Part shown: positions 1-64,000 of the stretch, in pieces
Numbering within the stretch: the first letter of the stretch is position 1
Layout: the number at the start of each line of letters is the position of its first letter
Assembly: GCF_013041615.1 (NCBI RefSeq)
Contig: NZ_JABEPQ010000005.1
Location: forward strand, 1 to 64,000
Length of the DNA: 64,000 bases
From: Knoellia koreensis
Lineage (GTDB): Bacteria > Actinomycetota > Actinomycetes > Actinomycetales > Dermatophilaceae
Reading direction: 5' to 3'
Translations under genes and position numbers: made by a program
Notes under the pieces: generated by a model
Databases searched by the model: none
What the model saw: the letters and a program-made list of their open reading frames with translations, nothing else
Told to the model about the DNA's origin: nothing

Positions 1-711
1 GATCAGCACGCCACTGCCGCCGCACTCCCTCAGGCGCATCGCACGTCTTCCTGCTCCAGTCCGCCGTAGCCACCGTCGCACACCTCCACTGTCGAGGTGT
101 TGCGACGACCGGTTGAATCCGCCTTGCGACCCGCGGTCGGTGTGGACCACGCAGCCGGCCATGTCATCGCGACGAGCGACGGCGTTGTTCAGGGGGGCAA
201 CCGCGAGGCGGGACTTCATCCGGGAGTCGATCGAGTACCCCACGATCCGGTTGGAGTGCACGTCCTTGATCGCGCACAGGTACAGCTTGCCTTCGCCGGT
301 CCAGTGCTCGGTGATGTCGCCCAGCCACAGCTGGTTCGCCGCTTCAGCGGTGAAGTCGCGGTTCACGAGGTCGTCGTGCACCGGCGGTACTGGCCGCTTG
401 CCGTTCTTGCCGCGCTTCTTGCCGAAAACGCTCCACCAGCCGTTGTCCGAGCAGATCCGCCATGCGGTCCGAGCCGCCATCAACTGTCCCGCGTCATGGG
501 CTTCGTCGACCAGGAACCGGTAGCCGAACTCGGGGTCGTCGCGGTGGGCGTCGAACAACGCGTTGGCCCGGTACGCCTGCTCGCGTTCGGCGTCGGTGAC
601 CGGGGCGGTCAGCCACCGGTAGTAGGGCTGGCGGGCGATCCTTAGGACCCGGCACGTCACCGTGACGGGAATGCCGTCCTCGGCCAACTCGCGGACGAGC
701 GGGTACATCAT
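1..711 (-). CDS. IS3-family transposase OrfB (partial)
   Basis: DDE transposase of an IS3-type element; it would cut and join element ends as a fusion with OrfA. The visible protein starts MMYPLVRELAEDGI and carries one catalytic Asp in LWLGDIT and the next in HTDRGSQ. The ATG overlaps the orfA stop as ATGA, as expected for coupled or frameshifted IS3 products. After HTDRGSQ the frame reads GGFNRSSQHLDSGG and then an Arg/Gly-rich tail to the window edge, where IS3 relatives normally have the NAxxESF block with the third acidic residue. The C-terminus may therefore be hybrid or truncated. The end of the gene is not in the window. Confidence 0.85.
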   Translation of the reverse strand, partial: MMYPLVRELAEDGIPVTVTCRVLRIARQPYYRWLTAPVTDAEREQAYRANALFDAHRDDPEFGYRFLVDEAHDAGQLMAARTAWRICSDNGWWSVFGKKRGKNGKRPVPPVHDDLVNRDFTAEAANQLWLGDITEHWTGEGKLYLCAIKDVHSNRIVGYSIDSRMKSRLAVAPLNNAVARRDDMAGCVVHTDRGSQGGFNRSSQHLDSGGVRRWLRRTGAGRRAMRLRECGGSGVLI

Positions 712-1001
712 TTTCCCGGCAGGTTCGCCTGCGACAGATACGCGGCCGCACGGCGCAGGACCTCGTTCTCCTGCTCGAGCAGCCGGATCCGCTTCTTCAG
801 CTCGCGGTTCTCAGCACCCTCGGCCGCCGTCGTCCCAGGCTTGACGCCCTCCTCGACGTCGGCGGCCTTGATCCAGTTCGCCAGGCACGACTCGCTGATG
901 CCGAAGTCGGCGGCGATCTGCTTCAAATACTGTCCGGGCTCGCGGTTGCGGGCCACCCGCACGACGTCATCGCGGAACTCTTTGGGGTAGGGCTTGGGCA
1001 C
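708..1001 (-). CDS. IS3-family transposase OrfA
   Basis: A 97-residue DNA-binding subunit of the IS3 element. It begins with a GTG behind a GGAAGGA ribosome site and reads VPKPYPKEF, the usual IS3 OrfA opening. An HTH follows (IAADFGISESCLANWIK, roughly residues 30-46), then a heptad-rich stretch ending in KKRIRLLEQENEVLRRA that forms the leucine-zipper dimerisation segment. It ends in GGAAAATGA, overlapping the orfB start. Length and order are normal for the family. Confidence 0.88.
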   Translation of the reverse strand: MPKPYPKEFRDDVVRVARNREPGQYLKQIAADFGISESCLANWIKAADVEEGVKPGTTAAEGAENRELKKRIRLLEQENEVLRRAAAYLSQANLPGK

Positions 1002-1039
1002 TGGGACATCCTTCCAGCGGCACCTGGCGGCACCACAAG

Positions 1040-1291
1040 TCAATTGTCACCTATCCGTGCAGCAGACCCGTACGTCCCGGACGACTTCCCAGGACCAATC
1101 GCATTAACGAAAGTAGATCTCACACACACATCGTCGGCTGAGGTATCGACCGGCACTAACGCCATCCGCAGCTCACTAGACCCGTCCTTCTCCCTGACGA
1201 CCCAGATCTTGCGACCAAAGACCTTGTGGCCGCTGGTCGCTAATGCGCTAGGTCCGTCTGCGCCCCTTGTAGCCATCCCGGCGAACAACAC
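1040..1291 (-). CDS. Short hypothetical frame ending at the IS boundary
   Basis: An 83-codon frame with a protein-like core (GHKVFGRKIWVVREKDG, then a hydrophobic/acidic stretch) that stops within a few bases of the IS3 end. It may be the remnant of a small gene whose 3' end was replaced by the insertion. It overlaps the preceding small membrane protein frame, has no recognised relatives, and could be chance. Confidence 0.25.
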   Translation of the reverse strand: MLFAGMATRGADGPSALATSGHKVFGRKIWVVREKDGSSELRMALVPVDTSADDVCVRSTFVNAIGPGKSSGTYGSAARIGDN

Positions 1292-1493
1292 GTACCGCCC
1301 AGATGTTCAAGGCGCACCATGCGGCTAGCCCAATACACAGTCCGATAGCAAGGCCCGCCACGGCGTCTGCAATCAATGCGCCGATCAGAGCGCCTAGGAG
1401 ACCGAACAGGAACGGGACGCCCATGAGGAAATACACGCCGTTACCAAACCAACTGGGATCGGCGATCTGCTTGATCAGGCGCGGCGCTGGCAT
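1248..1493 (-). CDS. Small two-helix membrane protein
   Basis: An 81-residue protein if started at the internal ATG (MPAPRLIKQ). Two hydrophobic helices are visible (GVYFLMGVPFLFGLLGALIG and ADAVAGLAIGLCIGLAAWC), followed by a basic tail ending GYKGRRRT. It follows the larger membrane protein encoded just upstream and the Rhs gene on the same strand, so it may belong to the toxin-immunity locus. I do not recognise a family. A start 19 codons further upstream is possible but lengthens the protein with non-hydrophobic, His-rich sequence. Confidence 0.45.
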   Translation of the reverse strand: MPAPRLIKQIADPSWFGNGVYFLMGVPFLFGLLGALIGALIADAVAGLAIGLCIGLAAWCALNIWAVRVVRRDGYKGRRRT

Positions 1494-1546
1494 GTTGCTG
1501 GACTGCTCACATGTGTGTCTGTGGCGCATCGGGCGCTGTGCGATCC

Positions 1547-1966
1547 TCACGAAATTGCGACGTGCAGCGCGAGAGCAATTGCAGCGAAGGCCAATAGGTC
1601 GCCGGCTCGTCCGAGCCCAAAGAGCACCACGCTCTTTCCGGTTCGGCGGTCCACTCGAATCCGTGACAGTGCATGGCTAAGCGCCAGCGTTAGCGCTGCG
1701 GCACCAAGAACGGTCAGCAGGACGCGTCCGACCCCGGGAAGGAATCCAGGTAGGCCTGCTATCACCAGTGACAATCCCATGAAGACACACGACAAGAAGA
1801 TGTACGTGCCCATAAGCATCTTCGAATAGTCCTCAAAGGCTGTGCCTGAATCCGAGTCGGGAGCGTGGGACAGGGCGTCTCGGTAGCCAGCAGTGAACGA
1901 TGAGCCGGTCGAGCGCCACGTCAACGCCGCATCGAGCACTCTGAGGACCAGTGTATCCGGACGCAT
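1547..1966 (-). CDS. Membrane protein, candidate immunity partner of the Rhs protein
   Basis: A 139-residue protein with an amphipathic N-terminus (about residues 1-48), then three hydrophobic helices: MGTYIFLSCVFMGLSLVIAG, a segment around LLTVLGAAALTLALSHAL, and LLAFAAIALALHVAI at the C-terminus. No family is recognised. It starts 18 bases after the stop of the Rhs gene on the same strand, which is where polymorphic toxin systems place the cognate immunity gene. A membrane-embedded immunity protein would fit a toxin tip acting at the membrane. The immunity role is inferred from position only. Confidence 0.6.
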   Translation of the reverse strand: MRPDTLVLRVLDAALTWRSTGSSFTAGYRDALSHAPDSDSGTAFEDYSKMLMGTYIFLSCVFMGLSLVIAGLPGFLPGVGRVLLTVLGAAALTLALSHALSRIRVDRRTGKSVVLFGLGRAGDLLAFAAIALALHVAIS

Positions 1967-1984
1967 GGCACGCTCATCTCCGTT

Positions 1985-4900
1985 CTAGCGATTTCGCCGC
2001 GACCGCCAAGACCTGTACTCACTTCCGATGGAGTAGGCAGTCGAGGCCGCCCCGTACCAAAAGTCGATGCGGTCAGCGCGGTGGACATAGCGCCGTTCGT
2101 AGCGACGATGCTGCCGCGCTGTCCGCTGACGCATGCGCTTGTTATAGCTGGCTCGGCCTCCGCGAACCCCCTTGGGGTACTGGGCGATGCGTCGTGCCTT
2201 CCAGATGCGGCCAGCGTATCTAAGACCCTTTGCCGCGCCGAACGCGCCGGCCCCTGCGATGTCAATCCAGCCAGACCGATCTCCATGGCGCACCTTATAG
2301 ATCCCTCGGCCCAGAGAGATGCCAGCGCTCACAGCTGCACAGGCAGCGCACCCGAACATTCCAGCGATCGCGAGTCCCGTTGCGGCTCGATCCAACCACT
2401 TGCCCCACCCAAATCGACCGTCGAGGTCGAAGGAGTTTACGGGGTCAGCGGGATAGCTGTAGGTGTTGGGGTTGCCGCCGTAGACCGGGTCGACCGACAG
2501 GAATCGTCCAGATTCGGGGTTGTAGAGCCGAACGCCCATGAGGATCAGCCCGCCGGGGGTGTCGCCGGCGCGTTGTTTGGCGCCGAGCCATCCGTAGCGG
2601 GGGGCGTCGTCGCTGCCGGCGCCGTACTCATCGGGTCGGCTGATCTGCAGCGGCGCGGTGTCCGCTGCGGGCAGGGTGGCGGCGACGTCGCCGTGGATGT
2701 CGGACAGCTGCCATGCCAGGGCGTCGGCGGCTGCGCCGGTCTTGTCGATGGTCGCGAGGGCGACCAGGTCGCCGTTGGCGCCGGTGATGTTGCGGGTGAT
2801 GGTGCCGTCGCCCTCGTCGGTCCAGTCCGGGGAGTCACCGCTGCTGGCGTATCGCAGGGTGCGGGTGCGCGGTGTGACGATGCCGGTGTCGGGGTCGACG
2901 TCCTGGGCGGTGCGGGTGGCGACGCGCTCCCCGGTCAGGTCCAGGGTGTAGCTGGAGGACTGGATCGGGTTCTGCCCGGCCCCGCTGTTGGCGTCGGCGT
3001 CGGCCGCGCTGGCGTACAGGGTCTGGGAGGCGACGAGGTCATTGGCGTTGTAGGAGATCCGCGCGACCTGACCGGAGGCGAGAGGAAGCCTCGTGGTGCG
3101 CCCGAACGCGTCGTACACGTGGCCAGCGGTGGTGATGCGGTCGCCGGTGTCGAAGGTCGCCGTGGCGGCGGGCGTGACGGGCGACGGGCAGACGGTGAGG
3201 TCACCAGCCCCGTCCGCGGTGGCCGCAGCGGCGGTGCTGCTGTAGCCGGTGCGGTTGGAGTTGGCGTCGAACCGGTACGCGCGCACGGTGCACTGGCCGG
3301 CGTCCAGGTCGACGGTCGAGGTGAGCCTGCCGGTGCCGTCGTACCGGTAGTCGCGGTGACCGCCGGGCATGAGGGTGTGGTCGACCTGCTGGCCATGGAT
3401 GTTCTCCAGGGCTTGCTCGGACAGCACGGGGTCGGTTTGTCCGGTCATGGTCCAGACGCGCTCGATCTCGGCGCCGGAGGTGTCGTACCGGGACGTGGCC
3501 TTCAGCCCGCCGGCTGCGGCGGCGCCCCAGGTCTGGGAGGTCACGTTGCCTGCGGTGTCGTAGCCGAGGGTGATGGTGCCGCCCTGGTCGTCGGTCTGGG
3601 ACGTCTGCCGGCCCGTCGTCGCGTCGAACGCGGTCGTGGTCTTCAGCACCCGCGACAGCGCGCCCGTGGTGTCGGACTCGGCGACCTGCGTTGCCCGGCC
3701 GAGGGCGTCGTAGGAGGTGGTGGCCCGCAAACCTGAGGCGTCGGTGTAGGTCAGGGTGCGACCCAACGTGTCGGTGACGGTCGACATGGTCTTGCCGCTA
3801 CCGCTGGTCGAGGTCAGGGCCCCGGTGGCCGGGTCGTAGGCCATGGTCTGGGCCACCGGGTTGGAGCCCAGGCCGGTGCTGGTCATGGTCACGGAGGTGG
3901 CGCGGTCTGCGGCGTCGAACACCGTCGTGGTGGTGCGCGTGGCGCCGTTCGCGGACTCGGCGACCACGGCCGGCGCACCGACCCTGTTGTAGCTGGTCGT
4001 GACGACGGGCAGAGCCGTGTTGCTCGTCGACCCGGTGATCACCCCGGCATACGAGGTTCGGCAAACCAGGTCGCCCCATTCGGGGCGGCCGGTGCAGGAG
4101 CCGCTGTTGTCGTCCCAGTACGCGGTCACCCTGGTCCCGGCCCCCGTCCCTGCCGCGTCGGAGGGTTGCTGTTGCTTGATGACACGGCCCTTGACGTCGT
4201 ATCGGGTGCGGACGGTGATCTCGTCACCCGCGGCGGCGGACGGGTCGGTCGTGACATCCAGGGGAAGGCCGAGCGCCCAGTCGTACGTGGTCGTGGTCGT
4301 GCGGGCGTTGTCCAGGGCTGCCGTTGCCGGGTCGGCCCCGCGCGCCAGCCCACCGGTCACGGTGGAGGTGGCCAGATCGGAAGTGGCAGCGTCCACTGGG
4401 CGGCCAGTGTCGTAGCTCGTGCGAGTGGTGGGCCGCTGCTGGTCCTGCGCCCCAGCGGCGGTGACCACGGTCCGCACCGGGCCCTGCGAGTACTTCACTC
4501 GCGAGACGCCACTCGCGCCCTTCTCATACACGGTAACCGTGCCGAGCTCGAGCGCACGCTTGTCTGTACTGTCCCCGTCGAGGCCGAGTTCGGCCAAGGT
4601 TGCGGCCGCGTCGGAGCCCTGGCCCAGGGCGAGTGCCCGGTTTCCGCCGTCGATCTGGAAGACGGGGTTGCCGTCGCGGTCGTACTCGGTGGCGTCGATC
4701 AGCCCGTCACGGGACAGGGTGTTCACCTCACGCCCGTTGACGTCCAGGTACGTGACGGTGGCCTTGGACCAGGACCTGGTGGTGGTGTCGTCACCGGCCC
4801 AGTAGTCCCCTGCGGGTTGGACGGGCGCGTCGGCGTCAAAGACGGCGGCGCCCTCGACCGGTGCCACGCCCTGGTTCCAGGTGTCGGTGGCTGCCTGGTT

Positions 4901-7900
4901 GAGATTGGCAGGGCCTCGGGCCGCGGTGGTCACGGGCACGCCGTACACGACCGCGGTGGTTGCGGTGCCGTTGGTCGTCGAGGTTGTGCCGGGGGTCAGG
5001 GTCGGCCGGGACACGGTCACCAGGCGACCCGTCGAGGTCGGCAGGGTGCGGTCCCAGGTGGGGCCGGCGACGGTGCTGCCGGTGGCGTAGGTGAAGGTCC
5101 ACTTCTGCTCCCCGGGCGGGGCCAGGCTGGTGAGCAGGTTCGTGGTCGCGTCGTACGTGTAGGTGGTCGTCAGCGCCTGCCCGCCGGTGGTGAGCGCGGG
5201 CTTGGGGTCGGTGGCCGTGACCAGGCGCCCTGCGCTGTCGTACCCGAACGTGGCCTCGGTCGTCGCGGTCATGGCCCCGGCACCGGAGGCTGCGGCCGGG
5301 TCCCACGTGTACGCCTTGATGGCCGTGACCCGCTGGCCGGTGAAACCACCCGCGGCGGGAACTCCCCAGACGAGTTCGAGGGTGCGGCAACCGCGAGAGG
5401 CGGCGGCCGTCAGGTCGGTTCCCTTGTCGGCGCATGCCTGCAGCGCGGTATCGCTCAGGGCGGCGTTGGGTGCCGCGATCCGGGTCAACCGCAGCTTCCC
5501 GGTGGGGTCGGTGTCGTACCCGTACCTGGCGGTTGCGCCAGCGCCCGTGGGTGTGGTCGAGGCGACGGGCCACGTGTCGGCGGGGGGTGCCGGCGTGGTC
5601 GCGGGCTTGGTGAAGGTGGTCAGGTTTCCGTCGGTGTCCTTGAGCGTGAACGACCCGGAGGTCAGGGACCCGCTCAAGGTCAGGTCCTCGGCACCGGGTT
5701 CGGGTGTCCACGCGGAGTTGCCTGCGGCCGAGGACTTGGCGGTGAAGGAGACGACCTCGTCGTCGGCGTCCTGCACATCCACCGACAGGGTGGAGGTCTT
5801 TACGACCGCCTTCCAGTTGGCGTCGGTGTACTCCGACACACCGGACATCGCCCACTGCGGTCCGAACGCGCCGGACTGACCGTTGTCCGTGCCTGCGGTC
5901 AGTGACCTGGACCCGTAGGTGCGTCCGACCGAGGCGCCGAACAACGTGGCGTCGGTGTCGCTCAGGGAGTACTCGCCGGTGAGCAGGTTGACGCTGCCGG
6001 GGCCGGTGGTGGCGTCACCGCCCTGCCCGCCGTTGACGTCGACGGTGACGGTGTTCGGGTCCGTGGTCGCGCTGTTGCCGGTGAAGAACGCGCGCACGTC
6101 GATCACCCCTCCCCCGGCGAGGGTCTTGGCGGCGTCCCAGTAGGACACGTCCGTCGAGGCGGCTGTGGCCGGCCACGCGGTCAGGGTGGTTCCTGCGGTG
6201 TTGGTGACATCGGCGAGGGGGACGTCGTGCCAGGTGTCGGCCGTGCCGCGTCGGTACTGGTACTTGTGTGTCCCGAGCGCGGTCACCTGGGCGGCGTCGA
6301 TCTGCAGCTGCAGCGGGATGCGCCTGGCGGTGACGTGGTTCTCGACCGGCTGCGCGAGGGCGACCCCGGTGCCGTAGTAGAAGACGTACGCCTTCCCGGT
6401 CGAGGGGTTGCCCGCCTTGTCCAGGGAACGCACGTACAGGGTGTGCTTACCGGTGGCCGGTTTGGCCAGGCTGATCGCGGCGGGAGTGCTGGGACTGGCG
6501 TTGATGGTCGTGGTGTAGGTCGCGGCATCCAGGGAGTACTGGACCCGGTTCATGTCGGCTGAGGTGCCGGTGGCGGTGAACGCGAGCTTGCCGCCGGAGT
6601 CGAGGGCGTCGGACCAGCCGTTCTCCGGGGAGGTGCTCGACGCCACGGTCGGGGTGGCTGGGGCGCTGGTGTCGACGACGAAGTTGTCGTAGTTCGTCGA
6701 CCAGGCCTTGCTCGTCAGCGATCCGTCGTTGGAGTACGCGCGCACGACGTACCGGTTGCCGTTGACGAGCTTGCCCGCTGGGACGGTGTATTGGGATGTG
6801 CCGCCGGAGGTGACGGTCGACCCGGCAGCCTTGTCGATCACGGGAGTGCCAGTGCCGTTGAGGTAGACGCTGAACAGGCCCTTGACCGACCCACCGTCAG
6901 GGTCGGACACCACGGACTTGAGGGTTGGGGTGGCCGAGGTGGACCAGCCCGCTGTCGTGGTGGTCGAGGACGTGCCGGGCGTGTGGGTCGGGGTGCCCGG
7001 AGTGTTCGGGTACCGGTTGTAGGTCACCGACAGCTTCGGCACGTTCGTCGACGCGTTGGCCGAGTTGAACTTCTTCCACCCGTACACGTCGGCCTCGTTC
7101 GTCGCCGATAGGCGGATGCCTTGGTAGGTGGCGCCGTTGTCGGCCCAGGCCTGCGCCAGTCCGGTGATGGCGATGTTGACCCAGCCGTCCGCGCACGAGG
7201 AGGAGAAGCCCTTGGCGAAGTTGGGTTGGTACCACAGCGATGTTGCGGCCGGTTGGTTCGACCACACCGTGCTGGTGTCGGAGATGTAGGCGGCGCGGAG
7301 GTCGACTTGGCGAGCGGTGCAGGACCAGGAGTGGAACTCCCACAATGAGAGCGTCGCCGACGTCACGTCGGTCTTGGAGAACGACGAGGAGTTCCACTTC
7401 ATGAACGTGCGCGCGACGGTGGACCCGTCGAACGTGCCCAGCCGTAGCTCGGTAGACCCGGCCTGGGCGGTGGTGTACCCCTCCTGCACCCAGGTGTCGT
7501 GCGATGCCGCCAGGGTCGTCGTCGGGTCCAGGGTGATGGGGAGCTGGCGGGCAGGGTCGGCCAACCAGGCGGCGTCAGCACTCAGGACCAGCTCGCCCTT
7601 GCCCTTACCGGCCGTGGGCTCGAACCGCATACCGACCGGGTGCTCGTTCGCGGGCACGTCAGCGTTGGGGATCGTCGCGGCGTCCCACATCCGCGGCGCC
7701 GCGATCGTCTGAACCGGGGTGCCCTTGGCGTCGACGAAGTCGAGACCGCCATCGGTGCGCGTCTTCGCGGTCAAGCCCTTGGTCGTGATCGGGATGCGGA
7801 CCTCGTACCGGCCATCCTTGGCAGCGGCGACCGCAGCGTCCACGGCTGCCTTGTCCTTCAGCAACAGGAACTGCTCCACCCCGGTACGCGTGGCTTCCTG

Positions 7901-8494
7901 GACGAGGTCGACGCCGGGCGCGATCCCGGCATACGTGGCCTTGGTGCCCGACAACGTCGGCTCGGGCAGGGCGGCCTTCCAGTCCAACTGCACCTGACGG
8001 CCCTTGCCGTCAGCGATCGAGGCCAGCAGCCCGCCCGTCTCTCCGGTCTCGCCGGCCATGACCAGGTTCTGCGGGTGCACCCGCGGCCCAACCGACCCAT
8101 CAGTGCGCTTCGTCAGCTCCAAATCGACATCGGACCAGCCATCCTTGCCGTCCTTGTCCCGCACCCGAACGGGCGCCCCGAACGACTCCGTCGTGAACGA
8201 CCCATCCGGGTTGACGAACGTCGTCGAGTCCTCCGTTCGCTCCGAAAGAACCTCAACCTTCTGCTTGCGCACCCGAGCGGTCAGCTGCGCCGACCGCACA
8301 TCCTGCGCCACCAAAGGCTCGGCCGACACGGGAGTCTTCGCCGCCGGGGGGCTCGCGTTCGCCGCCGGGGCATCAGCGACAGCGCCAAGAGTCACCGCTA
8401 GAGCGGCCGCGACAGCGAACCCCACCCCGCGGGCTCGGCGCCCAGGGATCGACTGAAACAGATTGAACGGACCCGAATGTGCGGACGCGGCCAT
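1985..8494 (-). CDS. Secreted Rhs/YD-repeat polymorphic toxin-like protein
   Basis: A 2169-residue secreted protein. It opens with a signal peptide (basic n-region, AVAAALAVTLGAVADAP core, Ala-rich cleavage region near residue 47). A DNRLRE-type beta domain follows (DTWVQEGYTTAQ onward, about residues 330-480), then Fn3-like linkers, then many YD/RHS repeats from about residue 830. The RHS core closes with RFLSVDPVYGGNPNTYSYPA and FDLDGR near residue 2027. The last ~142 residues are the variable tip: two hydrophobic stretches, then a very basic tail rich in Arg, Tyr and His (QHRRYERRYV). The ATG follows a GGGGGAG ribosome site. Rhs shells encapsulate a C-terminal toxin; I cannot assign the tip to a known toxin fold. 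The membrane gene directly downstream is the likely immunity partner. Confidence 0.93.
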   Translation of the reverse strand: MAASAHSGPFNLFQSIPGRRARGVGFAVAAALAVTLGAVADAPAANASPPAAKTPVSAEPLVAQDVRSAQLTARVRKQKVEVLSERTEDSTTFVNPDGSFTTESFGAPVRVRDKDGKDGWSDVDLELTKRTDGSVGPRVHPQNLVMAGETGETGGLLASIADGKGRQVQLDWKAALPEPTLSGTKATYAGIAPGVDLVQEATRTGVEQFLLLKDKAAVDAAVAAAKDGRYEVRIPITTKGLTAKTRTDGGLDFVDAKGTPVQTIAAPRMWDAATIPNADVPANEHPVGMRFEPTAGKGKGELVLSADAAWLADPARQLPITLDPTTTLAASHDTWVQEGYTTAQAGSTELRLGTFDGSTVARTFMKWNSSSFSKTDVTSATLSLWEFHSWSCTARQVDLRAAYISDTSTVWSNQPAATSLWYQPNFAKGFSSSCADGWVNIAITGLAQAWADNGATYQGIRLSATNEADVYGWKKFNSANASTNVPKLSVTYNRYPNTPGTPTHTPGTSSTTTTAGWSTSATPTLKSVVSDPDGGSVKGLFSVYLNGTGTPVIDKAAGSTVTSGGTSQYTVPAGKLVNGNRYVVRAYSNDGSLTSKAWSTNYDNFVVDTSAPATPTVASSTSPENGWSDALDSGGKLAFTATGTSADMNRVQYSLDAATYTTTINASPSTPAAISLAKPATGKHTLYVRSLDKAGNPSTGKAYVFYYGTGVALAQPVENHVTARRIPLQLQIDAAQVTALGTHKYQYRRGTADTWHDVPLADVTNTAGTTLTAWPATAASTDVSYWDAAKTLAGGGVIDVRAFFTGNSATTDPNTVTVDVNGGQGGDATTGPGSVNLLTGEYSLSDTDATLFGASVGRTYGSRSLTAGTDNGQSGAFGPQWAMSGVSEYTDANWKAVVKTSTLSVDVQDADDEVVSFTAKSSAAGNSAWTPEPGAEDLTLSGSLTSGSFTLKDTDGNLTTFTKPATTPAPPADTWPVASTTPTGAGATARYGYDTDPTGKLRLTRIAAPNAALSDTALQACADKGTDLTAAASRGCRTLELVWGVPAAGGFTGQRVTAIKAYTWDPAAASGAGAMTATTEATFGYDSAGRLVTATDPKPALTTGGQALTTTYTYDATTNLLTSLAPPGEQKWTFTYATGSTVAGPTWDRTLPTSTGRLVTVSRPTLTPGTTSTTNGTATTAVVYGVPVTTAARGPANLNQAATDTWNQGVAPVEGAAVFDADAPVQPAGDYWAGDDTTTRSWSKATVTYLDVNGREVNTLSRDGLIDATEYDRDGNPVFQIDGGNRALALGQGSDAAATLAELGLDGDSTDKRALELGTVTVYEKGASGVSRVKYSQGPVRTVVTAAGAQDQQRPTTRTSYDTGRPVDAATSDLATSTVTGGLARGADPATAALDNARTTTTTYDWALGLPLDVTTDPSAAAGDEITVRTRYDVKGRVIKQQQPSDAAGTGAGTRVTAYWDDNSGSCTGRPEWGDLVCRTSYAGVITGSTSNTALPVVTTSYNRVGAPAVVAESANGATRTTTTVFDAADRATSVTMTSTGLGSNPVAQTMAYDPATGALTSTSGSGKTMSTVTDTLGRTLTYTDASGLRATTSYDALGRATQVAESDTTGALSRVLKTTTAFDATTGRQTSQTDDQGGTITLGYDTAGNVTSQTWGAAAAGGLKATSRYDTSGAEIERVWTMTGQTDPVLSEQALENIHGQQVDHTLMPGGHRDYRYDGTGRLTSTVDLDAGQCTVRAYRFDANSNRTGYSSTAAAATADGAGDLTVCPSPVTPAATATFDTGDRITTAGHVYDAFGRTTRLPLASGQVARISYNANDLVASQTLYASAADADANSGAGQNPIQSSSYTLDLTGERVATRTAQDVDPDTGIVTPRTRTLRYASSGDSPDWTDEGDGTITRNITGANGDLVALATIDKTGAAADALAWQLSDIHGDVAATLPAADTAPLQISRPDEYGAGSDDAPRYGWLGAKQRAGDTPGGLILMGVRLYNPESGRFLSVDPVYGGNPNTYSYPADPVNSFDLDGRFGWGKWLDRAATGLAIAGMFGCAACAAVSAGISLGRGIYKVRHGDRSGWIDIAGAGAFGAAKGLRYAGRIWKARRIAQYPKGVRGGRASYNKRMRQRTARQHRRYERRYVHRADRIDFWYGAASTAYSIGSEYRSWRSRRNR

Positions 8495-8949
8495 CGACGA
8501 ACTCCCCCAGACAACGCTCCCTCTTCGGAGCGAACCGAGCGCAAACTACATGGACCGCATGCCCTGCCCCTCTCCCTTTACCAAACCCATAACCAAGGCG
8601 CGACGGACTCAGCCGAACGGACGATGCTTCTCGCTGCGCCAGTACGCGGCGGGTGGGGCCACCGGTTCTCATCGTCGTGCGCGGACGGAGGCGTTCACGA
8701 GGGCAGTGGCTGCGGCGAGCATCCCGTTGATGTCGTCCGTCGGGCCGATCCTGGGCAGGGCCGAGCGGACCTGGTCGAGTCCCTTTGTGCACGCATCAGG
8801 AGCAGCCCGAGCACGATGGCAACGCTCGACGGAGCGCGCCAGCGCTGTCGCCCGAGGTTTTCGCAAAGTCAAGGTTATGGATTTTGCAATACGTCGCCTA
8901 TGGTTAATGCAAAGCGAAGAAGGTGGCGAGTGCGTGAAGGGTGCCGGTG
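8495..8949. other. Intergenic region between Rhs and ATPase genes
   Basis: About 455 bases without a convincing gene, separating divergently transcribed units. It must hold the Rhs promoter on the left and the ATPase promoter on the right. Base composition drops to AT-rich around 8,870-8,915, where a dyad lies. Short open frames here show no recognisable protein. Confidence 0.6.
8883..8913. promoter_or_regulatory. Inverted repeat TTTGCA/TGCAAA upstream of the DUF4143 ATPase
   Basis: TTTGCA at 8,883-8,888 and TGCAAA at 8,908-8,913 form a dyad with a 19-base spacer in a locally AT-rich patch 37 bases before the ATPase start. The spacing suits an operator or hides a promoter. No regulator is adjacent, so function is unassigned. 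Confidence 0.35.
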
Positions 8950-10215
8950 ATGGTGGAAGGGGCGGGGTACCGCGCGAGAGTCGTTGATCTCGAGCTGCGG
9001 GAGCGGCTCAGCGCCATTGGCGCTGTCCTGATCGAAGGGCCCAAGGCTTGCGGCAAGACCGAGACCGCTACGCAGGCGGCCGCGACGATCTACCGGCTTG
9101 ACGTCGACGCAGCCGCGCGTAGCGCGGCTGCCTACGCTCCGGACGTGCTCTTGGACAGTCCAGCCCCGGTGTTGCTGGATGAGTGGCAGGTCGCCCCCAG
9201 TCTGTGGGATCACGTGCGCCGGGCCGTCGATGATCGCTCACCCGAGAAGGGGCTGTTCATCATGGCGGGGTCGGCCACCCCGCGTGACGACATCAACCGG
9301 CACTCGGGCGCGGGTCGGATCGGCGTCATCCAGATGCGGCCGATGTCCCTCCTGGAGTCCGGGCACTCGTCAGGGGCGGCTTCGTTGGCGGCACTGATGG
9401 ACGGGGACCGCGTACGTGGTCGAGATGCCGGCCTCTCGGTACCCGGCATCATCGACCGCGTCTGCGTTGGTGGCTGGCCGGCCCTGTTAGACGCCACACC
9501 AACCGACGCCGGCCGCTGGCTGCGGGACTACCTCAACCAGATCGTCCTCGTGGACATCCAGGAGCTCGGCACGCGTCGCCGCGACCCGGAGAACATCCGC
9601 CGCCTGCTCGCATCGCTGGCTCGAAACGTCGCCACCTCGGCCAGGGTCACCGCGCTGGCCAAGGATGTCGGCGGCGCGGATGGCCCCGTGGCCAGATCCA
9701 CCGTTGACGGATACCTCGACTCCCTGCACCGATTGCGCCTGGTCGAGAACTCCCCAGCGTGGGCCCCGCACATGCGCTCGGCCACCCCCCTGCAGTCCTC
9801 GCCAACCCGCTACTTCATCGATCCGTCCCTGGCGGTAGCGGCCCTCGGGCAGGGGCCAAAGCAACTCATGGCCGACCTGAACGCGACCGGCTACCTCTTC
9901 GAGAACCTCGTGGTCCGCGACATGCGCGTCTACGCCCAACGAAGTGGCGGAGCAGTGCACCACTGGCGAGACCAGAACCAGAACGAGGTGGACATCATCG
10001 TCACGATGCCCGACGGGCGCTGGGCGGCATTCGAGGTCAAGATGAACCCCGACGACGCCGACAAGGCCGCAGCGACACTCCTGTCCTTCTCCCAGAAGGT
10101 CGACCAGGCCAAAGTCGGCAAACCCGCCGCCATGGGCGTCATCACGACCACGGGCTTCGCGTATCGGAGAGATGACGGCGTCAGCGTCCTGCCGATCGGA
10201 GCGCTCGGACCCTGA
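8950..10215 (+). CDS. AAA_14/DUF4143-family ATPase
   Basis: A 421-residue predicted P-loop ATPase of the AAA_14 plus DUF4143 type. The Walker A motif is GPKACGKT at residues 30-37 and a Walker B-like VLLDEW lies near residue 75. An arginine-finger region with GSATPRDD follows, then the C-terminal DUF4143 half with a nuclease-like ending (NEVDIIV, then AAFEVKM), which resembles a PD-(D/E)xK core. Proteins of this type are scattered in bacterial accessory DNA; their substrate is unknown. I prefer the ATG at 8,950, nine bases from a GAAGG site, over the GTG at 8,941. It lies between the Rhs locus and the tRNA-Lys scar, so it probably belongs to the mobile segment. Confidence 0.85.
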   Translation: MVEGAGYRARVVDLELRERLSAIGAVLIEGPKACGKTETATQAAATIYRLDVDAAARSAAAYAPDVLLDSPAPVLLDEWQVAPSLWDHVRRAVDDRSPEKGLFIMAGSATPRDDINRHSGAGRIGVIQMRPMSLLESGHSSGAASLAALMDGDRVRGRDAGLSVPGIIDRVCVGGWPALLDATPTDAGRWLRDYLNQIVLVDIQELGTRRRDPENIRRLLASLARNVATSARVTALAKDVGGADGPVARSTVDGYLDSLHRLRLVENSPAWAPHMRSATPLQSSPTRYFIDPSLAVAALGQGPKQLMADLNATGYLFENLVVRDMRVYAQRSGGAVHHWRDQNQNEVDIIVTMPDGRWAAFEVKMNPDDADKAAATLLSFSQKVDQAKVGKPAAMGVITTTGFAYRRDDGVSVLPIGALGP

Positions 10216-10420
10216 GGGGGCCCGGTCAATCCGCTGCGGCTGGATGGCTGTCGACCCCCATCGACCGCAAGAGCCCACAACCGACCCCCTGACGATGAAG
10301 GGAGCGGTGCAGATGTGGTGCAGTTGCTGGGGCTTCTACCCGAGCAGGCAACGACGTACGCTGGGCGTACTTGAGCACAACTAGCGACCGCACGAGTCCG
10401 CCTGAGACTGGGTCCTGAGA

Positions 10421-10463
10421 CCTTTTAATCCGTAGGTTGTGGGTTCGAGTCCCACGGGGCCCA
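10421..10463 (+). other. Orphan 3' half of tRNA-Lys(UUU): putative attachment site
   Basis: From the anticodon loop onward this is a good tRNA-Lys(UUU) 3' half: loop CTTTTAA, 3' anticodon strand TCCGT, a T arm with GTGGG-TTCGAGT-CCCAC, acceptor strand GGGGCCC, discriminator A, then CC. The sequence 5' of the loop (TGAGAC and upstream) does not pair with these strands and has no D arm, so this is not a functional tRNA. A tRNA fragment beginning exactly at the anticodon loop is the usual product of tyrosine-recombinase integration, with the intact tRNA at the other end of the element. Here that would place the intact gene left of the window and the element to the left of this point. The 10,216-10,420 stretch before it has only the small dyad GTACGC-TGG-GCGTAC at 10,356-10,370. 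Confidence 0.75.
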
Positions 10464-10557
10464 CCGTCTCGCTGTATGACTCCGCCTGATGCTTGACGCT
10501 GAGCCTCGGCTGATTCCTGACAGTGTTCGGCCCCATGGTTGCGATGGCGCCGCCGCA

Positions 10558-11157
10558 TCATCGGCGCGCTGGCCGGATCCCCCGGACGCCGGCCAACCAC
10601 GCGGTCAGGACTGCGCGAACGTCGGGCGCGGGACCGCGCCGCTCGGCACCCGACACCGCGTCGAAGGCCAGACCGTTGAGCAGGCCCACCAGGTCGGCTG
10701 CCCGAGCCTGCGCATCGGGGACCCCGAGCGTCTCCAGCAGCTCCCGTCCCTGCTCGTAGAGATGCGCGCGCGCTGGGGAGGCGATGGTGAGCAGCTCGTG
10801 CAGCTCCGGGTCGGCAGCAAGCTCGAGGGTGAGGGCAAACCTGGCCCGGGTTTCCGGGCCCCGGGCCACGACCGCGTCGAAGAGCTCGGTGAGCAGGTCG
10901 ACTGCGCCCTTGACGGATGTCGGGCGACGCCGGCGGCCCGAGGGCCGGTCTACGTCGACCACGGACAGCTGGGCCAGGCGGTCGACCACGAGGGCCACGA
11001 GGTCGCGCCGGGTCCGGGCGTGGTTCGAGGTCGTCCCGAGGGGAAGTCCGAGCTCTCGATCGACCGCGCGGTGGGTGAGGCCCCGCACCCCGTCCCTGCT
11101 GATGACCGCGACTGCCGCGTCGGCGATGGCGGTGCTGCGGTCCACGGTGGCGGTCAT
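10558..11157 (-). CDS. TetR-family transcriptional repressor
   Basis: A 199-residue regulator with the N-terminal TetR HTH (ADAAVAVISRDGVRGLTHRA, then LGLPLGTTSNHARTRRDLVA) and a helical ligand-binding C-terminal domain. Two adjacent ATGs exist; the second, at 11,157, has the better spacing from AAGGGAG. It is divergent from the flavin monooxygenase operon, and a large perfect dyad fills the shared promoter region, so autorepression together with control of the operon is very likely. The inducer is unknown. Confidence 0.9.
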   Translation of the reverse strand: MTATVDRSTAIADAAVAVISRDGVRGLTHRAVDRELGLPLGTTSNHARTRRDLVALVVDRLAQLSVVDVDRPSGRRRRPTSVKGAVDLLTELFDAVVARGPETRARFALTLELAADPELHELLTIASPARAHLYEQGRELLETLGVPDAQARAADLVGLLNGLAFDAVSGAERRGPAPDVRAVLTAWLAGVRGIRPARR

Positions 11158-11181
11158 CATCGGCTCCCTTGATCACACTCC

Positions 11182-11219
11182 TACTACATCTGTAGTGTAG
11201 TGGAACTACAGATGTAGTA
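11182..11219. promoter_or_regulatory. TetR operator: 15-bp perfect inverted repeat
   Basis: TACTACATCTGTAGT (11,182-11,196) and its exact reverse complement (11,205-11,219) are separated by eight bases. Each arm contains the smaller dyad CTACA-NN-TGTAG, so the site may be two stacked operators binding two dimers. It lies between the divergent TetR and monooxygenase genes, 18 bases before the monooxygenase start. Confidence 0.85.
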
Positions 11220-11237
11220 CACGCCCCAGGAGATCCC

Positions 11238-12731
11238 ATGGACACCGAAATTCTCATCGTCGGAGCCGGCCCCACCGGGCTGTTGCTCGCCGGCGACCTG
11301 GCCCGGGCCGGCGTCGACGTCACCGTCGTCGACCGCCACCCCGGCGAGTCACCACTGACCCGAGCCTTCGCGGTGCACGCCCGCACGCTGGAGATGCTCG
11401 ACGCCCGCGGCTGTGCCGATGCGGTCATCGCCACCGGAACCCCGCTGTCCAAATTCCGGCTGCTCGGGTCGATCGACGCCGACCTGTCGGTCCTTCCTTC
11501 GCGCTACAACTACGTGCTCATCACGCCGCAGTACAACGTCGGGAACGTGCTCGCGCGCCGAGCCGCCGACCTCGGCGTGACCATCCGACGTCCCGTCGAC
11601 GTCGTGGGCCTGACCCACCACGGACCGACGTCCGACGTCACCGCCTCCGACGGGGTCACCGTCAGGATCCGTGAAGGCCTCGGCAGCGAGGACACCATCT
11701 CGGCCCGATGGGTGGTGGGGGCGGACGGTCACCACAGCACGGTTCGCCGGGCCGTCGGCATCGACTTCCCCGGCGAGTCGATCGTTCAGTCGCTCGTCCT
11801 GGCCGACGTGCGCATGACCGAGCCCCCCGCGGACGTCCTGACCACCAACGGCAACCGCCACGGCTTCTGCTTCGTCGTCCCGTTCGGCGACGGCTGGTAC
11901 CGCGTCATCACGCGCGACCAGTCGGTCGACCTGCCCGACACCGCCCCGGTCGAGCTCGAGGAGGTCAGGCGCACCGCCAGGGCGGTCTTCGGCACAGACT
12001 TCGGGATGCACGACCCCCGGTGGCTCTCCAGGTTCCACTCCGAGGAACGTCAGGCCACGGCATACCGGCGTGGCAGGGTCCTGCTCGCCGGTGACGCCGC
12101 CCACGTCCACTCGCCCGCCGGCGGCATGGGCATGAACACGGGCCTGCAGGACGCCGCCAACCTGGGCTGGAAGCTGGCCGCGGTCGCGAACGGCTGGGCG
12201 CACGAGGACCTGCTGGACAGCTACGAGGCCGAACGTCACCCGGTCGGCGAGCTCGCGCTCAAGGTCAGCGGCGGCCTCGTGCGCGGGGGCGCGGCCGGCT
12301 CCGCACTGTCACGGGCCCTGCGCGGGCTCGCGCTGCGCGGGGTGCTCGCCCTGCCTCCCGTGCGGGACAAGGCGCTCGGGGTGGTCAGCGGCCTGGGGCT
12401 GCGGTACCACCCGCCAGTGGGCGCCTCACGGGACGCGGGCCTGCGGGCGGAGTCCATACCCGGCATCGACGGCCACGAGCTCGCCGTGGCACTGCGCGGC
12501 GGACGCTTCGTCCTGGTCCTGCCGGAGGTCACCGCCGCCGACTTCCTGACGCCACCGGGCGGCGGGCCCGAGATCGAACGCGTGACTGGCCAGGTGTCCC
12601 GATGGGTGCTGGTCCGCCCGGACGGCTACGTCGCCGCCGCGGGCCGCAGCGACGCCGAGCTGTCACACTCGCTTGCCTCACTGGGCCTGGCCGGCGCGCG
12701 GTCGGCAGCACGGCAGGTTCACGCACTGTGA
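11238..12731 (+). CDS. FAD-dependent aromatic-type monooxygenase
   Basis: A 497-residue class A flavoprotein monooxygenase of the PheA/TfdB/Rox fold. It has GAGPTG for FAD binding at residues 9-14, the WVVGADGHHS motif near residue 157 (NAD(P)H and FAD contact), and the GDAAHVHSPAGGMGMN flavin motif near residue 282, with a thioredoxin-like C-terminal region. Such enzymes hydroxylate phenols or polyketide and rifamycin-type aromatics using NAD(P)H and oxygen. The substrate cannot be read from sequence. It is first in a run of five genes joined by four-base overlaps, divergent from a TetR repressor, which suggests induction by its substrate. Confidence 0.9.
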   Translation: MDTEILIVGAGPTGLLLAGDLARAGVDVTVVDRHPGESPLTRAFAVHARTLEMLDARGCADAVIATGTPLSKFRLLGSIDADLSVLPSRYNYVLITPQYNVGNVLARRAADLGVTIRRPVDVVGLTHHGPTSDVTASDGVTVRIREGLGSEDTISARWVVGADGHHSTVRRAVGIDFPGESIVQSLVLADVRMTEPPADVLTTNGNRHGFCFVVPFGDGWYRVITRDQSVDLPDTAPVELEEVRRTARAVFGTDFGMHDPRWLSRFHSEERQATAYRRGRVLLAGDAAHVHSPAGGMGMNTGLQDAANLGWKLAAVANGWAHEDLLDSYEAERHPVGELALKVSGGLVRGGAAGSALSRALRGLALRGVLALPPVRDKALGVVSGLGLRYHPPVGASRDAGLRAESIPGIDGHELAVALRGGRFVLVLPEVTAADFLTPPGGGPEIERVTGQVSRWVLVRPDGYVAAAGRSDAELSHSLASLGLAGARSAARQVHAL

Positions 12732-13741
12732 CCCGCTCCCCCTACCCCCAGCCCCTCGTCCCGCGGATCCGGGCGCGCTGGGAACGTCACGACAATCGCT
12801 TCGCACCCGTGAACGGGGACGAGCACGTGCGGGTGCTGTTCGACGGCGGCAGCTGGCTGGAGGGGCCTTTGTGGTCCGGCGCCTGGCGCAGCGTCCTCGC
12901 CAGCGACATCCCCAACGACCAGGTCATCCGGTGGGACGAGACCACGGGCACCGTCGGTGTTTGGCGGGCGCCCGCCGGCCACGCCAACGGTCGCACCATG
13001 GACCGCTCGGGCCGCGTCATCACCTGCGAACAGGGCACCCGTGCCGTAACCCGGCTCGAGCACGACGGAACCCTGACCACCCTCGCCGAGGCATGGGAAG
13101 GGCACCGCCTCAACAGCCCCAACGACGTGGTCGAACGCTCCGATGGCACGGTGTGGTTCACCGACCCCAGCTACGGAATCGACAGCGACTACGAGGGCCA
13201 CCGTGGGAGGTCCGAGACCGACGGCTGCCACGTCTACCGCATCGATCACGACGGCGTCGTGGTGCGGGTCGCAGACGACTTCACCAAGCCCAACGGGCTG
13301 GCCTTCTCCGCCGACGAACGCACCCTCTACGTCGTAGACACCACCCGCAAGCTGTTGCGCTCCTTCGAGGTCGACCGAGCTGGAAACCTCAGCAATCCAA
13401 GGGATCTCGCCACCTGCGACGCCGGGTCCTTCGACGGTGTGCGGGTCGACGAGCTGGGACGTCTGTGGGTCGCCGCCCACGACGGGATCCACGTGTTCGA
13501 CCCCGACGGGACCCTGCTCGGGAAGCTCCTGCTGCCCGAGATCTGCTCGAACCTCACCTTCGGCGGTCCGAAGCGCAACGTCCTGTACATCACTGCCAGC
13601 AACCTCTTGCTGGCGATCCGCCTCAACCTCAGTGGGCTTCACCTGTCCCCGTATGCCGCGGGACGTGGCCCCCTCATGGGGCCGGGTCTGGGCAGTGCAC
13701 ACACCCCTCCTGCCGCCGGGCCCATGGTGGACATCCCGTGA
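12728..13741 (+). CDS. SMP-30/gluconolactonase-like protein
   Basis: A 337-residue six-bladed beta-propeller of the SMP-30/LRE family. It has the EGPLW entry motif (metal-binding Glu), a conserved PND motif in RLNSPNDVVE, the TDPSYG blade and the TKPNGLAFS Asn site, all typical of metal-dependent lactonases. The GTG start overlaps the preceding stop (GTGA), indicating translational coupling to the monooxygenase. A lactonase next to a flavin monooxygenase would fit opening of a lactone or ester formed upstream; this is inference. Confidence 0.85.
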   Translation: MTRSPYPQPLVPRIRARWERHDNRFAPVNGDEHVRVLFDGGSWLEGPLWSGAWRSVLASDIPNDQVIRWDETTGTVGVWRAPAGHANGRTMDRSGRVITCEQGTRAVTRLEHDGTLTTLAEAWEGHRLNSPNDVVERSDGTVWFTDPSYGIDSDYEGHRGRSETDGCHVYRIDHDGVVVRVADDFTKPNGLAFSADERTLYVVDTTRKLLRSFEVDRAGNLSNPRDLATCDAGSFDGVRVDELGRLWVAAHDGIHVFDPDGTLLGKLLLPEICSNLTFGGPKRNVLYITASNLLLAIRLNLSGLHLSPYAAGRGPLMGPGLGSAHTPPAAGPMVDIP

Positions 13742-15036
13742 CCGGCCGCCTGGTCCAGACCGGGTTCGTCACGCTCTGCGTGCTCCTCGCCTGGCGACCA
13801 CCGCGGCCGCGCCGATCGGCGCCGTGGCGCCTCAGCTACGGCCTGACCTTCCTGGTCAACGAGCAGCCGCTGTGGGGGTTGGTGTGGCTGCTGTCCGTCG
13901 GCCTCCCGGTGCTGACCAGTGCGACGAGGTGGGGCCCACTGTGGCTGACCGCGGCGGTGCTCACAGCAGCCGCGACCGTGGGGCTCGCCGTGCTGGGTCT
14001 GCGGGCGCGCACTGCCCGGCCAACCTTGGCCCTGGCGCTCCAGCACGAACTGGCCCTACCCGACGCGAAGCAGGCGCACACCCCGGTGCAGTGGCTTCGC
14101 GTGCTGGTCTTGCCCTTCGTTTCGTACCGCCCCGGCGTCCGCCGGCTCCGCAACCTGCGCTACGGACCGGGCGGGCGCGGAAACCTGCTCGACCTCTACC
14201 AGGACCGTCGAGCCCCACAGGCACCTACACCCCTGATCGTCTACATCCACGGCGGCGCCTTCCGCTTCGGCAGCAAACGGCTGGGCGGCAGGCCCCTGCT
14301 CTACCACCTCGCCCGTAGGGGCTGGACCTGCGCCAGCATCAGCTACCGGCCCCGCACGAACTACGACGGCCAGCTAGCCGACGTGAAGAAAGCCATCGCT
14401 TGGCTGCGCGCCCGTGCCGCCGACCTCAGCATCGACACCACGACCGTCGTGATCGTCGGCAGCTCAGCCGGCGCTCACCTCGCAGCCACGGCAGCATTGA
14501 CCGCCAGCGACCCTGAGTACCAAAGGGGATTCGAGTCCGCCGACACCTCTGTGGACGCCATGATCGGGTTGTACGGGTACTACGGCCCCGCAGGTGGGAG
14601 CGGGCGCACCTCATCCGCCGCGGCCGCCGTCTCCGCAGCGGCGCCACCCATGCTGCTCATCCACGGCGCAATCGACACCCTCGTCCTTCCCGCTGAGGCC
14701 CGGTCGTTTGCCCAAACCGCGCGAACGACCGGCAACGCCCCGGTGGTGTATGCCGAGCTCCCAGGGACCCAACACGGATTCGACCTGTTCAACTCCGTGC
14801 GCCTGCACGCAGTCCTCGACGCCATCGACACGTTCACCACCTGGGTCCGTGACACGCAGAGCGATCGCACGCCTTGGGCCAGCGGTGCGAGCTCGACCAT
14901 CTCCGGCTCACGTCCAGAGACGGCGAAAGTGCACGGGTTACATGGGCGTATGAGGCCGCGGCGGTCCGATCCGGCGCGCGCCTTCAGCACTCAGTGGCCC
15001 GAAGGGCGGGGCCCGGGTGCGAGACTGGGCGGGTGA
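13738..15036 (+). CDS. Membrane-anchored alpha/beta hydrolase
   Basis: A 432-residue protein. The N-terminal ~110 residues hold three to four hydrophobic helices (FVTLCVLLAW, the NEQPLWGLVWLLSVGLPVL segment, the AAVLTAAATVGLAVLG segment). An HSL/BD-FAE-type esterase domain follows: oxyanion HGG in VYIHGGAFRFGS, nucleophile Ser in GSSAG, acid in GAIDTLV and His in TQHGFD. Coupled to the lactonase gene by GTGA. The last ~60 residues after TWVRDTQ are low-complexity, extend past the normal family end, and overlap the repeat-like sequence at 14,982, so they may be a late extension. It probably acts on an ester or lactone product of the two preceding enzymes. Confidence 0.85.
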   Translation: MTGRLVQTGFVTLCVLLAWRPPRPRRSAPWRLSYGLTFLVNEQPLWGLVWLLSVGLPVLTSATRWGPLWLTAAVLTAAATVGLAVLGLRARTARPTLALALQHELALPDAKQAHTPVQWLRVLVLPFVSYRPGVRRLRNLRYGPGGRGNLLDLYQDRRAPQAPTPLIVYIHGGAFRFGSKRLGGRPLLYHLARRGWTCASISYRPRTNYDGQLADVKKAIAWLRARAADLSIDTTTVVIVGSSAGAHLAATAALTASDPEYQRGFESADTSVDAMIGLYGYYGPAGGSGRTSSAAAAVSAAAPPMLLIHGAIDTLVLPAEARSFAQTARTTGNAPVVYAELPGTQHGFDLFNSVRLHAVLDAIDTFTTWVRDTQSDRTPWASGASSTISGSRPETAKVHGLHGRMRPRRSDPARAFSTQWPEGRGPGARLGG

Positions 15037-16022
15037 GCAACGTCGAGGTCGACCCGCAGGAGACGATGCTGCCCGGCCACGAGCCGCCCTGCGAGGGCCT
15101 CGAGGTGCTCGAACCGCGCGACGTGCCGCTGGGTGGGCCGCGCGCGATGACGGTGCGCCGCACCCTCCCCCAGAAGCAGCGCTCCCTCATCGGCGCCTGG
15201 TGCTTCGCCGACCACTACGGACCCGACGACGTCAGCAGCTCCGGCGGCATGGACGTCCCTCCGCACCCGCACATCGGCCTGCAGACGGTGAGCTGGCTGT
15301 TCACCGGCGAGATCGAGCACCGCGACACCCTTGGCACCCACGAGCTGGTCCGCCCCGGCGAGGTGAACCTCATGACCGGCGGCTACGGCATCGCGCACTC
15401 GGAGGTCTCTACCCCCGACACCACCACCCTGCACGGAGCGCAGCTCTGGGTTGCCCTTCCTGAGGCAAACCGCAACGCCCCCAAGGCGTTTCAGCACCAC
15501 GCGCCCACGCCATTGCGGGTGGATGGCGCCACCGTCTCGGTGTTCCTCGGCTCGCTCGCCGGCGACACCTCCCCCGTCGAGACGTTCACCCCGCTGCTCG
15601 GCGCCGAGGTGACCGTCGACGCCGGCGCCACGACCACGCTCGAGCTCGACCCGGCATACGAGCACGGCATCCTCGTCGACAGCGACGGCGTGACGGTGAA
15701 CGGCCACGCGGTCGGCCCCGGCGCCATGGCCTACCTCCCGGTGGGCGTCCCCACGCTCACCCTGAGAGCGGGTGACCGACCCGGACGGGTCCTCGTCCTC
15801 GGTGGTGAGCCGTTCGAGGAGGACATCGTCATGTGGTGGAACTTCGTGGGCCGCAGCCACGAGGACATCGCGACCGCGCGCGAGGAGTGGATGGCGCACT
15901 CCGAGCGCTTCGGCGAGGTCGAGGGGTATGCCGGGGACGTCCAGCACCTGCCCGCGCCCGCCTTGCCGGGTGTGCGAATTCGTCCGCGCACCAAGCCTTC
16001 TGGGCAAACTTCGGGGTCGTGA
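15033..16022 (+). CDS. Pirin-family bicupin protein
   Basis: A 329-residue pirin. The N-terminal cupin has the metal ligands in PPHPH (His78, His80) and AHSE (His122, Glu124), as in quercetinase-active pirins; the C-terminal cupin lacks them. Starting at the GTG that overlaps the preceding stop gives a start close to the conserved region. Bacterial pirins act as quercetin 2,3-dioxygenases or as redox-responsive regulators, so the name does not fix the role. An alternative is that the pirin and next gene form their own unit, because the overlap may depend on the unusual tail of the hydrolase. Confidence 0.88.
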   Translation: MSNVEVDPQETMLPGHEPPCEGLEVLEPRDVPLGGPRAMTVRRTLPQKQRSLIGAWCFADHYGPDDVSSSGGMDVPPHPHIGLQTVSWLFTGEIEHRDTLGTHELVRPGEVNLMTGGYGIAHSEVSTPDTTTLHGAQLWVALPEANRNAPKAFQHHAPTPLRVDGATVSVFLGSLAGDTSPVETFTPLLGAEVTVDAGATTTLELDPAYEHGILVDSDGVTVNGHAVGPGAMAYLPVGVPTLTLRAGDRPGRVLVLGGEPFEEDIVMWWNFVGRSHEDIATAREEWMAHSERFGEVEGYAGDVQHLPAPALPGVRIRPRTKPSGQTSGS

Positions 16023-16960
16023 GGCGCTTCTCGCGCCGGGTTGTCGTCGGCGTTGCGGCGGCTGCCCTGGTTCTCCTGTGGGGTGCCGCAGCGTATGCCA
16101 CGACTCCCCGCACCGTGGGCCTCGAGGCGCAGTGGGCCACGGACAAGCTCGACGGCAGGGTCGTCGGCGTCACCCTCCTCAGTGGGGACCACACTGCGCT
16201 GGACCTCGTCACCGGCAAGCGCATCACGCTCGGGTCCGCCAGCGGTGGAACTCCCTACGCGGGCAACGGAATCCTGGTGATCGTGCGCGAAGCACGAGTC
16301 GACGCGGCAACGCTCGACGCGACCTCCCGCTGGTCGTGGGAGGCACCGATCGGGTCCCGGGTCACCCCTCTCGCCTCCCGGTCCGGATCCACCGTCCTCG
16401 GCGTCTGCCCGGGCAGCGGCAACCCCACCACGTGCACAGCGATCGGCTTGGACTCCAAGGGCAAGGAGGCTTGGCGAATCCAGGCGTCGGCCCCCGTCGA
16501 GGCACCGAGGTCGGGACAACTCCCCGCGGTGCTGGCGAGCCCCGTGCCCGGTGGAGGCGTGCTCGTCACCGATCCCGTCACCGGGCGCCAGACCCTCCAG
16601 CCCGGGAAGGTGGCAGCGACGGCACCGGACGGCACCGTCCTCATCACCGTCGAGCAGGGCGGCAAGTGCGTCCTCTCGCGCTTCACCGACGCCGACCCAG
16701 CGAGCACGCAGGTCCTGGACCAGTGCCCGGCCGACCCGGTGGCGAGCGACGTGCGGGCGACGAGCACGCGGCATACGACTCCTCTCAACCCGCTGCGGTG
16801 GGGGCGCCCGACGACCGTCCTCGGCGTCGAGCTCGCCTCCGGCAAGGAGCTCGGACAGGTCGCCGGCGCCGGCCGACTCCAGCCACTTCTCGTCACCCGC
16901 GACGCGGTCGTGGTGCGCACCGACGACGAGATCGTGCGTTACGCCATCCCCCGCGCGTAG
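16019..16960 (+). CDS. Secreted or membrane-anchored PQQ-like beta-propeller protein
   Basis: A 313-residue protein beginning RRFSRRVVVGVAAAALVLLWG, a signal anchor or signal peptide, followed by repeated beta blades with GVTLLSG, DLVTGKRI, GILVIVRE and VELASGKEL, the pattern of PQQ-like/WD-type propellers. No catalytic residues are recognisable. The GTG start overlaps the pirin stop as GTGA. Role unknown; probably an extracytoplasmic binding protein. Confidence 0.7.
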   Translation: MRRFSRRVVVGVAAAALVLLWGAAAYATTPRTVGLEAQWATDKLDGRVVGVTLLSGDHTALDLVTGKRITLGSASGGTPYAGNGILVIVREARVDAATLDATSRWSWEAPIGSRVTPLASRSGSTVLGVCPGSGNPTTCTAIGLDSKGKEAWRIQASAPVEAPRSGQLPAVLASPVPGGGVLVTDPVTGRQTLQPGKVAATAPDGTVLITVEQGGKCVLSRFTDADPASTQVLDQCPADPVASDVRATSTRHTTPLNPLRWGRPTTVLGVELASGKELGQVAGAGRLQPLLVTRDAVVVRTDDEIVRYAIPRA

Positions 16961-16964
16961 CCAT

Positions 16965-17025
16965 AACCCTCGTGGCGCGGCTTACGTCGGGTTGGTAGGC
17001 CGACATTTGCCGCGCAACGAGGGTT
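16965..17025. terminator. Stem-loop terminator after the PQQ-like gene
   Basis: AACCCTCGTGGCGCGGC (16,965-16,981) pairs with GCCGCGCAACGAGGGTT (17,009-17,025), 16 of 17 positions, followed by TT. The loop contains a second small stem (TCGG/CCGA). It sits directly after the stop codon of the five-gene run. Confidence 0.75.
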
Positions 17026-17054
17026 TTGCAGAGCAGGTGCGCGAGGATGGGGAA

Positions 17055-17267
17055 ATGTCGACCAACCCAGAGCGTCCGCGCCGCTCCGGAGCCGCCACGT
17101 TCATCCCGCTCGTCGTGGGCGTGTGCGCCACGCTGCTGCTCCGGTTCGCCTTCGAGGCGCTGTTCCCGGACGTGTCGGTGTGGATCGCGTTCATCGTCGC
17201 CGTCGTCGGCGGCGCCATCGCCTACACGCTCGCCGAGCGCGCCTACGCTCGCCGCGACCGGGGCTGA
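17055..17267 (+). CDS. Small two-helix membrane protein
   Basis: A 70-residue protein with two transmembrane helices (FIPLVVGVCATLLLRFAF and VWIAFIVAVVGGAIAYTLA) joined by a short loop, and a basic C-terminus RAYARRDRG. The ATG follows GAGGATGGGG. Small proteins like this are common beside guaB1-type genes in actinobacteria, but I do not know a function. Confidence 0.75.
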   Translation: MSTNPERPRRSGAATFIPLVVGVCATLLLRFAFEALFPDVSVWIAFIVAVVGGAIAYTLAERAYARRDRG

Positions 17268-18734
<1,467 letters not shown>

Positions 18735-18752
18735 GACGGCGGGGTATGCCGC

Positions 18753-19805
18753 GTGGTCGCCTCCGTCGCTCCCCTCACCGCGCCCGTCGAGCCTGACGAG
18801 GCGCTGCGCCGCATCGCGTTCCTGCTCGAGCGCGAGCGGGCCGGCAGCTACCGGGTCGAGGCGTTTCGCAAGGCCGTCGTCACGGTGCGCGAGACCCCTG
18901 GGGAGGAGCTGCGCTCACGGCACGAGGCCGGCACCCTCCAGGACCTCCCGGGCATCGGGAAGTCCACGGCCGGGGTGGTGAGCGAGGCACTCGACGGCGA
19001 GCTCCCGGCATACCTGAAGACGTTGCAGGACAAGGCAAAACCGCTCGCATCGGGCGGCACCGAGCTGCTTGCGCAGGTCAAGGGCGACTGCCACTCCCAC
19101 TCGAACTGGTCCGACGGCGGCAGCCCCATCGAGGAGATGGTGCTCACCGCCGTCGAGCTGGGGCACGAGTGGCTGGCGCTGACCGACCACTCCCCCCAGC
19201 TGCGCGTCGCGAACGGCCTGACCGCTGAGCGACTCACCAAGCAGCTGCGTCTCGTCGACGCGGTCAACGCCTCGTTGGGCCACGGGTTCCGGCTGCTCAA
19301 GGGCATCGAGGTCGACATCCTCGACGACGGCTCGCTCGACCAGACCGAGGCGATGCTCGGCAAGCTCGACGTCGTCACCGCGTCCGTGCACTCCAAGCTC
19401 AAGATGAACAAGCACCCCATGACGAGGCGGATGGTCGCAGCCGTGTCGAACCCGCGCGTCAACGTCCTCGGCCACTGCACCGGCCGGCTCGTGACCGGGT
19501 CGCGCGGCACCCGGCCGCAGTCCGAGTTCGACGCGCGGGCCGTCTTCGAGGCCTGCGCCGAGCACGACACCGCGGTCGAGATCAACAGCCGACCCGAGCG
19601 CAGGGACCCGCCCGACGAGCTGATCGAGCTGGCCCTGGAGATCGGTTGCCTCTTCGCCATCGACTCCGACGCCCACGCCCCCGGCCAGCTCGAGATGAAG
19701 GCCTACGGGGCCGAACGCGCGACCACCCTCGGCATCCCTGCCGAGCGCATCGTCACGACCTGGGACGCCGACCGGCTGCTCGACTGGACCGCCGGCAAGG
19801 CATAG
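18753..19805 (+). CDS. PHP-domain phosphoesterase with N-terminal helix-hairpin-helix
   Basis: A 350-residue protein resembling the non-polymerase part of bacterial PolX. The N-terminal ~100 residues are a PolX-like HhH region (RIAFLLERERAGSYRVEAFR, then LPGIGKSTAG). From about residue 108 it is a PHP metallo-phosphoesterase with metal-binding motifs DCHSHSNWSDG, LALTDHS, TASVHS and DSDAH. PHP proteins of this layout have been linked to DNA repair or hydrolysis of nucleotide phosphates. It follows guaB1 by 18 bases and may be cotranscribed. Confidence 0.85.
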   Translation: MVASVAPLTAPVEPDEALRRIAFLLERERAGSYRVEAFRKAVVTVRETPGEELRSRHEAGTLQDLPGIGKSTAGVVSEALDGELPAYLKTLQDKAKPLASGGTELLAQVKGDCHSHSNWSDGGSPIEEMVLTAVELGHEWLALTDHSPQLRVANGLTAERLTKQLRLVDAVNASLGHGFRLLKGIEVDILDDGSLDQTEAMLGKLDVVTASVHSKLKMNKHPMTRRMVAAVSNPRVNVLGHCTGRLVTGSRGTRPQSEFDARAVFEACAEHDTAVEINSRPERRDPPDELIELALEIGCLFAIDSDAHAPGQLEMKAYGAERATTLGIPAERIVTTWDADRLLDWTAGKA

Positions 19806-19819
19806 GCACGGTTGGCTCG

Positions 19820-19856
19820 GGTGGGTGGGCGCGCCCCCGCCACGCGCCCACCCACC
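19820..19856. terminator. Bidirectional terminator between convergent genes
   Basis: GGTGGGTGGGCGCG (19,820-19,833) and its exact complement CGCGCCCACCCACC (19,843-19,856) form a 14-bp GC stem with a nine-base loop, between the convergent PHP and substrate-binding protein genes. No T tract, as is usual in this GC range. Confidence 0.8.
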
Positions 19857-19874
19857 TGAGTCGGGATGGTCCTG

Positions 19875-21524
19875 CTACTTCAGGGACAGCGACGCGAGGT
19901 CGATGGTCCCAAACGCCGTGCTCTGGACGCCGGTCACCTTGTCGGACCAGCCGAACTGCACGGTCGAGTACCACGTGGGGATCGACGGCATGCCGTCGGC
20001 GAGCAGCGCCTCGGCCTGCTGGTACTTGGCGTTGGCCGCAGCTGCGTCGGTCTCGGCCGCCGCCTCGTCGAGCAGCTTGTCGAACTCGGCGTTGCTGTAG
20101 AGCCCGGTGTTGGACGACGCCTTGGTGCGGTAGAGCGGCGCGAGGAAGTTCTCGATCGACGGGTAGTCCATCTGCCAGCCAGACCGGTACATCCCCTTCA
20201 TCTGGAAGGAGGTGATCTTCGACCGGAAGGTCGCGAAGTCCACGACGGGAGTGGCCACACACTCCACGCCCAGCGCGCCCTTGATCGAGTTGCAGGTCGC
20301 CTCGGTCCACGGCTTGTGGTCGGCGTCGGCGTTGTAGGACAACGTCATCTTGCCGCCCTTGAAGCCACCGGCCTCGTCCAGCTTGGCCTTGGCCTTGGCC
20401 TTGTCGTAGGTGCAGAACTCACCGCACTGGTTGGCCTTGTAGCCGTCGACCACCGGCGAGACCCAACCGGTCGCCGGCTCCCTGGTGTTGTTGAAGATCT
20501 GCTTGGCGATCGTCGGCCGGTCGATGGCCATCGAGATCGCCTGACGGACCTTGGGGTCGGCGTAGCTGGGGTCGGTCTTGGTGGGCGGGAAGGTGATGGA
20601 CTGGATCACGCCGACCGCCTGCGACAGGTTGCGGTCAGGCAGGTCCTGCTTGTACTTGTCGTCGACCAGGGCGCTCGACGGAATCTGGTTGACGACGTCG
20701 AGCTGGCCGGCGATCACGTCGTTGTAGGCCGCGGAGGCGTCCTGGTAGATCTTGAACGTGATGGCGTCGAGCTTGCCGCCGAACTTGCCCGAGTAGTCGG
20801 CGAACTTGCTGAGCTTGATCTCGGAGTTCTTCGTCCAGCTGTCGAACTTGAACGGGCCAGCGCCGATCGGCTTCTCACCAAAAGCCTTGGGGTCGCTGAA
20901 GAACGAGTCCGGCAGCGGCGAGAACGCCGAGTAGCCGAGGCGCACCGGCAGGTTCGACACCTTCTCCGTCGTCTTGATGGTGAAGGTGTAGTCGTCCTTG
21001 ACCGCGAGGCCGGTGAGCTTGTCGGCCTTGGGCTTGGTGCCGCACTTCTCGTCGGCGCACTGCATGTCGGCGAAGCCCTCGATCGGCTCCATGAAGTACC
21101 CGGACGACTGCGCACTGGGCCCGTATGCCGCGTAGTTCCAGGCGTCGACGAAGTTCTTCGCCTTGACCTCGGTGCCGTCGTGGAACTTGTAACCCTTCTT
21201 GAGGGTGACGGTGAAGTTCTGGTTGTCGGTCATGTCGATCTTCTCCGCGATGTCGTTCTCTGGCTTCGCCGTCTTCGAGTCGTAGTGGACGAGCTTGGCC
21301 GTGATGGCGTCGAGCACGTTGCCACCACAGGTCTCGGTGGTGTTGCTGGGAATCAGGCTGTTCTGCGGGTTGCAGCCCAGGACCGTTGCTGTCCCACCGC
21401 TACGGCCTGCACCGCCACCGGTCGCCGTGTTGTCGTTGCCGCCGTCGCCGCCGCAGGCGGCTGCGAGCAGCGCGACCGAGGTCGCACCACCCACCCAGAC
21501 GATCGGGCGGAAGGGTCCGCGCAT
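19875..21524 (-). CDS. ABC transporter oligopeptide-type substrate-binding lipoprotein
   Basis: A 549-residue family 5 (DppA/OppA-type) solute-binding protein. It has an export signal with lipobox LLAAACGG and a Gly/Asn-rich linker, then the SBP_bac_5 fold: KLVHYDSKTAKPENDIAEK, a WNYAAYGP ligand-lid region, and the C-terminal WYSTVQFGWSDKV. The ATG at 21,524 follows GAGGAAACC and puts the lipobox at the expected distance; the frame continues upstream only as low-complexity sequence. No permease or ATPase genes are adjacent, so it is an orphan that must use a transporter encoded elsewhere. Confidence 0.9.
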   Translation of the reverse strand: MRGPFRPIVWVGGATSVALLAAACGGDGGNDNTATGGGAGRSGGTATVLGCNPQNSLIPSNTTETCGGNVLDAITAKLVHYDSKTAKPENDIAEKIDMTDNQNFTVTLKKGYKFHDGTEVKAKNFVDAWNYAAYGPSAQSSGYFMEPIEGFADMQCADEKCGTKPKADKLTGLAVKDDYTFTIKTTEKVSNLPVRLGYSAFSPLPDSFFSDPKAFGEKPIGAGPFKFDSWTKNSEIKLSKFADYSGKFGGKLDAITFKIYQDASAAYNDVIAGQLDVVNQIPSSALVDDKYKQDLPDRNLSQAVGVIQSITFPPTKTDPSYADPKVRQAISMAIDRPTIAKQIFNNTREPATGWVSPVVDGYKANQCGEFCTYDKAKAKAKLDEAGGFKGGKMTLSYNADADHKPWTEATCNSIKGALGVECVATPVVDFATFRSKITSFQMKGMYRSGWQMDYPSIENFLAPLYRTKASSNTGLYSNAEFDKLLDEAAAETDAAAANAKYQQAEALLADGMPSIPTWYSTVQFGWSDKVTGVQSTAFGTIDLASLSLK

Positions 21525-21685
21525 GGTTTCCTCCTGTCGACCAGGTGTCGCGTCCCTCGCGACACCGGCCCGATCGTGGGCACACCCGCGGGCTGCGGCC
21601 AACGTTTCGACCTGGGCCGAATGCCTAGTCCGAATCGTTAGCGGGCGGTTGTGCAAGCGTGACCCGGCGGGCCGCCCACGCGGCC

Positions 21686-21726
21686 GGCGACGCCAAGGCG
21701 GGCGACGCCAAGGCGGGCGACGCCGG
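21686..21726. repeat. Short tandem repeat, 15-base unit
   Basis: GGCGACGCCAAGGCG occurs twice in tandem with a third partial copy ending CGCCGG, in the non-coding stretch between the binding protein and the next operon. Copy number may vary between strains. Apart from this and the dyad at 21,776 I see nothing else in 21,525-21,814. Confidence 0.8.
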
Positions 21727-21775
21727 AGACGAAGGAGCGGAGACCAAAGGAGCCTTGACGGCATACCTCGTCTTA

Positions 21776-21795
21776 TGTCTTAATGAATTAAGTCA
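21776..21795. promoter_or_regulatory. Probable GntR operator
   Basis: CTTAATGAATTAAG (21,779-21,792) is a 6+6 dyad with a two-base centre, extended outward to TG...CA. AT-rich in a 70 % GC context and 20 bases before the first gene of the membrane protein-GntR pair. YtrA-type GntR regulators bind such dyads before their own operon. Confidence 0.7.
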
Positions 21796-21814
21796 TTGAG
21801 ACAAAGGAGGGGTC

Positions 21815-22714
21815 ATGGCAACACAGCTCTTGGCGGTCCTGGTCATCCCGGCCCTGGTCGTCGCGCTCATCTCGCTCATCGGTCGGCTGGCCGGAATCGC
21901 GCGCACCCACGGTGTCGAGCGGTCGGCACGGACCCGTTCGCTGGCGGCCACGGTCGGCACCGCCGTCGCCGGCCTCGTGGCAGTGGTCGTGTGGGCCGGC
22001 ATCGGCAGCCAGCCCCCTCAGGACGTGCGCCTCGCCACCCTGCCCGCCCTGTGCGCGGCGGTGGCCGTCGTCGCCGCAGCGGTGGCCGAGCTCACCTGGC
22101 CCCAGCCGACCGGACGGATCCGGCAGGCCGGTCTGGTCGCGCGCCGACCGGCGTCCACCGGCCTGCGGTTCCTCTACCGCTCCGGGCTCGTCGGCACCGC
22201 CCTCGCCCTCATCGTCGGAGTCGTGACGGCAGCACCGGACGGCCGTTCGGTGACGCGCACCCATGGCGACTACGGCTCGACGGCCAGCCCCTACCCCGGC
22301 ATCACGTATGCCGTCCCGGTCGGTCTCGCGGCGATCCTCCTGGGTGCCGCGACGTGGTGGGCGCTGCGCCGCGTGGAGCAGCGCCCCGCCCTGCTCGGTG
22401 ACGCCGAGCTCGACACGGCCGTCCGCGCCCAGTCGCAGGTGCGGGTCCTGCGGTTCGCGGCCGTGGGGTCCCTGATGACCGCGGCCGGGCTGTGGCTCAC
22501 GCTGGGGCCGGCCGTCAACCGGGTCACCCAGAACCTGCGCGGTACCGCACCCGGCGCCCCCACCTCACCGGGCGACTGGGTGCAGAACCTCGGCTTCCTC
22601 GGCACCGGGCTCGGCGTGGTGCTGCTGGTGGCGGCGGTCGTCGCGCTCGTCTGGCACTCGCCCCGGCTGCCCATGACCCGGGAGGCCGGTGCCCGGGCAG
22701 GGATGCCGGCGTGA
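21815..22714 (+). CDS. Multi-pass membrane protein paired with a GntR regulator
   Basis: A 299-residue integral membrane protein with about six hydrophobic helices (ALVVALISLIGRLAG, TAVAGLVAVVVWAGIG, a long Ala/Val helix near residue 80, ALALIVGVVTAA, VGLAAILLGAATWWAL and the C-terminal VVLLVAAVVALVW). No family motif is recognised. The ATG follows AAAGGAGGGG. It overlaps the downstream GntR gene by GTGA, and a GntR-type dyad lies upstream, so the two genes form an autoregulated unit. Confidence 0.75.
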   Translation: MATQLLAVLVIPALVVALISLIGRLAGIARTHGVERSARTRSLAATVGTAVAGLVAVVVWAGIGSQPPQDVRLATLPALCAAVAVVAAAVAELTWPQPTGRIRQAGLVARRPASTGLRFLYRSGLVGTALALIVGVVTAAPDGRSVTRTHGDYGSTASPYPGITYAVPVGLAAILLGAATWWALRRVEQRPALLGDAELDTAVRAQSQVRVLRFAAVGSLMTAAGLWLTLGPAVNRVTQNLRGTAPGAPTSPGDWVQNLGFLGTGLGVVLLVAAVVALVWHSPRLPMTREAGARAGMPA

Positions 22715-23085
22715 CCGCCTTCGCCGTGCTCGTCGACCTCGGCGCCCCCGAGCCGCCCTACGAGCAGGTGCGCACCCAGGTCGCCGGCGCCATCGCCACG
22801 GGTGAGCTCGCCGAGGGCGACCGGCTGCCGACCGTGCGCGCCCTCGCGGCCGACCTCGGGCTCGCGGTCAACACGGTGGCGAGGGCGTACAAGGAGCTCG
22901 AGGCCGAAGGACTGGTCACCACCCGACGGCGCGCCGGAACGGTCGTCGCGGCCGGGTCCCAGTCGGTCGACGTGGCACTCGGGCGCAGTGCCGCGGCCTA
23001 CGCCGAGCGGGCCACGCGGGCCGGCCTCAGCGAGTCCGCAGCCATCGACCTGGTGCGTGCAGCGCTCCGGTCCGCGCGCGCCTGA
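22711..23085 (+). CDS. GntR-family regulator, YtrA-like short form
   Basis: A 124-residue regulator: the GntR winged helix (PPYEQVRTQVAGAIATGEL, RLPTVRALAADLGLAVNTV, LVTTRRRAGTVVA) plus a short helical tail, with no large effector domain. This is the YtrA architecture, which usually represses a linked membrane-transport operon. Translationally coupled to the upstream membrane protein by GTGA. The inducer is unknown. Confidence 0.9.
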   Translation: MTAFAVLVDLGAPEPPYEQVRTQVAGAIATGELAEGDRLPTVRALAADLGLAVNTVARAYKELEAEGLVTTRRRAGTVVAAGSQSVDVALGRSAAAYAERATRAGLSESAAIDLVRAALRSARA

Positions 23086-23206
23086 GCGGCCCAGCCGCGG
23101 CATACGCTGGCCGTTTTGGAGTTCGGGCGGGTCTGCCCCTATGCTTTCAGAGTCCTCGACGGATCCGAGCGCTGCTCGCTGGCGGCGAGGATCGGTCGAA
23201 GCACCG

Positions 23207-23279
23207 GTCCCCATCGTCTAGCGGCCTAGGACCCCGCCCTTTCACGGCGGTAGCACGGGTTCGAATCCCGTTGGGGATA
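23207..23279 (+). tRNA. tRNA-Glu (anticodon UUC)
   Basis: Full cloverleaf: acceptor GTCCCCA/TGGGGAT (one G-U pair), anticodon loop CTTTCAC with anticodon TTC on a CCGCC/GGCGG stem, T arm CGGGTTCGAATCCCG, discriminator A. CCA is not encoded. Confidence 0.95.
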
Positions 23280-23300
23280 CTGTTTTGCAAGGCCTACCAA

Positions 23301-23374
23301 GGCCCCGTAGCGCAGTTGGTTAGCGCGCCGCCCTGTCACGGCGGAGGTCGCGGGTTCGAGTCCCGTCGGGGTCG
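23301..23374 (+). tRNA. tRNA-Asp (anticodon GUC)
   Basis: Acceptor GGCCCCG/CGGGGTC, anticodon loop CTGTCAC with GTC on a CCGCC/GGCGG stem, T arm CGGGTTCGAGTCCCG, discriminator G followed by CC. It lies 21 bases after tRNA-Glu and is probably cotranscribed; a strong terminator follows. Confidence 0.95.
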
Positions 23375-23381
23375 CCCAGAG

Positions 23382-23421
23382 CGAAGCGCCCCACACGAGA
23401 GTGTGGGGCGCTTCGTCGTTT
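23382..23421 (+). terminator. Intrinsic terminator of the tRNA-Glu/Asp operon
   Basis: CGAAGCGCCCCACAC, loop GAGA, then the perfect complement GTGTGGGGCGCTTCG, followed by TCGTTT. A 15-bp stem with a stable GNRA-like loop, seven bases after the tRNA-Asp end. Confidence 0.92.
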
Positions 23422-23436
23422 CCGGTATCTCCACCG

Positions 23437-23494
23437 ACTTCGGGCCACGCAGCGCTGACCGAGCGCCTCACACCAGCACCCAGTGGCCCGAAGT
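23437..23494. repeat. Inverted repeat with a dispersed GTGGCCCGAAG motif
   Basis: ACTTCGGGCCAC (23,437-23,448) and its complement GTGGCCCGAAGT (23,483-23,494) flank a 34-base loop, next to the stop of the minus-strand oxidoreductase. It may serve as that gene's terminator. The right arm with its flank (CAGCACCCAGTGGCCCGAAG) has a near-identical copy at about 14,986-15,005. Confidence 0.6.
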
Positions 23495-23499
23495 GCGGG

Positions 23500-24426
23500 T
23501 CAACGGCTGACGGAGATGGCGATCTTGCCGCGCACGTGCCCCGACTGGCTCAGCGCGAACGCATCGGCGACCCGCTCCAGCGGGAAGACGTCGGCGACCG
23601 GCACGGTGACGTCACCGCGCTCCACGAGGTCGACCAGTGCCTCGAGGTCAGCCGCGTCCGGACGCACCCAGGCATAGAGCCCGCCGTCCTCGGCGACCGA
23701 GCCGTCGGCGATCGAGCCGTGCCGGCCGCCCTCGGCCAGCACGGCACGGGTCACGTCGCCGACGCCACCCACGAAGTCCACGACGACGTCGACGCCCTGG
23801 GGCGCAAGCTCACGGACGCGCCCGGCGAGGTCACCGGCATACTCCACCGGCTCGGCGCCCAGCTCACGCAGGAAGTCGTGGTTCGACGCGGAGGCGGTGC
23901 CGATGACGCGCGCGCCCAGCGCGCGGGCGATCTGGACGGCGAGCGCCCCGACGCCGCCTGCTGCCGCGTGCACGAGGACGGTTTCGCCCTCGCCGACGCC
24001 GAGCCGGGTGAGGAGCTGGTATGCCGTGAGGCCGGCGAGGGGCAGACCCGCGGCCTGGTCCCAGTCGAGGTTGGCAGGTTTACGGGCGACCGTGCGCACC
24101 GGCGCGGACACGAGCTCGGCGAAGGTGCCCAGCTCGACCCAGTCCTTGCGGGCGTAGGCGATCACCTCGTCGCCGGGCGCGAACTCGGGGGTGTCGAGAC
24201 CGACTCGCTCGACCACGCCGGCGACGTCCCAGCCGGGGATGACGGGGAACTCGATGTTCATCAGCGGGTCGAGGTGGCCCTGCATGATCTTCCAGTCGAC
24301 CGGGTTGACCGAGGCCGACCGGACCCGGATCAGCACCTCGCCCGGGCCGACCTTGGGCTCGGGGTGGTCCTGCGTGAGCTGGAGGACGTCGTTCTCGCCG
24401 TACTTCGCATAGGTGATGGCTCGCAT
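23500..24426 (-). CDS. NADP-dependent zinc-free alcohol dehydrogenase/quinone oxidoreductase
   Basis: A 308-residue medium-chain reductase of the quinone oxidoreductase type: GroES-like N-terminus (MRAITYAKYGENDVLQL, PGWDVAGVVERVG), nucleotide-binding motif AAAGGVGALAVQIA, and no Cys/His zinc ligands. Such enzymes reduce quinones or enones with NADPH. The ATG at 24,426 gives the family N-terminus; the frame extends further only through the divergent promoter region. It is transcribed away from bioY with a long dyad between them. Confidence 0.9.
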   Translation of the reverse strand: MRAITYAKYGENDVLQLTQDHPEPKVGPGEVLIRVRSASVNPVDWKIMQGHLDPLMNIEFPVIPGWDVAGVVERVGLDTPEFAPGDEVIAYARKDWVELGTFAELVSAPVRTVARKPANLDWDQAAGLPLAGLTAYQLLTRLGVGEGETVLVHAAAGGVGALAVQIARALGARVIGTASASNHDFLRELGAEPVEYAGDLAGRVRELAPQGVDVVVDFVGGVGDVTRAVLAEGGRHGSIADGSVAEDGGLYAWVRPDAADLEALVDLVERGDVTVPVADVFPLERVADAFALSQSGHVRGKIAISVSR

Positions 24427-24460
24427 GCAGGCGACAACCCCACCCGGGCCGCCGATCTTC

Positions 24461-24512
24461 CGAGTTGAGTGCCTGAGAACTCCCCCTGGGTCGTCCTCAG
24501 GCACTCGACTCG
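24461..24512. promoter_or_regulatory. 17-bp inverted repeat between oxidoreductase and bioY
   Basis: CGAGTTGAGTGCCTGAG (24,461-24,477) pairs with CTCAGGCACTCGACTCG (24,496-24,512), 16 of 17 positions, spacer 18 bases. Located in the divergent promoter region, 35 bases before the oxidoreductase start and 89 before bioY. It could be an operator pair or an mRNA hairpin; it does not match the biotin-repressor boxes I know. Confidence 0.6.
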
Positions 24513-24601
24513 AGAGACGAATGTGCCTTCCCGCCCCGTCAAGTGGCACAGTGCTCTGCGACACCGATCCCGGGACGTTCCCGCCGCTCGAGGAGGCACC
24601 C

Positions 24602-25201
24602 GTGCCCCAGCTCCAGACCGACTCGCGCCCTGCCACGGCCCGGCGCTCGACCTCGGCGGACATCGCGCTCATTGCGGTCTTCGCGGCGCTCATCGCAGCC
24701 CTGGGGCTCGCCCCGCCGATCTACGCCTTCGGCAATGCCGTGCCGATCACGCTCCAGACGCTCGGTGTCATGCTCGCCGGCTCGATCCTCGGCGCCAAGC
24801 GGGGCACCTTGGCCGTGCTGACCTTCCTGGCCCTCGTGGCGGTCGGCCTGCCGCTGCTGTCCGGCGGGCGTGGCGGCCTCGGCGTCTTCGCCGGACCCAG
24901 CGCGGGCTACCTCGTCGGCTTCGTCTTCGGCGCCTACGTCACCGGCCTGCTCACCCGCAGGTTCGGCGAGCGCGACGGTGCCACCTCCTCGTTCCTCGGC
25001 ACCCTGGCGGCCACCGTCATCGGCGGCGTCCTCGTCGTCTACGCCTTCGGCGTGCCGGTGCAGGCGTGGCGACTCGGACTGCCGCTGCCGACCGTCGCCG
25101 TCGGTGCCGGGCTCTTCGTCGTCGGCGACCTGGCCAAGGCGGTCATCTCGACGCTGATCACGCGCGGAGTGCGGCGGGCCGGCGTGCGCCTGCCGGACTG
25201 A
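24602..25201 (+). CDS. bioY: BioY, biotin ECF transporter S component
   Basis: A 199-residue integral membrane substrate-binding subunit with six hydrophobic helices. BioY signatures: DIALIAVFAALIAALGLAPP near the N-terminus, PITLQTLGVMLAG, LPLLSGGRGGLGVFAGPSAG and GYLVGFVFGAYVTG. The GTG start follows GAGGAGGCACCC. BioY binds biotin and works with the BioM ATPase and BioN transmembrane protein encoded downstream. Two enzyme genes lie between bioY and bioMN, which is unusual for this transporter. Confidence 0.93.
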   Translation: MPQLQTDSRPATARRSTSADIALIAVFAALIAALGLAPPIYAFGNAVPITLQTLGVMLAGSILGAKRGTLAVLTFLALVAVGLPLLSGGRGGLGVFAGPSAGYLVGFVFGAYVTGLLTRRFGERDGATSSFLGTLAATVIGGVLVVYAFGVPVQAWRLGLPLPTVAVGAGLFVVGDLAKAVISTLITRGVRRAGVRLPD

Positions 25202-25223
25202 CCGGGCCCCTGGGCCCCCGGCC

Positions 25224-26306
25224 GTGAGCCACGCGGACGCCGTCGCCGTCCTCCGCACCGCGGAGGTCGTCGTCGATGCAGCGGGTGCGCTGCGGCTGCA
25301 CCTGCCGACCAGCGGCACGACGGCGCGGCCCCGGACTGTCGTGCGGACGCTGGCGTCGTGGGCCGACAGCTTCGACCCGTTCACCGCGGCGTCGGGCCTG
25401 ACGGCGGACGACCACGTGCTCATCCCCAGCCCACCACGCAGCTCGCTCTTCCTCTACGGACTGGCCCACGCGGCATACCTCGGCGCCCCGGCGACCACCC
25501 TCGAGAGGTGGTCGGCGCGCGATGCGGCCGAGGCCGCGAAGCGTTGCAGCGCAGGGCATTTCACGCCCCCGATGCTCTCCGCCCTCCTCCCCCGGCTGCC
25601 CGACGACCACCGGCTGCGAACGGCCGTGGTAGCCGGTGCGGCGGTGCCTGACGGGTTACGGCGCGAGGCCGCGGCGGTCGGGGTCAAGGTCGTCGACTAC
25701 TACGGTGCGGCCGAGCTGTCGTTCGTCGCTATCCGCGCGCCGCACGGGGTGATGAGGGCGTTTCCGTCCGTGGACGTCGAGATGCGCGACGGTGTCGTGT
25801 GGGTGCGCAGCCCGTGGGTCAGCGAGGGGTATGCCGCGGGGCAGGTCGGGCCGTTTCGGCGCGACGGAGCGTGGGCGACCGTCGGCGACCGGGCGCACTG
25901 GGGTGACGACGGCGGGCTGGTCATCGAGGGGCGCGGCGACACGGCGATCGCGGTCGGTGGGGCGACGGTGCTCGCGGAGGACGTGCGGGCTGCCCTGGTG
26001 GGGTTGGCCGGCGTGCGCGAGGTCGGCGTGGTCGGCCTGTCGGCGCCTGACCTCGGGCAGGTCGTCGGCGCGGTCGTGGTGGCGGATCCGGTTTTGTCCG
26101 TGGGCGATCTGCGCGAACACGCGAAGGCCGCACTTCCCGCGACGCACCGACCGGTGCGCTACGCCCTCGTGGACGAACTGCCGCTGGCACCCTCGGGCAA
26201 ACTGGACGACGTGGCCCTGCGCGCTCTGCTCCTCCAGCCGGTCGAGGCAATCCGCGACCACCTGGAGGTAGCCGATTACCTCGACCGCGGCGAGGACCGG
26301 CCATGA
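25224..26306 (+). CDS. Short ANL-superfamily acyl-CoA ligase-like enzyme
   Basis: A 360-residue adenylate-forming enzyme, shorter than the usual ~500 because the N-terminal region before the P-loop is missing. Visible core motifs: LPTSGTTARPR (residues 28-38, last Lys replaced by Arg), VVDYYGAAELS (A5), GDRAHWGDDG and EGRGDTAIAVGG (A7/A8), and APSGKLDD with the catalytic Lys of A10. It would activate a carboxylic acid with ATP, perhaps to a CoA thioester. It sits 22 bases after bioY and overlaps the thiolase gene, so its substrate may be linked to biotin or its pimelate precursor; that is inference. MenE- and BioW-like functions are alternatives. Confidence 0.75.
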   Translation: MSHADAVAVLRTAEVVVDAAGALRLHLPTSGTTARPRTVVRTLASWADSFDPFTAASGLTADDHVLIPSPPRSSLFLYGLAHAAYLGAPATTLERWSARDAAEAAKRCSAGHFTPPMLSALLPRLPDDHRLRTAVVAGAAVPDGLRREAAAVGVKVVDYYGAAELSFVAIRAPHGVMRAFPSVDVEMRDGVVWVRSPWVSEGYAAGQVGPFRRDGAWATVGDRAHWGDDGGLVIEGRGDTAIAVGGATVLAEDVRAALVGLAGVREVGVVGLSAPDLGQVVGAVVVADPVLSVGDLREHAKAALPATHRPVRYALVDELPLAPSGKLDDVALRALLLQPVEAIRDHLEVADYLDRGEDRP

Positions 26307-27463
26307 CGGACCCCACGACACCGGTGGTCGTCGCCGCCCGCCGCACCCCGATCGGCACCGCGGGGCATGCGCTGCGTGACGTGACGGTCGACCAGCTGGC
26401 CGCCGCGGCCCTGGGAGCAGTCGCGAGCAACGTTGCGGCTGCTGGTTTCTCGGCCCCCCTTGGGCACGTCGTGCTGGGCAACTGCATGGGACCGGGTGGC
26501 AACGTGGCCCGGGTGAGCGCTCTCGAGGCGGGGCTGCCCACGGACGTCCCGGCCATGACCGTGGACCTCCAGTGCGGCAGCGGGTTGGCCGCCGTCACGA
26601 CAGCGGCCGCACTGGTCCGGTCGGGCAGCGCCGAGCTGGTGCTCGCCGGTGGCGCGGAGAGCGCGAGCACCGCACCGTGGCGTGCGTGGCCACCGGGGCC
26701 GGACGGCGGTGAGCCGCGGCGGTACACGCGGGCGCCCTTCGCACCGGCGGAGACGGGTGATCCTGAGATGGGCGTCGCCGCCGACGACTTGGCCCGACTG
26801 GCGGGCATCTCCCGCGAGCGCCAGGACGCGTATGCCGCGCGCAGCCACGCGCGGGCCGCCGCAGCCATCACGAGTGGCCGGTTCGCGCGCGAGCTGGTGC
26901 CCGTGGGTGGGCTGGACCGCGACGAGCGGGTGCGCGCATCGCTGGGTCGAGACACGCTCGCGCGGTTGCGACCGGCCTTTGTCGAGAGCGGCACCGTCAG
27001 CGCGGGCAACAGCTGCGGCATCAGCGACGGGGCAGCTGTCGTCGGCCTCGTGAGCGAGCAGGTCCGCGCCGCGGCTGGGGCCCCTGGGCTCGCCATCCTC
27101 GACTGGGCGGTGAGCGGCGTCGACCCGCGCCTGCCGGGTCGCGGTCCGGTGCCGGCGATCAGGACCGTGTTGCAGCGCAACGGAATCGGTCTCGACGACC
27201 TCGACGTGGTCGAGGTCAACGAGGCCTTCGCGGGGCAGGTGCTCGCCTGTTGCGACGAGCTGGGCCTCGACGACGAGCGGGTCTGTGTCGAGGGTGGCGC
27301 GCTGGCCCTGGGCCACCCGTGGGGGGCCTCGGGCGCCGTGCTCCTGGTGCGGCTCTTCAGCCAGCTCGTCACCGGCGACGCCGCACGCAGCGGGCTGGGG
27401 CTTGCCGCGATCGCGGTCGGTGGCGGCCAGGGCGTGGCGGTGCTCGTGGAGCGGGTCGGATGA
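26303..27463 (+). CDS. Thiolase-family protein lacking the second catalytic Cys
   Basis: A 386-residue thiolase fold protein. The nucleophile Cys91 is in DLQCGSG, NEAF is present, and His338 is in GGALALGHPWGASG. The C-terminal motif CxGGGxG, whose Cys acts as the general base, reads AVGGGQG here (Ala371). The enzyme may therefore not run the normal Claisen reaction; hydrolysis, decarboxylative condensation or a KAS-like role are possible. Its ATG overlaps the ligase stop (ATGA) and its own stop overlaps bioM, so it is firmly inside the biotin transporter operon. Confidence 0.85.
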   Translation: MTDPTTPVVVAARRTPIGTAGHALRDVTVDQLAAAALGAVASNVAAAGFSAPLGHVVLGNCMGPGGNVARVSALEAGLPTDVPAMTVDLQCGSGLAAVTTAAALVRSGSAELVLAGGAESASTAPWRAWPPGPDGGEPRRYTRAPFAPAETGDPEMGVAADDLARLAGISRERQDAYAARSHARAAAAITSGRFARELVPVGGLDRDERVRASLGRDTLARLRPAFVESGTVSAGNSCGISDGAAVVGLVSEQVRAAAGAPGLAILDWAVSGVDPRLPGRGPVPAIRTVLQRNGIGLDDLDVVEVNEAFAGQVLACCDELGLDDERVCVEGGALALGHPWGASGAVLLVRLFSQLVTGDAARSGLGLAAIAVGGGQGVAVLVERVG

Positions 27464-28134
27464 TCCGCCTCGACCACGTCACCCACCGCTACGACGACCG
27501 CGTCGTCCTCGATGACGTCGACCTCGAGCTGTCCGAGCGGCGCATCGCGGTCGTCGGCGCCAACGGTTCGGGGAAGTCGACCTTCGCGCGACTGATCAAC
27601 GGCCTCATCGTGCCAAGCCAGGGGTCGGTGACCGTCGACGGCCTCGACACGGCTACGCAGGGTGCCGAGGTCCGTCGCCGGGTCGGGTTCCTCTTCACCA
27701 ACCCCGAAGCCCAGATCATCATGCCGACGGTGGGTGAGGACGTGGCGTTCTCGCTGCGTCGCTCCGGCCTGCCCGCCGACCAGGTGCGCACGAAGGTCGC
27801 CGAGACGCTGCGCGCACTTGACCTGGCGGGGCTGGAAGACCGGCCGTCGACGCACCTCTCCGGCGGCCAGAAGCAGCTGCTCGCCCTCGCCTCCGTGCTC
27901 GTCCTCGAACCCGACGTCCTCGTCTGCGACGAACCCACGACGCTGCTCGACCTGCGGCACACCCGCCAGGTCCACGGCATACTCGCCGCGCTCGCGCTCC
28001 AGCTGGTGCTGGTGACGCACGACCTCGACCTCGCCGCCGACAGCGACCGGGTGCTCGTCTTCGACGAGGGGCGCGTCGTCGCCGACGGCGCACCGGGCGA
28101 GGCGATCGCGCACTACCGCGGGCTGGTCCGGTGA
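27460..28134 (+). CDS. bioM: BioM, ECF transporter ATPase
   Basis: A 224-residue ABC ATPase: Walker A GANGSGKST, Q-loop NPEAQIIM, signature LSGGQKQ, Walker B VLVCDEPTT, and switch His in LVTHD. The FTNPEAQ Q-loop and the LVLEPDVLVCDEP run are typical of ECF A components, and the setting with bioY and bioN points to BioM. ATPs bound by a dimer, possibly with itself, drive biotin uptake. Overlaps both neighbours by four bases. Confidence 0.92.
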   Translation: MIRLDHVTHRYDDRVVLDDVDLELSERRIAVVGANGSGKSTFARLINGLIVPSQGSVTVDGLDTATQGAEVRRRVGFLFTNPEAQIIMPTVGEDVAFSLRRSGLPADQVRTKVAETLRALDLAGLEDRPSTHLSGGQKQLLALASVLVLEPDVLVCDEPTTLLDLRHTRQVHGILAALALQLVLVTHDLDLAADSDRVLVFDEGRVVADGAPGEAIAHYRGLVR

Positions 28135-28733
28135 GCCTGCCCCTCGCCGTCTCCGGCGACTCATGGCTCCACCGGATGCCGGCCGGGCGCAAGCTGCTGG
28201 CCCTGCTGGTAGGCGAGGTCATCGTCGCCGCGGCCGCGCGCTCGGTCGCGGCGGCCACCGTCGCTGTGGTCGTGGCTGCGGCACTGTGGTCCCTCGCGCG
28301 AGTTCCCGTGAGGACGGCGTGGCGCTCGCTGCGCCTCATCCTGCTCGTCGCCACTCTGGTGGGGGCGGCGCAGTGGTGGTATGCCGGTGGGGCGCCCGCG
28401 TTCGTCGTGACGAGCCAGCTGGTGGTCGCCGTCGCCATCGCGGTGCTGGTCACGCTCACGACGCGCACCAGTGACCTGCTCGACGCCCTCGACCGCGGGC
28501 TGAAACCGTTGCGGCACTTGGGAGTCGATCCCGCCAGAGTCTCCCTGACGCTGGCGCTCGCGGTCACCTCGGTGCCGGTGGTGGGCGGACTCCTCGGTGA
28601 GCTGCGGCAGGCGGCGCGCGCCCGCGGCATACGCCCGGGACCTGTGGTGCTGGGGGTCCCGCTCGTGGTGCGCACCCTCCAGCACGCCGACCAGCTCGGC
28701 GAGGCGCTGGCCGCTCGGGGCGTCGACGACTGA
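28131..28733 (+). CDS. bioN: BioN, ECF transporter transmembrane (T) component
   Basis: A 200-residue EcfT-type membrane protein. It has about four to five hydrophobic helices, then the cytoplasmic coupling helices carrying the two Ala-Arg-Gly signatures, ARARGIRPG and AARGVDD. It joins the BioY S component to the BioM ATPase. GTG start overlapping the bioM stop. The protein is short but in range for BioN. Confidence 0.9.
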   Translation: MSLPLAVSGDSWLHRMPAGRKLLALLVGEVIVAAAARSVAAATVAVVVAAALWSLARVPVRTAWRSLRLILLVATLVGAAQWWYAGGAPAFVVTSQLVVAVAIAVLVTLTTRTSDLLDALDRGLKPLRHLGVDPARVSLTLALAVTSVPVVGGLLGELRQAARARGIRPGPVVLGVPLVVRTLQHADQLGEALAARGVDD

Positions 28734-28767
28734 GCCGCTCGGAGCGCGGCTGTGGCAGGGTGTCGGC

Positions 28768-29394
28768 GTGAGCACTCCCGAGCCGGACCAGGTGGCGGCG
28801 CCCCGACGCGGCCGTCCCGGTCACGACCAGGAGACAGTGCTGCGCCAGGCGATCGAGCTGTTCAACGCCCAGGGCTACGACGGCACGAGCATGGGCGACC
28901 TCGCCAAGGCCCTCGGGCTCACGAAATCGGCCATCTACCACCATGTTCCGAGCAAGACGCACCTGTTGTCGCTGGCGCTGGACGAGGCGCTCGACGGTCT
29001 TACCGCGGTCATCGACGAGGCCGAGCAGGCGTCCGCGGGCGCCAGCGCCTACGAGCGGCTGCGACGAGCCGTTCAGCTGTCGGTGGAGGTGCTGGTCGCC
29101 CACCAGCCGGCCGTGACGCTGCTGCTGCGCGTCCGCGGCAACAGCGAGGTCGAGCTCGACGCCCTGCGCCGACGCCGTGCCATCGACACGCGGCTGGCGG
29201 CGCTGGTGCAGCAGGCGGTCGACGAGGGCTCGCTGCGCTCGGACGTCTCACCGCAGCTGGTGAGCCGTCTCCTCTTCGGCATGGTCAACTCACTGGTCGA
29301 GTGGCACCGCCCCGGTGGTGCCGTCGACGCCCATCAGCTCTCCGAGGCCATCACGACGATCGCCTTCGACGGCCTCGCGACTCACCAGTCGTAG
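28768..29394 (+). CDS. TetR-family regulator, probably of aromatic or acyl-CoA catabolism
   Basis: A 208-residue TetR protein with HTH motif GTSMGDLAKALGLTKSAIYHH after a basic N-terminus (RRGRPGHDQET), and a long helical ligand domain. The GTG at 28,768 gives the family N-terminus. It converges on, and overlaps by 13 bases, the hydroxyacyl-CoA dehydrogenase gene, next to the paa cluster. It is a good candidate for the PaaR repressor that would bind the dyad between paaA and paaZ. Confidence 0.82.
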   Translation: MSTPEPDQVAAPRRGRPGHDQETVLRQAIELFNAQGYDGTSMGDLAKALGLTKSAIYHHVPSKTHLLSLALDEALDGLTAVIDEAEQASAGASAYERLRRAVQLSVEVLVAHQPAVTLLLRVRGNSEVELDALRRRRAIDTRLAALVQQAVDEGSLRSDVSPQLVSRLLFGMVNSLVEWHRPGGAVDAHQLSEAITTIAFDGLATHQS

Positions 29395-30248
29395 AAGCCC
29401 TTGCCGGTCTTGCGGCCCAGCTCTCCCGCCGCGACCTTGTCGCGCAGGACCTGCGGTGGCTCGAACCGCGGCCCCAGCTCGCGCGCCAGGTGCTCGGCGA
29501 TGGCGAGGCGCACGTCGAGCCCGACGATGTCGGTCGTCTTGAGGGGTCCGGTCGGGTGCCGGTAACCCAGCACCATCGCGGTGTCGATGTCCTCCGCGCT
29601 GGCCACGCCCTCCTCGAGCATCCGCATCGCCTCGAGCGCGATGGCCACGCCGAGCCGGCTGCTGGCGAACCCGGGCGCGTCCGTGACGGTGATGCCGGTC
29701 TTGCCGAGGGCCTCGACCCAGCCTCGCGCCGTCGCGACGAGCGCCGGGTCGGTCCGCGGCCCGACCACCACCTCCACGAGGTCGCTCACCGGCACGGGGT
29801 TGAAGAAGTGCAGGCCGATCAACCGCTCGGGGCGGTGCAGTGCGTCGGCGATCGAGTCGACCGACAGGGAGCTCGTGTTCGTGGCGAACGTGGCCTCCGG
29901 CACTGCCGCCTCCACGGCCGCGAACACGTGGCGCTTGAGGTCGATGTCCTCGGGCACCGCCTCGACGACGAGGGTCGCCTCGGCGAGGTCGCCGGGGTCG
30001 GTCGTGACGCGGTATGCCGCCCGGGCGGCCTCGGGTGCGACGCCGAGCGTTCCCCGGTCGGCCGCCTTGGCGAGGCTGCCGGCGATACGGCTGCGCGCAG
30101 CATCGGCGGCGTCGACGGAGCTCTCGACCACGACGACCTGCGACCCGGCGCTCACGAAGGCGTGGGCGATGCCAGCGCCCATCCGGCCGCCGCCGTAGAC
30201 GCCCACGACTGCGGGCAGGTCATGTGCTGGGCTGGTCGCGTCTGCCAT
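29382..30248 (-). CDS. 3-hydroxyacyl-CoA dehydrogenase (PaaH-like)
   Basis: A 288-residue NAD-dependent 3-hydroxyacyl-CoA dehydrogenase: Rossmann motif YGGGRMGAGIAHAF, the VVEAVPEDIDLK strand, catalytic His in GLHFFNPVP, and the C-terminal helical domain ending GRKTGKGFYDW. The ATG follows AAGGAGTCCC. It lies just downstream of paaE on the same strand, so oxidation of 3-hydroxyadipyl-CoA in phenylacetate breakdown is likely (PaaH). A general 3-hydroxybutyryl-CoA dehydrogenase is the alternative. Confidence 0.85.
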   Translation of the reverse strand: MADATSPAHDLPAVVGVYGGGRMGAGIAHAFVSAGSQVVVVESSVDAADAARSRIAGSLAKAADRGTLGVAPEAARAAYRVTTDPGDLAEATLVVEAVPEDIDLKRHVFAAVEAAVPEATFATNTSSLSVDSIADALHRPERLIGLHFFNPVPVSDLVEVVVGPRTDPALVATARGWVEALGKTGITVTDAPGFASSRLGVAIALEAMRMLEEGVASAEDIDTAMVLGYRHPTGPLKTTDIVGLDVRLAIAEHLARELGPRFEPPQVLRDKVAAGELGRKTGKGFYDW

Positions 30249-30273
30249 GGGACTCCTTGTCAGAGAACGGCTT

Positions 30274-31374
30274 TCAGGCGTCGAAGTCGACGGTGACCTC
30301 GTCGGTCACGGGATAGGTCTGGCAGGTGAGCACGAAGCCCTGGTCGACCTCGGCCGGCTCCAACGCGTAGTTGCGGCGCATGTCGACCTCGCCCTCGCGG
30401 ACCAGCGCCCGGCAGGTGCCGCAGACCCCACCCTTGCAGGCGAACGGAAGGTCGGTGCGGGTGCGCTGTGCACCGTCGAGGATCGGGGTGGCCTTGGAGA
30501 CCGGCCCGGTCGTGGTGCGACCGTCGAGGACGACCGTCACGTCGCTGGTCTCCCCGGCGAGCTCATCCTCGGATCGGTGCAGCTCGGGCGGCGGCTCGTC
30601 GACGTAGAACAGCTCGAAGTGGACGCGGTCGGGCTCGACCCCCAGCTCCCCCAACGCGTCACGCGCACCCTCGATCATCTGGTGCGGGCCGCAGAGCCAT
30701 ACGTGGTCGACGGCACCGATGGGTACGAAGGCCGCGACGAGTGCGCTGATCCGCTCGGCGTCCAGCCGCCCGGAGAAGAGCTCGACGTCCCGCGGCTCGC
30801 GCGACAGCACGTGGATTAGCTCGAACCGCGAGCCGTAGCGGTTCTTGAGGTCAGCGAGCTCCTCGGCGAACATCACCGAGCCACTGGTGCGGTTGCCGTA
30901 GAACAGGGTCAGCTGCGCGTCGGGGTTGGCGAGGACGCTGGCTGCGATCGAGATCATCGGCGTGATTCCGGAGCCGGCCGCGATGCACAGATGCCGTTGT
31001 CCCACAGTCGGATCCGCGCGAAACGCCCCACTCGGCGTCTGCACCTCGATGACATCGCCCGGCTTGACCTCACGGGTGAGCCAGCGGGAGAAGAGACCGT
31101 CGGGGATCTCGCGCACCCCGACCCGCGGGCGCTCCCCCGCGGCCGCGCAGATGGAGTACTGCCGACGGTGCTCGACGCCGTCGACGAAGCGGCGCAGCGA
31201 GAGGTTCTGGCCCGGCGCGAAGTCGTAGGCCTCGCGCAGCTCCTCGGGCACGTCGAAGCTCACGGCCACGGCGTCGTCGGTGAGCCGCTCGACCGAGTGC
31301 ACGGTCAGCTCGTGGAACCGCGGTCCCTGGCGGCCACTCTTGCGGACCAACAGCGAGCCTTCGGTGGTCGACAC
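30274..31374 (-). CDS. paaE: PaaE, reductase of phenylacetyl-CoA epoxidase
   Basis: A 366-residue iron-sulfur flavoprotein that passes electrons from NADPH to the PaaA diiron centre. The FAD-binding domain has RRQYSIC, the NAD-binding domain has GSGITPMISI and the C-terminal VWLCGPHQMI, and a C-terminal plant-type 2Fe-2S domain has CKGGVCGTC plus LTCQ. The GTG start lies after AAGGAGATCTGA, overlapping the end of paaD by a few bases of ribosome site. Fifth gene of paaABCDE. Confidence 0.95.
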   Translation of the reverse strand: MSTTEGSLLVRKSGRQGPRFHELTVHSVERLTDDAVAVSFDVPEELREAYDFAPGQNLSLRRFVDGVEHRRQYSICAAAGERPRVGVREIPDGLFSRWLTREVKPGDVIEVQTPSGAFRADPTVGQRHLCIAAGSGITPMISIAASVLANPDAQLTLFYGNRTSGSVMFAEELADLKNRYGSRFELIHVLSREPRDVELFSGRLDAERISALVAAFVPIGAVDHVWLCGPHQMIEGARDALGELGVEPDRVHFELFYVDEPPPELHRSEDELAGETSDVTVVLDGRTTTGPVSKATPILDGAQRTRTDLPFACKGGVCGTCRALVREGEVDMRRNYALEPAEVDQGFVLTCQTYPVTDEVTVDFDA

Positions 31375-31959
31375 TCAGATCTCCTTGACGTGCTCGAACG
31401 GTTCGAGGCAGTCGGTGCAGCGGTAGAGCGCCTTGCACGACGTGGGGCCGAACTCCGAGGTGAGTTCCGTTGCCGCAGAGCCACATTGGGGGCAGGTGAC
31501 GCTGCGACGCGTCACTCCCAGGGTGATCGGGACAGGCCCGGTATGCCGCGTGGTCGCCACCCCATGGCGCGGCGGCGAGATGCCCGCCTCCGCCAGTGCG
31601 GTGCGACCGCGCTCACTGATCCAGTCGGTGCTCCAGGCCGGGGACAGCTGCACCCGCACGCGCGCCTTGATGCCGACCTCACCCAGCGAACGCACGAGGT
31701 CGTCGCGCATCGCGGCCATCGCCGGGCAGCCCGAGTAGGTCGGCGTGATCGCGAGGACGACCTCACCGTCGTCGGTCACCTCGACGTCGCGCAGCACCCC
31801 GAGGTCCCCGAGCGTGAGCATCGGCAGCTCCGGATCGGTCACGGTGCGCGCCACGGCATACGCCCGCTCCCGCAGCGTCGACGACTCCCGGTCGAGGTAA
31901 TCCGCCACCTCACCACGGTGGCCGACTACCTCGACCGCGGTAAGCCTGGGGGTCGTCAT
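31375..31959 (-). CDS. paaD: PaaD, assembly/maturation protein of phenylacetyl-CoA epoxidase
   Basis: A 194-residue MIP18/DUF59-family protein. The DUF59 core VTDPELPMLTLGDLGVLRDV is followed by a zinc-ribbon tail with CPQCGS and CTDCLEPFEHVK. PaaD is needed for epoxidase activity, probably in Fe-S or diiron insertion. The ATG at 31,959 is used here; a GTG at 31,968, overlapping the paaC stop as GTGA, is equally possible and adds three residues. Confidence 0.93.
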   Translation of the reverse strand: MTTPRLTAVEVVGHRGEVADYLDRESSTLRERAYAVARTVTDPELPMLTLGDLGVLRDVEVTDDGEVVLAITPTYSGCPAMAAMRDDLVRSLGEVGIKARVRVQLSPAWSTDWISERGRTALAEAGISPPRHGVATTRHTGPVPITLGVTRRSVTCPQCGSAATELTSEFGPTSCKALYRCTDCLEPFEHVKEI

Positions 31960-31964
31960 GGCGG

Positions 31965-33002
31965 TCACCACTGGCCGGCCGGGTGGGCTCGGGCCACCGA
32001 CTGCATCTCGGCGAGCAGGTGGCTGAGGGCCTCGGTGTGCATGCCGTCGCGGCCGGTCCGTCCGGCAACCGCAGCCATCCGACCGACCTCCGGCCGCTCG
32101 ACGCCGCTCACCGCGAATACCTGGTCGAGCACCGCGTCGACCTCGTCGCGCGTGGTCGCCGGGTCGACCCCGACCCCCTGCTCCGCGGCCACCCGCTCGG
32201 CCTCGTGTGTGTCGAACAGCTCCGGGTAGAGCGGCCACACCTGGCGCAGCGCCGCCTCGAGCCGGCGCCTCGACTCCTCCGTGCCCTGGGCCAGGGTCAG
32301 GAACCACCGACCGGCGTAGTCGCGGTGGTAGGTCAGCTCCTTGACCCCCTTGGCGGCCACGGCGGCCAGCACCGTGTCGCGACTGTCGACCAGCCGCTCG
32401 AGCACCGCCATCCGCGCGCACGCAAACAGCAGCGCCTTGACGATCGTCACCGCGAAGTCGCCGTTGCCGGTCTCGACGAGCCGCACGTTGCGGAACTCCT
32501 GGTCCCCACGGAAGAACGCCAGCGCGTCCTCCGGCGGCACCGGTGAGCCCTCGGGGAGGGCGGGCACCAGCGACGGGTCGGCGGCGGCTGCCCGCGCCAG
32601 CAGCAGCCGCGCCTGGCCGAGCAGGTCGAGCGCGATGTTGGCCAGCGCGATGTCATCCTCGAGGTCCGGCGCGTTGCTCGTCCACTGCGCGAGCCGGTGC
32701 GAGGCGATGAGCGCGTCGTCGGCGAGCGCGAGGGAGTATGCCGCGAGCGCGCGTGCGTCGACCCCCTCAGGGATCGTCGTGTCGACACCGGCGAGCGGGT
32801 CCTCGAAGTCGGTGCCGAACGCCCAGTGCGCAGCGTCGCCCTCCAGGAGGCCGTCATAGACGGACCCGTGGGCCTCTGCCGGGTTGGGCGCGGGGTGCGT
32901 CGGCTGGTGGGCGACGTCGGTGCTGGCAGTCTTCGGAAGATTACCGACGCTGGAACGTGCAGATTCTTCCGAAGACTCGGGGTCACGGTGGAGGTCAGTC
33001 AT
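31965..33002 (-). CDS. paaC: PaaC, structural subunit of phenylacetyl-CoA epoxidase
   Basis: A 345-residue ferritin-like subunit that forms the inactive partner of PaaA. The core from about residue 48 (DGLLEGDAAHWAFGTDFEDP) runs through the helical bundle (DIALANIALDLLGQARLLL, FRGDQEFRNVRLVE, ELTYHRDYAGRWFL). The first ~46 residues are Ser/Glu/Pro-rich and not part of the usual protein. They are encoded by DNA carrying a 13-bp perfect inverted repeat, suggesting a small palindromic insertion. The ATG overlaps the paaB stop (ATGA). Confidence 0.94.
   Translation of the reverse strand: MTDLHRDPESSEESARSSVGNLPKTASTDVAHQPTHPAPNPAEAHGSVYDGLLEGDAAHWAFGTDFEDPLAGVDTTIPEGVDARALAAYSLALADDALIASHRLAQWTSNAPDLEDDIALANIALDLLGQARLLLARAAAADPSLVPALPEGSPVPPEDALAFFRGDQEFRNVRLVETGNGDFAVTIVKALLFACARMAVLERLVDSRDTVLAAVAAKGVKELTYHRDYAGRWFLTLAQGTEESRRRLEAALRQVWPLYPELFDTHEAERVAAEQGVGVDPATTRDEVDAVLDQVFAVSGVERPEVGRMAAVAGRTGRDGMHTEALSHLLAEMQSVARAHPAGQW
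32928..32977. repeat. Intragenic inverted repeat in the 5' end of paaC
   Basis: AGTCTTCGGAAGA (32,928-32,940) and its exact complement TCTTCCGAAGACT (32,965-32,977) flank 24 bases, all inside the N-terminal extension of PaaC. It is AT-richer than its surroundings and stays open in the paaC frame. Confidence 0.8.
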
Positions 33003-33316
33003 CACATGTGGGGGACGTCGTCGGGGATCGTGTAGAAAGTCGGGTGCCGGTAGACCTTGTCGTTGCTGGGCGTGAACAGCGGGTCCTTCTCGTCGGGGCT
33101 CGACGCCGCGATGTCGGTCGACTTCACGACCCAGATGCTCACGCCCTCGTTGCGCCGCGTGTAGACGTCGCGGGCATGCAGCAGCGCCATCTGGTCGTCG
33201 GCCGCGTGCAGCGACCCGACGTGCACGTGGTTGAGCCCGCGCTTGCCGCGCACGAACACCTCGTAGAGCGGCCACTCGGCCTGAACTCCCTTGGCACCAT
33301 TGGCATTCGACGTCAT
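33002..33316 (-). CDS. paaB: PaaB, bridging subunit of phenylacetyl-CoA epoxidase
   Basis: A 104-residue small subunit: [20 protein letters not shown], then the [13 protein letters not shown] strand and the C-terminal [14 protein letters not shown]. PaaB bridges PaaAC heterodimers. The ATG overlaps the paaA stop (ATGA) after a GGAGG site. Length normal. Confidence 0.95.
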
Positions 33317-34293
33317 GCCGCACCCTCCTGGCCCTCGGCCACCGCACTGGACTTCGCGGCATACGCCATCGCCGCCTCACGCACCCACGCGCCGTCCTCC
33401 CACGCCTTGCGGCGGTGGGCGATGCGCTGGGTGTTGCACGGCCCGTTGCCCTTGACGACCTGCATGAACTCGTCCCAGTCGGGCTGGGTGAAGTCGTGCG
33501 CGCCGCGCTCCTCGTTCCAGCGCAGGTCCGGGTCGGGCAGCGTGACGCCGAGCGCCTTGGCCTGCGGCACGGTCATGTCGACGAACCGCTGGCGCAGGTC
33601 GTCGTTGGTGTTGCGCTTGATGCCCCACGCCATGGACTGGGCGGTGTTGGGCGAGTCGGCGTCGGGCGGGCCGAACATCATCAGCGCCGGCCACCAGAAC
33701 CGGTTGACCGACTCCTGCACCATCGCGCGCTGCTCGTCGGTGCCGCGCATCATCGTCATCAGCAGCTCGTAGCCCTGCCGCTGGTGGAACGACTCCTCCT
33801 TGCAGATGCGGATCATCGCGCGGCCGTAGGGGCCGAAGGAGGTGCGGCACAGCGGCACCTGGTTGCAGATCGCGGCGCCGTCGACGAGCCACCCGATGGT
33901 GCCGACGTCGGCGTACGACAGGGTCGGGTAGTTGAAGATCGAGGAGTACTTCTGCCGGCCGTCGATGAGCATCTCGGTGAGCTCGTCGCGGGAGACGCCG
34001 AGGGTCTCGCAGGCGGAGTAGAGGTAGAGCCCGTGGCCCGCCTCGTCCTGCACCTTGGCGAGCAGGATCGCCTTGCGCCGCAACGACGGAGCGCGCGTCA
34101 GCCAGTTGCCCTCGGGCTGCATGCCGATGATCTCGGAGTGGGCGTGCTGCGCGACCTGCCGCACGAGGGTCTTGCGATAGCCCTCCGGCATCCAGTCGCG
34201 CGGCTCGATCCGGTCGCCGCGCTCGATCGTGGCGTCAAAGCCCTCGAGGTATGCCGCGTCGTCGCCCGTCGGGGCCGGCTGCGTGGTCGTCAT
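33313..34293 (-). CDS. paaA: PaaA, catalytic diiron subunit of phenylacetyl-CoA epoxidase
   Basis: A 326-residue diiron oxygenase subunit that epoxidises phenylacetyl-CoA. Metal-site helices visible: [25 protein letters not shown] (ExxH), and [14 protein letters not shown] (ExxxH), with the PaaA C-terminus WRDFEQ-like block replaced by [17 protein letters not shown]. The ATG at 34,293 is chosen because GGGAG lies five bases before it; the GTG at 34,299 is too close. First gene of paaABCDE, divergent from paaZ with a TetR-type operator between. Confidence 0.95.
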
Positions 34294-34320
34294 CGTCACT
34301 CCCGATCGTCATCCGGGGAT

Positions 34321-34342
34321 TTACTGACCGCTCGGTCTGTAA
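34321..34342. promoter_or_regulatory. TetR (PaaR-type) operator between paaA and paaZ
   Basis: A 22-base near-perfect dyad: half-sites TTACTGACCG and CGGTCTGTAA around a CT centre. It overlaps a TAATAG sequence that could be the paaZ -10 box. One dyad between divergent paaABCDE and paaZ would let one repressor, probably a TetR protein encoded nearby, control both. Confidence 0.85.
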
Positions 34343-34393
34343 TAGTGTGGCACGGAGCGACGCGTGCGGACAACCCCTGAAAGAGGACACGCC

Positions 34394-36433
34394 ATGAGTT
34401 CGATGCTGGAGAGCTATGCCGCCGGGCGCTGGTTCCGGGCCGACGACGAGGGCGCGCCCCTGCGTGACGCCACCACGGGCGAGGAGGTCGCCCGCATCTC
34501 CTCGGCTGGGCTCGACGTCGCCGCGATGGTGGAATACGCCAAGACCGTCGGCGGTCCCGCGCTGCGCGACCTGACCTTCCACGAGCGGGCGGCCATGATC
34601 AAGGCGCTCGCCGCGCACCTGTCCTCCGACAAGGACGAGTTCTACGAGCTGTCGACCCGCACCGGCGCGACGAGGCGCGACTCGATGGTCGACATCGACG
34701 GCGGATTCGGCACGCTCTTCTCCGTTGCCAGCAAGGGAACTCGCGAGATGCCGGCCTCGACCGTCTACGTCGACGGTGGCCTGGAGCAGCTCGGCAAGAG
34801 CGGCCAGTTCCTCGGCGAGCACATCTACACCACGCGCCCCGGCGTCGCGGTCCAGATCAACGCCTTCAACTTCCCGGTGTGGGGCATGCTCGAGAAGCTC
34901 GCACCGGCGTTCATCGCCGGGGTGCCGAGCATCGTCAAGCCGGCCAGCCAGACGGCATACCTCACCGAGCTCGTCGTGCGGCGCATCATCGAGTCCGGCA
35001 TCCTGCCCGAGGGAACCCTCCAGCTGCTGTCGGGCAGCGCGTCCGGAGTGCTCGACGCGCTGACCGTGCAGGACTCGGTGGCGTTCACCGGTTCGGCGCA
35101 CACTGCGGGCATCCTGCGCAGCCACCCGAACGTCATGCACGGTGGCGTGCAGCTCGGCGTCGAGGCCGACTCGCTCAACGCGTCGGTGCTGGGCGCCGAC
35201 GTCACGGTCGACGATCCCGAGTTCGACCTCTTCGTCAAGGGCGTCGTCACGGAGATGACGGTGAAGGCCGGCCAGAAGTGCACCGCGATCCGCCGTGCGA
35301 TCGTGCCGAACGCCATGGTGGACACCGTGATCGAGGCGGTCAGCGACCGGCTCGCCAAGACCTCCGTGGGCAACCCCGCCAACCCCGACGTGCGGATGGG
35401 CGCCCTGGCGTCGATCGAGCAGCGCGACGAGGTGCGCAAGGCCATCGCGTCGCTCCAGGCCAGCAGCGACATCGTCTACGGCGACCCCGACTCGGCCGAC
35501 CTGGTCGACGCGGACTACACCGTCGGCGCCTTCCTCTCCCCCGTGCTGCTCAAGGCCCGCAAGGGTGCAGTCGAGCCGCACGACGTCGAACCGTTCGGCC
35601 CGGTCTCGACCGTCATCGGCTACGACTCGGTCGACGAGGCGGTCGCACTCACCGGTCGGGGCAAGGGTTCCCTCGTCGCCTCGGTCGTCACGCACGACCC
35701 GGCCGTCGCCCGCGACCTGGTGCTCGGCTTGGCTCCGTGGCACGGCCGCATCCTCGTCCTCGACCGCGACGACGCTCCGGAGTCGACCGGCCACGGCTCG
35801 CCGCTGCCGATGCTCGTCCACGGCGGGCCCGGCCGCGCCGGTGGCGGCGAGGAGCTCGGCGGCGTCCGCGGCATACTCCACCACATGCAGCGCACCGCGC
35901 TGCAGGCCTCTCCCGACATGCTGACGGCGATCACCGGCCGCTGGACGCGCGGGTCGAAGCGCACCGTCGACGACGTTCATCCGTTCCGGAAGTCGTTGGC
36001 AGAGCTGAAGATCGGCGACACCATCGAGACGCCGGCACGCCGCGTGACGCGCGACGACATCGACCACTTCGCCGAGTTCACCGGCGACACCTTCTACGCC
36101 CACACCGACGAGGCGGCTGCCGAGAAGAACGAGCTCTTCGGCGGCATCGTCGCCCACGGCTACCTCGTCGTGTCCCTCGCCGCCGGCCTGTTCGTCGAGC
36201 CCAACCCTGGTCCGGTGCTGGCCAACTTCGGCGTCGACAACTTGCGCTTCCTCACGCCGGTCAAGGTCGACGACGAGATCTCGGTGGTCCTCACGGTCAA
36301 GCAGGTCACGCCGCGGCGCAGTGCCGACTACGGCGAGGTGCGCTGGGACGCCGTGGTGAGCAACCAGGACGGCGAGCCCGTCGCGACCTACGACGTGCTG
36401 ACCCTGGTGGCCAAGGAGCAGCCCACCCCCTGA
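34394..36433 (+). CDS. paaZ: PaaZ, bifunctional oxepin-CoA hydrolase/semialdehyde dehydrogenase
   Basis: A 679-residue fusion. Residues ~1-520 are an aldehyde dehydrogenase (QINAFNFPVWGMLEKLAPAF, catalytic Cys in KAGQKCTAIRR, VEPFGPVST region), and ~535-679 a MaoC-type hydratase (DDIDHFAEFTGDTFYAH, then FGGIVAHGYLVVSLAAGLF). It opens the oxepin-CoA ring and oxidises the semialdehyde to 3-oxo-5,6-dehydrosuberyl-CoA. The ATG at 34,394 follows AAAGAGGA. Later pathway genes (paaG, paaJ, paaK) are not in the window. Confidence 0.94.
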   Translation: MSSMLESYAAGRWFRADDEGAPLRDATTGEEVARISSAGLDVAAMVEYAKTVGGPALRDLTFHERAAMIKALAAHLSSDKDEFYELSTRTGATRRDSMVDIDGGFGTLFSVASKGTREMPASTVYVDGGLEQLGKSGQFLGEHIYTTRPGVAVQINAFNFPVWGMLEKLAPAFIAGVPSIVKPASQTAYLTELVVRRIIESGILPEGTLQLLSGSASGVLDALTVQDSVAFTGSAHTAGILRSHPNVMHGGVQLGVEADSLNASVLGADVTVDDPEFDLFVKGVVTEMTVKAGQKCTAIRRAIVPNAMVDTVIEAVSDRLAKTSVGNPANPDVRMGALASIEQRDEVRKAIASLQASSDIVYGDPDSADLVDADYTVGAFLSPVLLKARKGAVEPHDVEPFGPVSTVIGYDSVDEAVALTGRGKGSLVASVVTHDPAVARDLVLGLAPWHGRILVLDRDDAPESTGHGSPLPMLVHGGPGRAGGGEELGGVRGILHHMQRTALQASPDMLTAITGRWTRGSKRTVDDVHPFRKSLAELKIGDTIETPARRVTRDDIDHFAEFTGDTFYAHTDEAAAEKNELFGGIVAHGYLVVSLAAGLFVEPNPGPVLANFGVDNLRFLTPVKVDDEISVVLTVKQVTPRRSADYGEVRWDAVVSNQDGEPVATYDVLTLVAKEQPTP

Positions 36434-36441
36434 GGCCGGTC

Positions 36442-36532
36442 ACAGCTTTTCCGCGTCATGCGGGAAGTTCAGGTTCGCTCGGGTTACTAGAGCGAGCGAA
36501 GGTCAGGTTTTGCGCTTGACGCAGGAAAGCTG
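36442..36532. terminator. Long imperfect inverted repeat between convergent paaZ and a TetR gene
   Basis: Arms of about 40 bases, starting CAGCTTTTCCGCGTCA and ending TGACGCAGGAAAGCTG, pair imperfectly around a TTACTAG centre. The right arm overlaps the last codons of the TetR gene. It probably stops transcription from both sides; its length suggests that it arose as an inserted palindrome. Confidence 0.65.
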
Positions 36533-37186
36533 AGGTTCCGGGGTGGCTGCGGCCCGTGGCGCGAGGCCGTCCCACGCCAGGCCGGTGAGCATCTCCACGA
36601 GCCGCTCCTCGGAGATGGTCGGCCGTTCGAGCCAGCGGTGTGTGGCCAGCTGCACCATGCCGACGAGCGCGAACGCGGCATACTCCAGGTCGTCCGACGG
36701 CTCGGCCGCCCGGACGCGCAACAGCTCGGTCACCCCCTCGGCGATCGTGCTCTCGACGCTGCTCACGACGTCACCGTCGCCACCGATCTCGTTGTGCGAG
36801 AACACGAACCGATAGAGGTCTCGCTCCTCACGGACCGTCGCGATGTAGCCGCGAATGATCGATCCGAGCACCCCACGGTCGTCGGCCGCCGACGCGGCCA
36901 TGAGCTCGGCAGCCATCCGGGGCAGGAACACGTCGGTCGCGATCTGCTGCACCACGGCCGCAAACAGGTCGTCCTTGTCCTTGAAGTGCCGGTAGACCAC
37001 GGGCTTGCTCACGCCGGCGACGCGGCATACGTCGTCGAGACCCAGCCGGGGACCGTCGCGGCGGATCGCCTCGATCGCCGCGTCGACGAACTCGCGGCGC
37101 CGCTCGGCGCGATGCGCCCGCCACCGCTCGGTGCGTCCGTCTTTTTTTCCGTCCCCCTTGACTGAGCCGTCCTTCATGTGAACCAT
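36503..37186 (-). CDS. TetR-family regulator, divergent from an AurF-like oxygenase
   Basis: A 227-residue TetR protein. After a charged leader (KGDGKKDGRTERWRAHRAERR) comes the HTH LGLDDVCRVAGVSKPVVYRHF and a C-terminal helical domain ending in a basic tail. The ATG at 37,177 would remove three residues. It is divergent from the diiron oxygenase gene with a dyad between them, so it likely represses that gene and itself. The last codons form part of a long palindrome shared with the paaZ terminator. Confidence 0.85.
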   Translation of the reverse strand: MVHMKDGSVKGDGKKDGRTERWRAHRAERRREFVDAAIEAIRRDGPRLGLDDVCRVAGVSKPVVYRHFKDKDDLFAAVVQQIATDVFLPRMAAELMAASAADDRGVLGSIIRGYIATVREERDLYRFVFSHNEIGGDGDVVSSVESTIAEGVTELLRVRAAEPSDDLEYAAFALVGMVQLATHRWLERPTISEERLVEMLTGLAWDGLAPRAAATPEPQLSCVKRKT

Positions 37187-37193
37187 GGTAGGC

Positions 37194-37217
37194 GTTACTG
37201 CGGTTTACAGATAACCG
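37194..37217. promoter_or_regulatory. Candidate TetR operator before the AurF-like gene
   Basis: CGGTT at 37,201 and AACCG at 37,213 form a dyad with a seven-base centre; a GTTA...TAAC pair extends it leftward. It sits in the 42-base gap between the divergent TetR and oxygenase genes, eleven bases before the oxygenase start. Confidence 0.5.
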
Positions 37218-37228
37218 AGGGAGTTCTC

Positions 37229-38164
37229 ATGACCGCCACCGCGACGCACCCGGGACTCAGCCCCGCAGCCGCCGCCCGCATGCCACGGCACGACCGCGAG
37301 ACCACCGCCCGCCGGCTCCTCGCCTCGGCCGCCAAGACTTCGTACGACCCGCAGAAGGACATCGACTGGACCGAGCCGCTCGAGGAGGGCCTGTTCGGCC
37401 TGACCCCCGAGTGGTCCTCGCTCTACGGCACCCACCTGTGGGACCAGATGAGCGAGGAGCAGCGAATTCGCCTGACAGAGCTGGAGTTCTGCTCGATCTC
37501 GGGCGTCGGCATCTGGTTCGAGATGATCCTCATGCAGATGGTCATCCGCGACATCTACGACCAGGACCCGGCGACCAAGCACGTCCAGTTCGCGCTCACC
37601 GAAATCGCCGACGAGTGCCGCCACTCGGTGATGTTCGCGATGACCGCCGAGAAGTTCGGCGCACCGTCCTACCAGCCCACCGGCGCCAGCCAGGAGCTCG
37701 GCCGCCTGTTCAAGACACTCGCCAAGGGACCCGACCTCTACGCCTCGATCCTCGTCGCCGAAGAGGTCCTCGACATCTTCCAGCGCGAGGTGATCGAGGA
37801 CGAGCGCGTCCAACCGCTCACCCGCGCGGTCAGCCGCATCCACGTCGTCGAGGAGGCACGCCACATGCGGTTCGCGCGCGACGAGATCGCCCGCCGCGCC
37901 GCGACGATGTCGACCCGCGAGCGCCTCCTGCAGCGCGGGGTGCTCTCGATCGTGGCCAACGTGATCATCCACAACCTCGTCCAGCCCGAGGTGTATGCCG
38001 CGTGCGGCCTCGACGTGAAGGAGGCCACGCGCGCTGCGCGCGCCAACGAGCACTACACGGCCAAGCTCACGCACGCTGCCAAGGGCCTCACGTCGTTCCT
38101 CGAGGACGTGCGCCTCATCGGCGGCCCGTCACGACGGCTGTGGACCCGTGCTCGTCTGATCTGA
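37229..38164 (+). CDS. AurF-like diiron oxygenase
   Basis: A 311-residue helical protein of the p-aminobenzoate N-oxygenase (AurF)/diiron family. Candidate iron ligands: Glu in LTELEFCSIS, ExxRH in EIADECRHSVMF, Glu in AEEVLDIFQRE and ExxRH in VVEEARHMRFARDE. Members oxidise aromatic amines or act on fatty substrates with an unknown partner; the substrate cannot be told here. The ATG follows GAGGGAG. Single-gene transcript with its own TetR regulator, ending at a strong terminator. Confidence 0.85.
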   Translation: MTATATHPGLSPAAAARMPRHDRETTARRLLASAAKTSYDPQKDIDWTEPLEEGLFGLTPEWSSLYGTHLWDQMSEEQRIRLTELEFCSISGVGIWFEMILMQMVIRDIYDQDPATKHVQFALTEIADECRHSVMFAMTAEKFGAPSYQPTGASQELGRLFKTLAKGPDLYASILVAEEVLDIFQREVIEDERVQPLTRAVSRIHVVEEARHMRFARDEIARRAATMSTRERLLQRGVLSIVANVIIHNLVQPEVYAACGLDVKEATRAARANEHYTAKLTHAAKGLTSFLEDVRLIGGPSRRLWTRARLI

Positions 38165-38184
38165 CCCCCAGGACCGGAGGCAGG

Positions 38185-38219
38185 GACCGCCGAGCTCTCG
38201 ACGGGGGAGCTCGGCGGTC
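38185..38219. terminator. Bidirectional terminator between the AurF-like and LysR genes
   Basis: GACCGCCGAGCTC (38,185-38,197) and its exact complement GAGCTCGGCGGTC (38,207-38,219) with a nine-base loop. Lies between two convergent genes. Confidence 0.88.
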
Positions 38220-38263
38220 AGGGGGCACGGCTGGTGAGGAGCGCGGCGGTGACGGCGCCACGC

Positions 38264-39148
38264 TCAGTGGGGCACGGCGGCATACCTCGCGGTGGTGAAG
38301 TCGGCGAGCCGCACAGCAAGGTCGGCGAGGGTCGCGCTGGCGTGGTGATCGGGGCGCCACGCGGCGACAAGGCTGAGCGTCAGCGGCTTGCCTGCGGCGA
38401 GGATGCGCAACCCGTGCAGGTCGAATCGTGGGTCGTCGGAGACGACTGAGACGCCACGACCCGCCGCTGAAAGGGCTTGCGCCACTTGGGGATTCCCGCA
38501 CTCGATGTGCTCACCGGCTGCCAGGCCGGCCGCCTCCAATGCCTCGTCGAGCAGCTGTCGCGCCCGGAAACCGGTGTCGAGCAGCACGAGTGGCCGGTCG
38601 GCCAGCTCGGCCAACCGCACGTCGGAGCGCGCGCCCCACTCGTCGTCGGGACGGACATAGGCCCACAGGGGCAGGCGGGCGATCGGGTGCGAGCCCAAGT
38701 GGCGCGGCGGGGTGCGGGTGACGATCGCGAGGTCGACCGTGCGCGCGAGCAGGTCGAGGGCCTCGGTCGAGTCGGCCTCGACGACGGTCGGCTCCGGGTC
38801 GTCCGGGCCGAAGGTGGCGACGAACGGGGCGATGACGTCGGTGAGGGTCGTGCTCGGCGCGGCGATGGTGACGCTGGCGAGGTGGCCCTGGGCGAGGCTG
38901 CGCCCGACCGCTTCTGCGGCGTCGGCGCGGGCGAGGACGTCCCGGGCGACGGGGAGGAACTCGCGACCGGCGGGGGTGAGCTCGAGCCGGCGGCTGGGCT
39001 TGGTGAACAGGACGACCCCGAGGCGGCGCTCGAGCAGGTGGATCTGCCGGGAGAGGGCCGGCTGGGTCACGGCGACGACGTCGGCCGCTGCGGCGAGTGA
39101 GCCGTGGTCGGCAACGGCGACGAAGTAGCGCAGGTGGCGCAGGTCCAT
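38264..39148 (-). CDS. LysR-family regulator of the gab genes
   Basis: A 294-residue LTTR: N-terminal HTH MDLRHLRYFVAVADHGSLA and VTQPALSRQIHLLERRLGV, then the periplasmic-binding-protein-like effector domain with no obvious truncation. Divergent from gabT, with a LysR-type dyad in the gap. It probably activates gabTD in response to GABA or succinic semialdehyde; that link comes from gene order alone. Confidence 0.9.
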   Translation of the reverse strand: MDLRHLRYFVAVADHGSLAAAADVVAVTQPALSRQIHLLERRLGVVLFTKPSRRLELTPAGREFLPVARDVLARADAAEAVGRSLAQGHLASVTIAAPSTTLTDVIAPFVATFGPDDPEPTVVEADSTEALDLLARTVDLAIVTRTPPRHLGSHPIARLPLWAYVRPDDEWGARSDVRLAELADRPLVLLDTGFRARQLLDEALEAAGLAAGEHIECGNPQVAQALSAAGRGVSVVSDDPRFDLHGLRILAAGKPLTLSLVAAWRPDHHASATLADLAVRLADFTTARYAAVPH

Positions 39149-39169
39149 GCCGCCATTGTCGCCTCATTT

Positions 39170-39186
39170 CTTGCCTTGAAGGCAAG
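39170..39186. promoter_or_regulatory. LysR binding site between the regulator and gabT
   Basis: CTTGCCTT-G-AAGGCAAG is a perfect 8+8 dyad, 21 bases upstream of the LysR start and 56 bases before the gabT ATG. It is the recognition-site type expected for a LysR protein between divergent genes. Confidence 0.85.
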
Positions 39187-39242
39187 GTTTTGTGAATCAA
39201 CCGGCACTGGACCTCATGCTTTCTCGTCCGCACCATCGAGCC

Positions 39243-40577
39243 ATGAGCCTTTCGACGACCACCCCTGCCCCGCTGACCACTGCCGAGCTGCCCGGGCCGC
39301 TCTCGCGCGACCTCATGGCGCGCAAGCAGGCAGCCGTGGCCGACGGCGTGGGCACGACGATGCCGGTGTTCGCCGCCCGGGCACACGGTGGACTGGTCGA
39401 GGACGTCGACGGCAACGAGCTGATCGACCTCGGCTCGGGCATCGCGGTGACGACGGTGGGCGCGAGCCACCCCGCCGTCGTCGAGGCGGTGCAGCGGCAG
39501 GTCGCCGAGTTCACGCACACCTGCTTCATGGTCACGCCGTACGAGCCGTACGTGCGAGTGGCCGAGCGGCTCAACGCGCTCACCCCCGGTGACCACGACA
39601 AGCGGACCGTGCTGTTCAACTCCGGCGCCGAGGCGGTCGAGAACGCCATCAAGATCGCCCGGCACGCGACGAAGCGGTCGGCCGTGGTGGCCTTCGACCA
39701 CGCCTACCACGGGCGCACCAACCTCACGATGGCGTTGACCGCCAAGGCGATGCCCTACAAGGCGGGCTTCGGGCCGTTCGCGCCGGACGTCTTCCGCGCG
39801 CCGATGTCCTACCCCTTCCGCGACGGGGCGGGAGTCGACGGACCCGCCGCGGCCCGGCGGGCGATCGACGTCATCGAGAAGCAGGTGGGAGCGGGTGACC
39901 TTGCCGCCGTGGTGATCGAGCCGATCCAGGGCGAGGGTGGCTTCATCGTGCCGGCGCCGGGATTCCTTGCGGCGCTTGCCGATTGGTGCGCCGCGAACGG
40001 AGTCGTGTTCATCGCGGACGAGGTGCAGAGCGGGATCGCGCGCACCGGCCGCATGTTCGCCGTCGACCATGAGGGCGTCGTGCCCGACCTGGTCGTGAGC
40101 GCGAAGGGCATCGCCGGCGGCCTGCCCCTGTCGGCGGTGACGGGTCGGGCCGAGCTGATGAACTCCGTGCACGTCGGCGGCCTCGGTGGCACCTACGGCG
40201 GCAACCCGATCGCCTGCGCCGCGGCCTTGGCCGTGTTCGACGTGATCGAGCAGGACGGCCTGCTCCAGCGCGCGCTCGACATCGAGCAGCTCGTGCGCGG
40301 CCGGCTCGGGGAGCTGCAGGCCGCCGATCCGCGCATCGGCGACGTCCGTGGTCGTGGGGCGATGCTGGCCATTGAGCTGGTGCAGCCCGGCACGACCGAT
40401 CCCGACCCGGCGCTCACGAAGGCCGTCGCGGCATACGCCCACTCTCGTGGCGTGGTGGCGCTCACCTGTGGCACCCACGGCAACGTCCTGCGCCTCCTGC
40501 CGCCGCTCACGATCACCGATGAACAGCTGCACCGCGGCCTCGACGTGCTCGCCGACGCGCTGGCGGCGGCCCGATGA
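39243..40577 (+). CDS. gabT: 4-aminobutyrate aminotransferase GabT
   Basis: A 444-residue class III PLP aminotransferase: SGAEAVENAIKIARHAT, YHGRTNLTMALT, EPIQGEGGF, FIADEVQSG and the PLP Lys in VSAKGIAGGLPL. It transfers the amino group of GABA to 2-oxoglutarate, giving succinic semialdehyde. The ATG at 39,243 is preferred; an upstream in-frame start would run into the LysR operator. Overlaps gabD by ATGA. A related omega-amino acid transaminase is the alternative. Confidence 0.93.
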   Translation: MSLSTTTPAPLTTAELPGPLSRDLMARKQAAVADGVGTTMPVFAARAHGGLVEDVDGNELIDLGSGIAVTTVGASHPAVVEAVQRQVAEFTHTCFMVTPYEPYVRVAERLNALTPGDHDKRTVLFNSGAEAVENAIKIARHATKRSAVVAFDHAYHGRTNLTMALTAKAMPYKAGFGPFAPDVFRAPMSYPFRDGAGVDGPAAARRAIDVIEKQVGAGDLAAVVIEPIQGEGGFIVPAPGFLAALADWCAANGVVFIADEVQSGIARTGRMFAVDHEGVVPDLVVSAKGIAGGLPLSAVTGRAELMNSVHVGGLGGTYGGNPIACAAALAVFDVIEQDGLLQRALDIEQLVRGRLGELQAADPRIGDVRGRGAMLAIELVQPGTTDPDPALTKAVAAYAHSRGVVALTCGTHGNVLRLLPPLTITDEQLHRGLDVLADALAAAR

Positions 40578-42013
40578 GCGTCGCGACCGTCGCCGCGACG
40601 GCCACCGTCGACGTGCTCGACCCCGCGACCGGGGAGGTGCTCGCGACGATCGCCGATGAGGGTGCCGCCGAGGCCCGCGCCGCCGTGGACGCGGCGGCTG
40701 CGACCGCGAGCGCCTGGGCGGCGACCGCACCACGCCAGCGCTCGGAGGTGCTGCACCGCACCTTCGAGCTGATGCGTCGCGACGCCGACGAGCTGGCGCG
40801 GCTCATCAGCGCGGAGAACGGCAAGTCGCTCGCCGACGCACGAGCCGAGGTGGCGTATGCCGCGGAGTTCTTCCGGTGGTACGCCGAGGAGGCTGTGCGG
40901 CCGGGTGGGTCCTACGGGGAGGCCCCGGCGGGCGGTGTCCGCACCCTCGTGACCCACCGACCGGTCGGGATCAGCGCGCTCGTGACGCCATGGAACTTCC
41001 CCGCCGCGATGGCGACGCGCAAGGTCGCCCCAGCCCTGGCGGCAGGGTGCACCGCGGTGCTGAAGCCCGCCGTCGAGACTCCGCTCACGGCATACGCGAT
41101 CGCCCGTCTGCTCGCCGAGGCGGGACTGCCCGACGGCGTGCTTTCCCTTGTCACGACAACGGATCCGGCGTCAGTCGTGTCGACGTGGCTGCGCGACCCG
41201 CGCGTGCGCAAGCTGTCGTTCACCGGGTCGACGCGGGTGGGGCAGCTGCTGCTCGAGCAGGCTGCCGCCGGCGTCGTGAACTGCTCGATGGAGCTCGGCG
41301 GCAACGCGGCGTTCGTCGTCGCGGACGACGCGGATGTCGAGGCGGCGGTGGCCGGGGCGATGGTGGCGAAGTTCCGCGGCGGCGGCCAGGCGTGCACGGC
41401 GGCGAACCGGTTCTACGTGCACGAGCAGGTGACGGACGAGTTCACAGCGGCACTCGGCGCTCAGGTCGCGCGGCTGCGCGTCGGGCCGGCCAACGAGGGC
41501 AACGAGATCGGGCCGGTGATCAGCGCGGGCGCGGTCCAGACCCTGGCTGGCCTCGTCGATGATGCGCTGCGACAGGGAGCGACGGTCGCGGCGAGGGCGG
41601 ACGTGACTGCCGGGAGTGGTGGTTACTGGGTGGCGCCGACGGTGCTGCGTGACGTGCCGGAGCACGCGTCGGTGATGCAAGAGGAGGTCTTCGGCCCGAT
41701 CGCCCCGATCACGACGTGGCGCGACGAGGACGACCTGCTCGCCCGGGCCAACGGCACGCCGATGGGGCTCGCCGGCTACGTCTACTCACGCGACCTCGCC
41801 CGGGCGATCCGGCTCGGGGAGTCGTTGGAGGCGGGCATGGTCGGCATCAACCGCGGCATCGTCTCCGACCCGTCCGCCCCGTTCGGCGGGGTCAAGCACA
41901 GCGGGCTGGGGCGTGAGGGCGCGCGGGCCGGGCTCGAGGCCTACCTCGAACCGCGCTACCTCAGCGTCGACTGGCCCGGCTCAGTTGCCGGGAGGCGTCC
42001 GGGGCACCCCTGA
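40574..42013 (+). CDS. gabD: Succinate-semialdehyde dehydrogenase GabD
   Basis: A 479-residue NAD(P)-dependent aldehyde dehydrogenase: TPWNFPAAMATRK, SFTGSTRVGQLL, catalytic Glu in MELGGNAAF and catalytic Cys in GGGQACTAANRF, ending LGREGARAGLEAYLEPRYLS. It oxidises the semialdehyde made by GabT to succinate, and ATGA overlap links their translation. Ends just before tRNA-Phe. Confidence 0.93.
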   Translation: MSVATVAATATVDVLDPATGEVLATIADEGAAEARAAVDAAAATASAWAATAPRQRSEVLHRTFELMRRDADELARLISAENGKSLADARAEVAYAAEFFRWYAEEAVRPGGSYGEAPAGGVRTLVTHRPVGISALVTPWNFPAAMATRKVAPALAAGCTAVLKPAVETPLTAYAIARLLAEAGLPDGVLSLVTTTDPASVVSTWLRDPRVRKLSFTGSTRVGQLLLEQAAAGVVNCSMELGGNAAFVVADDADVEAAVAGAMVAKFRGGGQACTAANRFYVHEQVTDEFTAALGAQVARLRVGPANEGNEIGPVISAGAVQTLAGLVDDALRQGATVAARADVTAGSGGYWVAPTVLRDVPEHASVMQEEVFGPIAPITTWRDEDDLLARANGTPMGLAGYVYSRDLARAIRLGESLEAGMVGINRGIVSDPSAPFGGVKHSGLGREGARAGLEAYLEPRYLSVDWPGSVAGRRPGHP

Positions 42014-42081
42014 CCATGGGCTATGATCATCCGGTCGCGACGGGCTCCCCGTCGCGGTTGCGTGCGGGGAGACCCGCACCC

Positions 42082-42158
42082 GGCCAGGTAGCTCAGTTGG
42101 TACGAGCGTCCGACTGAAAATCGGAAGGTCGGCGGTTCGACCCCGCCCCTGGCCACCA
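42082..42158 (+). tRNA. tRNA-Phe (anticodon GAA), CCA encoded
   Basis: Acceptor GGCCAGG/CCTGGCC, D arm GCTCAGTTGGTACGAGC, anticodon loop CTGAAAA with GAA on CCGA/TCGG, T arm GGCGGTTCGACCCCGCC, discriminator A then CCA. Its 3' side borders the accessory region carrying copper genes, so it is a plausible integration target. Upstream, TATGAT near 42,022 may be its -10 box. Confidence 0.95.
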
Positions 42159-42308
42159 GTAAACCCGCAGGTCACGACGCTTCGGCACCGCCAGCACCTC
42201 CTTGCACTCGATGCGGCTGCTAACGAATTGCTAACTCTCTCCCATCGCAGGGTAGCAAGGTCAGGTTGGGCAGCCACCGGTCCATTCGGTTGCCTGCGGG
42301 CAATTGGC

Positions 42309-42424
42309 CATTACACCGACAGGGAGATCGCCGACGTCGTCGGCATCGTCGCCTTGAACGTGCTCACCGGCGACCCTCGACCTGGTTCGCCGGACTCCAT
42401 GCCGAAAAGACCGTAGGCCGTTGA
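42309..42424 (+). pseudogene. Remnant of a carboxymuconolactone decarboxylase/AhpD-like gene
   Basis: The 3' end of an AhpD/CMD-family gene: TDREIADVVGIVALNVLTG in one frame, then after a +1 shift DLV.GLHAEKTVGR and a stop at 42,422. Upstream sequence in 42,159-42,300 no longer matches the family, so the gene lacks its 5' part. The rest of 42,159-42,646 shows only the perfect palindrome GATCAGTACTGATC at 42,450-42,463 and the CsoR site. A decayed fragment beside a tRNA fits a past insertion or deletion. Confidence 0.65.
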
Positions 42425-42578
42425 CATCGCGGCAAACAAGACGGGCATGGATCAGTACTGATCATGTGCTGTGCCCTGGTCAAACCAGGTGGCGTCCGCC
42501 CTCGCGTCTTGAGAGCGCAGCGGCCCTCAGATGATGGTGACGGTGTCGCCAAGTTCCCTGGGGGGAAGGCTGGAGGGA

Positions 42579-42595
42579 ATACCGCTCCGGGGTAT
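42579..42595. promoter_or_regulatory. CsoR operator before csoR
   Basis: ATACC-GCTCCGG-GGTAT, a GC-centred dyad with the TACC/GGTA arms typical of CsoR boxes, lies 52 bases before the csoR start. It would let copper-free CsoR repress its own operon, and a downstream operon if transcription reads through. Confidence 0.75.
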
Positions 42596-42646
42596 GGTGT
42601 TAACGACAACGGCATCCAGCCGAGCGAGAACGACAGGAGCAGCCCG

Positions 42647-42964
42647 ATGGCGAGTCAGATCGAGGCACTGAACGAGACCCCGCACCACGGATACATCCAC
42701 CGCAAGGACGACTACCTGCGCCGGCTGCGCCGCATCGAGGGGCAGGCGCGGGGGCTGCAGCGGATGGTCGAGGACGAGCAGTACTGCATCGACATCCTCA
42801 CGCAGGTGTCGGCGATGACCAAGGCCCTGCAGTCGGTCGCACTCGGGCTGCTCGATGAGCACATGAGCCACTGCGTGGTCCGCGCAGCGGCAGCGGGTGG
42901 CACGGAGGCCGACGAGAAGATCAAGGAAGCCTCCGAGGCCATCGCCCGCCTCGTCCGATCGTGA
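42647..42964 (+). CDS. csoR: Copper-sensing repressor CsoR
   Basis: A 105-residue DUF156-family repressor. Copper ligands Cys47 (QYCIDI), His72 and Cys76 (EHMSHC) keep the Cys-x24-His-x3-Cys spacing of mycobacterial CsoR. Arg-rich helices (KDDYLRRLRRIEGQARGL) contact DNA. Cu(I) binding releases the operator. It heads the cluster csoR-copZ-secreted protein-copA, which continues into the complex-I-like genes with no clear terminator. A cluster of this type is a copper efflux regulon. Confidence 0.95.
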   Translation: MASQIEALNETPHHGYIHRKDDYLRRLRRIEGQARGLQRMVEDEQYCIDILTQVSAMTKALQSVALGLLDEHMSHCVVRAAAAGGTEADEKIKEASEAIARLVRS

Positions 42965-43019
42965 CAGATCAGCTGGACATCCCGTACGACCAGACCCATC
43001 AAAGGAAAGAGAGCACATC

Positions 43020-43226
43020 ATGAGCACCGCCACCTTCACCGTCGTCGGCATGACCTGCGGCCACTGCGTCAGCTCCGTGACCGAGGAAGTGACCGAGGTC
43101 GCCGGCGTCACCGATGTCGATGTCGACCTCGCCAGCGGTCGACTCACCGTCACCAGCGACATCGACATCGACGAGACCGCCGTCGTCGCCGCCGTCCAGG
43201 AGGCCGGCTACCAGGTCGCCACCTGA
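43020..43226 (+). CDS. copZ: CopZ-like copper chaperone
   Basis: A 68-residue HMA-domain protein with the MTCGHC motif (Cys13, Cys16) in a beta-alpha-beta-beta-alpha-beta fold. It carries Cu(I) to CopA. The ATG at 43,020 follows AAAGGAAAGAG. Length and motif are normal for the family. Confidence 0.95.
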   Translation: MSTATFTVVGMTCGHCVSSVTEEVTEVAGVTDVDVDLASGRLTVTSDIDIDETAVVAAVQEAGYQVAT

Positions 43227-43300
43227 CCGCCAACGAACGCACGACACCAGAGGCAGATCCCAGTAGTCGCCCTGCCACCTAGCCGAAGGAGTCCAGAACC

Positions 43301-44317
43301 ATGACGACCCCGCTCAAGGTCGGCGGTTTCGTCGCCACCCTGGCGGCCGTCTTCGCCCTCGCCATCGGTATCGGGCGCGTGGCTGGCCCGACCGATGCCG
43401 CTGCCCAACCCGCGCACGCGGAGAGGAGCAGCGGCAAGACGGCCGGCATGAACCACGGCGCCGACGGCATGTCGCGCGACGGCGGTGGCGCCGCGCCCAC
43501 GATTGCCTCGCTCCCCGGCGGGCTGATGGTCTCCGACTCCGGGTACACCTTCGACCTTGCCGAGCCCGCCCTGTCCGCGGGTAGGAGCACCCCGGTGAGC
43601 TTCCGCGTCCTGGGCCCTGACGGCGAGCCGGTCACCGACTACACGCAGACCCACGACAAGGAGCTGCACTTCATCGCCGTCCGACGCGACCTCAGCGGGT
43701 TCCAGCACCTCCACCCCACCAAGGGAGCCAACGGCCAGTGGAGCACGACCGTGGACCTCAGCCCCGGCACCTGGCGGTTCTTCGCCGACTTCGCCCCGGC
43801 CAAGGTCGGCCGGCCGATCACGCTCGGCGTCGACGCTGCGGTCCCCGGCACCTTCACCCCCAGCCCCCTGCCGCACCCCTCGCGTGCCAGCACCGTGGGT
43901 GACTACGCGGTCACCCTCGACGGCGCGCTGGTCCCGGGCCAGTCCTCGAAGCTCACCCTGACGGTGGCCAAGGGCGGCAATCCGGTGACGGACCTGCAGC
44001 CCTACCTCGCGGCATACGGCCACCTGGTCGCCCTGCGCGCCGGGGACCTGGCCTACCTGCACGTGCACCCCGACGGCGAGCCCGGTGATGGGCGCACCAA
44101 GGCGGGGCCACAGATCACGTTCCACGCCGAGGTGCCCTCCACCGGCGACTACCGGCTGTTCCTGGACTTCAAGCACGACGGGATGGTCCACACCGCGGAG
44201 TTCACCCAGAGCGCCACCGGCACCCCGAGCGCAGGCGACGCCACGACGCCCGCCCCCTCCGTCGACTCGACGAGCCCGTCACCGAGCTCGTCGGGGCACG
44301 CCGACCACAGCCACTGA
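43301..44317 (+). CDS. Secreted His-rich protein with duplicated HxHP domains
   Basis: A 338-residue protein with an N-terminal membrane anchor or signal (GGFVATLAAVFALAIGIG), then a Met/His stretch (GMNHGADGM). Two related beta domains follow, each ending in a His pair: ELHFIAVRRDLSGFQHLHP and HLVALRAGDLAYLHVHP. The C-terminus is Ser/Pro-rich ending GHADHSH. No enzyme motif. Placed between copZ and copA, with several His and Met clusters, it is probably an extracytoplasmic copper-binding or delivery protein. A FixH/YtkA-like relationship is possible. Confidence 0.75.
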   Translation: MTTPLKVGGFVATLAAVFALAIGIGRVAGPTDAAAQPAHAERSSGKTAGMNHGADGMSRDGGGAAPTIASLPGGLMVSDSGYTFDLAEPALSAGRSTPVSFRVLGPDGEPVTDYTQTHDKELHFIAVRRDLSGFQHLHPTKGANGQWSTTVDLSPGTWRFFADFAPAKVGRPITLGVDAAVPGTFTPSPLPHPSRASTVGDYAVTLDGALVPGQSSKLTLTVAKGGNPVTDLQPYLAAYGHLVALRAGDLAYLHVHPDGEPGDGRTKAGPQITFHAEVPSTGDYRLFLDFKHDGMVHTAEFTQSATGTPSAGDATTPAPSVDSTSPSPSSSGHADHSH

Positions 44318-44344
44318 CCGACACCCCAGCAGCAGGAGATGACC

Positions 44345-46657
44345 ATGACGTCCGTGCACCACCCACAGACCACGGCCGGGCCGGCAGGCAACCAGGTCGA
44401 GCTGGTGATCGGCGGAATGACCTGCGCCTCCTGTGCCAACCGGATCGAGCGCAAGCTCAACAAGCTCGACGGCGTCACGGCCACCGTCAACTACGCCACC
44501 GAGAAGGCCCGCGTGACCTACGCGGACGGCGTGGACCCCGATGCCCTCGTCACCACCGTGGCCCAGGCCGGCTACACCGCCACACTGCCCCAACCCAAAC
44601 AGGCGGACGCCGCCGAGACCGGCGACGGGCAAAACAGCACGAACGAGGCCGACCCGACCAGCTCGTTGCGCCAGCGACTCATCGTCTCAGCGGTGCTCAG
44701 CGTGCCGGTGATCGCGATGGCGATGGTGCCGGCGCTGCAGTTCACCTACTGGCAGTGGCTCTCCCTGACCCTCGCCGCCCCGGTCGTGGCGTGGGGGGCG
44801 TGGCCGTTCCACAAGGCGGCCTGGACGAACCTGCGCCACGCGACCTCCACCATGGACACCCTGATTTCCGTGGGCACCCTGGCCGCCCTCGGGTGGTCGT
44901 TGTACGCCCTGTTCTGGGGGACCGCCGGCATGCCCGGCATGCGGCACCCGTTCGAGCTGACGATCGCCCGCTCCGACGGCTCGGGCAACATCTATCTCGA
45001 GGCCGCGGCAGGGGTGACGACGTTCATCCTCGCCGGCCGCTACTTCGAGGCCCGCTCCAAGCGGCGTGCCGGCGCCGCCCTGCGCGCCCTGCTCGAGCTC
45101 GGCGCCAAGGAGGTCTCGGTCCTGCGCGACGGGCAAGAGGCACGCACCCCCGTCGACCAGCTCACGGTCGGGACGCGGTTCGTGGTGCGTCCCGGCGAGA
45201 AGATCGCCACCGACGGGGTCGTCGTCGACGGCTCGTCCGCCGTGGACAACTCGATGCTGACCGGCGAGTCCGTCCCGGTCGAGGTCGGACCCGGGGACAC
45301 CGTGGTCGGCGCCACCGTCAACGCCGGCGGGCGGATCGTGGTCGAGGCCACCCGTGTCGGCTCCGACACCCAGCTCGCGCAGATGGCGCGCCTGGTCGAG
45401 GACGCCCAGAACGGTAAGGCGCAGGCCCAGCGCCTGGCCGACCGGATCTCCGGCATCTTCGTGCCGATCGTCATCGCGCTCTCACTCGCCACCCTTGGGT
45501 TCTGGCTCGGCGCCGGCGCGGGGGCCGGGGCCGCGTTCACCGCCGCCGTCGCCGTCCTGATCATCGCCTGCCCCTGCGCCCTGGGCCTGGCCACACCGAC
45601 CGCGCTCATGGTCGGCACCGGCCGCGGCGCCCAGCTCGGCATCCTCATCAAGGGCCCAGAGGTCCTGGAGACCACCCGACGCGTCGACACCATCGTCCTG
45701 GACAAGACCGGCACCGTCACCACCGGTCAGATGACCCTGCTCGACGTTATCCCCGCCGAGGGAGTCGACACCGAGGAGCTGCTGCGCCTGGCCGGGGCCG
45801 TCGAGGACGCCTCCGAGCACCCGATCGCCCAGGCCATCGCCAAGGGCGCCACGGCCCGGATCGACGGCGCGTTGCCCCCGGTCGAGGACTTCCAGAACCT
45901 CGAGGGCGTCGGCGTCCAAGGCGTGGTGCTCGACGGCACCGACAGCCACGCCGTCCTCGTCGGCCGCCCCCGCCTGCTGGCCGACTGGTCGCAGGCGCTG
46001 CCTCCCGAGCTCGAATCGGCCATGACGGCTGCTGCCGACCAGGGGCAGACCGCCGTGGCCGTCGGCTGGGACGGCCGCGCCCGCGGCGTGCTCGTAGTCG
46101 CCGACGCTGTCAAGCCCACCTCGGCCCAGGCGATCAAGCAGCTCCGCGCCCTCGGCCTGACCCCGGTGCTGCTCACAGGCGACAACGCCACCGTCGCCAA
46201 CGCTGTCGCCACCCAGGTTGGCATCGACCCCGGCCCCGAGACCGTGATCGCCGAGGTCCTTCCGGCCGACAAGGTCGACGTGATCAAGCGGCTACAGGAG
46301 GCCGGCCGGTCCGTGGCCATGGTCGGCGACGGCGTCAACGACGCCGCCGCCCTCGCGCAGTCCGACCTCGGCCTGGCCATGGGCACCGGCACCGACGTCG
46401 CCATCGAAGCCTCCGACCTCACCCTGGTCCGGGGCGAGCTGCGGGCCGCGGCCGACGCGATCCGGCTGTCCCGGCGCACCCTCGGCACCATCAAGGGCAA
46501 CCTGTTTTGGGCGTTCGCCTACAACGTCGCCGCGCTGCCGTTGGCTGCGGCGGGGCTGCTCAACCCCATGCTCGCCGGCGCGGCGATGGCGTTCAGTTCG
46601 GTGTTCGTGGTCTCCAATAGCCTGCGGCTCAAGCGGTTCCGGACCTTGAACGACTGA
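44345..46657 (+). CDS. copA: Copper-exporting P1B-type ATPase CopA
   Basis: A 770-residue Cu(I) exporter: N-terminal HMA with GGMTCASC, eight membrane helices, CPC in [15 protein letters not shown], phosphorylation Asp in [13 protein letters not shown] motif, and [10 protein letters not shown]. The upstream ATG at 44,339 is only one base from the CAGGAG site, so the next ATG at 44,345 is the likely start. It pumps Cu(I) out with copper from CopZ. Forty-eight bases after its stop the complex-I-like genes begin. Confidence 0.95.
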
Positions 46658-46705
46658 CAGAGTGACATCGGGTCCACTGGGTAGGCAACCCTCACGGGAG
46701 GTGTG

Positions 46706-47044
46706 ATGTACCAAGGCGTCCTGGTCATGCTGGCCACCGCGGTGAGCGCGGTCGCCGTGGTGTGGCTCGTGCACCGGTGGGTCGCGGGACCGGCGCTGCA
46801 GGTGCTGCCCTTCCAATCCGGCTTGCTGCCGCAGGAGCACGCACTGTCGCGCTACCACGTGCGCTGGTACCTCGCCACGCTGCTGTTCCTCGCCTTCGAC
46901 GTGGAGATGCTTTTCATGTACCCGTGGGCCGTCGTCGTCGCCGACCTCGGCGCGTCCGCGGTGCTCGAGATGTTCCTGTTCCTCGGTGCACTGCTCGTGG
47001 CCGTCGTCTGGGCGTGGCGCGAAGGTGCGCTGCGGTGGGTGTGA
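46706..47044 (+). CDS. NuoA-like subunit of a complex-I-like membrane module
   Basis: A 112-residue three-helix membrane protein with the NuoA signature LLFLAFDVEMLFMYPWAVV, including the conserved Asp and Glu, and RYHVRWYL in the matrix loop. The ATG follows GGGAGGTGTG. In complex I, NuoA sits at the junction between peripheral and membrane arms near NuoH and NuoJ. Overlaps the next gene by GTGA. It is 48 bases downstream of copA with no terminator seen. Confidence 0.85.
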   Translation: MYQGVLVMLATAVSAVAVVWLVHRWVAGPALQVLPFQSGLLPQEHALSRYHVRWYLATLLFLAFDVEMLFMYPWAVVVADLGASAVLEMFLFLGALLVAVVWAWREGALRWV

Positions 47045-48438
47045 ACCAACTCCTGGCCCGGTATGCCGCGCGGCGGGCTCACGTGCTCGTCGTCGAGGTG
47101 CCGGGCTGCTGGACCCTGCGGGTCGCCGCGGAGCGTGGTGTCACCGACCGCGGATGGCAGGTGACGGGCACGCCCGCTGATGCGGACGCACTGTTGGTGT
47201 GCGGGTCACCGGGGGCGGACCTGATCGAGTTGGTGGACCGGGTGTGGGACCAGCTGCCCGGGCCGCGCGTCCGCATCGAACTCGAGGACATCGCAAACCT
47301 GGACGAGGCGCTCGAGTCGGCGGCCGCACAGTTGGCCGACATCGACCGGCACCGGAACGACGCACTCACCCGCCAGACATCGCCCGATCCCACAGGTGGC
47401 CACGAGACGGACGAGCACCGAGCTGATGAAGGCATGGACCACCACGCCCGTCATGAAGGCATGGACCACCACGCCCGTCATGAAGGCATGGACCACGCGG
47501 ACACAAGTCACGCCGGTCACGCCGGTCACGCCGGTATGCACCACGCGGGGATGGACCACTCCGGGCAAGAGATCATGGACCGCGGCGAGCACTCGTCCCC
47601 GGACCACTCGGCTCCCCAAGCCATGGACCGGTCCGGTCACGAGGTCATGGACCGCTCGGGTCACCAGGCCATGAGCCACGGCTCCGACGAGGGGATGGAT
47701 CACACCAGTCACGAAGGCATGGACCACTCCGGGCACGGTGGCATGGAGATGGCACCACACGGCATACCGCTGGCTGGGCGCGGCGAGGACCGCGACGGTC
47801 TGGAGATGGACGTGCTGCACCTGGCGCTGGGGCCGGTGCTTCGGTACTGGCCGGCGGGGCTGGTGCTCACGGTCGCCTTGCAGGGTGACCTGGTCGTCGA
47901 CGCCACGGTCGAGCTGCTGGAACAGACCCGCGGCTGCGATGACGGGGACGACGACCTGTCGGCGGCGACGGCGGCGCGGCTGGTCGACCACGCCGCAGAC
48001 GTGTTGGCGCTCTCGGGTTGGGCGGACGGGGCGTCGCGGGCGGCCCGGGTGCGTGACCTGCTGCTCGACGGGCGATCGGAGGAGGCCGAACTGGCGCTCC
48101 GGCGGCTGCATCGTCGGGTGGCGCGGTCCTGGCTGCTGCGCTGGTCGCTGCGCGGCGCCGGACGCCTGGACCGCCAGGTGCTCGACCGCCACGACCTGCC
48201 CGCGTGGCTGGAAGGCGACGCGTACGACCGGTTGCTGGCAATTCTCGATGGCACCCTGCTGGAGTCATTGCAGGACCGCGACGGGCACGGTGCCGCGCAG
48301 CCAGCAGGTGCGGCAACGGCCATGGTCCGGGCGCTTCCGCGCCTGGTTTCCGGTCTGGACCTTGCGGAGGTACGGCTGCTGGTGGCCAGCCTGGCCCTCG
48401 ACACCGCTGCCGTCCCGGCGGAGGCTCGGCATGGGTGA
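47041..48438 (+). CDS. Degenerate NuoB-like / His-Met-rich / NuoD-like fusion protein
   Basis: A 465-residue soluble protein. Residues 1-100 look like the NuoB fold (VPGCW, then DADALLVCGSPGADLIELVDRVWDQLPGP), but only Cys23 and Cys54 remain where NuoB has four ligands for cluster N2. Residues 121-240 are a linker with 25 His and 13 Met, built from MDHSGH and GMDHHARHE repeats. Residues ~255-465 begin like NuoD (MDVLHLALGPVLRYWP) and continue with NuoD-like helices, without quinone-site residues I can recognise. This order is that of the complex I connecting subunits. The linker suggests copper binding. The relation to NuoB/NuoD is by eye and only moderately sure; the metal linker is certain. 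Confidence 0.6.
   Translation: MNQLLARYAARRAHVLVVEVPGCWTLRVAAERGVTDRGWQVTGTPADADALLVCGSPGADLIELVDRVWDQLPGPRVRIELEDIANLDEALESAAAQLADIDRHRNDALTRQTSPDPTGGHETDEHRADEGMDHHARHEGMDHHARHEGMDHADTSHAGHAGHAGMHHAGMDHSGQEIMDRGEHSSPDHSAPQAMDRSGHEVMDRSGHQAMSHGSDEGMDHTSHEGMDHSGHGGMEMAPHGIPLAGRGEDRDGLEMDVLHLALGPVLRYWPAGLVLTVALQGDLVVDATVELLEQTRGCDDGDDDLSAATAARLVDHAADVLALSGWADGASRAARVRDLLLDGRSEEAELALRRLHRRVARSWLLRWSLRGAGRLDRQVLDRHDLPAWLEGDAYDRLLAILDGTLLESLQDRDGHGAAQPAGAATAMVRALPRLVSGLDLAEVRLLVASLALDTAAVPAEARHG
47426..47536 (+). repeat. In-frame tandem repeats coding the His/Met-rich linker
   Basis: A 27-base unit (ATGAAGGCATGGACCACCAC...) is present almost three times from 47,426, followed by a nine-base unit (GTCACGCCG) repeated from 47,507. 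Both keep the reading frame, so strains may differ in linker length. Confidence 0.85.
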
Positions 48439-49411
48439 GCCGATGGTGAGCGGCGTGACAACGGTGGCCGCCGGGTGGGCCGTCTTCGCGGCAGTGCTGT
48501 TGGGTCTGCTTGCGTTGTTCGCGGCGGCCCTCGACGGCGTGGCCACGGCTCGCGCCGAGCGGAGCGTTGCCGCCGGGGGCGGGGGCCGGCCCGGGGGCGG
48601 GAGGCGCGGTCTCGCGGTGCCGCTGCTGGAGGCGGCGCGGCTGCTGCGGCAGTGCCGTCGGGTGCCGGTGGCCAGCGACGTCCTGCTGTGGCGGGTCGGT
48701 GTCGCTGGCCTGCCGGTGCTGGCGCTGCTGATGGTGGCGGTGGTGCCGCTGGGTCGGTGGACCCTGTTCGACCTGCCGGTCGGAGTGGTGTGGTTCAACG
48801 CCATGGACGTCGCCGTCTGGGCTGCGGTCTGGCTGGCCGGGTGGGGCCCGAACTCGGCGCATTCGCTGGTCGGCGGGTACCGGTTCCTCGCCTACGGGTT
48901 GGCGTACGAGCTGCCGCTGATGTTCGCGCTCGTCGCTCCTGCGGTGGCGGCGAAGAGCCTGCGGGTGGGTGACATCGCCGCGGCGCAGGACGGGCTGTGG
49001 TTCGCGGTCTGGATGCCGGTGGCGTTCCTCATCTACTGCATGGGGGCGCTGGCGTTCTCGGTGTGGGGGCCCTTCTCGCCGGCCCTGGGCGCCGACGTCG
49101 CCGGCGGGGTGAGCGCGGAGCTGTCCGGCGCCGACCGGCTGCTGCTCCTGGCTGGACGGTATGCGCTGCTCGCGGCCGGGGCGGCGTTCGCGGTGCCGCT
49201 GTTCCTCGGCGGCGGCGCCGGGCCGCTGCTGCCGGCATGGGCGTGGAGCCTGCTCAAGACGGTGGTGCTGCTGGCGGTGCTGGTGCTGCTGCGCCGCCGG
49301 TTGCCGGCGGTTCGGCCGGACCGGTTCATGGAGGTCGGGTGGCTGATCCTCCTGCCGGCGGCGCTGCTGCAGGACCTCGTTATCGCCCTTGTCGCAATTG
49401 GGAGGCAGTGA
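48431..49411 (+). CDS. NuoH-like subunit of the complex-I-like module
   Basis: A 326-residue membrane protein with about eight helices. The NuoH region SLVGGYRFLAYGLAYELPLMFALV keeps the Arg-x...-Glu pattern of the first quinone-linked loop; ALAFSVWGPFSP occupies the later loop position. NuoH normally forms the quinone chamber and links to NuoB/NuoD. The N-terminal ~70 residues carry a Gly-rich cytoplasmic insertion (AGGGGRPGGG). Overlaps its neighbours on both sides. Confidence 0.8.
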   Translation: MGEPMVSGVTTVAAGWAVFAAVLLGLLALFAAALDGVATARAERSVAAGGGGRPGGGRRGLAVPLLEAARLLRQCRRVPVASDVLLWRVGVAGLPVLALLMVAVVPLGRWTLFDLPVGVVWFNAMDVAVWAAVWLAGWGPNSAHSLVGGYRFLAYGLAYELPLMFALVAPAVAAKSLRVGDIAAAQDGLWFAVWMPVAFLIYCMGALAFSVWGPFSPALGADVAGGVSAELSGADRLLLLAGRYALLAAGAAFAVPLFLGGGAGPLLPAWAWSLLKTVVLLAVLVLLRRRLPAVRPDRFMEVGWLILLPAALLQDLVIALVAIGRQ

Positions 49412-49974
49412 TGGTCCTCGACGTGGGGTTCTGGGTGGTCGCCGTCGTCGCGGTCGCCTCGGGTGCGGCGGTGTTCATCGTCGACTCGATGGCCCGCGCC
49501 ACCTACGCGTTGGCCCTGTCGTTCATCGCCGTCGGGGTGGCGGTGCTGATGCTGCGCCAGGACTACGTCGGCGTCATCACCATCCTGATGATGGTCATGG
49601 AGATGGCCGTGATGGCGGTCTACATGGTCATGTTCATGGGGATGAACCCGGCGCTGATGCCGATGAGCATGGTCCACGACAACCGCCGCGCAGTGGGCGC
49701 CGCCGTCGCGACGTTCGTGGTGCTCGGCGCCGGCGCCCTGCTGATCCCGTGGCCGACCCGGCGTGGCGCGCCACCGGCCGACCCGACCCGGGCACTAGGT
49801 GAGGCACTGATGGGACCGCACATGCTGGCCATGGTCGTCATCAGCCCGGTCATGGTCGCCACCATCGTGGCCGGGGTGGTACTCGCAGCGCACCGCACCC
49901 GCTACGACCGGTTCGGTGACGACCTGCGCCGGCGCCCGGCCCGCGACCCGCGACGCGGAGGGGTGGGCCGATGA
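49411..49974 (+). CDS. NuoJ-like subunit of the complex-I-like module
   Basis: A 187-residue membrane protein with about five helices. Its ALALSFIAVGVAVLMLRQDYVG matches the NuoJ third-helix region where the pi-bulge and Tyr lie, followed by a Met-rich helix (ILMMVMEMAVMAVYMVMFMGM) that is unusually dense in Met. Starts one base inside the previous stop after GGGAGGCAG. Confidence 0.8.
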   Translation: MVLDVGFWVVAVVAVASGAAVFIVDSMARATYALALSFIAVGVAVLMLRQDYVGVITILMMVMEMAVMAVYMVMFMGMNPALMPMSMVHDNRRAVGAAVATFVVLGAGALLIPWPTRRGAPPADPTRALGEALMGPHMLAMVVISPVMVATIVAGVVLAAHRTRYDRFGDDLRRRPARDPRRGGVGR

Positions 49975-50273
49975 CCCTGCAGACCGTCCTCCTGATGGCC
50001 GCGGCGCTCTTCAGCGTCGGGCTCTACGGCGCGATCTCCCAGCAGGTCGTCGTCATGGTGATGATGGGCCTCGAGCTCATGGTCAACGGCGTCATCCTCG
50101 CCGCCGCAGGCTTCTGGTGGTTCCTGGCCCCCAACCCAGACGGGCAGGTGCTGCTCATGGTGATCATCGCGGCGATGACGGTCGAGATGGCCATGGGGTT
50201 CGCCGTGGCCACACTGCTGCACCGTGAGCACGGCACCGACATGACCGACATGGCGGGTGACCTGTCGCAATGA
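49971..50273 (+). CDS. NuoK-like subunit of the complex-I-like module
   Basis: A 100-residue three-helix protein. MMGLELMVNGVILAAAGF keeps the NuoK membrane Glu (second helix), and EMAMGFAVATLLHRE keeps the second Glu-containing helix. These carboxylates belong to the proton channel at the E-channel start. Linked by ATGA to both neighbours. Confidence 0.88.
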   Translation: MTLQTVLLMAAALFSVGLYGAISQQVVVMVMMGLELMVNGVILAAAGFWWFLAPNPDGQVLLMVIIAAMTVEMAMGFAVATLLHREHGTDMTDMAGDLSQ

Positions 50274-52186
50274 ACACCCTTGCCACAACTGCCTTCTCGA
50301 CCGCCTTGTCGACCCCCGCATCGACCGCGGGAGCGCCGGCCGCCGCCGCTTTGTTGGTGCTCGTGCTGCTGCCCGCCGTCGTCGGTGCCACCCTGGCCTG
50401 GACCCGTCCAGGCCGCCGGTCGGCCAACACCGCATCCTTGGCCACCGCCGCCATTGCACTCGGGCTGTCGGTGTGGGCCGCCGTTGCCCGGCCGGCCGTG
50501 TCCGTGCCGTTCATGGCCGACGCCGACTTCGGGATGCGGGTCGACGGCCTGGCCGCCCTCGTGGCGCCGGTGGTCAGCGCGGTGACCCTGCTGGTGCTCA
50601 TCTTCGCGGTCGGTGACATCAAGGAGTCACAGGGCCGCTTCCACGGGCTGATGCTGCTGTTCGCCTCTTCGGTGTCGCTGACCGTGACCGCCACGACGCT
50701 GCCCATTCTGCTCATGGCGTGGGAGGTGATGGGCGCAACCTCCTACGCCCTCATCGGGTTCCGATGGCAAGAGCAGCACCGGATGTCGGCCGGCCTAACC
50801 GCGTTCCTCACCACCCGGGCCGGTGACCTGGGCCTGTACCTGGCCGCGGGCGCCGCCCTCGCCGGTGGCTCAGGCCTGGCGCTTTCCGACCTCTCCGCAG
50901 CCGACGACCCGTGGCGTCAGGTCGCCGCCGCCGGCATCGTCGTGGCCGCGCTCGGCAAGGCCGCGCAGCTGCCGTTCTCATTCTGGCTGTCGCGGGCGAT
51001 GGCGGGACCGAGCGCGGTGAGCGCGCTGCTGCACTCCGCGGCGATGGTCGCGATGGGCGGATACCTCCTGCTGCGGGTGCAGCCGCTACTGGCCACCACC
51101 CCGGGCGTCGCCACCGCCACCGCGTGGCTGGGTGTCGCCAGTGCGGTGGTCCTCGGCGTCGTCGCGCTCGCCCAGACCGACCTCAAGCAACTGCTTGCCG
51201 CGTCCACCGCCGCCCAGCTCGGGTTCGTGGTCCTCGCCGCGGGGGTCGGTGCGGTCGCGGGCGGCGCCGCGCACCTCGTCGCGCACGCGGCCACCAAGGC
51301 GTTGCTGTTCCTCGCCGCCGGGGCGTGGCTGACCGCGCTGGGCACCAAGCGGCTCGAGGCGTTGGCGGGTGTCGCCGGCCGGTGGCCGGTGGTCGGCTGG
51401 TCGGCGACGCTCGGCGCGGTGGCCCTGGCCGGCATACCCCCACTGTCTTTGTGGGCCACCAAGGACGCGGTCCTCGCCGCGGCTGCCGAGCACTCGGTGT
51501 GGCTGTATGCCGCGGGGCTCGCTGCGTCAGTGATCTCCGGCGGCTACGCCGGCCGCATCGTCGTGGTGATCTGGCGGGGTGAGCGCGGCGCGGACCCCGC
51601 CGGCTCGGCCGCGCATCTTGACGAGGAGGAGCCCGGCACGCGGGTGGTCGGCTGGTGGCAGCAGGCACCCACGCTCGTCCTTGCCGTCGGAGCGGTTGGC
51701 CTCGGCGTCCTCGCCCTGCCCCCGCTCGCCGCGCGCCTAGCCAGTGACCTCGGTCAGCCCGACGAGCAGGTGTCCGCGGCAGGCCTGGTCGTCGGCGGCG
51801 CCCTCTCCCTGGCCGCATTGCTGGCCGTGATGCGCTGGCCGGTGCCACGACCCGGCTGGGCGCTGGACTGGCTGGGCCTCGAGCGGGCCGCGCACGCCAC
51901 TCTCGTACAACCGACGATGCGACTCGCCGCCGTGCTCGCGCGGTTCGACGACGCGGTGTTCGACCGGGCCGTCGAGCGAATCGCCCACGCCACCATGGCC
52001 GCTGGCGCGTGGTCCGCGCGGTTCGACCTGCGACGGGTGGACGCCGCGGTCGAGGCGGTCGCGGCGCGCACCCGAGCGCTCGGACGGGTCGCGCGACGCC
52101 CCCAGACCGGGCAGCTGCACCAGTACTACCTGCAGTCCGTCGCCGTCCTGGCCGTCGGTCTCGTCCTCCTGCTGACGGTGAGGTGA
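50270..52186 (+). CDS. NuoL-like proton-translocating subunit
   Basis: A 638-residue antiporter-like subunit. The membrane Glu is in MAWEVMGATSYALIGF, the central Lys in GKAAQLPFSFWLSRAMAGPS, and the terminal Lys in LWATKDAVLAAA. HSAAMVAMGGYLLLR and HAATKALLFLAAGAW hold the conserved His and Lys of the central chain. A C-terminal part (from ~residue 520) extends like the NuoL lateral helix. Charged pump residues look intact, so it should be capable of proton transfer. Confidence 0.9.
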   Translation: MNTLATTAFSTALSTPASTAGAPAAAALLVLVLLPAVVGATLAWTRPGRRSANTASLATAAIALGLSVWAAVARPAVSVPFMADADFGMRVDGLAALVAPVVSAVTLLVLIFAVGDIKESQGRFHGLMLLFASSVSLTVTATTLPILLMAWEVMGATSYALIGFRWQEQHRMSAGLTAFLTTRAGDLGLYLAAGAALAGGSGLALSDLSAADDPWRQVAAAGIVVAALGKAAQLPFSFWLSRAMAGPSAVSALLHSAAMVAMGGYLLLRVQPLLATTPGVATATAWLGVASAVVLGVVALAQTDLKQLLAASTAAQLGFVVLAAGVGAVAGGAAHLVAHAATKALLFLAAGAWLTALGTKRLEALAGVAGRWPVVGWSATLGAVALAGIPPLSLWATKDAVLAAAAEHSVWLYAAGLAASVISGGYAGRIVVVIWRGERGADPAGSAAHLDEEEPGTRVVGWWQQAPTLVLAVGAVGLGVLALPPLAARLASDLGQPDEQVSAAGLVVGGALSLAALLAVMRWPVPRPGWALDWLGLERAAHATLVQPTMRLAAVLARFDDAVFDRAVERIAHATMAAGAWSARFDLRRVDAAVEAVAARTRALGRVARRPQTGQLHQYYLQSVAVLAVGLVLLLTVR

Positions 52187-53679
52187 CCGTGCTCTCCCTG
52201 ATCGTGTTCCTGCCTCTGGCCGCAGCCGTGGTCCTGCTCACGCTGCCACGCCTGAGCGACGCCGCCGCGCGGTGGGCCTGGGTGGTCGCCGCCAGCGTCG
52301 ACCTGGCGCTGGTGCTGGTCGCGTGGGCCCGCTACAACGCGCCCGCGCCCGGTCAGCTCGCGCTGGAGGAGCAGACCCGCTGGATCCCCGGGGTGGACAG
52401 CCGCTACCACCTCGGCGTCGACGGGCTGTCACTGCCGCTGGTCGTGATGACCGCCGTGCTGTTCCTCGCCTGCGCCGTCTACGCGCTACGCGAGCGGAAC
52501 CGGCCGCGGCTGCAGGCGGTGCTGTTCCTGTTCCTGCAGTCGGTCAGCCTGGGCCTGTTCACCTCGGCCGACCTCATCCTGTTCTTCGTCTTCTTCGACC
52601 TGTCCATCGTCGGCATGTACTTCGTCATCGCCGGCTGGGGCCACGGCGACGCGGCCCGCTCGGCGCTGAAGTTCTTCCTCTACACCTTCCTCGGCTCCCT
52701 CGCCCTGCTCGCCGGGTTCATCGGCCTGTACGTCGGCGCCGACCCGCACACCTTCGACATACTCCAGCTCACCGCCCACCCGCCCTTGGCCGACCACCCC
52801 GTCACCGGCGCCCTCGTGCTGGGCGCCATCCTGCTCGGACTCGCGGTCAAGACCCCCACGGTGCCGTTCCACACCTGGCTGCCACCGGCGCACACCGACG
52901 CCCCCGCGATCGGATCGGCCATCCTGGCCGGGGTGCTGCTGAAGATGGGCACCTACGGGTTCGTCCGGATCGGGATGCCACTGCTGCCCGACGCCTGGCG
53001 CGCCTGGGCCTGGGTGATCGTGGCCGTCGGCGTCGTGTCCGTTCTCTACGGCGCGCTGGTGGCGCTCGCCCAGGACAACCTCAAGCGGATGATCGCCTAC
53101 ACCTCCGTCAACCACATGGGCTACATCGTCCTGGCCGTCGGCGTCGCGGGCGTGATTGCCCCCGACACCGCCCAAGCCCGCTCGGTCGCAGTCACCGGCG
53201 CGGTCACCCAGATGGTCAGCCACGGCCTGGTCACCGGCGCCCTGTTCCTGCTCGCCGGGGTGATGCAGGACCGCGCCGGCACCTACGACATGCGCAACTA
53301 CGGCGGGCTCGCCGCCCCCGCGCCACGGATGGCCTGGCTGTTCGCGGTCGGCGCGTTCGCCTCGCTCGGCCTGCCCGCCCTGTCCGGGTTCATCGCCGAG
53401 TTCCAGGTCTTCACCGGCAGCATCGCCGCCGCCCCCGTCACCGCCGTCGCGCTGCTCGGGATCCTCATCACCGCAGCACTGTTCCTCCGCGCGCTGCAGC
53501 GGATCTTCACCGGGGACACCATCGGTGCGTCACGCGGGTTCACCGACCTGCACCCGTCCGAAACCTGGTCGGTCGGCCTACTGCTGGTGCTGTCGCTGGT
53601 GATCGGGCTGCTGCCGCGCACCCTGCTCTACCTGATCGAACCCGCCGGCCGCGCCGCCATCACCCTGGTCGGGAGGTGA
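52183..53679 (+). CDS. NuoM-like proton-translocating subunit
   Basis: A 498-residue antiporter-like subunit. Proton-path residues: central Lys in VKTPTVPFHTWLPPAHTDAP, Lys in GVLLKMGTYG, Glu in GFIAEFQVF, and His in SVNHMGYIVL. The first-channel Glu of standard NuoM is an Asp here (LFFVFFDLSIVGMYF). GTG start overlapping nuoL as GTGA; a GTG six bases later is possible. Confidence 0.9.
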   Translation: MTVLSLIVFLPLAAAVVLLTLPRLSDAAARWAWVVAASVDLALVLVAWARYNAPAPGQLALEEQTRWIPGVDSRYHLGVDGLSLPLVVMTAVLFLACAVYALRERNRPRLQAVLFLFLQSVSLGLFTSADLILFFVFFDLSIVGMYFVIAGWGHGDAARSALKFFLYTFLGSLALLAGFIGLYVGADPHTFDILQLTAHPPLADHPVTGALVLGAILLGLAVKTPTVPFHTWLPPAHTDAPAIGSAILAGVLLKMGTYGFVRIGMPLLPDAWRAWAWVIVAVGVVSVLYGALVALAQDNLKRMIAYTSVNHMGYIVLAVGVAGVIAPDTAQARSVAVTGAVTQMVSHGLVTGALFLLAGVMQDRAGTYDMRNYGGLAAPAPRMAWLFAVGAFASLGLPALSGFIAEFQVFTGSIAAAPVTAVALLGILITAALFLRALQRIFTGDTIGASRGFTDLHPSETWSVGLLLVLSLVIGLLPRTLLYLIEPAGRAAITLVGR

Positions 53680-53682
53680 CCG

Positions 53683-55116
53683 GTGGGCTCGATGGCGATG
53701 CGCCCACTGCTCCTGCTGCCCGAGATGCTGCTGTTCGCAGCCGGGCTCGCGGTCCTGCTCGGCGGCTCGTTCCTGCCCCGACAACGCCAATGGGTCAGCC
53801 GGGTGGTCGCCGGGGCGGCCCTGGTGGTCAGCATCGCGATCTCCGCCGTCGCGCTGGCCGGTCCCGCCTCGGCCGCGTTCGAGGGCGCCTACGCCGTCGA
53901 CACCGGCACCGGCGTCGCCCGCATCGTCGCCGCATTCGGCACCCTGCTCATCCTGCTGCTCGCCGGCGACGAGCTGACCGGGTCGCCGCGCGAGAGCGAC
54001 ACCTACGCGCTGCTGCTGTTCTCCACGACCGGCACCATCATCCTGGCCGGCGCCCAGGACCTCATCGTCCTGGCCGCCGCGTTCCTGCTGGCCAGCATCC
54101 CGCTCTACGGGCTGGTCGGGATGGCCCGCGGGCCACGCGCTGCCGAGGCGGCCATGAAGACCTACCTCATGGGCGCCCTGTTCGGGATCGTCCTGCTGCT
54201 CGGCGTGACGATCCTGTACGCCGTGGCCGCCAGCTCGCGTTACGCCGACCTCCCCGCTGGGCTGGGTGCGGTGGCGCCGGCCGCGGTCGCGGCCGGGCTG
54301 CTCGCGGTGCTGGCCGGGCTGCTGTTCGAGGCCGGCGGTGTGCCGGCACACTTCTGGGTGCCCGACGCCACCGAGGGCGCCAGCTCGACCGTCGCGACGT
54401 TCCTGACCACGATCCCCAAGATCGGGGCGCTCATCGCCGCCTACCGGCTAGTAACGGTCATGCCCGACACGCTCGCATGGCCGCTGCTCGTCGCGGTCCT
54501 CGCGACGGCCAGCATGACGCTGGGCAACCTCGCCGCCTACGGCCAGCGCGACCCGAGGCGGCTGCTCGGCTGGTCCACGGTCAGCCAGGTCGGGTACCTG
54601 CTCGTCCCGGTTGCGGTCGCGGGTCGCTCCGAGCTGGCCCTGCCGTCCCTGTTCTTCTACCTCGCGGCCTACACGGTCACCAACATCGCGGCCTTCGCCG
54701 TCGCCGGTGCGCTGCCCGACCGACGCGACCTCGCGGCATACGCCGGCCTGTCCCGCCACGCCCCATGGCTCACCGCGGCCCTCGTCGTGTCCCTGCTCGG
54801 ACTGACAGGCACGCCGCCCACCGGCGTGTTCGTCGGCAAGCTCACCACCGCCACCGCCGCCTGGGACGGCGGCATGGCCTGGCTCGCGGTCGTCGTTCTG
54901 CTCAACAGCGTGGCCAGCCTCTTCTACTACCTATCCTGGATCGCGCCAGCCTTCCGGGTCGCCAACCGACACGACGTCGGCGGACGGTCGTCGTCCTTGG
55001 CACTGCCATGGTCGACCTGGACTGCAGTGAGCGCCGCCGCCTTGAGCCTCGCCGTCGGCATCGCGGGCGGCCTGCTGTGGCACGTCATTGACGGAGCCCT
55101 GGGCGTGGCACCCTGA
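53683..55116 (+). CDS. NuoN-like subunit with altered pump residues
   Basis: A 477-residue antiporter-like subunit closest to NuoN: PAHFWVPDATEGASS, TTIPKIGALIA, GQRDPRRLLGWSTVSQVGYLL and LTGTPPTGVFVGKL. Compared by eye with standard NuoN, the Lys before VPFHxW is Glu here (FEAGGVPAHFW) and the helix-5 Glu (LELLSLSLY) is replaced in FLLASIPLYGL. Lys in TIPKIG and VGKL are kept. The GTG follows GGGAGG. Last gene of the row; after it comes non-coding DNA. Confidence 0.87.
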   Translation: MGSMAMRPLLLLPEMLLFAAGLAVLLGGSFLPRQRQWVSRVVAGAALVVSIAISAVALAGPASAAFEGAYAVDTGTGVARIVAAFGTLLILLLAGDELTGSPRESDTYALLLFSTTGTIILAGAQDLIVLAAAFLLASIPLYGLVGMARGPRAAEAAMKTYLMGALFGIVLLLGVTILYAVAASSRYADLPAGLGAVAPAAVAAGLLAVLAGLLFEAGGVPAHFWVPDATEGASSTVATFLTTIPKIGALIAAYRLVTVMPDTLAWPLLVAVLATASMTLGNLAAYGQRDPRRLLGWSTVSQVGYLLVPVAVAGRSELALPSLFFYLAAYTVTNIAAFAVAGALPDRRDLAAYAGLSRHAPWLTAALVVSLLGLTGTPPTGVFVGKLTTATAAWDGGMAWLAVVVLLNSVASLFYYLSWIAPAFRVANRHDVGGRSSSLALPWSTWTAVSAAALSLAVGIAGGLLWHVIDGALGVAP

Positions 55117-55448
55117 CAAGACAGGTGCACTTTCGGCGAACGTGGACGTTGCGTCCAGTTCGGTGCACCCAATCCCTTCCGCCAGGCCCCTCCAGCGACA
55201 ATTGGCCCTTGGCGGCACCCACACGGTGACCATCCCACGCTCGACAACCTCCGGGTCCAACGACATGACGCAGGCCCGGCGACCGCGGGCCAACCGGCAA
55301 GGGGCGCCGGGTGGTCCCATGACTGGCAACCCAGGTGGTCCCATGAAGCTGGCAGATAACCGCTCACCGCGGTCCTATGCTCATGCTAGGCGACAGCCCG
55401 CATCGGGGGTGCAGCCCTTGAACCGCCCATGCGGGTCGCCCAGAGGTG
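55117..55448. other. Non-coding junction after the complex-I-like operon
   Basis: About 330 bases without a supported gene. It contains two direct copies of GGTGGTCCCATGA, 24 bases apart, at 55,311-55,347. I recall similar repeated GGTGGTCCCA sequences flanking IS21-type elements in actinobacteria, so this may be a decayed insertion-sequence end; that is memory, not proof. No clear terminator stem is visible right after nuoN. Confidence 0.4.
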
Positions 55449-56945
55449 TCATCTCTCGCAGCGCGAGGTGGGACGGCCCGTGGACATGCTGTTGAGCGTT
55501 CGGTCTTGTATAGCCCGACCACGACGCGCGCTTGGTTCACCATCCTGACTGGTCCGCCTGTCCTGTGCGGGCACAGGGTCGAGGGAAGCTGCGGCGCTCA
55601 TGGCTGTCCTGTTGGCGTCGATGAGGTTGTCTGCGGCCACCGTGAGGCAGGAGCGGACGTGGTCGGGCAGGGGGACGGCTCTGTTGGTCAGGAGGTCGCG
55701 TGGCGTGACCCGGGCCGCGAGGGGGCTGTCATCGATGGTTTGGGGGTCGCGTGGGTCGTGCCACCGCGTGGCGATTGCCAGCCTGTTGACGGCTTGCGCG
55801 GCTCCGGTCAGTTCTGGGTTGGTGGTGGCGTCATGGGTGGCGTGGGCCAGGTCGAGGTTGGTGGCCAGCACCCTTTGAGAGAGTCGGCCGATCCGACTCA
55901 AGTCGGTCCTTTGGGCGATGACTGAGGCGTGGGCGATGGTTGTGCCGTCCCGGAGAAGCTCGTGCAGCGCGGCCCGGGTCTCGAGGGCTGCGCTGGCGAG
56001 GTCGGGGTCGACGCGGCGTGAGGTCGGCGGCGTGAGGTCCTTCCAGAGGCCGGCCATGGTCTCCCAGCGTTCCTGACTCATTTCCAGAGCGGGGGAGAGA
56101 CGGGTCGTGTACTGCTGCCGGTCGAGCTGTCCGGAGTCTGCGGCGACGCGCGTCAGGGTGTTGACCGCGGTGAGAACCAAGGATTGGGTCCGGGCGGTGA
56201 GCATGAGATCGGCGGTGTCGACCCTGACGGCCAGGGTCCGGTGGGCCTGGACGTCCCAGGTAGCCAGGGCCTGTGCGAGCCGTCCGGTGGCGGCTGGCTC
56301 GCGGTGTTCCCCCGCCAGCGCGCGGGGGTAGGTGCATGCGAGGACGGCGCCGGCCTGCTGCTCGAACGCGGTAAGCCGCGCGTGTGCAGCGCGGGCGTGC
56401 CGAAGTGAGTCCCCGGTGGTCAGCCCGCGTCGGCTGGCCATCTTCATCTCCAGCTCGCGCACCCGCTGCCTGACGGCGACGGCAACCCCGTGGGAGCCGA
56501 TGTAGAGGGTGTGCATGATCCGGGTCCTGGCTGCCTGCAGGTCGCGCCGTTCGGGGTCGCTGAGCGGGGGCCGAGGGGTGGCGTGCCCGCTGATCAGGTC
56601 GGCTGCGCGGGTGAAGCTCTCGGCGATGCGCAGGAGGCGCTCGTCTGGAGGCCCGTCGCCTGGCCAGGCCCGGCCGCGTCCGGTGCGATGCATGGCTTCG
56701 CTCATCGCCTGAAGCTGTTGGATCGCGAGGTCTGCGGAGTCGGGGAGATGCTCCCCGGTGCCCGGCTGGATCGGGGTCACCGGCGGCAGGGCCTGCCAGA
56801 GTTCGCTGGCGGCCTGGACGACCTCGCCCCAGGTGCGCAGCATCGGAGCCGCGTCCATCTCGTCGACGTCCATCAGGATCGCTCTGGCGGTGTGGTCGGA
56901 CTCGAGGAGGAGTTCGCCGACGCTGCGCTTGTCCCTGCCGGTCAC
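55449..56945 (-). CDS. Hypothetical helical protein of mobile-element type
   Basis: A 498-residue soluble, mostly alpha-helical protein rich in Ala, Arg and Thr, with no signal or membrane segments and no recognised motif. Short polar segments separate long amphipathic helices (HARAAHARLTAFEQQAGAVL, LDLAHATHDATTNPELTG). Proteins with this look occur in actinobacterial integrative and plasmid DNA. It overlaps the upstream small gene by four bases, so the two are a pair. Function unknown. Confidence 0.65.
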   Translation of the reverse strand: MTGRDKRSVGELLLESDHTARAILMDVDEMDAAPMLRTWGEVVQAASELWQALPPVTPIQPGTGEHLPDSADLAIQQLQAMSEAMHRTGRGRAWPGDGPPDERLLRIAESFTRAADLISGHATPRPPLSDPERRDLQAARTRIMHTLYIGSHGVAVAVRQRVRELEMKMASRRGLTTGDSLRHARAAHARLTAFEQQAGAVLACTYPRALAGEHREPAATGRLAQALATWDVQAHRTLAVRVDTADLMLTARTQSLVLTAVNTLTRVAADSGQLDRQQYTTRLSPALEMSQERWETMAGLWKDLTPPTSRRVDPDLASAALETRAALHELLRDGTTIAHASVIAQRTDLSRIGRLSQRVLATNLDLAHATHDATTNPELTGAAQAVNRLAIATRWHDPRDPQTIDDSPLAARVTPRDLLTNRAVPLPDHVRSCLTVAADNLIDANRTAMSAAASLDPVPAQDRRTSQDGEPSARRGRAIQDRTLNSMSTGRPTSRCER

Positions 56946-57289
56946 GGCGCGTGCTCGTTGAGCAGGTCGCAGATCGTGGCGATCAGCTGCGAGGTTCCGG
57001 GCGGGAAGTCCTCAATGGGGTGTAGTCGGGTGAGCTCCTCGGCGGCGCGCAGCAGCTTGAGCGGGTCGGTCTCAACGGGTGCGAGCTCATCGACGTCGTG
57101 GCTCACAGGCAGCAGCTCGAGTGCCTGGGAGGTGGCCAGGTTCAGACCGAGCCCCAGGAAGCGCAGGGCCGGGCTGGGGTCGGTCGCGGCCTGGTCGCAG
57201 GCCATGTCCAAGGCGCGCGCCAGCAATCGGGCGACGGTGGTCAGGCTGTCGGCGGCGTCCAGGTCGGTCCGGCGGGGGTCGGTGCTCAT
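56942..57289 (-). CDS. Small hypothetical protein paired with the helical protein
   Basis: A 115-residue acidic helical protein (MSTDPRRTDLDAADSLTTVA onward, ending ICDLLNEHAP), no recognised family. The ATG at 57,289 is chosen over the longer start because the upstream 13 codons are poorly protein-like. It is followed within ATGA distance by the 498-residue gene. Probably an accessory-element protein; role unknown. Confidence 0.6.
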   Translation of the reverse strand: MSTDPRRTDLDAADSLTTVARLLARALDMACDQAATDPSPALRFLGLGLNLATSQALELLPVSHDVDELAPVETDPLKLLRAAEELTRLHPIEDFPPGTSQLIATICDLLNEHAP

Positions 57290-57481
57290 CATGGCGGTCT
57301 CCTTGTTCGTGAGAGGTGTGCAACCCAATCCACTCAGATCCCGGTGCGGCGCGTGAGGCCCGCTCCTGAGCCTGGGGATGACGTCGCCGGGGTGTCGTAG
57401 GTGGGGATGACACTGCTCTCGTAGGCCTTATGGCCACCGGTGCCGCTCTGGAGGTCAGCACCGGCCGCAATCGAGATGTTC

Positions 57482-57491
57482 GCACTAGTGC
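57482..57491. promoter_or_regulatory. Palindrome GCACTAGTGC before the chimeric gene
   Basis: A perfect 10-base palindrome in the gap between two divergent genes, 26 bases before the GTG at 57,517. Flanking GATGT and ACATC form a second, off-centre pairing. Possible operator. Confidence 0.4.
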
Positions 57492-57516
57492 ACATCGACT
57501 CGAGAAGGAGGTAACG

Positions 57517-58416
57517 GTGGTGCTGACGACGATGAGGAAGGTGCTCGCGTACGGGCCGGCAGTCGTGGTCAGCACGGTGCTGACATTCACTGTGGGCGCG
57601 GTGCTACCCGCGACGTTGGGGCTGGCGATGTTCGTGGGTGGTCTGGCCACCCTGGTGGCGCTGCTGCTCGGGGCGGACGAGGCGCTGGCGGTCCGGTTGC
57701 TGTTCCGTGCCCGTGAGCTCAACGCGGCCGAGGCTGCGGTGCTGGCACCCGCCGTGGCGTTGCTGTGCCAGCACGGAGTCCCCATGGGTGCGCTTCGACT
57801 GCAAGTGCAGGACGGCGCGGTGCCGATCGCGGCAGGCGGAGCGGGCCGCAGGACCGTCGTGGTCTCGGCCGGCTTGGTGGCCGCGGTCCGGGACCGGCAG
57901 CTGCTCGTCGACCAGGCGGCTGCGGTGCTCGGCCACGGTGCGCTCTCGCGTGCCGGACTGTCCGACTTCCACACGATGACCGCCCGCAACCGTGTGATTG
58001 CCGCCTATGACGGCACGCTGCGGATCAGCCAGGACGGCACCACCTGGCGGACCGCCAGCATCGACCCCGCCCCGCGGGACCTCGCGCTGTCCCCCGACGC
58101 CGCCACTCTGGTCGCCACCACCGAGAAGGGCCCGCTGGTCAGCACCGACCTGGCCCTTTCCTGGCAGCCGATGGCCGGGGCGCCGCTGCTGCTGCTCGCC
58201 GCCTGGGCCGACGCCACCACCCTGGTCGGGGCCACGCCCACCGGGCAGGTCACGCTCAGCCGCGACCGGGGCCGCAGCTGGACCAACGTCGGCAAGGCGG
58301 TCGGACAACCGCAGGCGCTGAGCGCGACCGCGACCGGTAAGAAGCTCGAGGTGCTTGTGGTCACTGACCGCGCGATCCTGGCTTCCACCGGCGGGGGGTT
58401 CGGAACTCCCGCCTGA
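57517..58416 (+). CDS. Chimeric protein: membrane N-terminus joined to a beta-propeller C-terminus
   Basis: A 299-residue protein. Residues 1-~150 have two membrane helices (AYGPAVVVSTVLTFTVGAVL and a following LALFV-type helix) and then a sequence like the start of a membrane metalloprotease (DRQLLVDQAAAVLGHGAL), with no complete HExxH. From SDFHTMTARNRVIAAYDGTL on, it matches the C-terminal repeats of the F510_1955 glycosylhydrolase-like/exo-sialidase family. The join is abrupt, so a deletion may have fused two genes. The GTG follows AAGGAGG by seven bases. Function unclear. Confidence 0.6.
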   Translation: MVLTTMRKVLAYGPAVVVSTVLTFTVGAVLPATLGLAMFVGGLATLVALLLGADEALAVRLLFRARELNAAEAAVLAPAVALLCQHGVPMGALRLQVQDGAVPIAAGGAGRRTVVVSAGLVAAVRDRQLLVDQAAAVLGHGALSRAGLSDFHTMTARNRVIAAYDGTLRISQDGTTWRTASIDPAPRDLALSPDAATLVATTEKGPLVSTDLALSWQPMAGAPLLLLAAWADATTLVGATPTGQVTLSRDRGRSWTNVGKAVGQPQALSATATGKKLEVLVVTDRAILASTGGGFGTPA

Positions 58417-60372
58417 CGCCGAACACCACCGGTCCATGGGCTCTTGGTGACCGAGGCCGTGCCGCGGGCGGGGCCTCTGGCAGGCGTCAGGTGCGGGGTT
58501 GACCTTGGACCCGACTCCAGGGTTTAGCGTTGCGGGCTGCGGAGAACGACTGCTCCGGGACGTGGCTGGCGGGTGTCCGAGCTGGCCGCCGCCGTAGGCG
58601 TGGCCCCGGACACAGTCCGCTACTACGAGCGAGCCGGCCTCCTTCCGGCGCAGGCGCGCACGCCCTCTGGTTTGCCCTCTGGTTACCGGTCGTTCGACGA
58701 GACTGCGCTGGACCGGATCCGGTTCATTCAGGGTGCCCAACGGCTCGGGCTGCGGCTGAGCGACATCCGGGACCTGTTGACCATCCGCGACACCGGTCAG
58801 TGCCCGTGTGAGCCAGCCGAACAGCTGCTCCGGGGCCGTCTGGCCGAGCTGGACGCGCAGATGACTCGGCTGGCGAACCGACGCACCGATATGGCGAACA
58901 TGCTTGCGGCGTTGCCCACCTCGGACTGTCCTCCGCCCACTTCGGGGACCTGGTGCCCACCGGCGAAAGGAGGTGACCCTGATACTCCCTGAGGTGGTCC
59001 TGGCGTGCTGCCGCGACGACCCGCAGTGCTCGCCCGACGAGTGCAGCTGCGGCTGCTGAATCGGCGTCGGTGAGCGCCGGGTTACCGCGGCCAGACGAGG
59101 CCGGATCGGGTCAGCTGCGACGTTCGCGAGCACCACCGCGCTGGCGGGCATGGTGGGCATCCGCCGCAGGTTGACGGTCAGGTCCTGAGCCGGCAGCTCC
59201 CAGTCGGCGCGGGACAGGGCGGTTGCGGTGACCGCGATGAGCCCGAGGGCGATGTCCTCACCGGGGCACCGGTGCCCCGCGGCGACCTCACCTCCGCCTT
59301 GTGGCACCAACGCGTCGGGGTCGTGGGTCTGTCCGGGCAAGAACCTTTCGGGGAGGAACCTCTGCGCGTCCGGCCAGGCCCGCGGGTCCAGGTTCGTGCC
59401 GTACACGTCCAGCAGCAGCCGAGTCCCGGCGTTGAGTTGATGTCCGCGCCAGGTGAGATCCTCGCGCGTCAGGGCGCCGAGCATGGGCACGAACGGGGTG
59501 ACCCGGCGCACCTCCTGGGCGAATGCCATCGCCAGGGCCCCGGGCCTGCCGGCGACGGTCCCTGCGGTGTCCTCGACCGCCAGGCGTTCGCGCCACCGGG
59601 GGTGCTGGTGCAGGGCCAGGGCGGTGAACGCGGCGAACCGGGCGACCGCCACGGTGGGGCGCAGCAGGTTCTGCAGCTCCACGGCCGCCGTGTGCACCGG
59701 CAGCAGCTCACCGTGCACGTCTCGCCACCCAGCGACGGTGGCCAGAGCGCTGTCGCGGTCAGCCACGGGAACTCCGGTGCGGGCCTGGCTGATGAGCCGG
59801 CTGGCCCATGTGTCGCTGCGGTGGCGAGCCCGGCGGGCCTTCAGGTGCGCCGGGCCGAGCACCCCGAAGCCATCGACGATGGTGGCTAGGTCCCGGGCGA
59901 CCGCCTGAGCCTGCGTGGGTGTGGCGGGCACGCCAGCCCATCCCAGGACGCTACGACCGAACACGTGCACCGCGCCGTCGTACCCGCTGCCGCCACCCTC
60001 GCGCCCCCACTGGGCCAACTGGTCGCGCCAGGCGTTGGCGACGGACGCGACGAGCCGTTGCACGGCGGCGGCGTCGATGATGGTCACGAACATCGCCTTG
60101 CGTTGCAGATGCTCGTCGTCGAGGCCGTGGACGGCACCTTGGCCGAAGAGGACGTTCGCGACCACGCCCGGTAGGGCGCCGTGTCGGCGCATCACGGCCG
60201 TGTCGGTGAAGACCCGGACCGCGTCGGGGCCGCGCACCAGCAGCGCGGGCCGCCCCAGGAGCCGCATGCGGATGGCGTCGGGGTCCGCGTCGTCAGGAAG
60301 CCGGTCGCGCAGGCGGTCGGCGAACAGGTACCCGTCACGCAGCAGCGCCGGCGCCTGGTCGGGTAGGTGCAT
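57604..60372 (-). CDS. Cytochrome P450 (CYP152-like) frame, no stop after the domain
   Basis: The P450 domain covers about 59,105-60,372 (~420 residues). The ATG follows GGAGG. It shows MHLPDQAPALLRDGYLFADR, an ITRRV-like block in EVRRVTPFVPMLGAL, and heme-Cys loop QGGGEVAAGHRCPGEDIAL, the form of CYP152 peroxygenases (fatty acid hydroxylation or decarboxylation with hydrogen peroxide). The frame has no stop after the domain and stays open for ~500 codons, antisense to the MerR and chimeric genes; that part is unlikely to be protein. A recombination may have removed the true 3' end. Only the P450 part is supported. Confidence 0.65.
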   Translation of the reverse strand: MHLPDQAPALLRDGYLFADRLRDRLPDDADPDAIRMRLLGRPALLVRGPDAVRVFTDTAVMRRHGALPGVVANVLFGQGAVHGLDDEHLQRKAMFVTIIDAAAVQRLVASVANAWRDQLAQWGREGGGSGYDGAVHVFGRSVLGWAGVPATPTQAQAVARDLATIVDGFGVLGPAHLKARRARHRSDTWASRLISQARTGVPVADRDSALATVAGWRDVHGELLPVHTAAVELQNLLRPTVAVARFAAFTALALHQHPRWRERLAVEDTAGTVAGRPGALAMAFAQEVRRVTPFVPMLGALTREDLTWRGHQLNAGTRLLLDVYGTNLDPRAWPDAQRFLPERFLPGQTHDPDALVPQGGGEVAAGHRCPGEDIALGLIAVTATALSRADWELPAQDLTVNLRRMPTMPASAVVLANVAADPIRPRLAAVTRRSPTPIQQPQLHSSGEHCGSSRQHARTTSGSIRVTSFRRWAPGPRSGRRTVRGGQRRKHVRHIGASVRQPSHLRVQLGQTAPEQLFGWLTRALTGVADGQQVPDVAQPQPEPLGTLNEPDPVQRSLVERPVTRGQTRGRARLRRKEAGSLVVADCVRGHAYGGGQLGHPPATSRSSRSPQPATLNPGVGSKVNPAPDACQRPRPRHGLGHQEPMDRWCSASGGSSEPPAGGSQDRAVSDHKHLELLTGRGRAQRLRLSDRLADVGPAAAPVAAERDLPGGRGPDQGGGVGPGGEQQQRRPGHRLPGKGQVGADQRALLGGGDQSGGVGGQREVPRGGVDAGGPPGGAVLADPQRAVIGGNHTVAGGHRVEVGQSGTRERTVAEHRSRLVDEQLPVPDRGHQAGRDHDGPAARSACRDRHRAVLHLQSKRTHGDSVLAQQRHGGCQHRSLGRVELTGTEQQPDRQRLVRPEQQRHQGGQTTHEHRQPQRRG
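58499..58530 (+). promoter_or_regulatory. MerR-type promoter with elongated spacer
   Basis: TTGACC at 58,499-58,504 and a TTAGCG/TAGCGT -10 region at 58,524-58,530 are spaced 19-20 bases, longer than the normal 17. The spacer holds the dyad ACCTTGGA-cccgac-TCCAGGGT (7 of 8 matched). This is the layout of promoters that MerR proteins activate by untwisting. Confidence 0.8.
58573..58992 (+). CDS. MerR-family metal-responsive regulator
   Basis: A 139-residue MerR regulator: winged HTH (AAAVGVAPDTVRYYERAGLLP), long dimer helix, and four Cys at 77, 79, 119 and 128. The 119-128 distance of nine residues equals that of the mercury sensor MerR (117/126), and Cys77/79 correspond to the first ligand, so a soft or divalent metal is likely. 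GTG start. A MerR-type promoter lies upstream, and the stop overlaps a candidate Cys-rich peptide. Which metal cannot be read from sequence. Confidence 0.88.
   Translation: MSELAAAVGVAPDTVRYYERAGLLPAQARTPSGLPSGYRSFDETALDRIRFIQGAQRLGLRLSDIRDLLTIRDTGQCPCEPAEQLLRGRLAELDAQMTRLANRRTDMANMLAALPTSDCPPPTSGTWCPPAKGGDPDTP
58973..59059 (+). CDS. Short Cys-rich peptide, candidate metallothionein-like
   Basis: A 28-codon frame in another register, overlapping the last codons of the MerR gene. It encodes a hydrophobic start then ACCRDDPQCSPDECSCGC: six Cys in the last 17 residues, in a CC..C..C.C.C pattern. AAAGGAGG sits at its beginning; the GTG at 58,973 overlaps that site, so the real start may be the GTG at 58,994 (21 residues). 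Short metal-binding peptides next to MerR-type sensors make sense. It is too small for confident coding prediction. Confidence 0.5.
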   Translation: MTLILPEVVLACCRDDPQCSPDECSCGC

Positions 60373-60585
60373 GGTTTGGCCTCCTGAACTCCGGTCGGCA
60401 ACGGGCGGGTGCCCTGGCGGGGCCGACGACGTGCCCGGCGGCCGGGCTGTTGCATCGCCCAGTCTTGGAGGTGCGGCGGTGGTCCGCATCCGAGACGGGC
60501 CTACCGCGGCAAATCTTCGCAGGACCTTCATCGTCCTGCACGGTCGCGCAGCAATCGGGGCAGTCTCTGGTGCCAGCATGGGCCG

Positions 60586-62052
60586 ATGAACCGCAACGCT
60601 GGGGGCCGCCCATCGGTGTCACCCCGGACGCTGCTGGCCGCCGTCGCGGTGTTGTACCTGCTCGCGCAGCTGCTTGTGGTGGCCGACGTGCCGCTGGGTT
60701 GGGACGAGTCCATCTACACCAGCCAAACGGACCCCTCACGTCGGGCGTTGGCGTTTACGGCACCGCGGGCGCGCGGCATGCCGTGGCTTGCCGCCCCGGT
60801 GCAGGCGCTGACCGGGTCCACGTCGGTGCTGCGTGGCTGGTTCGCGCTGCTTTCCTCGCTGAGCCTGTATGCCGCGTTTGCCATGTGGCGGCGCACCCTG
60901 CCGGGCTTTACAACGCCGGTGGCGGCGGCCGGGTTCGCCGGGCTGTGGACGGCGGTGTTCTACGGGCCTTCCCTGATGCCCAACGTTCTCGTGGCGCTGG
61001 CCGGGGTGTACGCGACCGGCGCGATGGTGGCCGCGGCGGGAGGCGGCCGGGCTTGGGTGGCGTGGGCGGGTGGTGCGGCGGTGGCCGCCGCGACCGTGAT
61101 CCGTCCCGGGGACGTGGTCCCGCTGGTCGCGGCTTTGGGCGCCGCGGTCCTGGTGCACCGGCCGTGGCGGGCCCGGGCGGTGCGCCTGCTGACCCCCGTC
61201 CTCGCCGGTGCGACGGTCGGTGCGTTGCCGTGGCTGGTGGAGGCGCAGCTGCGCTACGACGGCGTCCTCCTTCGAGTCCGGCGGGCGTTGGCGACCCAGT
61301 CGACCGGGGAGCGGTTCGTTCCCGACTACCAGCTGCGGGCCGTCGACGGCCCGCTGCTGTGCCGACCGTGTTCTCGACTCACCCAGCCGGTACCGCCGCT
61401 CGGGGTGCTCATGTGGGGGGTCGGCGCGGCGCTGGTGGTACTGGCTGTGGTCCTTGCCGTCCGGGGACGGGTTCGTCCGGCGGAAGCGGTGCTGCTGGCG
61501 GCGTTCGCGGGCGCCGCGCAGGCCGTGCCATACCTTTTCCTGGTCGGGTACGCGGCGCCGCGGTTCCTGCTGCCCGCGTACGCGCTGCTGGCGTTGCCAG
61601 CTGCCTCCGGTGCACTGTGGCTGCTGGCACCGCGTGGGGTGGGCGCAGTTCCTGCTACCGCGGCGGGGGTGCTGCTGCTGGTGGGTCACCTCGTCATACA
61701 GGGCCATTGGTTGCCGCAGGTGACGGTCGCCCAGGAACAGGGCCGGCAGCGTTGGACCCTGGTTGCCGCCGCGCTGCACGCGCATGGCGTCTCCCCGCCG
61801 TGCACGCTGCTGGGCGCCGAGTCCGCGCCGGTGGCCTACCTGGCCCGTTGCGACAACGTGCGGCTGGGCCGCCCCGGGGATGAGCGGTTCACTCGCACAG
61901 ACTTGACCGTGCGGCTACGGACCGAGCGGGTCGCGGTCGTGCTTCGCCGCTCCGAGAAGGTTCCCGACTACGCACGCGGCTGGACGACCGTTCCGCGGGG
62001 GGACCTGCCAGCGGGGTGGCGCGCTCGTGTCGCCCCGTACCCGCCGGGCTGA
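60586..62052 (+). CDS. GT-C-fold membrane glycosyltransferase-like protein
   Basis: A 488-residue integral membrane protein with about eleven to twelve helices. After the first helix, LGWDESIYTSQTDP holds the Asp-Glu catalytic-type pair of ArnT/PMT glycosyltransferases in the first outer loop, and DVVPLVAALGAAVLV and later helices complete the GT-C topology. Such enzymes use polyprenyl-phosphate sugars. A soluble tail from ~residue 400 (LHAHGVSPPCTLLGAESAP) is probably extracytoplasmic. The neighbouring PAP2 and UppP also work on polyprenyl phosphates, although on the opposite strand. Confidence 0.75.
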   Translation: MNRNAGGRPSVSPRTLLAAVAVLYLLAQLLVVADVPLGWDESIYTSQTDPSRRALAFTAPRARGMPWLAAPVQALTGSTSVLRGWFALLSSLSLYAAFAMWRRTLPGFTTPVAAAGFAGLWTAVFYGPSLMPNVLVALAGVYATGAMVAAAGGGRAWVAWAGGAAVAAATVIRPGDVVPLVAALGAAVLVHRPWRARAVRLLTPVLAGATVGALPWLVEAQLRYDGVLLRVRRALATQSTGERFVPDYQLRAVDGPLLCRPCSRLTQPVPPLGVLMWGVGAALVVLAVVLAVRGRVRPAEAVLLAAFAGAAQAVPYLFLVGYAAPRFLLPAYALLALPAASGALWLLAPRGVGAVPATAAGVLLLVGHLVIQGHWLPQVTVAQEQGRQRWTLVAAALHAHGVSPPCTLLGAESAPVAYLARCDNVRLGRPGDERFTRTDLTVRLRTERVAVVLRRSEKVPDYARGWTTVPRGDLPAGWRARVAPYPPG

Positions 62053-62131
62053 CCGGCGAGCAGCCGCCTCGCGGGCCGCGCTCGCCTTGGCCCGCAGAGC
62101 GCCGCCCCAGCGGGGCGAGGTGGAGCACCCG

Positions 62132-62911
62132 TCACGCTTTGCGATGAGCGCCGTGGCCCTCCGCTGGCCGGGGACGGTGCCTGACCGACGGGCGGAGCCA
62201 GCGGGCCGCGACACCAGCTGCCAGGGCCCCGATCAGCCAGCCGCCGACCGCGTCCGAGGGCCAGTGGTAACCGAGCACCAGGGTGCACACGCCCACCGTC
62301 ACGGCACCGGTCCCGCCGACCACCGAAGGCATCCGGGGCATCCGGGGCCATCGGCGTCTCGGTCGCCCAGAACAACTGTGGCCCAGCAGGGCCACGCCGA
62401 GGAGCATGGCGAACGTGGCGGCGGCCGCGTGCCCGGACGGGTAGGAGGTCCCACCGGCGGACACCGCGTTCAGCCCGGACGAGGGCGCGGTGCGGCCGGT
62501 GAGCGCCTTGAGCGCCCACACCGCCGCCTCCAGTCCGGCCATCGCAACCCCGGCCACCAGCAGGGGGCGCAGGGACCGTTGCACCCAGCCGCGGAACGCC
62601 GCCAGCAGAGCCAGCACCGTACCCGCGAGCCAGAACTGGCCACCCATCACCAGGATGCGAGCCACGCCATGCCCGACGCCACCATCATTCAGGCCGGTGA
62701 ACCAGGACAGTCCGGTTGCGTCCGCTCGCAGCGTCGTCTCGGCGGCGACCGCACCAGTCAGCAGGAGAAGTGCCGCCGCCAGCAACGGCTCACGCGCACC
62801 TGCGGCCCACCGGTCGGGGGTGTCGGGCCGTCCCCCCGATGGCGCGGTGGTCGGGCCGAGCGGCGTGGTCGGGCCGACGGCGGTGTCCGGTGACGGTGGC
62901 GGGTTCAGCAT
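62132..62911 (-). CDS. PAP2-family lipid phosphatase
   Basis: A 259-residue membrane phosphatase: a Pro-rich N-terminus, about six helices, and the three PAP2 motifs as KALTGRTAPSSG (KX6RP-like), YPSGHAAA (PSGH) and GYHWPSDAVGGW (SRX5HX3D-like). It may dephosphorylate undecaprenyl diphosphate or another lipid. Start chosen at the ATG overlapping the uppP stop by seven bases, giving an operon order of membrane protein, uppP, PAP2. Confidence 0.85.
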   Translation of the reverse strand: MLNPPPSPDTAVGPTTPLGPTTAPSGGRPDTPDRWAAGAREPLLAAALLLLTGAVAAETTLRADATGLSWFTGLNDGGVGHGVARILVMGGQFWLAGTVLALLAAFRGWVQRSLRPLLVAGVAMAGLEAAVWALKALTGRTAPSSGLNAVSAGGTSYPSGHAAAATFAMLLGVALLGHSCSGRPRRRWPRMPRMPSVVGGTGAVTVGVCTLVLGYHWPSDAVGGWLIGALAAGVAARWLRPSVRHRPRPAEGHGAHRKA

Positions 62912-63741
62912 GGCCAACAGCTGGAGGGCGCGAGGACGCCGGCGCCGATGAGTGCGAGCAGGCCGACACCGGCGAGGATGCGGTACGCCACGAACGGGGT
63001 GAACCGGTGGGTGGCGATGTAGCGCAGGAACCAGGCGATGACCGCGTACCCGACGCCGAACGCGACCGCGGTGGCCAGCAGGGTCGGCCCCCACGCCGGG
63101 GTGGGACCCTGCCCGATCTTGGTCAGCTCCAGCCCCCCGGAGGCGAGCACGGCGGGGATGGCGAGCAGGAACGCGTACCTGGCCGCGGCTTGCCGGGTGT
63201 AGCCGAGCGCCAGGCCGGCGCTGATGGTGCCGCCGGAGCGGGACACCCCGGGTACCAGGGCCATCGCTTGGGCGAACCCGAACAGCACCGCGTGCCGCCC
63301 GGTGAGCTTGTCCAGCGGGCGCCGGTTGGCCGCCATCTTGTCCGCGACGCCGAGGACGACACCGAACACGATCAGGGTGGCCGCGACCAGGCGCAGGTCC
63401 CGCAGCGCCGTCTCGATCTGGTCCTGGAACACGAACCCGAGCACCGCGATCGGCACCGTGCCGACGATGACGTACCAACCGAGCCGGGCCTGCGGGTGGG
63501 TCCGCAGCGCCGGGGTCCGCAGCGACCGCGTCCAGGTGCGCAGGATGCCGGCGATGTCGCGGCGGAAGTACAGCAGCACCGCGGACTCGGTGCCGAGCTG
63601 GGTGACCGCGGTGAACGCGGCGCCCGGGTCGGGCCACCCGGCCAGGGCTGCCACGACCCGCAGGTGCGCCGTGGAGGAGATGGGCAGGAACTCGGTCAGC
63701 CCCTGCACCACCCCCAGGACGACGGCGGCCAGCCAGGTCAT
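62905..63741 (-). CDS. uppP: Undecaprenyl-diphosphatase UppP (BacA)
   Basis: A 278-residue membrane enzyme that recycles undecaprenyl diphosphate to the monophosphate. Family motifs: VQGLTEFLPISSTAHL with the catalytic Glu, and PGVSRSGGTIS with the Arg-Ser region. The ATG overlaps the upstream gene by ATGA. In an accessory region it may add bacitracin tolerance; another uppP may exist in the chromosome. Confidence 0.93.
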   Translation of the reverse strand: MTWLAAVVLGVVQGLTEFLPISSTAHLRVVAALAGWPDPGAAFTAVTQLGTESAVLLYFRRDIAGILRTWTRSLRTPALRTHPQARLGWYVIVGTVPIAVLGFVFQDQIETALRDLRLVAATLIVFGVVLGVADKMAANRRPLDKLTGRHAVLFGFAQAMALVPGVSRSGGTISAGLALGYTRQAAARYAFLLAIPAVLASGGLELTKIGQGPTPAWGPTLLATAVAFGVGYAVIAWFLRYIATHRFTPFVAYRILAGVGLLALIGAGVLAPSSCWPC

Positions 63742-64000
63742 CGTCCACCGCCGGCGCGGTTCTCCACCCGGTCGGTCTTCGCTGCACTGCGCGGTGGGCG
63801 CAGCCCGGTCCGGAGGACCCGGACCAGGTGACGGCGCCGCACCACCAGCAGGCCCACACCCAGGACCAGGTACACTGCGGCGATGCTCAGCCGGACCGTC
63901 CCGGCGAGGTCGGCCGGCGCTGTCCACGCGGCCACGAACTGTGCGGTGAACAGGCCCAGCAACGCCCACGCCCCGGACCGGGTCAGGCGGCCGGTGACGA
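63738..64000 (-). CDS. Membrane protein, partial, 5' end off the window
   Basis: At least 87 codons open to the right edge. Two hydrophobic helices (ALLGLFTAQFVAAW and IAAVYLVLGVGLLVV), a basic stretch RRRHLVRVLRTGLRP and a polar tail. Overlaps uppP by four bases, so it is the first visible gene of the uppP-PAP2 operon. A TTG at 63,962 could serve as start, but the frame continues upstream. No family recognised. Confidence 0.6.
   Translation of the reverse strand, partial: VTGRLTRSGAWALLGLFTAQFVAAWTAPADLAGTVRLSIAAVYLVLGVGLLVVRRRHLVRVLRTGLRPPRSAAKTDRVENRAGGGR

Follow-up and report, generated by a model that had tools for sequence, protein, structure and literature searches.

A mobile complex I-like module adjoining copper genes in Knoellia koreensis and its possible role in proton-coupled copper handling

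The window analyzed here is a stretch of 64,000 nucleotides at the start of Knoellia koreensis contig NZ_JABEPQ010000005.1. Within it, csoR-copZ-ytkA-copA continue directly into nuoA-X-nuoHJKLMN, all on the forward strand, and the gene order and coordinates given in the initial annotation held when checked. The copper genes are csoR (42647 to 42964; PF02583, E 9e-30), encoding a copper-sensing repressor in which the C...H...C residues of what we take to be its motif are visible; a gene for a CopZ-like HMA copper chaperone (43020 to 43226; PF00403, E 3.1e-18); a gene for a YtkA-like protein (43301 to 44317; PF13115 at E 5e-4, below the cut-off) with a secreted-looking N-terminus, judged by eye, and histidine in its C-terminus; and copA (44339 to 46657), encoding a P1B-type copper ATPase with a CPC motif and an N-terminal CxxC. 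These are followed by nuoA-like (46703 to 47044), gene X (47041 to 48438), nuoH-like (48431 to 49411; PF00146, E 1.4e-44), nuoJ-like (49411 to 49974), nuoK-like (49971 to 50273), nuoL-like (50270 to 52186; antiporter-type), nuoM-like (52183 to 53679; also TIGR01972, above the cut-off), and nuoN-like (53683 to 55116) genes. Pfam scores exceeded the cut-off for csoR, copZ, copA, and all seven nuo-like genes. The copper regulon and the complex I-like membrane arm originally described are supported.

CopA ends at 46657, and the nuoA-like gene starts with GTG at 46703 or ATG at 46706, leaving a gap of 45 or 48 bases. In agreement with the earlier remark that no terminator is visible there, simple consensus scans of this gap returned neither a terminator-like hairpin nor a sigma-70-like promoter; between 42300 and 55600, the sole terminator-like match in such a scan lay on the opposite strand inside copA. 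A CsoR-operator-like palindrome, TACC-N7-GGTA, occupies 42580 to 42594, 67 bp upstream of the csoR ATG, and the 64 kb contain two instances of the wider pattern TACC-N4-8-GGTA. A tRNA-Phe gene (42082 to 42158) lies just upstream of the copper genes; an island with attachment repeats was considered, and a scan from 42060 to 64000 reported no direct repeat of the tRNA-Phe end. Elsewhere, the genome carries a full nuo operon, in which all subunits were matched, plus a second, partial one.

Assignment of gene X, proposed initially as a fusion of NuoB- and NuoD-like ends around a His/Met-rich middle, drew mainly on its relatives. The window protein itself had no credible Pfam match and one weak NuoB match (TIGR01957, E 0.0048), while its C-terminal half matched three NuoD sequences weakly in a sequence-only comparison (E 0.087). 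For the NuoB end, 49 of 65 X proteins match NuoB at an E of ≤0.01, and profile-profile comparison gave 95.6% (E 1.2e-8). For the NuoD end, the best Foldseek match had an E of 3.9e-4; the 50 matches listed were complex I-type entries apart from one formate hydrogenlyase, the matched chains being, going by their names, what we take to be the 49-kDa/NuoD subunit. NuoD identity was settled because divergent relatives match PF00346, which exceeded the cut-off in 9 of 10 such proteins. The fusion is thereby confirmed: X is composed of predicted NuoB-like (approximately residues 1 to 118) and NuoD-like (residues 246 to 462) domains joined by a low-confidence, His/Met-rich linker (residues 119 to 245) with 25 His, 13 Met, and no Cys.

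The electron-input subunits NuoE, NuoF, and NuoG, along with NuoC and NuoI, gave no tblastn match at an E of ≤1e-4 across 140 loci that carry the module or remnants thereof. The one exception, at L233, is a NuoG-like formate dehydrogenase encoded outside the module, at a distance of about 5 kb. The absence of these genes, and with them of an ordinary electron donor, had been claimed from the window and is supported. X of the window has only three cysteines, at positions 23, 54, and 299, and no CxxC. C54 is the only near-invariant cysteine among X proteins, several of which have none, and in the profile-profile alignment it falls opposite an alanine of E. coli NuoB. At what we take to be the N2 ligand positions, X lacks the cysteines by which NuoB holds that cluster, and at the position of the NuoD HPxxH loop the X consensus reads GPVLPxWPAG. 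A Group 4 [NiFe] hydrogenase or formate hydrogenlyase-type enzyme was rejected because X lacks the two CxxC nickel-binding pairs of the NuoD-like large subunit.

Residues of the membrane subunits were counted in orthologues scoring at least 60 bits (NuoA, NuoJ, and NuoK) or 150 bits (others), with E. coli numbers and roles as we presume them to be. The NuoK glutamates are kept (E36 in 90/90, E72 in 87/90), as are proton-path residues of NuoL (E144 in 87/88, K229 in 88/88, K399 in 86/88), NuoM (K234 in 86/87, K265 and E407 each in 87/87), and NuoN (K247 and K395 each in 87/87). Exceptions are the NuoM E144 position, which is Asp in 87/87, and NuoN, where E133 is lost and Glu replaces K217 both in the window and in 18/87. 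In the quinone-site region of NuoH, R37 is mostly G/A/S, D213 mostly A/S, and E216 mostly L/A. Read from these alignments, the module has kept most of its proton-path residues and lost those of the Fe-S cluster N2 and the quinone site. We rejected both an ordinary complex I and a relict of one, because the redox residues are gone and conservation is nevertheless strong.

Methionine is enriched, over the same orthologues, in NuoJ and NuoK and not in NuoL, NuoM, or NuoN. In the window, NuoJ carries a ladder of M27, M60, M61, M63, M65, M68, M72, M76, M78, M83, M85, M87, H89, M134, M138, and M141. Its third transmembrane helix (TM3) holds eight methionines, one of which (M74) is common to ordinary NuoJ, and the next loop holds five Met/His; M134, M138, and M141 sit near where the last long helix begins. 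Twelve Met/His positions of the ladder were found in 47 of 48 module members, Rubrobacter-type and proteobacterial ones included, and in none of 33 ordinary NuoJ proteins. NuoK M29, M31, M69, and M73 lie near the kept glutamates E36 and E72 (E. coli numbering), and NuoA H46, H52, M69, and M72 are present in 90/90 orthologues.

Nearly every module has a metal-binding segment, although its place varies among the His/Met linker of X, a heavy-metal-binding domain (HMBD) in X, and a His-rich NuoJ tail. The HMBD (PF19335) occurs in all seven X proteins of the Rubrobacter type, a label based on plasmid matches in some genomes, and X of locus L222 also shows a weak match to a CusB model (E 0.0069). 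With a threshold fixed after X compositions were seen, a NuoJ tail with at least five His was found in 9 of 14 modules with a His-poor X and in 1 of 95 others (p 4e-9). The NuoJ/NuoK ladder, the retention of proton residues where Fe-S and quinone residues are lost, and this movable segment are observations beyond those of the initial annotation.

The module is a mobile family. Its gene order is conserved in Actinomycetota and Pseudomonadota, and in a tree with 48 chosen module members it forms one clade (support 1.0) apart from ordinary complex I. Matches were obtained in 235 of 396 genomes, mostly through ordinary NuoB; 32 genomes matched at an E of ≤3.9e-9, and all 17 of those opened carry the module, while one further region opened (L229) holds an ordinary nuo set. 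Broken copies were seen at L035, L038, and L235, and L038 and L042 contain remnants only.

The link between the module and copper is strong. A strict set (CsoR, CopZ, CPC-type CopA, and multicopper oxidase), chosen partly after neighbors were seen, was represented in 11 of 20 module regions and in none of 20 control regions taken from those genomes (Fisher 7e-5); a broad set adding DUF305, YtkA, CueR, and sulfocyanin, chosen after neighbors were seen, gave 15 of 20 against 0 of 20 (Fisher 4e-7). The module regions were hand-picked from 40 matching genomes, mostly on long contigs, and each control was one arbitrary 20-kb region per genome on the same contig. Copper genes accompany 34 of 50 full-length named loci, 14 having no broad-set gene in the stretch examined; these include Lysobacter, which has a CDF cation-efflux gene nearby instead. 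They also accompany 17 of 25 annotated plasmid stretches (the eight without a strict-set gene are L038, L039, L040, L042, L046, L238, L239, and L242) and 10 of 17 regions of a phylum-wide sample, including 6 of 7 Rubrobacter-type regions, with seven lacking a strict-set gene. These counts are not independent, because some loci are related (e.g., L036/L116, L041/L045, L043/L236, L083/L084, and L085/L102). The pairing first seen in the window recurs in both phyla, although some copies lack it, and homologous modules elsewhere do sit with copper genes. CsoR-like boxes occur within 350 bp upstream of nuoA at 22 of 90 loci, compared to 1.9% of random segments. Genes for multicopper oxidases, cytochromes c, and DsbA-family proteins also occur among the neighbors, as do CcdA- and TlpA-like clusters recognized by eye.

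With a metal-binding protein in place of the electron-handling parts and methionines lining one membrane subunit, the module probably serves to move or sense copper by means of proton flow, and not to respire. A proton-coupled metal role, one of three ideas offered initially, is supported. To the specific proposal of a complex I-derived membrane complex, in which copper handling has replaced quinone and Fe-S chemistry and which carries out proton-coupled Cu(I) export as part of the CsoR regulon, we give an even chance. Under copper excess, CsoR would release the operon from the operator-like site, and the eight proteins NuoA-X-NuoHJKLMN would assemble into one membrane complex, with X on the cytoplasmic side in the NuoB/NuoD position, as its homology suggests. 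The His/Met linker of X, or in relatives the HMBD or the His-rich NuoJ tail, would bind Cu(I), which may then move from X onto the Met-rich NuoJ loop and on to the methionine ladder of TM3, flanked by Met/His residues of NuoK, NuoA, and NuoH, through the region corresponding to the E-channel of complex I. Coupling through the Lys/Glu chain of NuoK, NuoL, NuoM, and NuoN could then let proton influx drive Cu(I) export alongside CopA; transport, stoichiometry, and direction are all conjectural here. The fuller evolutionary claim, to which we give slightly less than an even chance, is of a previously unrecognized, mobile, two-phylum branch of complex I whose proton arm became a Cu(I)/H+ antiporter, whose quinone/Fe-S module became a cytoplasmic subunit for loading copper, and whose E-channel became a Met-lined copper path.

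Several points weigh against a Cu(I)/H+ transporter: Met/His segments suit Ag(I) as well, CopA already exports Cu(I), copper genes are missing from the 14 loci mentioned above, as are strict-set genes from the eight plasmid stretches and the seven regions of the phylum-wide sample, the proton residues partly differ (NuoM E144, NuoN E133, and NuoN K217), and NuoJ was modeled with low confidence (pLDDT 64.6). The ladder could also act as a static sensor or conduct electrons. In the first case, Cu(I) on X and the ladder would open or close proton flow through NuoL, NuoM, and NuoN and would not be transported; such gating might, for instance, protect the proton gradient or adjust it when copper is in excess. 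The proton channels of complex I are gated by events at the interface of NuoB, NuoD, and NuoH, and this parallel, the metal-binding segments, the methionines near the NuoK glutamates, and the retention of most proton residues are all consistent with such gating. However, eight methionines in TM3 and five Met/His in the loop exceed what a sensor site needs, and M134, M138, and M141 add to these; we regard gating as unlikely but as a serious contender.

It is also conceivable, though improbable in our judgment, that the module transports Na+/H+ or H+ for salt or pH balance and that the copper genes are fellow passengers on resistance plasmids. The genes nuoAHJKLMN have been presented, in the relevant passages on Salinispora, Kocuria, and Streptomyces, as a "second partial NDH-1 operon" serving marine adaptation (Penn and Jensen 2012, PMC3314556; PMC6002675; PMC4018334). 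The loci without copper genes fit that reading, as do several proteobacterial hosts that are marine. It leaves unexplained, however, the ladder, the HMBD, the His-rich segments, and the CsoR-like boxes upstream of nuoA, and many hosts are, going by name, presumably not marine. A copper-based redox pump, in which electrons would enter through copper bound by X or by the ladder in place of cluster N2 and drive proton pumping, we consider very doubtful. Its appeal lies in the redox neighbors listed above, but multicopper oxidases, cytochromes c, and DsbA-type proteins are usually extracytoplasmic, whereas X has no signal peptide by eye; X also lacks a conserved cysteine set, and neither the NuoH quinone-site residues nor the NuoD HPxxH loop is kept. 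That the module is a functionless, decaying relict is scarcely credible: the weak similarity of X to NuoB/NuoD and the broken copies would fit it, but the idea is largely contradicted by conservation, with gene order and most proton residues kept across phyla in one well-supported clade.

How quinone-site events are coupled to proton pumping in complex I is a long-standing question. A natural relative with the proton machinery kept and metal binding in place of the redox end would allow copper, and not electrons, to trigger this coupling, and it would constitute a new class of bacterial copper handling. Plasmids of actinobacteria, both environmental and clinical, carry the module, as do those of marine proteobacteria, and genes until now filed under marine adaptation would gain a different, testable reading.

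The initial statement that no system of this composition had been described stands only in part. Seven of the eight genes are in print as the partial NDH-1 operon, which has the same seven nuo genes, and the module is present (locus L106) in Kocuria marina SO9-6, one of the strains for which PMC6002675 lists that operon. The relevant passages count seven genes, read them as ion pumping for seawater, and do not mention X, the ladder, or adjoining copper genes (PMC3314556, PMC6002675, PMC4018334); the word copper has 0 occurrences in the main text of PMC3314556 and PMC4018334. Within the PMC literature, which mostly excludes subscription journals and for which some queries were too broad to judge, no paper joining the module with copper was recognized among the entries listed. 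Compared to respiratory complex I (NDH-1), NuoA, NuoH, NuoJ, NuoK, NuoL, NuoM, and NuoN are homologous, most proton residues are kept, and X is NuoB-/NuoD-like, but NuoC/E/F/G/I and the N2 cysteines are missing, quinone-site residues are changed, and the NuoJ/NuoK ladder and metal-binding segment are added. Mrp Na+/H+ antiporters likewise have complex I-related antiporter-type subunits and no redox arm. The gene set here is instead NuoA/H/J/K/L/M/N with X; an mrpA-G set is absent, all eight open reading frames of 46703 to 55116 being assigned otherwise, and the best NCBIfam models of NuoL, NuoM, and NuoN are those of NDH-1. The HMBD (PF19335) is shared with CusB and some P-type ATPases; in those efflux adaptors and ATPases it has other surroundings, whereas in X of the Rubrobacter type it sits between NuoB- and NuoD-like domains. 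Finally, the first four genes of the locus are of the same kind as csoR-copZ-copA resistance operons, but here they run on into a complex I-like module.

The copper genes run directly into the complex-I-like module, as the initial annotation held. On the plus strand, csoR (42647-42964), copZ (43020-43226), a gene whose YtkA-like product is probably secreted (43301-44317) and copA (44339-46657) are followed by nuoA (46703-47044), the fusion gene X (47041-48438), and nuoH, J, K, L, M and N, ending at 55116. Pfam matches lay above the cut-off for all of these except the YtkA-like protein, which fell below it, and X, which gave only a weak NuoB match. Neighboring genes from nuoA to nuoM overlap by one to eight bases throughout, nuoN starts three bases past nuoM, and a scan of the copA-nuoA gap detected neither a promoter-like nor a terminator-like site, in keeping with the earlier statement that no terminator is visible there. 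By sequence pattern, the csoR start is preceded, at a distance of 67 bp, by a CsoR-operator-like palindrome (42580); one study describes G-tract pseudopalindromes as the form of CsoR operators (PMC3902906). TACC-N4-8-GGTA boxes were present within 350 bp 5' of nuoA in 22/90 loci; the background rate was 1.9% in random segments and 1.6% in shuffles.

The description of X as a fusion of NuoB- and NuoD-like ends around a His/Met-rich middle was borne out. NuoB model TIGR01957 was matched by 49 of 65 X relatives (E ≤ 0.01), profile comparison of X with three NuoB sequences gave 95.6% (E 1.2e-8), and the X profile retrieved the genome's real NuoB (E 2.1e-6). The NuoD side is evident from structure matches and from PF00346, which was above cut-off in 9/10 divergent X proteins; Foldseek returned a best E of 3.9e-4, with four matches at E ≤ 0.001, and the 50 matches listed were complex I-type entries plus one formate hydrogenlyase. 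An AlphaFold model of X has two confident domains flanking a low-confidence stretch (119-245) that holds 25 His and 13 Met. In the X consensus, GPVLPxWPAG stands in place of the NuoD loop GPxHPxxHG, and C54 is the sole near-invariant cysteine. Genes for NuoC, E, F, G and I, previously noted as missing, had no match inside the module across 140 loci. The genome also carries a full nuo operon (A, B, C/D, E, F, G, H, I, K, L, M and N matched in region L130, with the NuoJ match at 112047 of contig 10) and a second, partial set on contig 10 (region L129; NuoA, B, a C/D fragment, H, I, L, M and N); the window's module is therefore an extra set. A lone NuoD-like gene lies on contig 10 (L131), far from the partial set.

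The module belongs to a mobile and conserved family. Of 186 family genomes, 40 had an X relative, a figure that counts the window's own genome and two weak matches; by genus, the figure was 13 of 53. None of the 10 other genomes listed from the same genus had one, a patchiness that suggests lateral gain of the module. Plasmid copies, some broken, occur in Mycobacterium, Arthrobacter, Pseudarthrobacter, Ornithinimicrobium, Curtobacterium, Rhodococcus, Gordonia and Pseudonocardia, in Rubrobacter, and in Roseivivax, Acuticoccus, Halomonas, Paracoccus, Sulfitobacter, Nitratireductor, Roseovarius and Thioclava. The order A-X-H-J-K-L-M-N recurs among relatives. In a NuoJ+K+L tree, 48 chosen module members formed one clade against 33 ordinary sequences (support 1.0), which was also recovered with all methionines masked.

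Several features of individual loci were also recorded. In the window, tRNA-Phe (42082-42158) lies about 490 bases 5' of csoR; tRNA genes are usual integration sites, and no direct repeat matching it was reported up to 64000. A protein at 57430-58416 matches an F510_1955-type gene of an Arthrobacter plasmid by BLAST (no Pfam match), and a MerR-family regulator is encoded at 58573-58992; both gene types recur adjoining the module in other loci. Mycobacterium avium plasmid pMAH135 (L034 13660-21802) retains all eight genes as open frames, with a P-type ATPase and a copZ-like gene some 3 kb off, beyond an IS110-like element. In Martelella mediterranea (L235 14636-17203), the annotation shows no more of the module than nuoA and a portion of X, which adjoin an ISL3 transposase and a cluster of copper genes. 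Lysobacter, Paracoccus and Roseovarius each have a DUF6629 gene 5' of nuoA (L080 8491-9138; L238 8693-9379; L241 8693-9379). On a Halomonas plasmid (L233 23063-25335), nuoN is followed by genes that bear the ergothioneine annotations egtB and egtD.

The module keeps company with copper genes elsewhere too. In 20-kb regions around it, a strict set (csoR, copZ, CPC-type copA, multicopper oxidase) was present in 11/20 regions versus 0/20 controls drawn from the same genomes (Fisher test, 7e-5), and a broad set adding DUF305, YtkA, CueR and sulfocyanin in 15/20 versus 0/20 (4e-7). A pattern-based scan of named genomes yielded 265 relatives, the best 80 of which, two Lysobacter among them, were retained; 47 of these 80 loci, some incomplete, had the strict set and 51 the broad set, and the 50 full-length loci gave 34 and 36. 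The strict set also occurred in 17/25 annotated plasmid stretches and 10/17 phylum-wide sample regions (Rubrobacter-type, 6/7). The layout closest to the window's was that of Rubrobacter tropicus, where nuoA-X-H-J-K-L-M-N is preceded by genes for DUF305, a P-type ATPase, a metal-sensitive regulator and a copper-binding protein, and all run in the same direction. We regard it as very probable that copper is involved in the module at all.

Module NuoJ carries a methionine ladder (Met at 27, 60, 61, 63, 65, 68, 72, 76, 78, 83, 85, 87, 134, 138 and 141; His at 89), each position of which was conserved in 84-90 of the 91 module sequences versus none of 29 ordinary sequences usable out of 30; M74 is common to both. 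In a second set, which includes Rubrobacter-type, deep actinobacterial and proteobacterial members, 12 NuoJ Met/His positions were present in 47/48 module members versus 0/33 ordinary ones, and four NuoK Met in 43-48 of 48 versus 0-1 of 33. NuoA H46, H52, M69 and M72 were found in 90/90. Met was not enriched in NuoL, M or N, so the NuoJ/K methionines are no general composition effect. A NuoJ model (pLDDT only 64.6) assigns TM3 to 51-76, which places eight Met, including M74, inside it and five Met/His in the next loop; by the positive-inside rule, that loop should face the cytoplasm.

A metal-binding segment appears to move between subunits. Across 109 modules, X was His-rich (at least 13 His) in 82, bore an HMBD-type motif in 13 and was His-poor in 14; Pfam HMBD was above cut-off in X of 7/7 Rubrobacter-type lineage members. 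Among the 14 His-poor cases, the NuoJ C-terminal tail had at least five His in nine and at least four in ten, and four had neither segment, whereas a tail with at least five His occurred in only 1/95 remaining modules (p 4e-9, relatedness not corrected). We read this relocation as selection for a cytoplasmic metal-loading segment, whatever its attachment point.

Residues were compared across 87-90 orthologues, with E. coli as reference for numbers and roles. NuoK E36/E72, NuoL E144/K229/K399, NuoM K234/K265/E407 and NuoN K247/K395 were near-universal, and NuoA D79/E81 and NuoH E157/E228 were likewise kept in nearly all. NuoM E144 was Asp in 87/87, NuoN E133 was Leu or Phe in 86/87, and NuoN K217 was Glu in the window and 18/87; the fixed E144 and E133 changes could tune coupling in the proton chain. 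NuoH R37, D213 and E216, near the quinone site, were replaced in most.

We propose a complex-I-derived device in which Cu(I) binding or passage would take the place of quinone reduction. Proton-driven Cu(I) export is the reading we favor, at roughly even chances; for it we infer the cell location of X, assembly of the complex and the direction. Cu(I)-gated proton flow, in which kept proton-path residues and the methionine ladder would likewise have a place, is a distinctly weaker possibility. Transport serving salt or pH balance, the copper genes being incidental, is unlikely. Counting against a copper role are the 14/50 full-length loci without any broad-set gene, the lack of the strict set in 7/17 phylum-sample regions and in 8/25 plasmid stretches (two of them remnants; Gordonia, Rhodococcus pyridinivorans, Pseudarthrobacter, Paracoccus, Sulfitobacter and Thioclava are included), and the Lysobacter copy examined, which has a CDF efflux gene instead of copper genes. 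A copper redox pump is somewhat less likely than salt or pH transport. A relict is scarcely credible beside the near-universal proton-path residues.

Apart from X, the seven nuo genes are already known: three reports describe a partial NDH-1 operon made up of them and read it as marine adaptation (PMC3314556, PMC6002675, PMC4018334). Among the literature matches listed, as far as their accessible text extends, nothing was recognized that describes X or gives this operon a copper role. Kocuria marina SO9-6, counted in one of these reports (PMC6002675), is a copper-mine isolate, and its locus has the module with DUF305 upstream.
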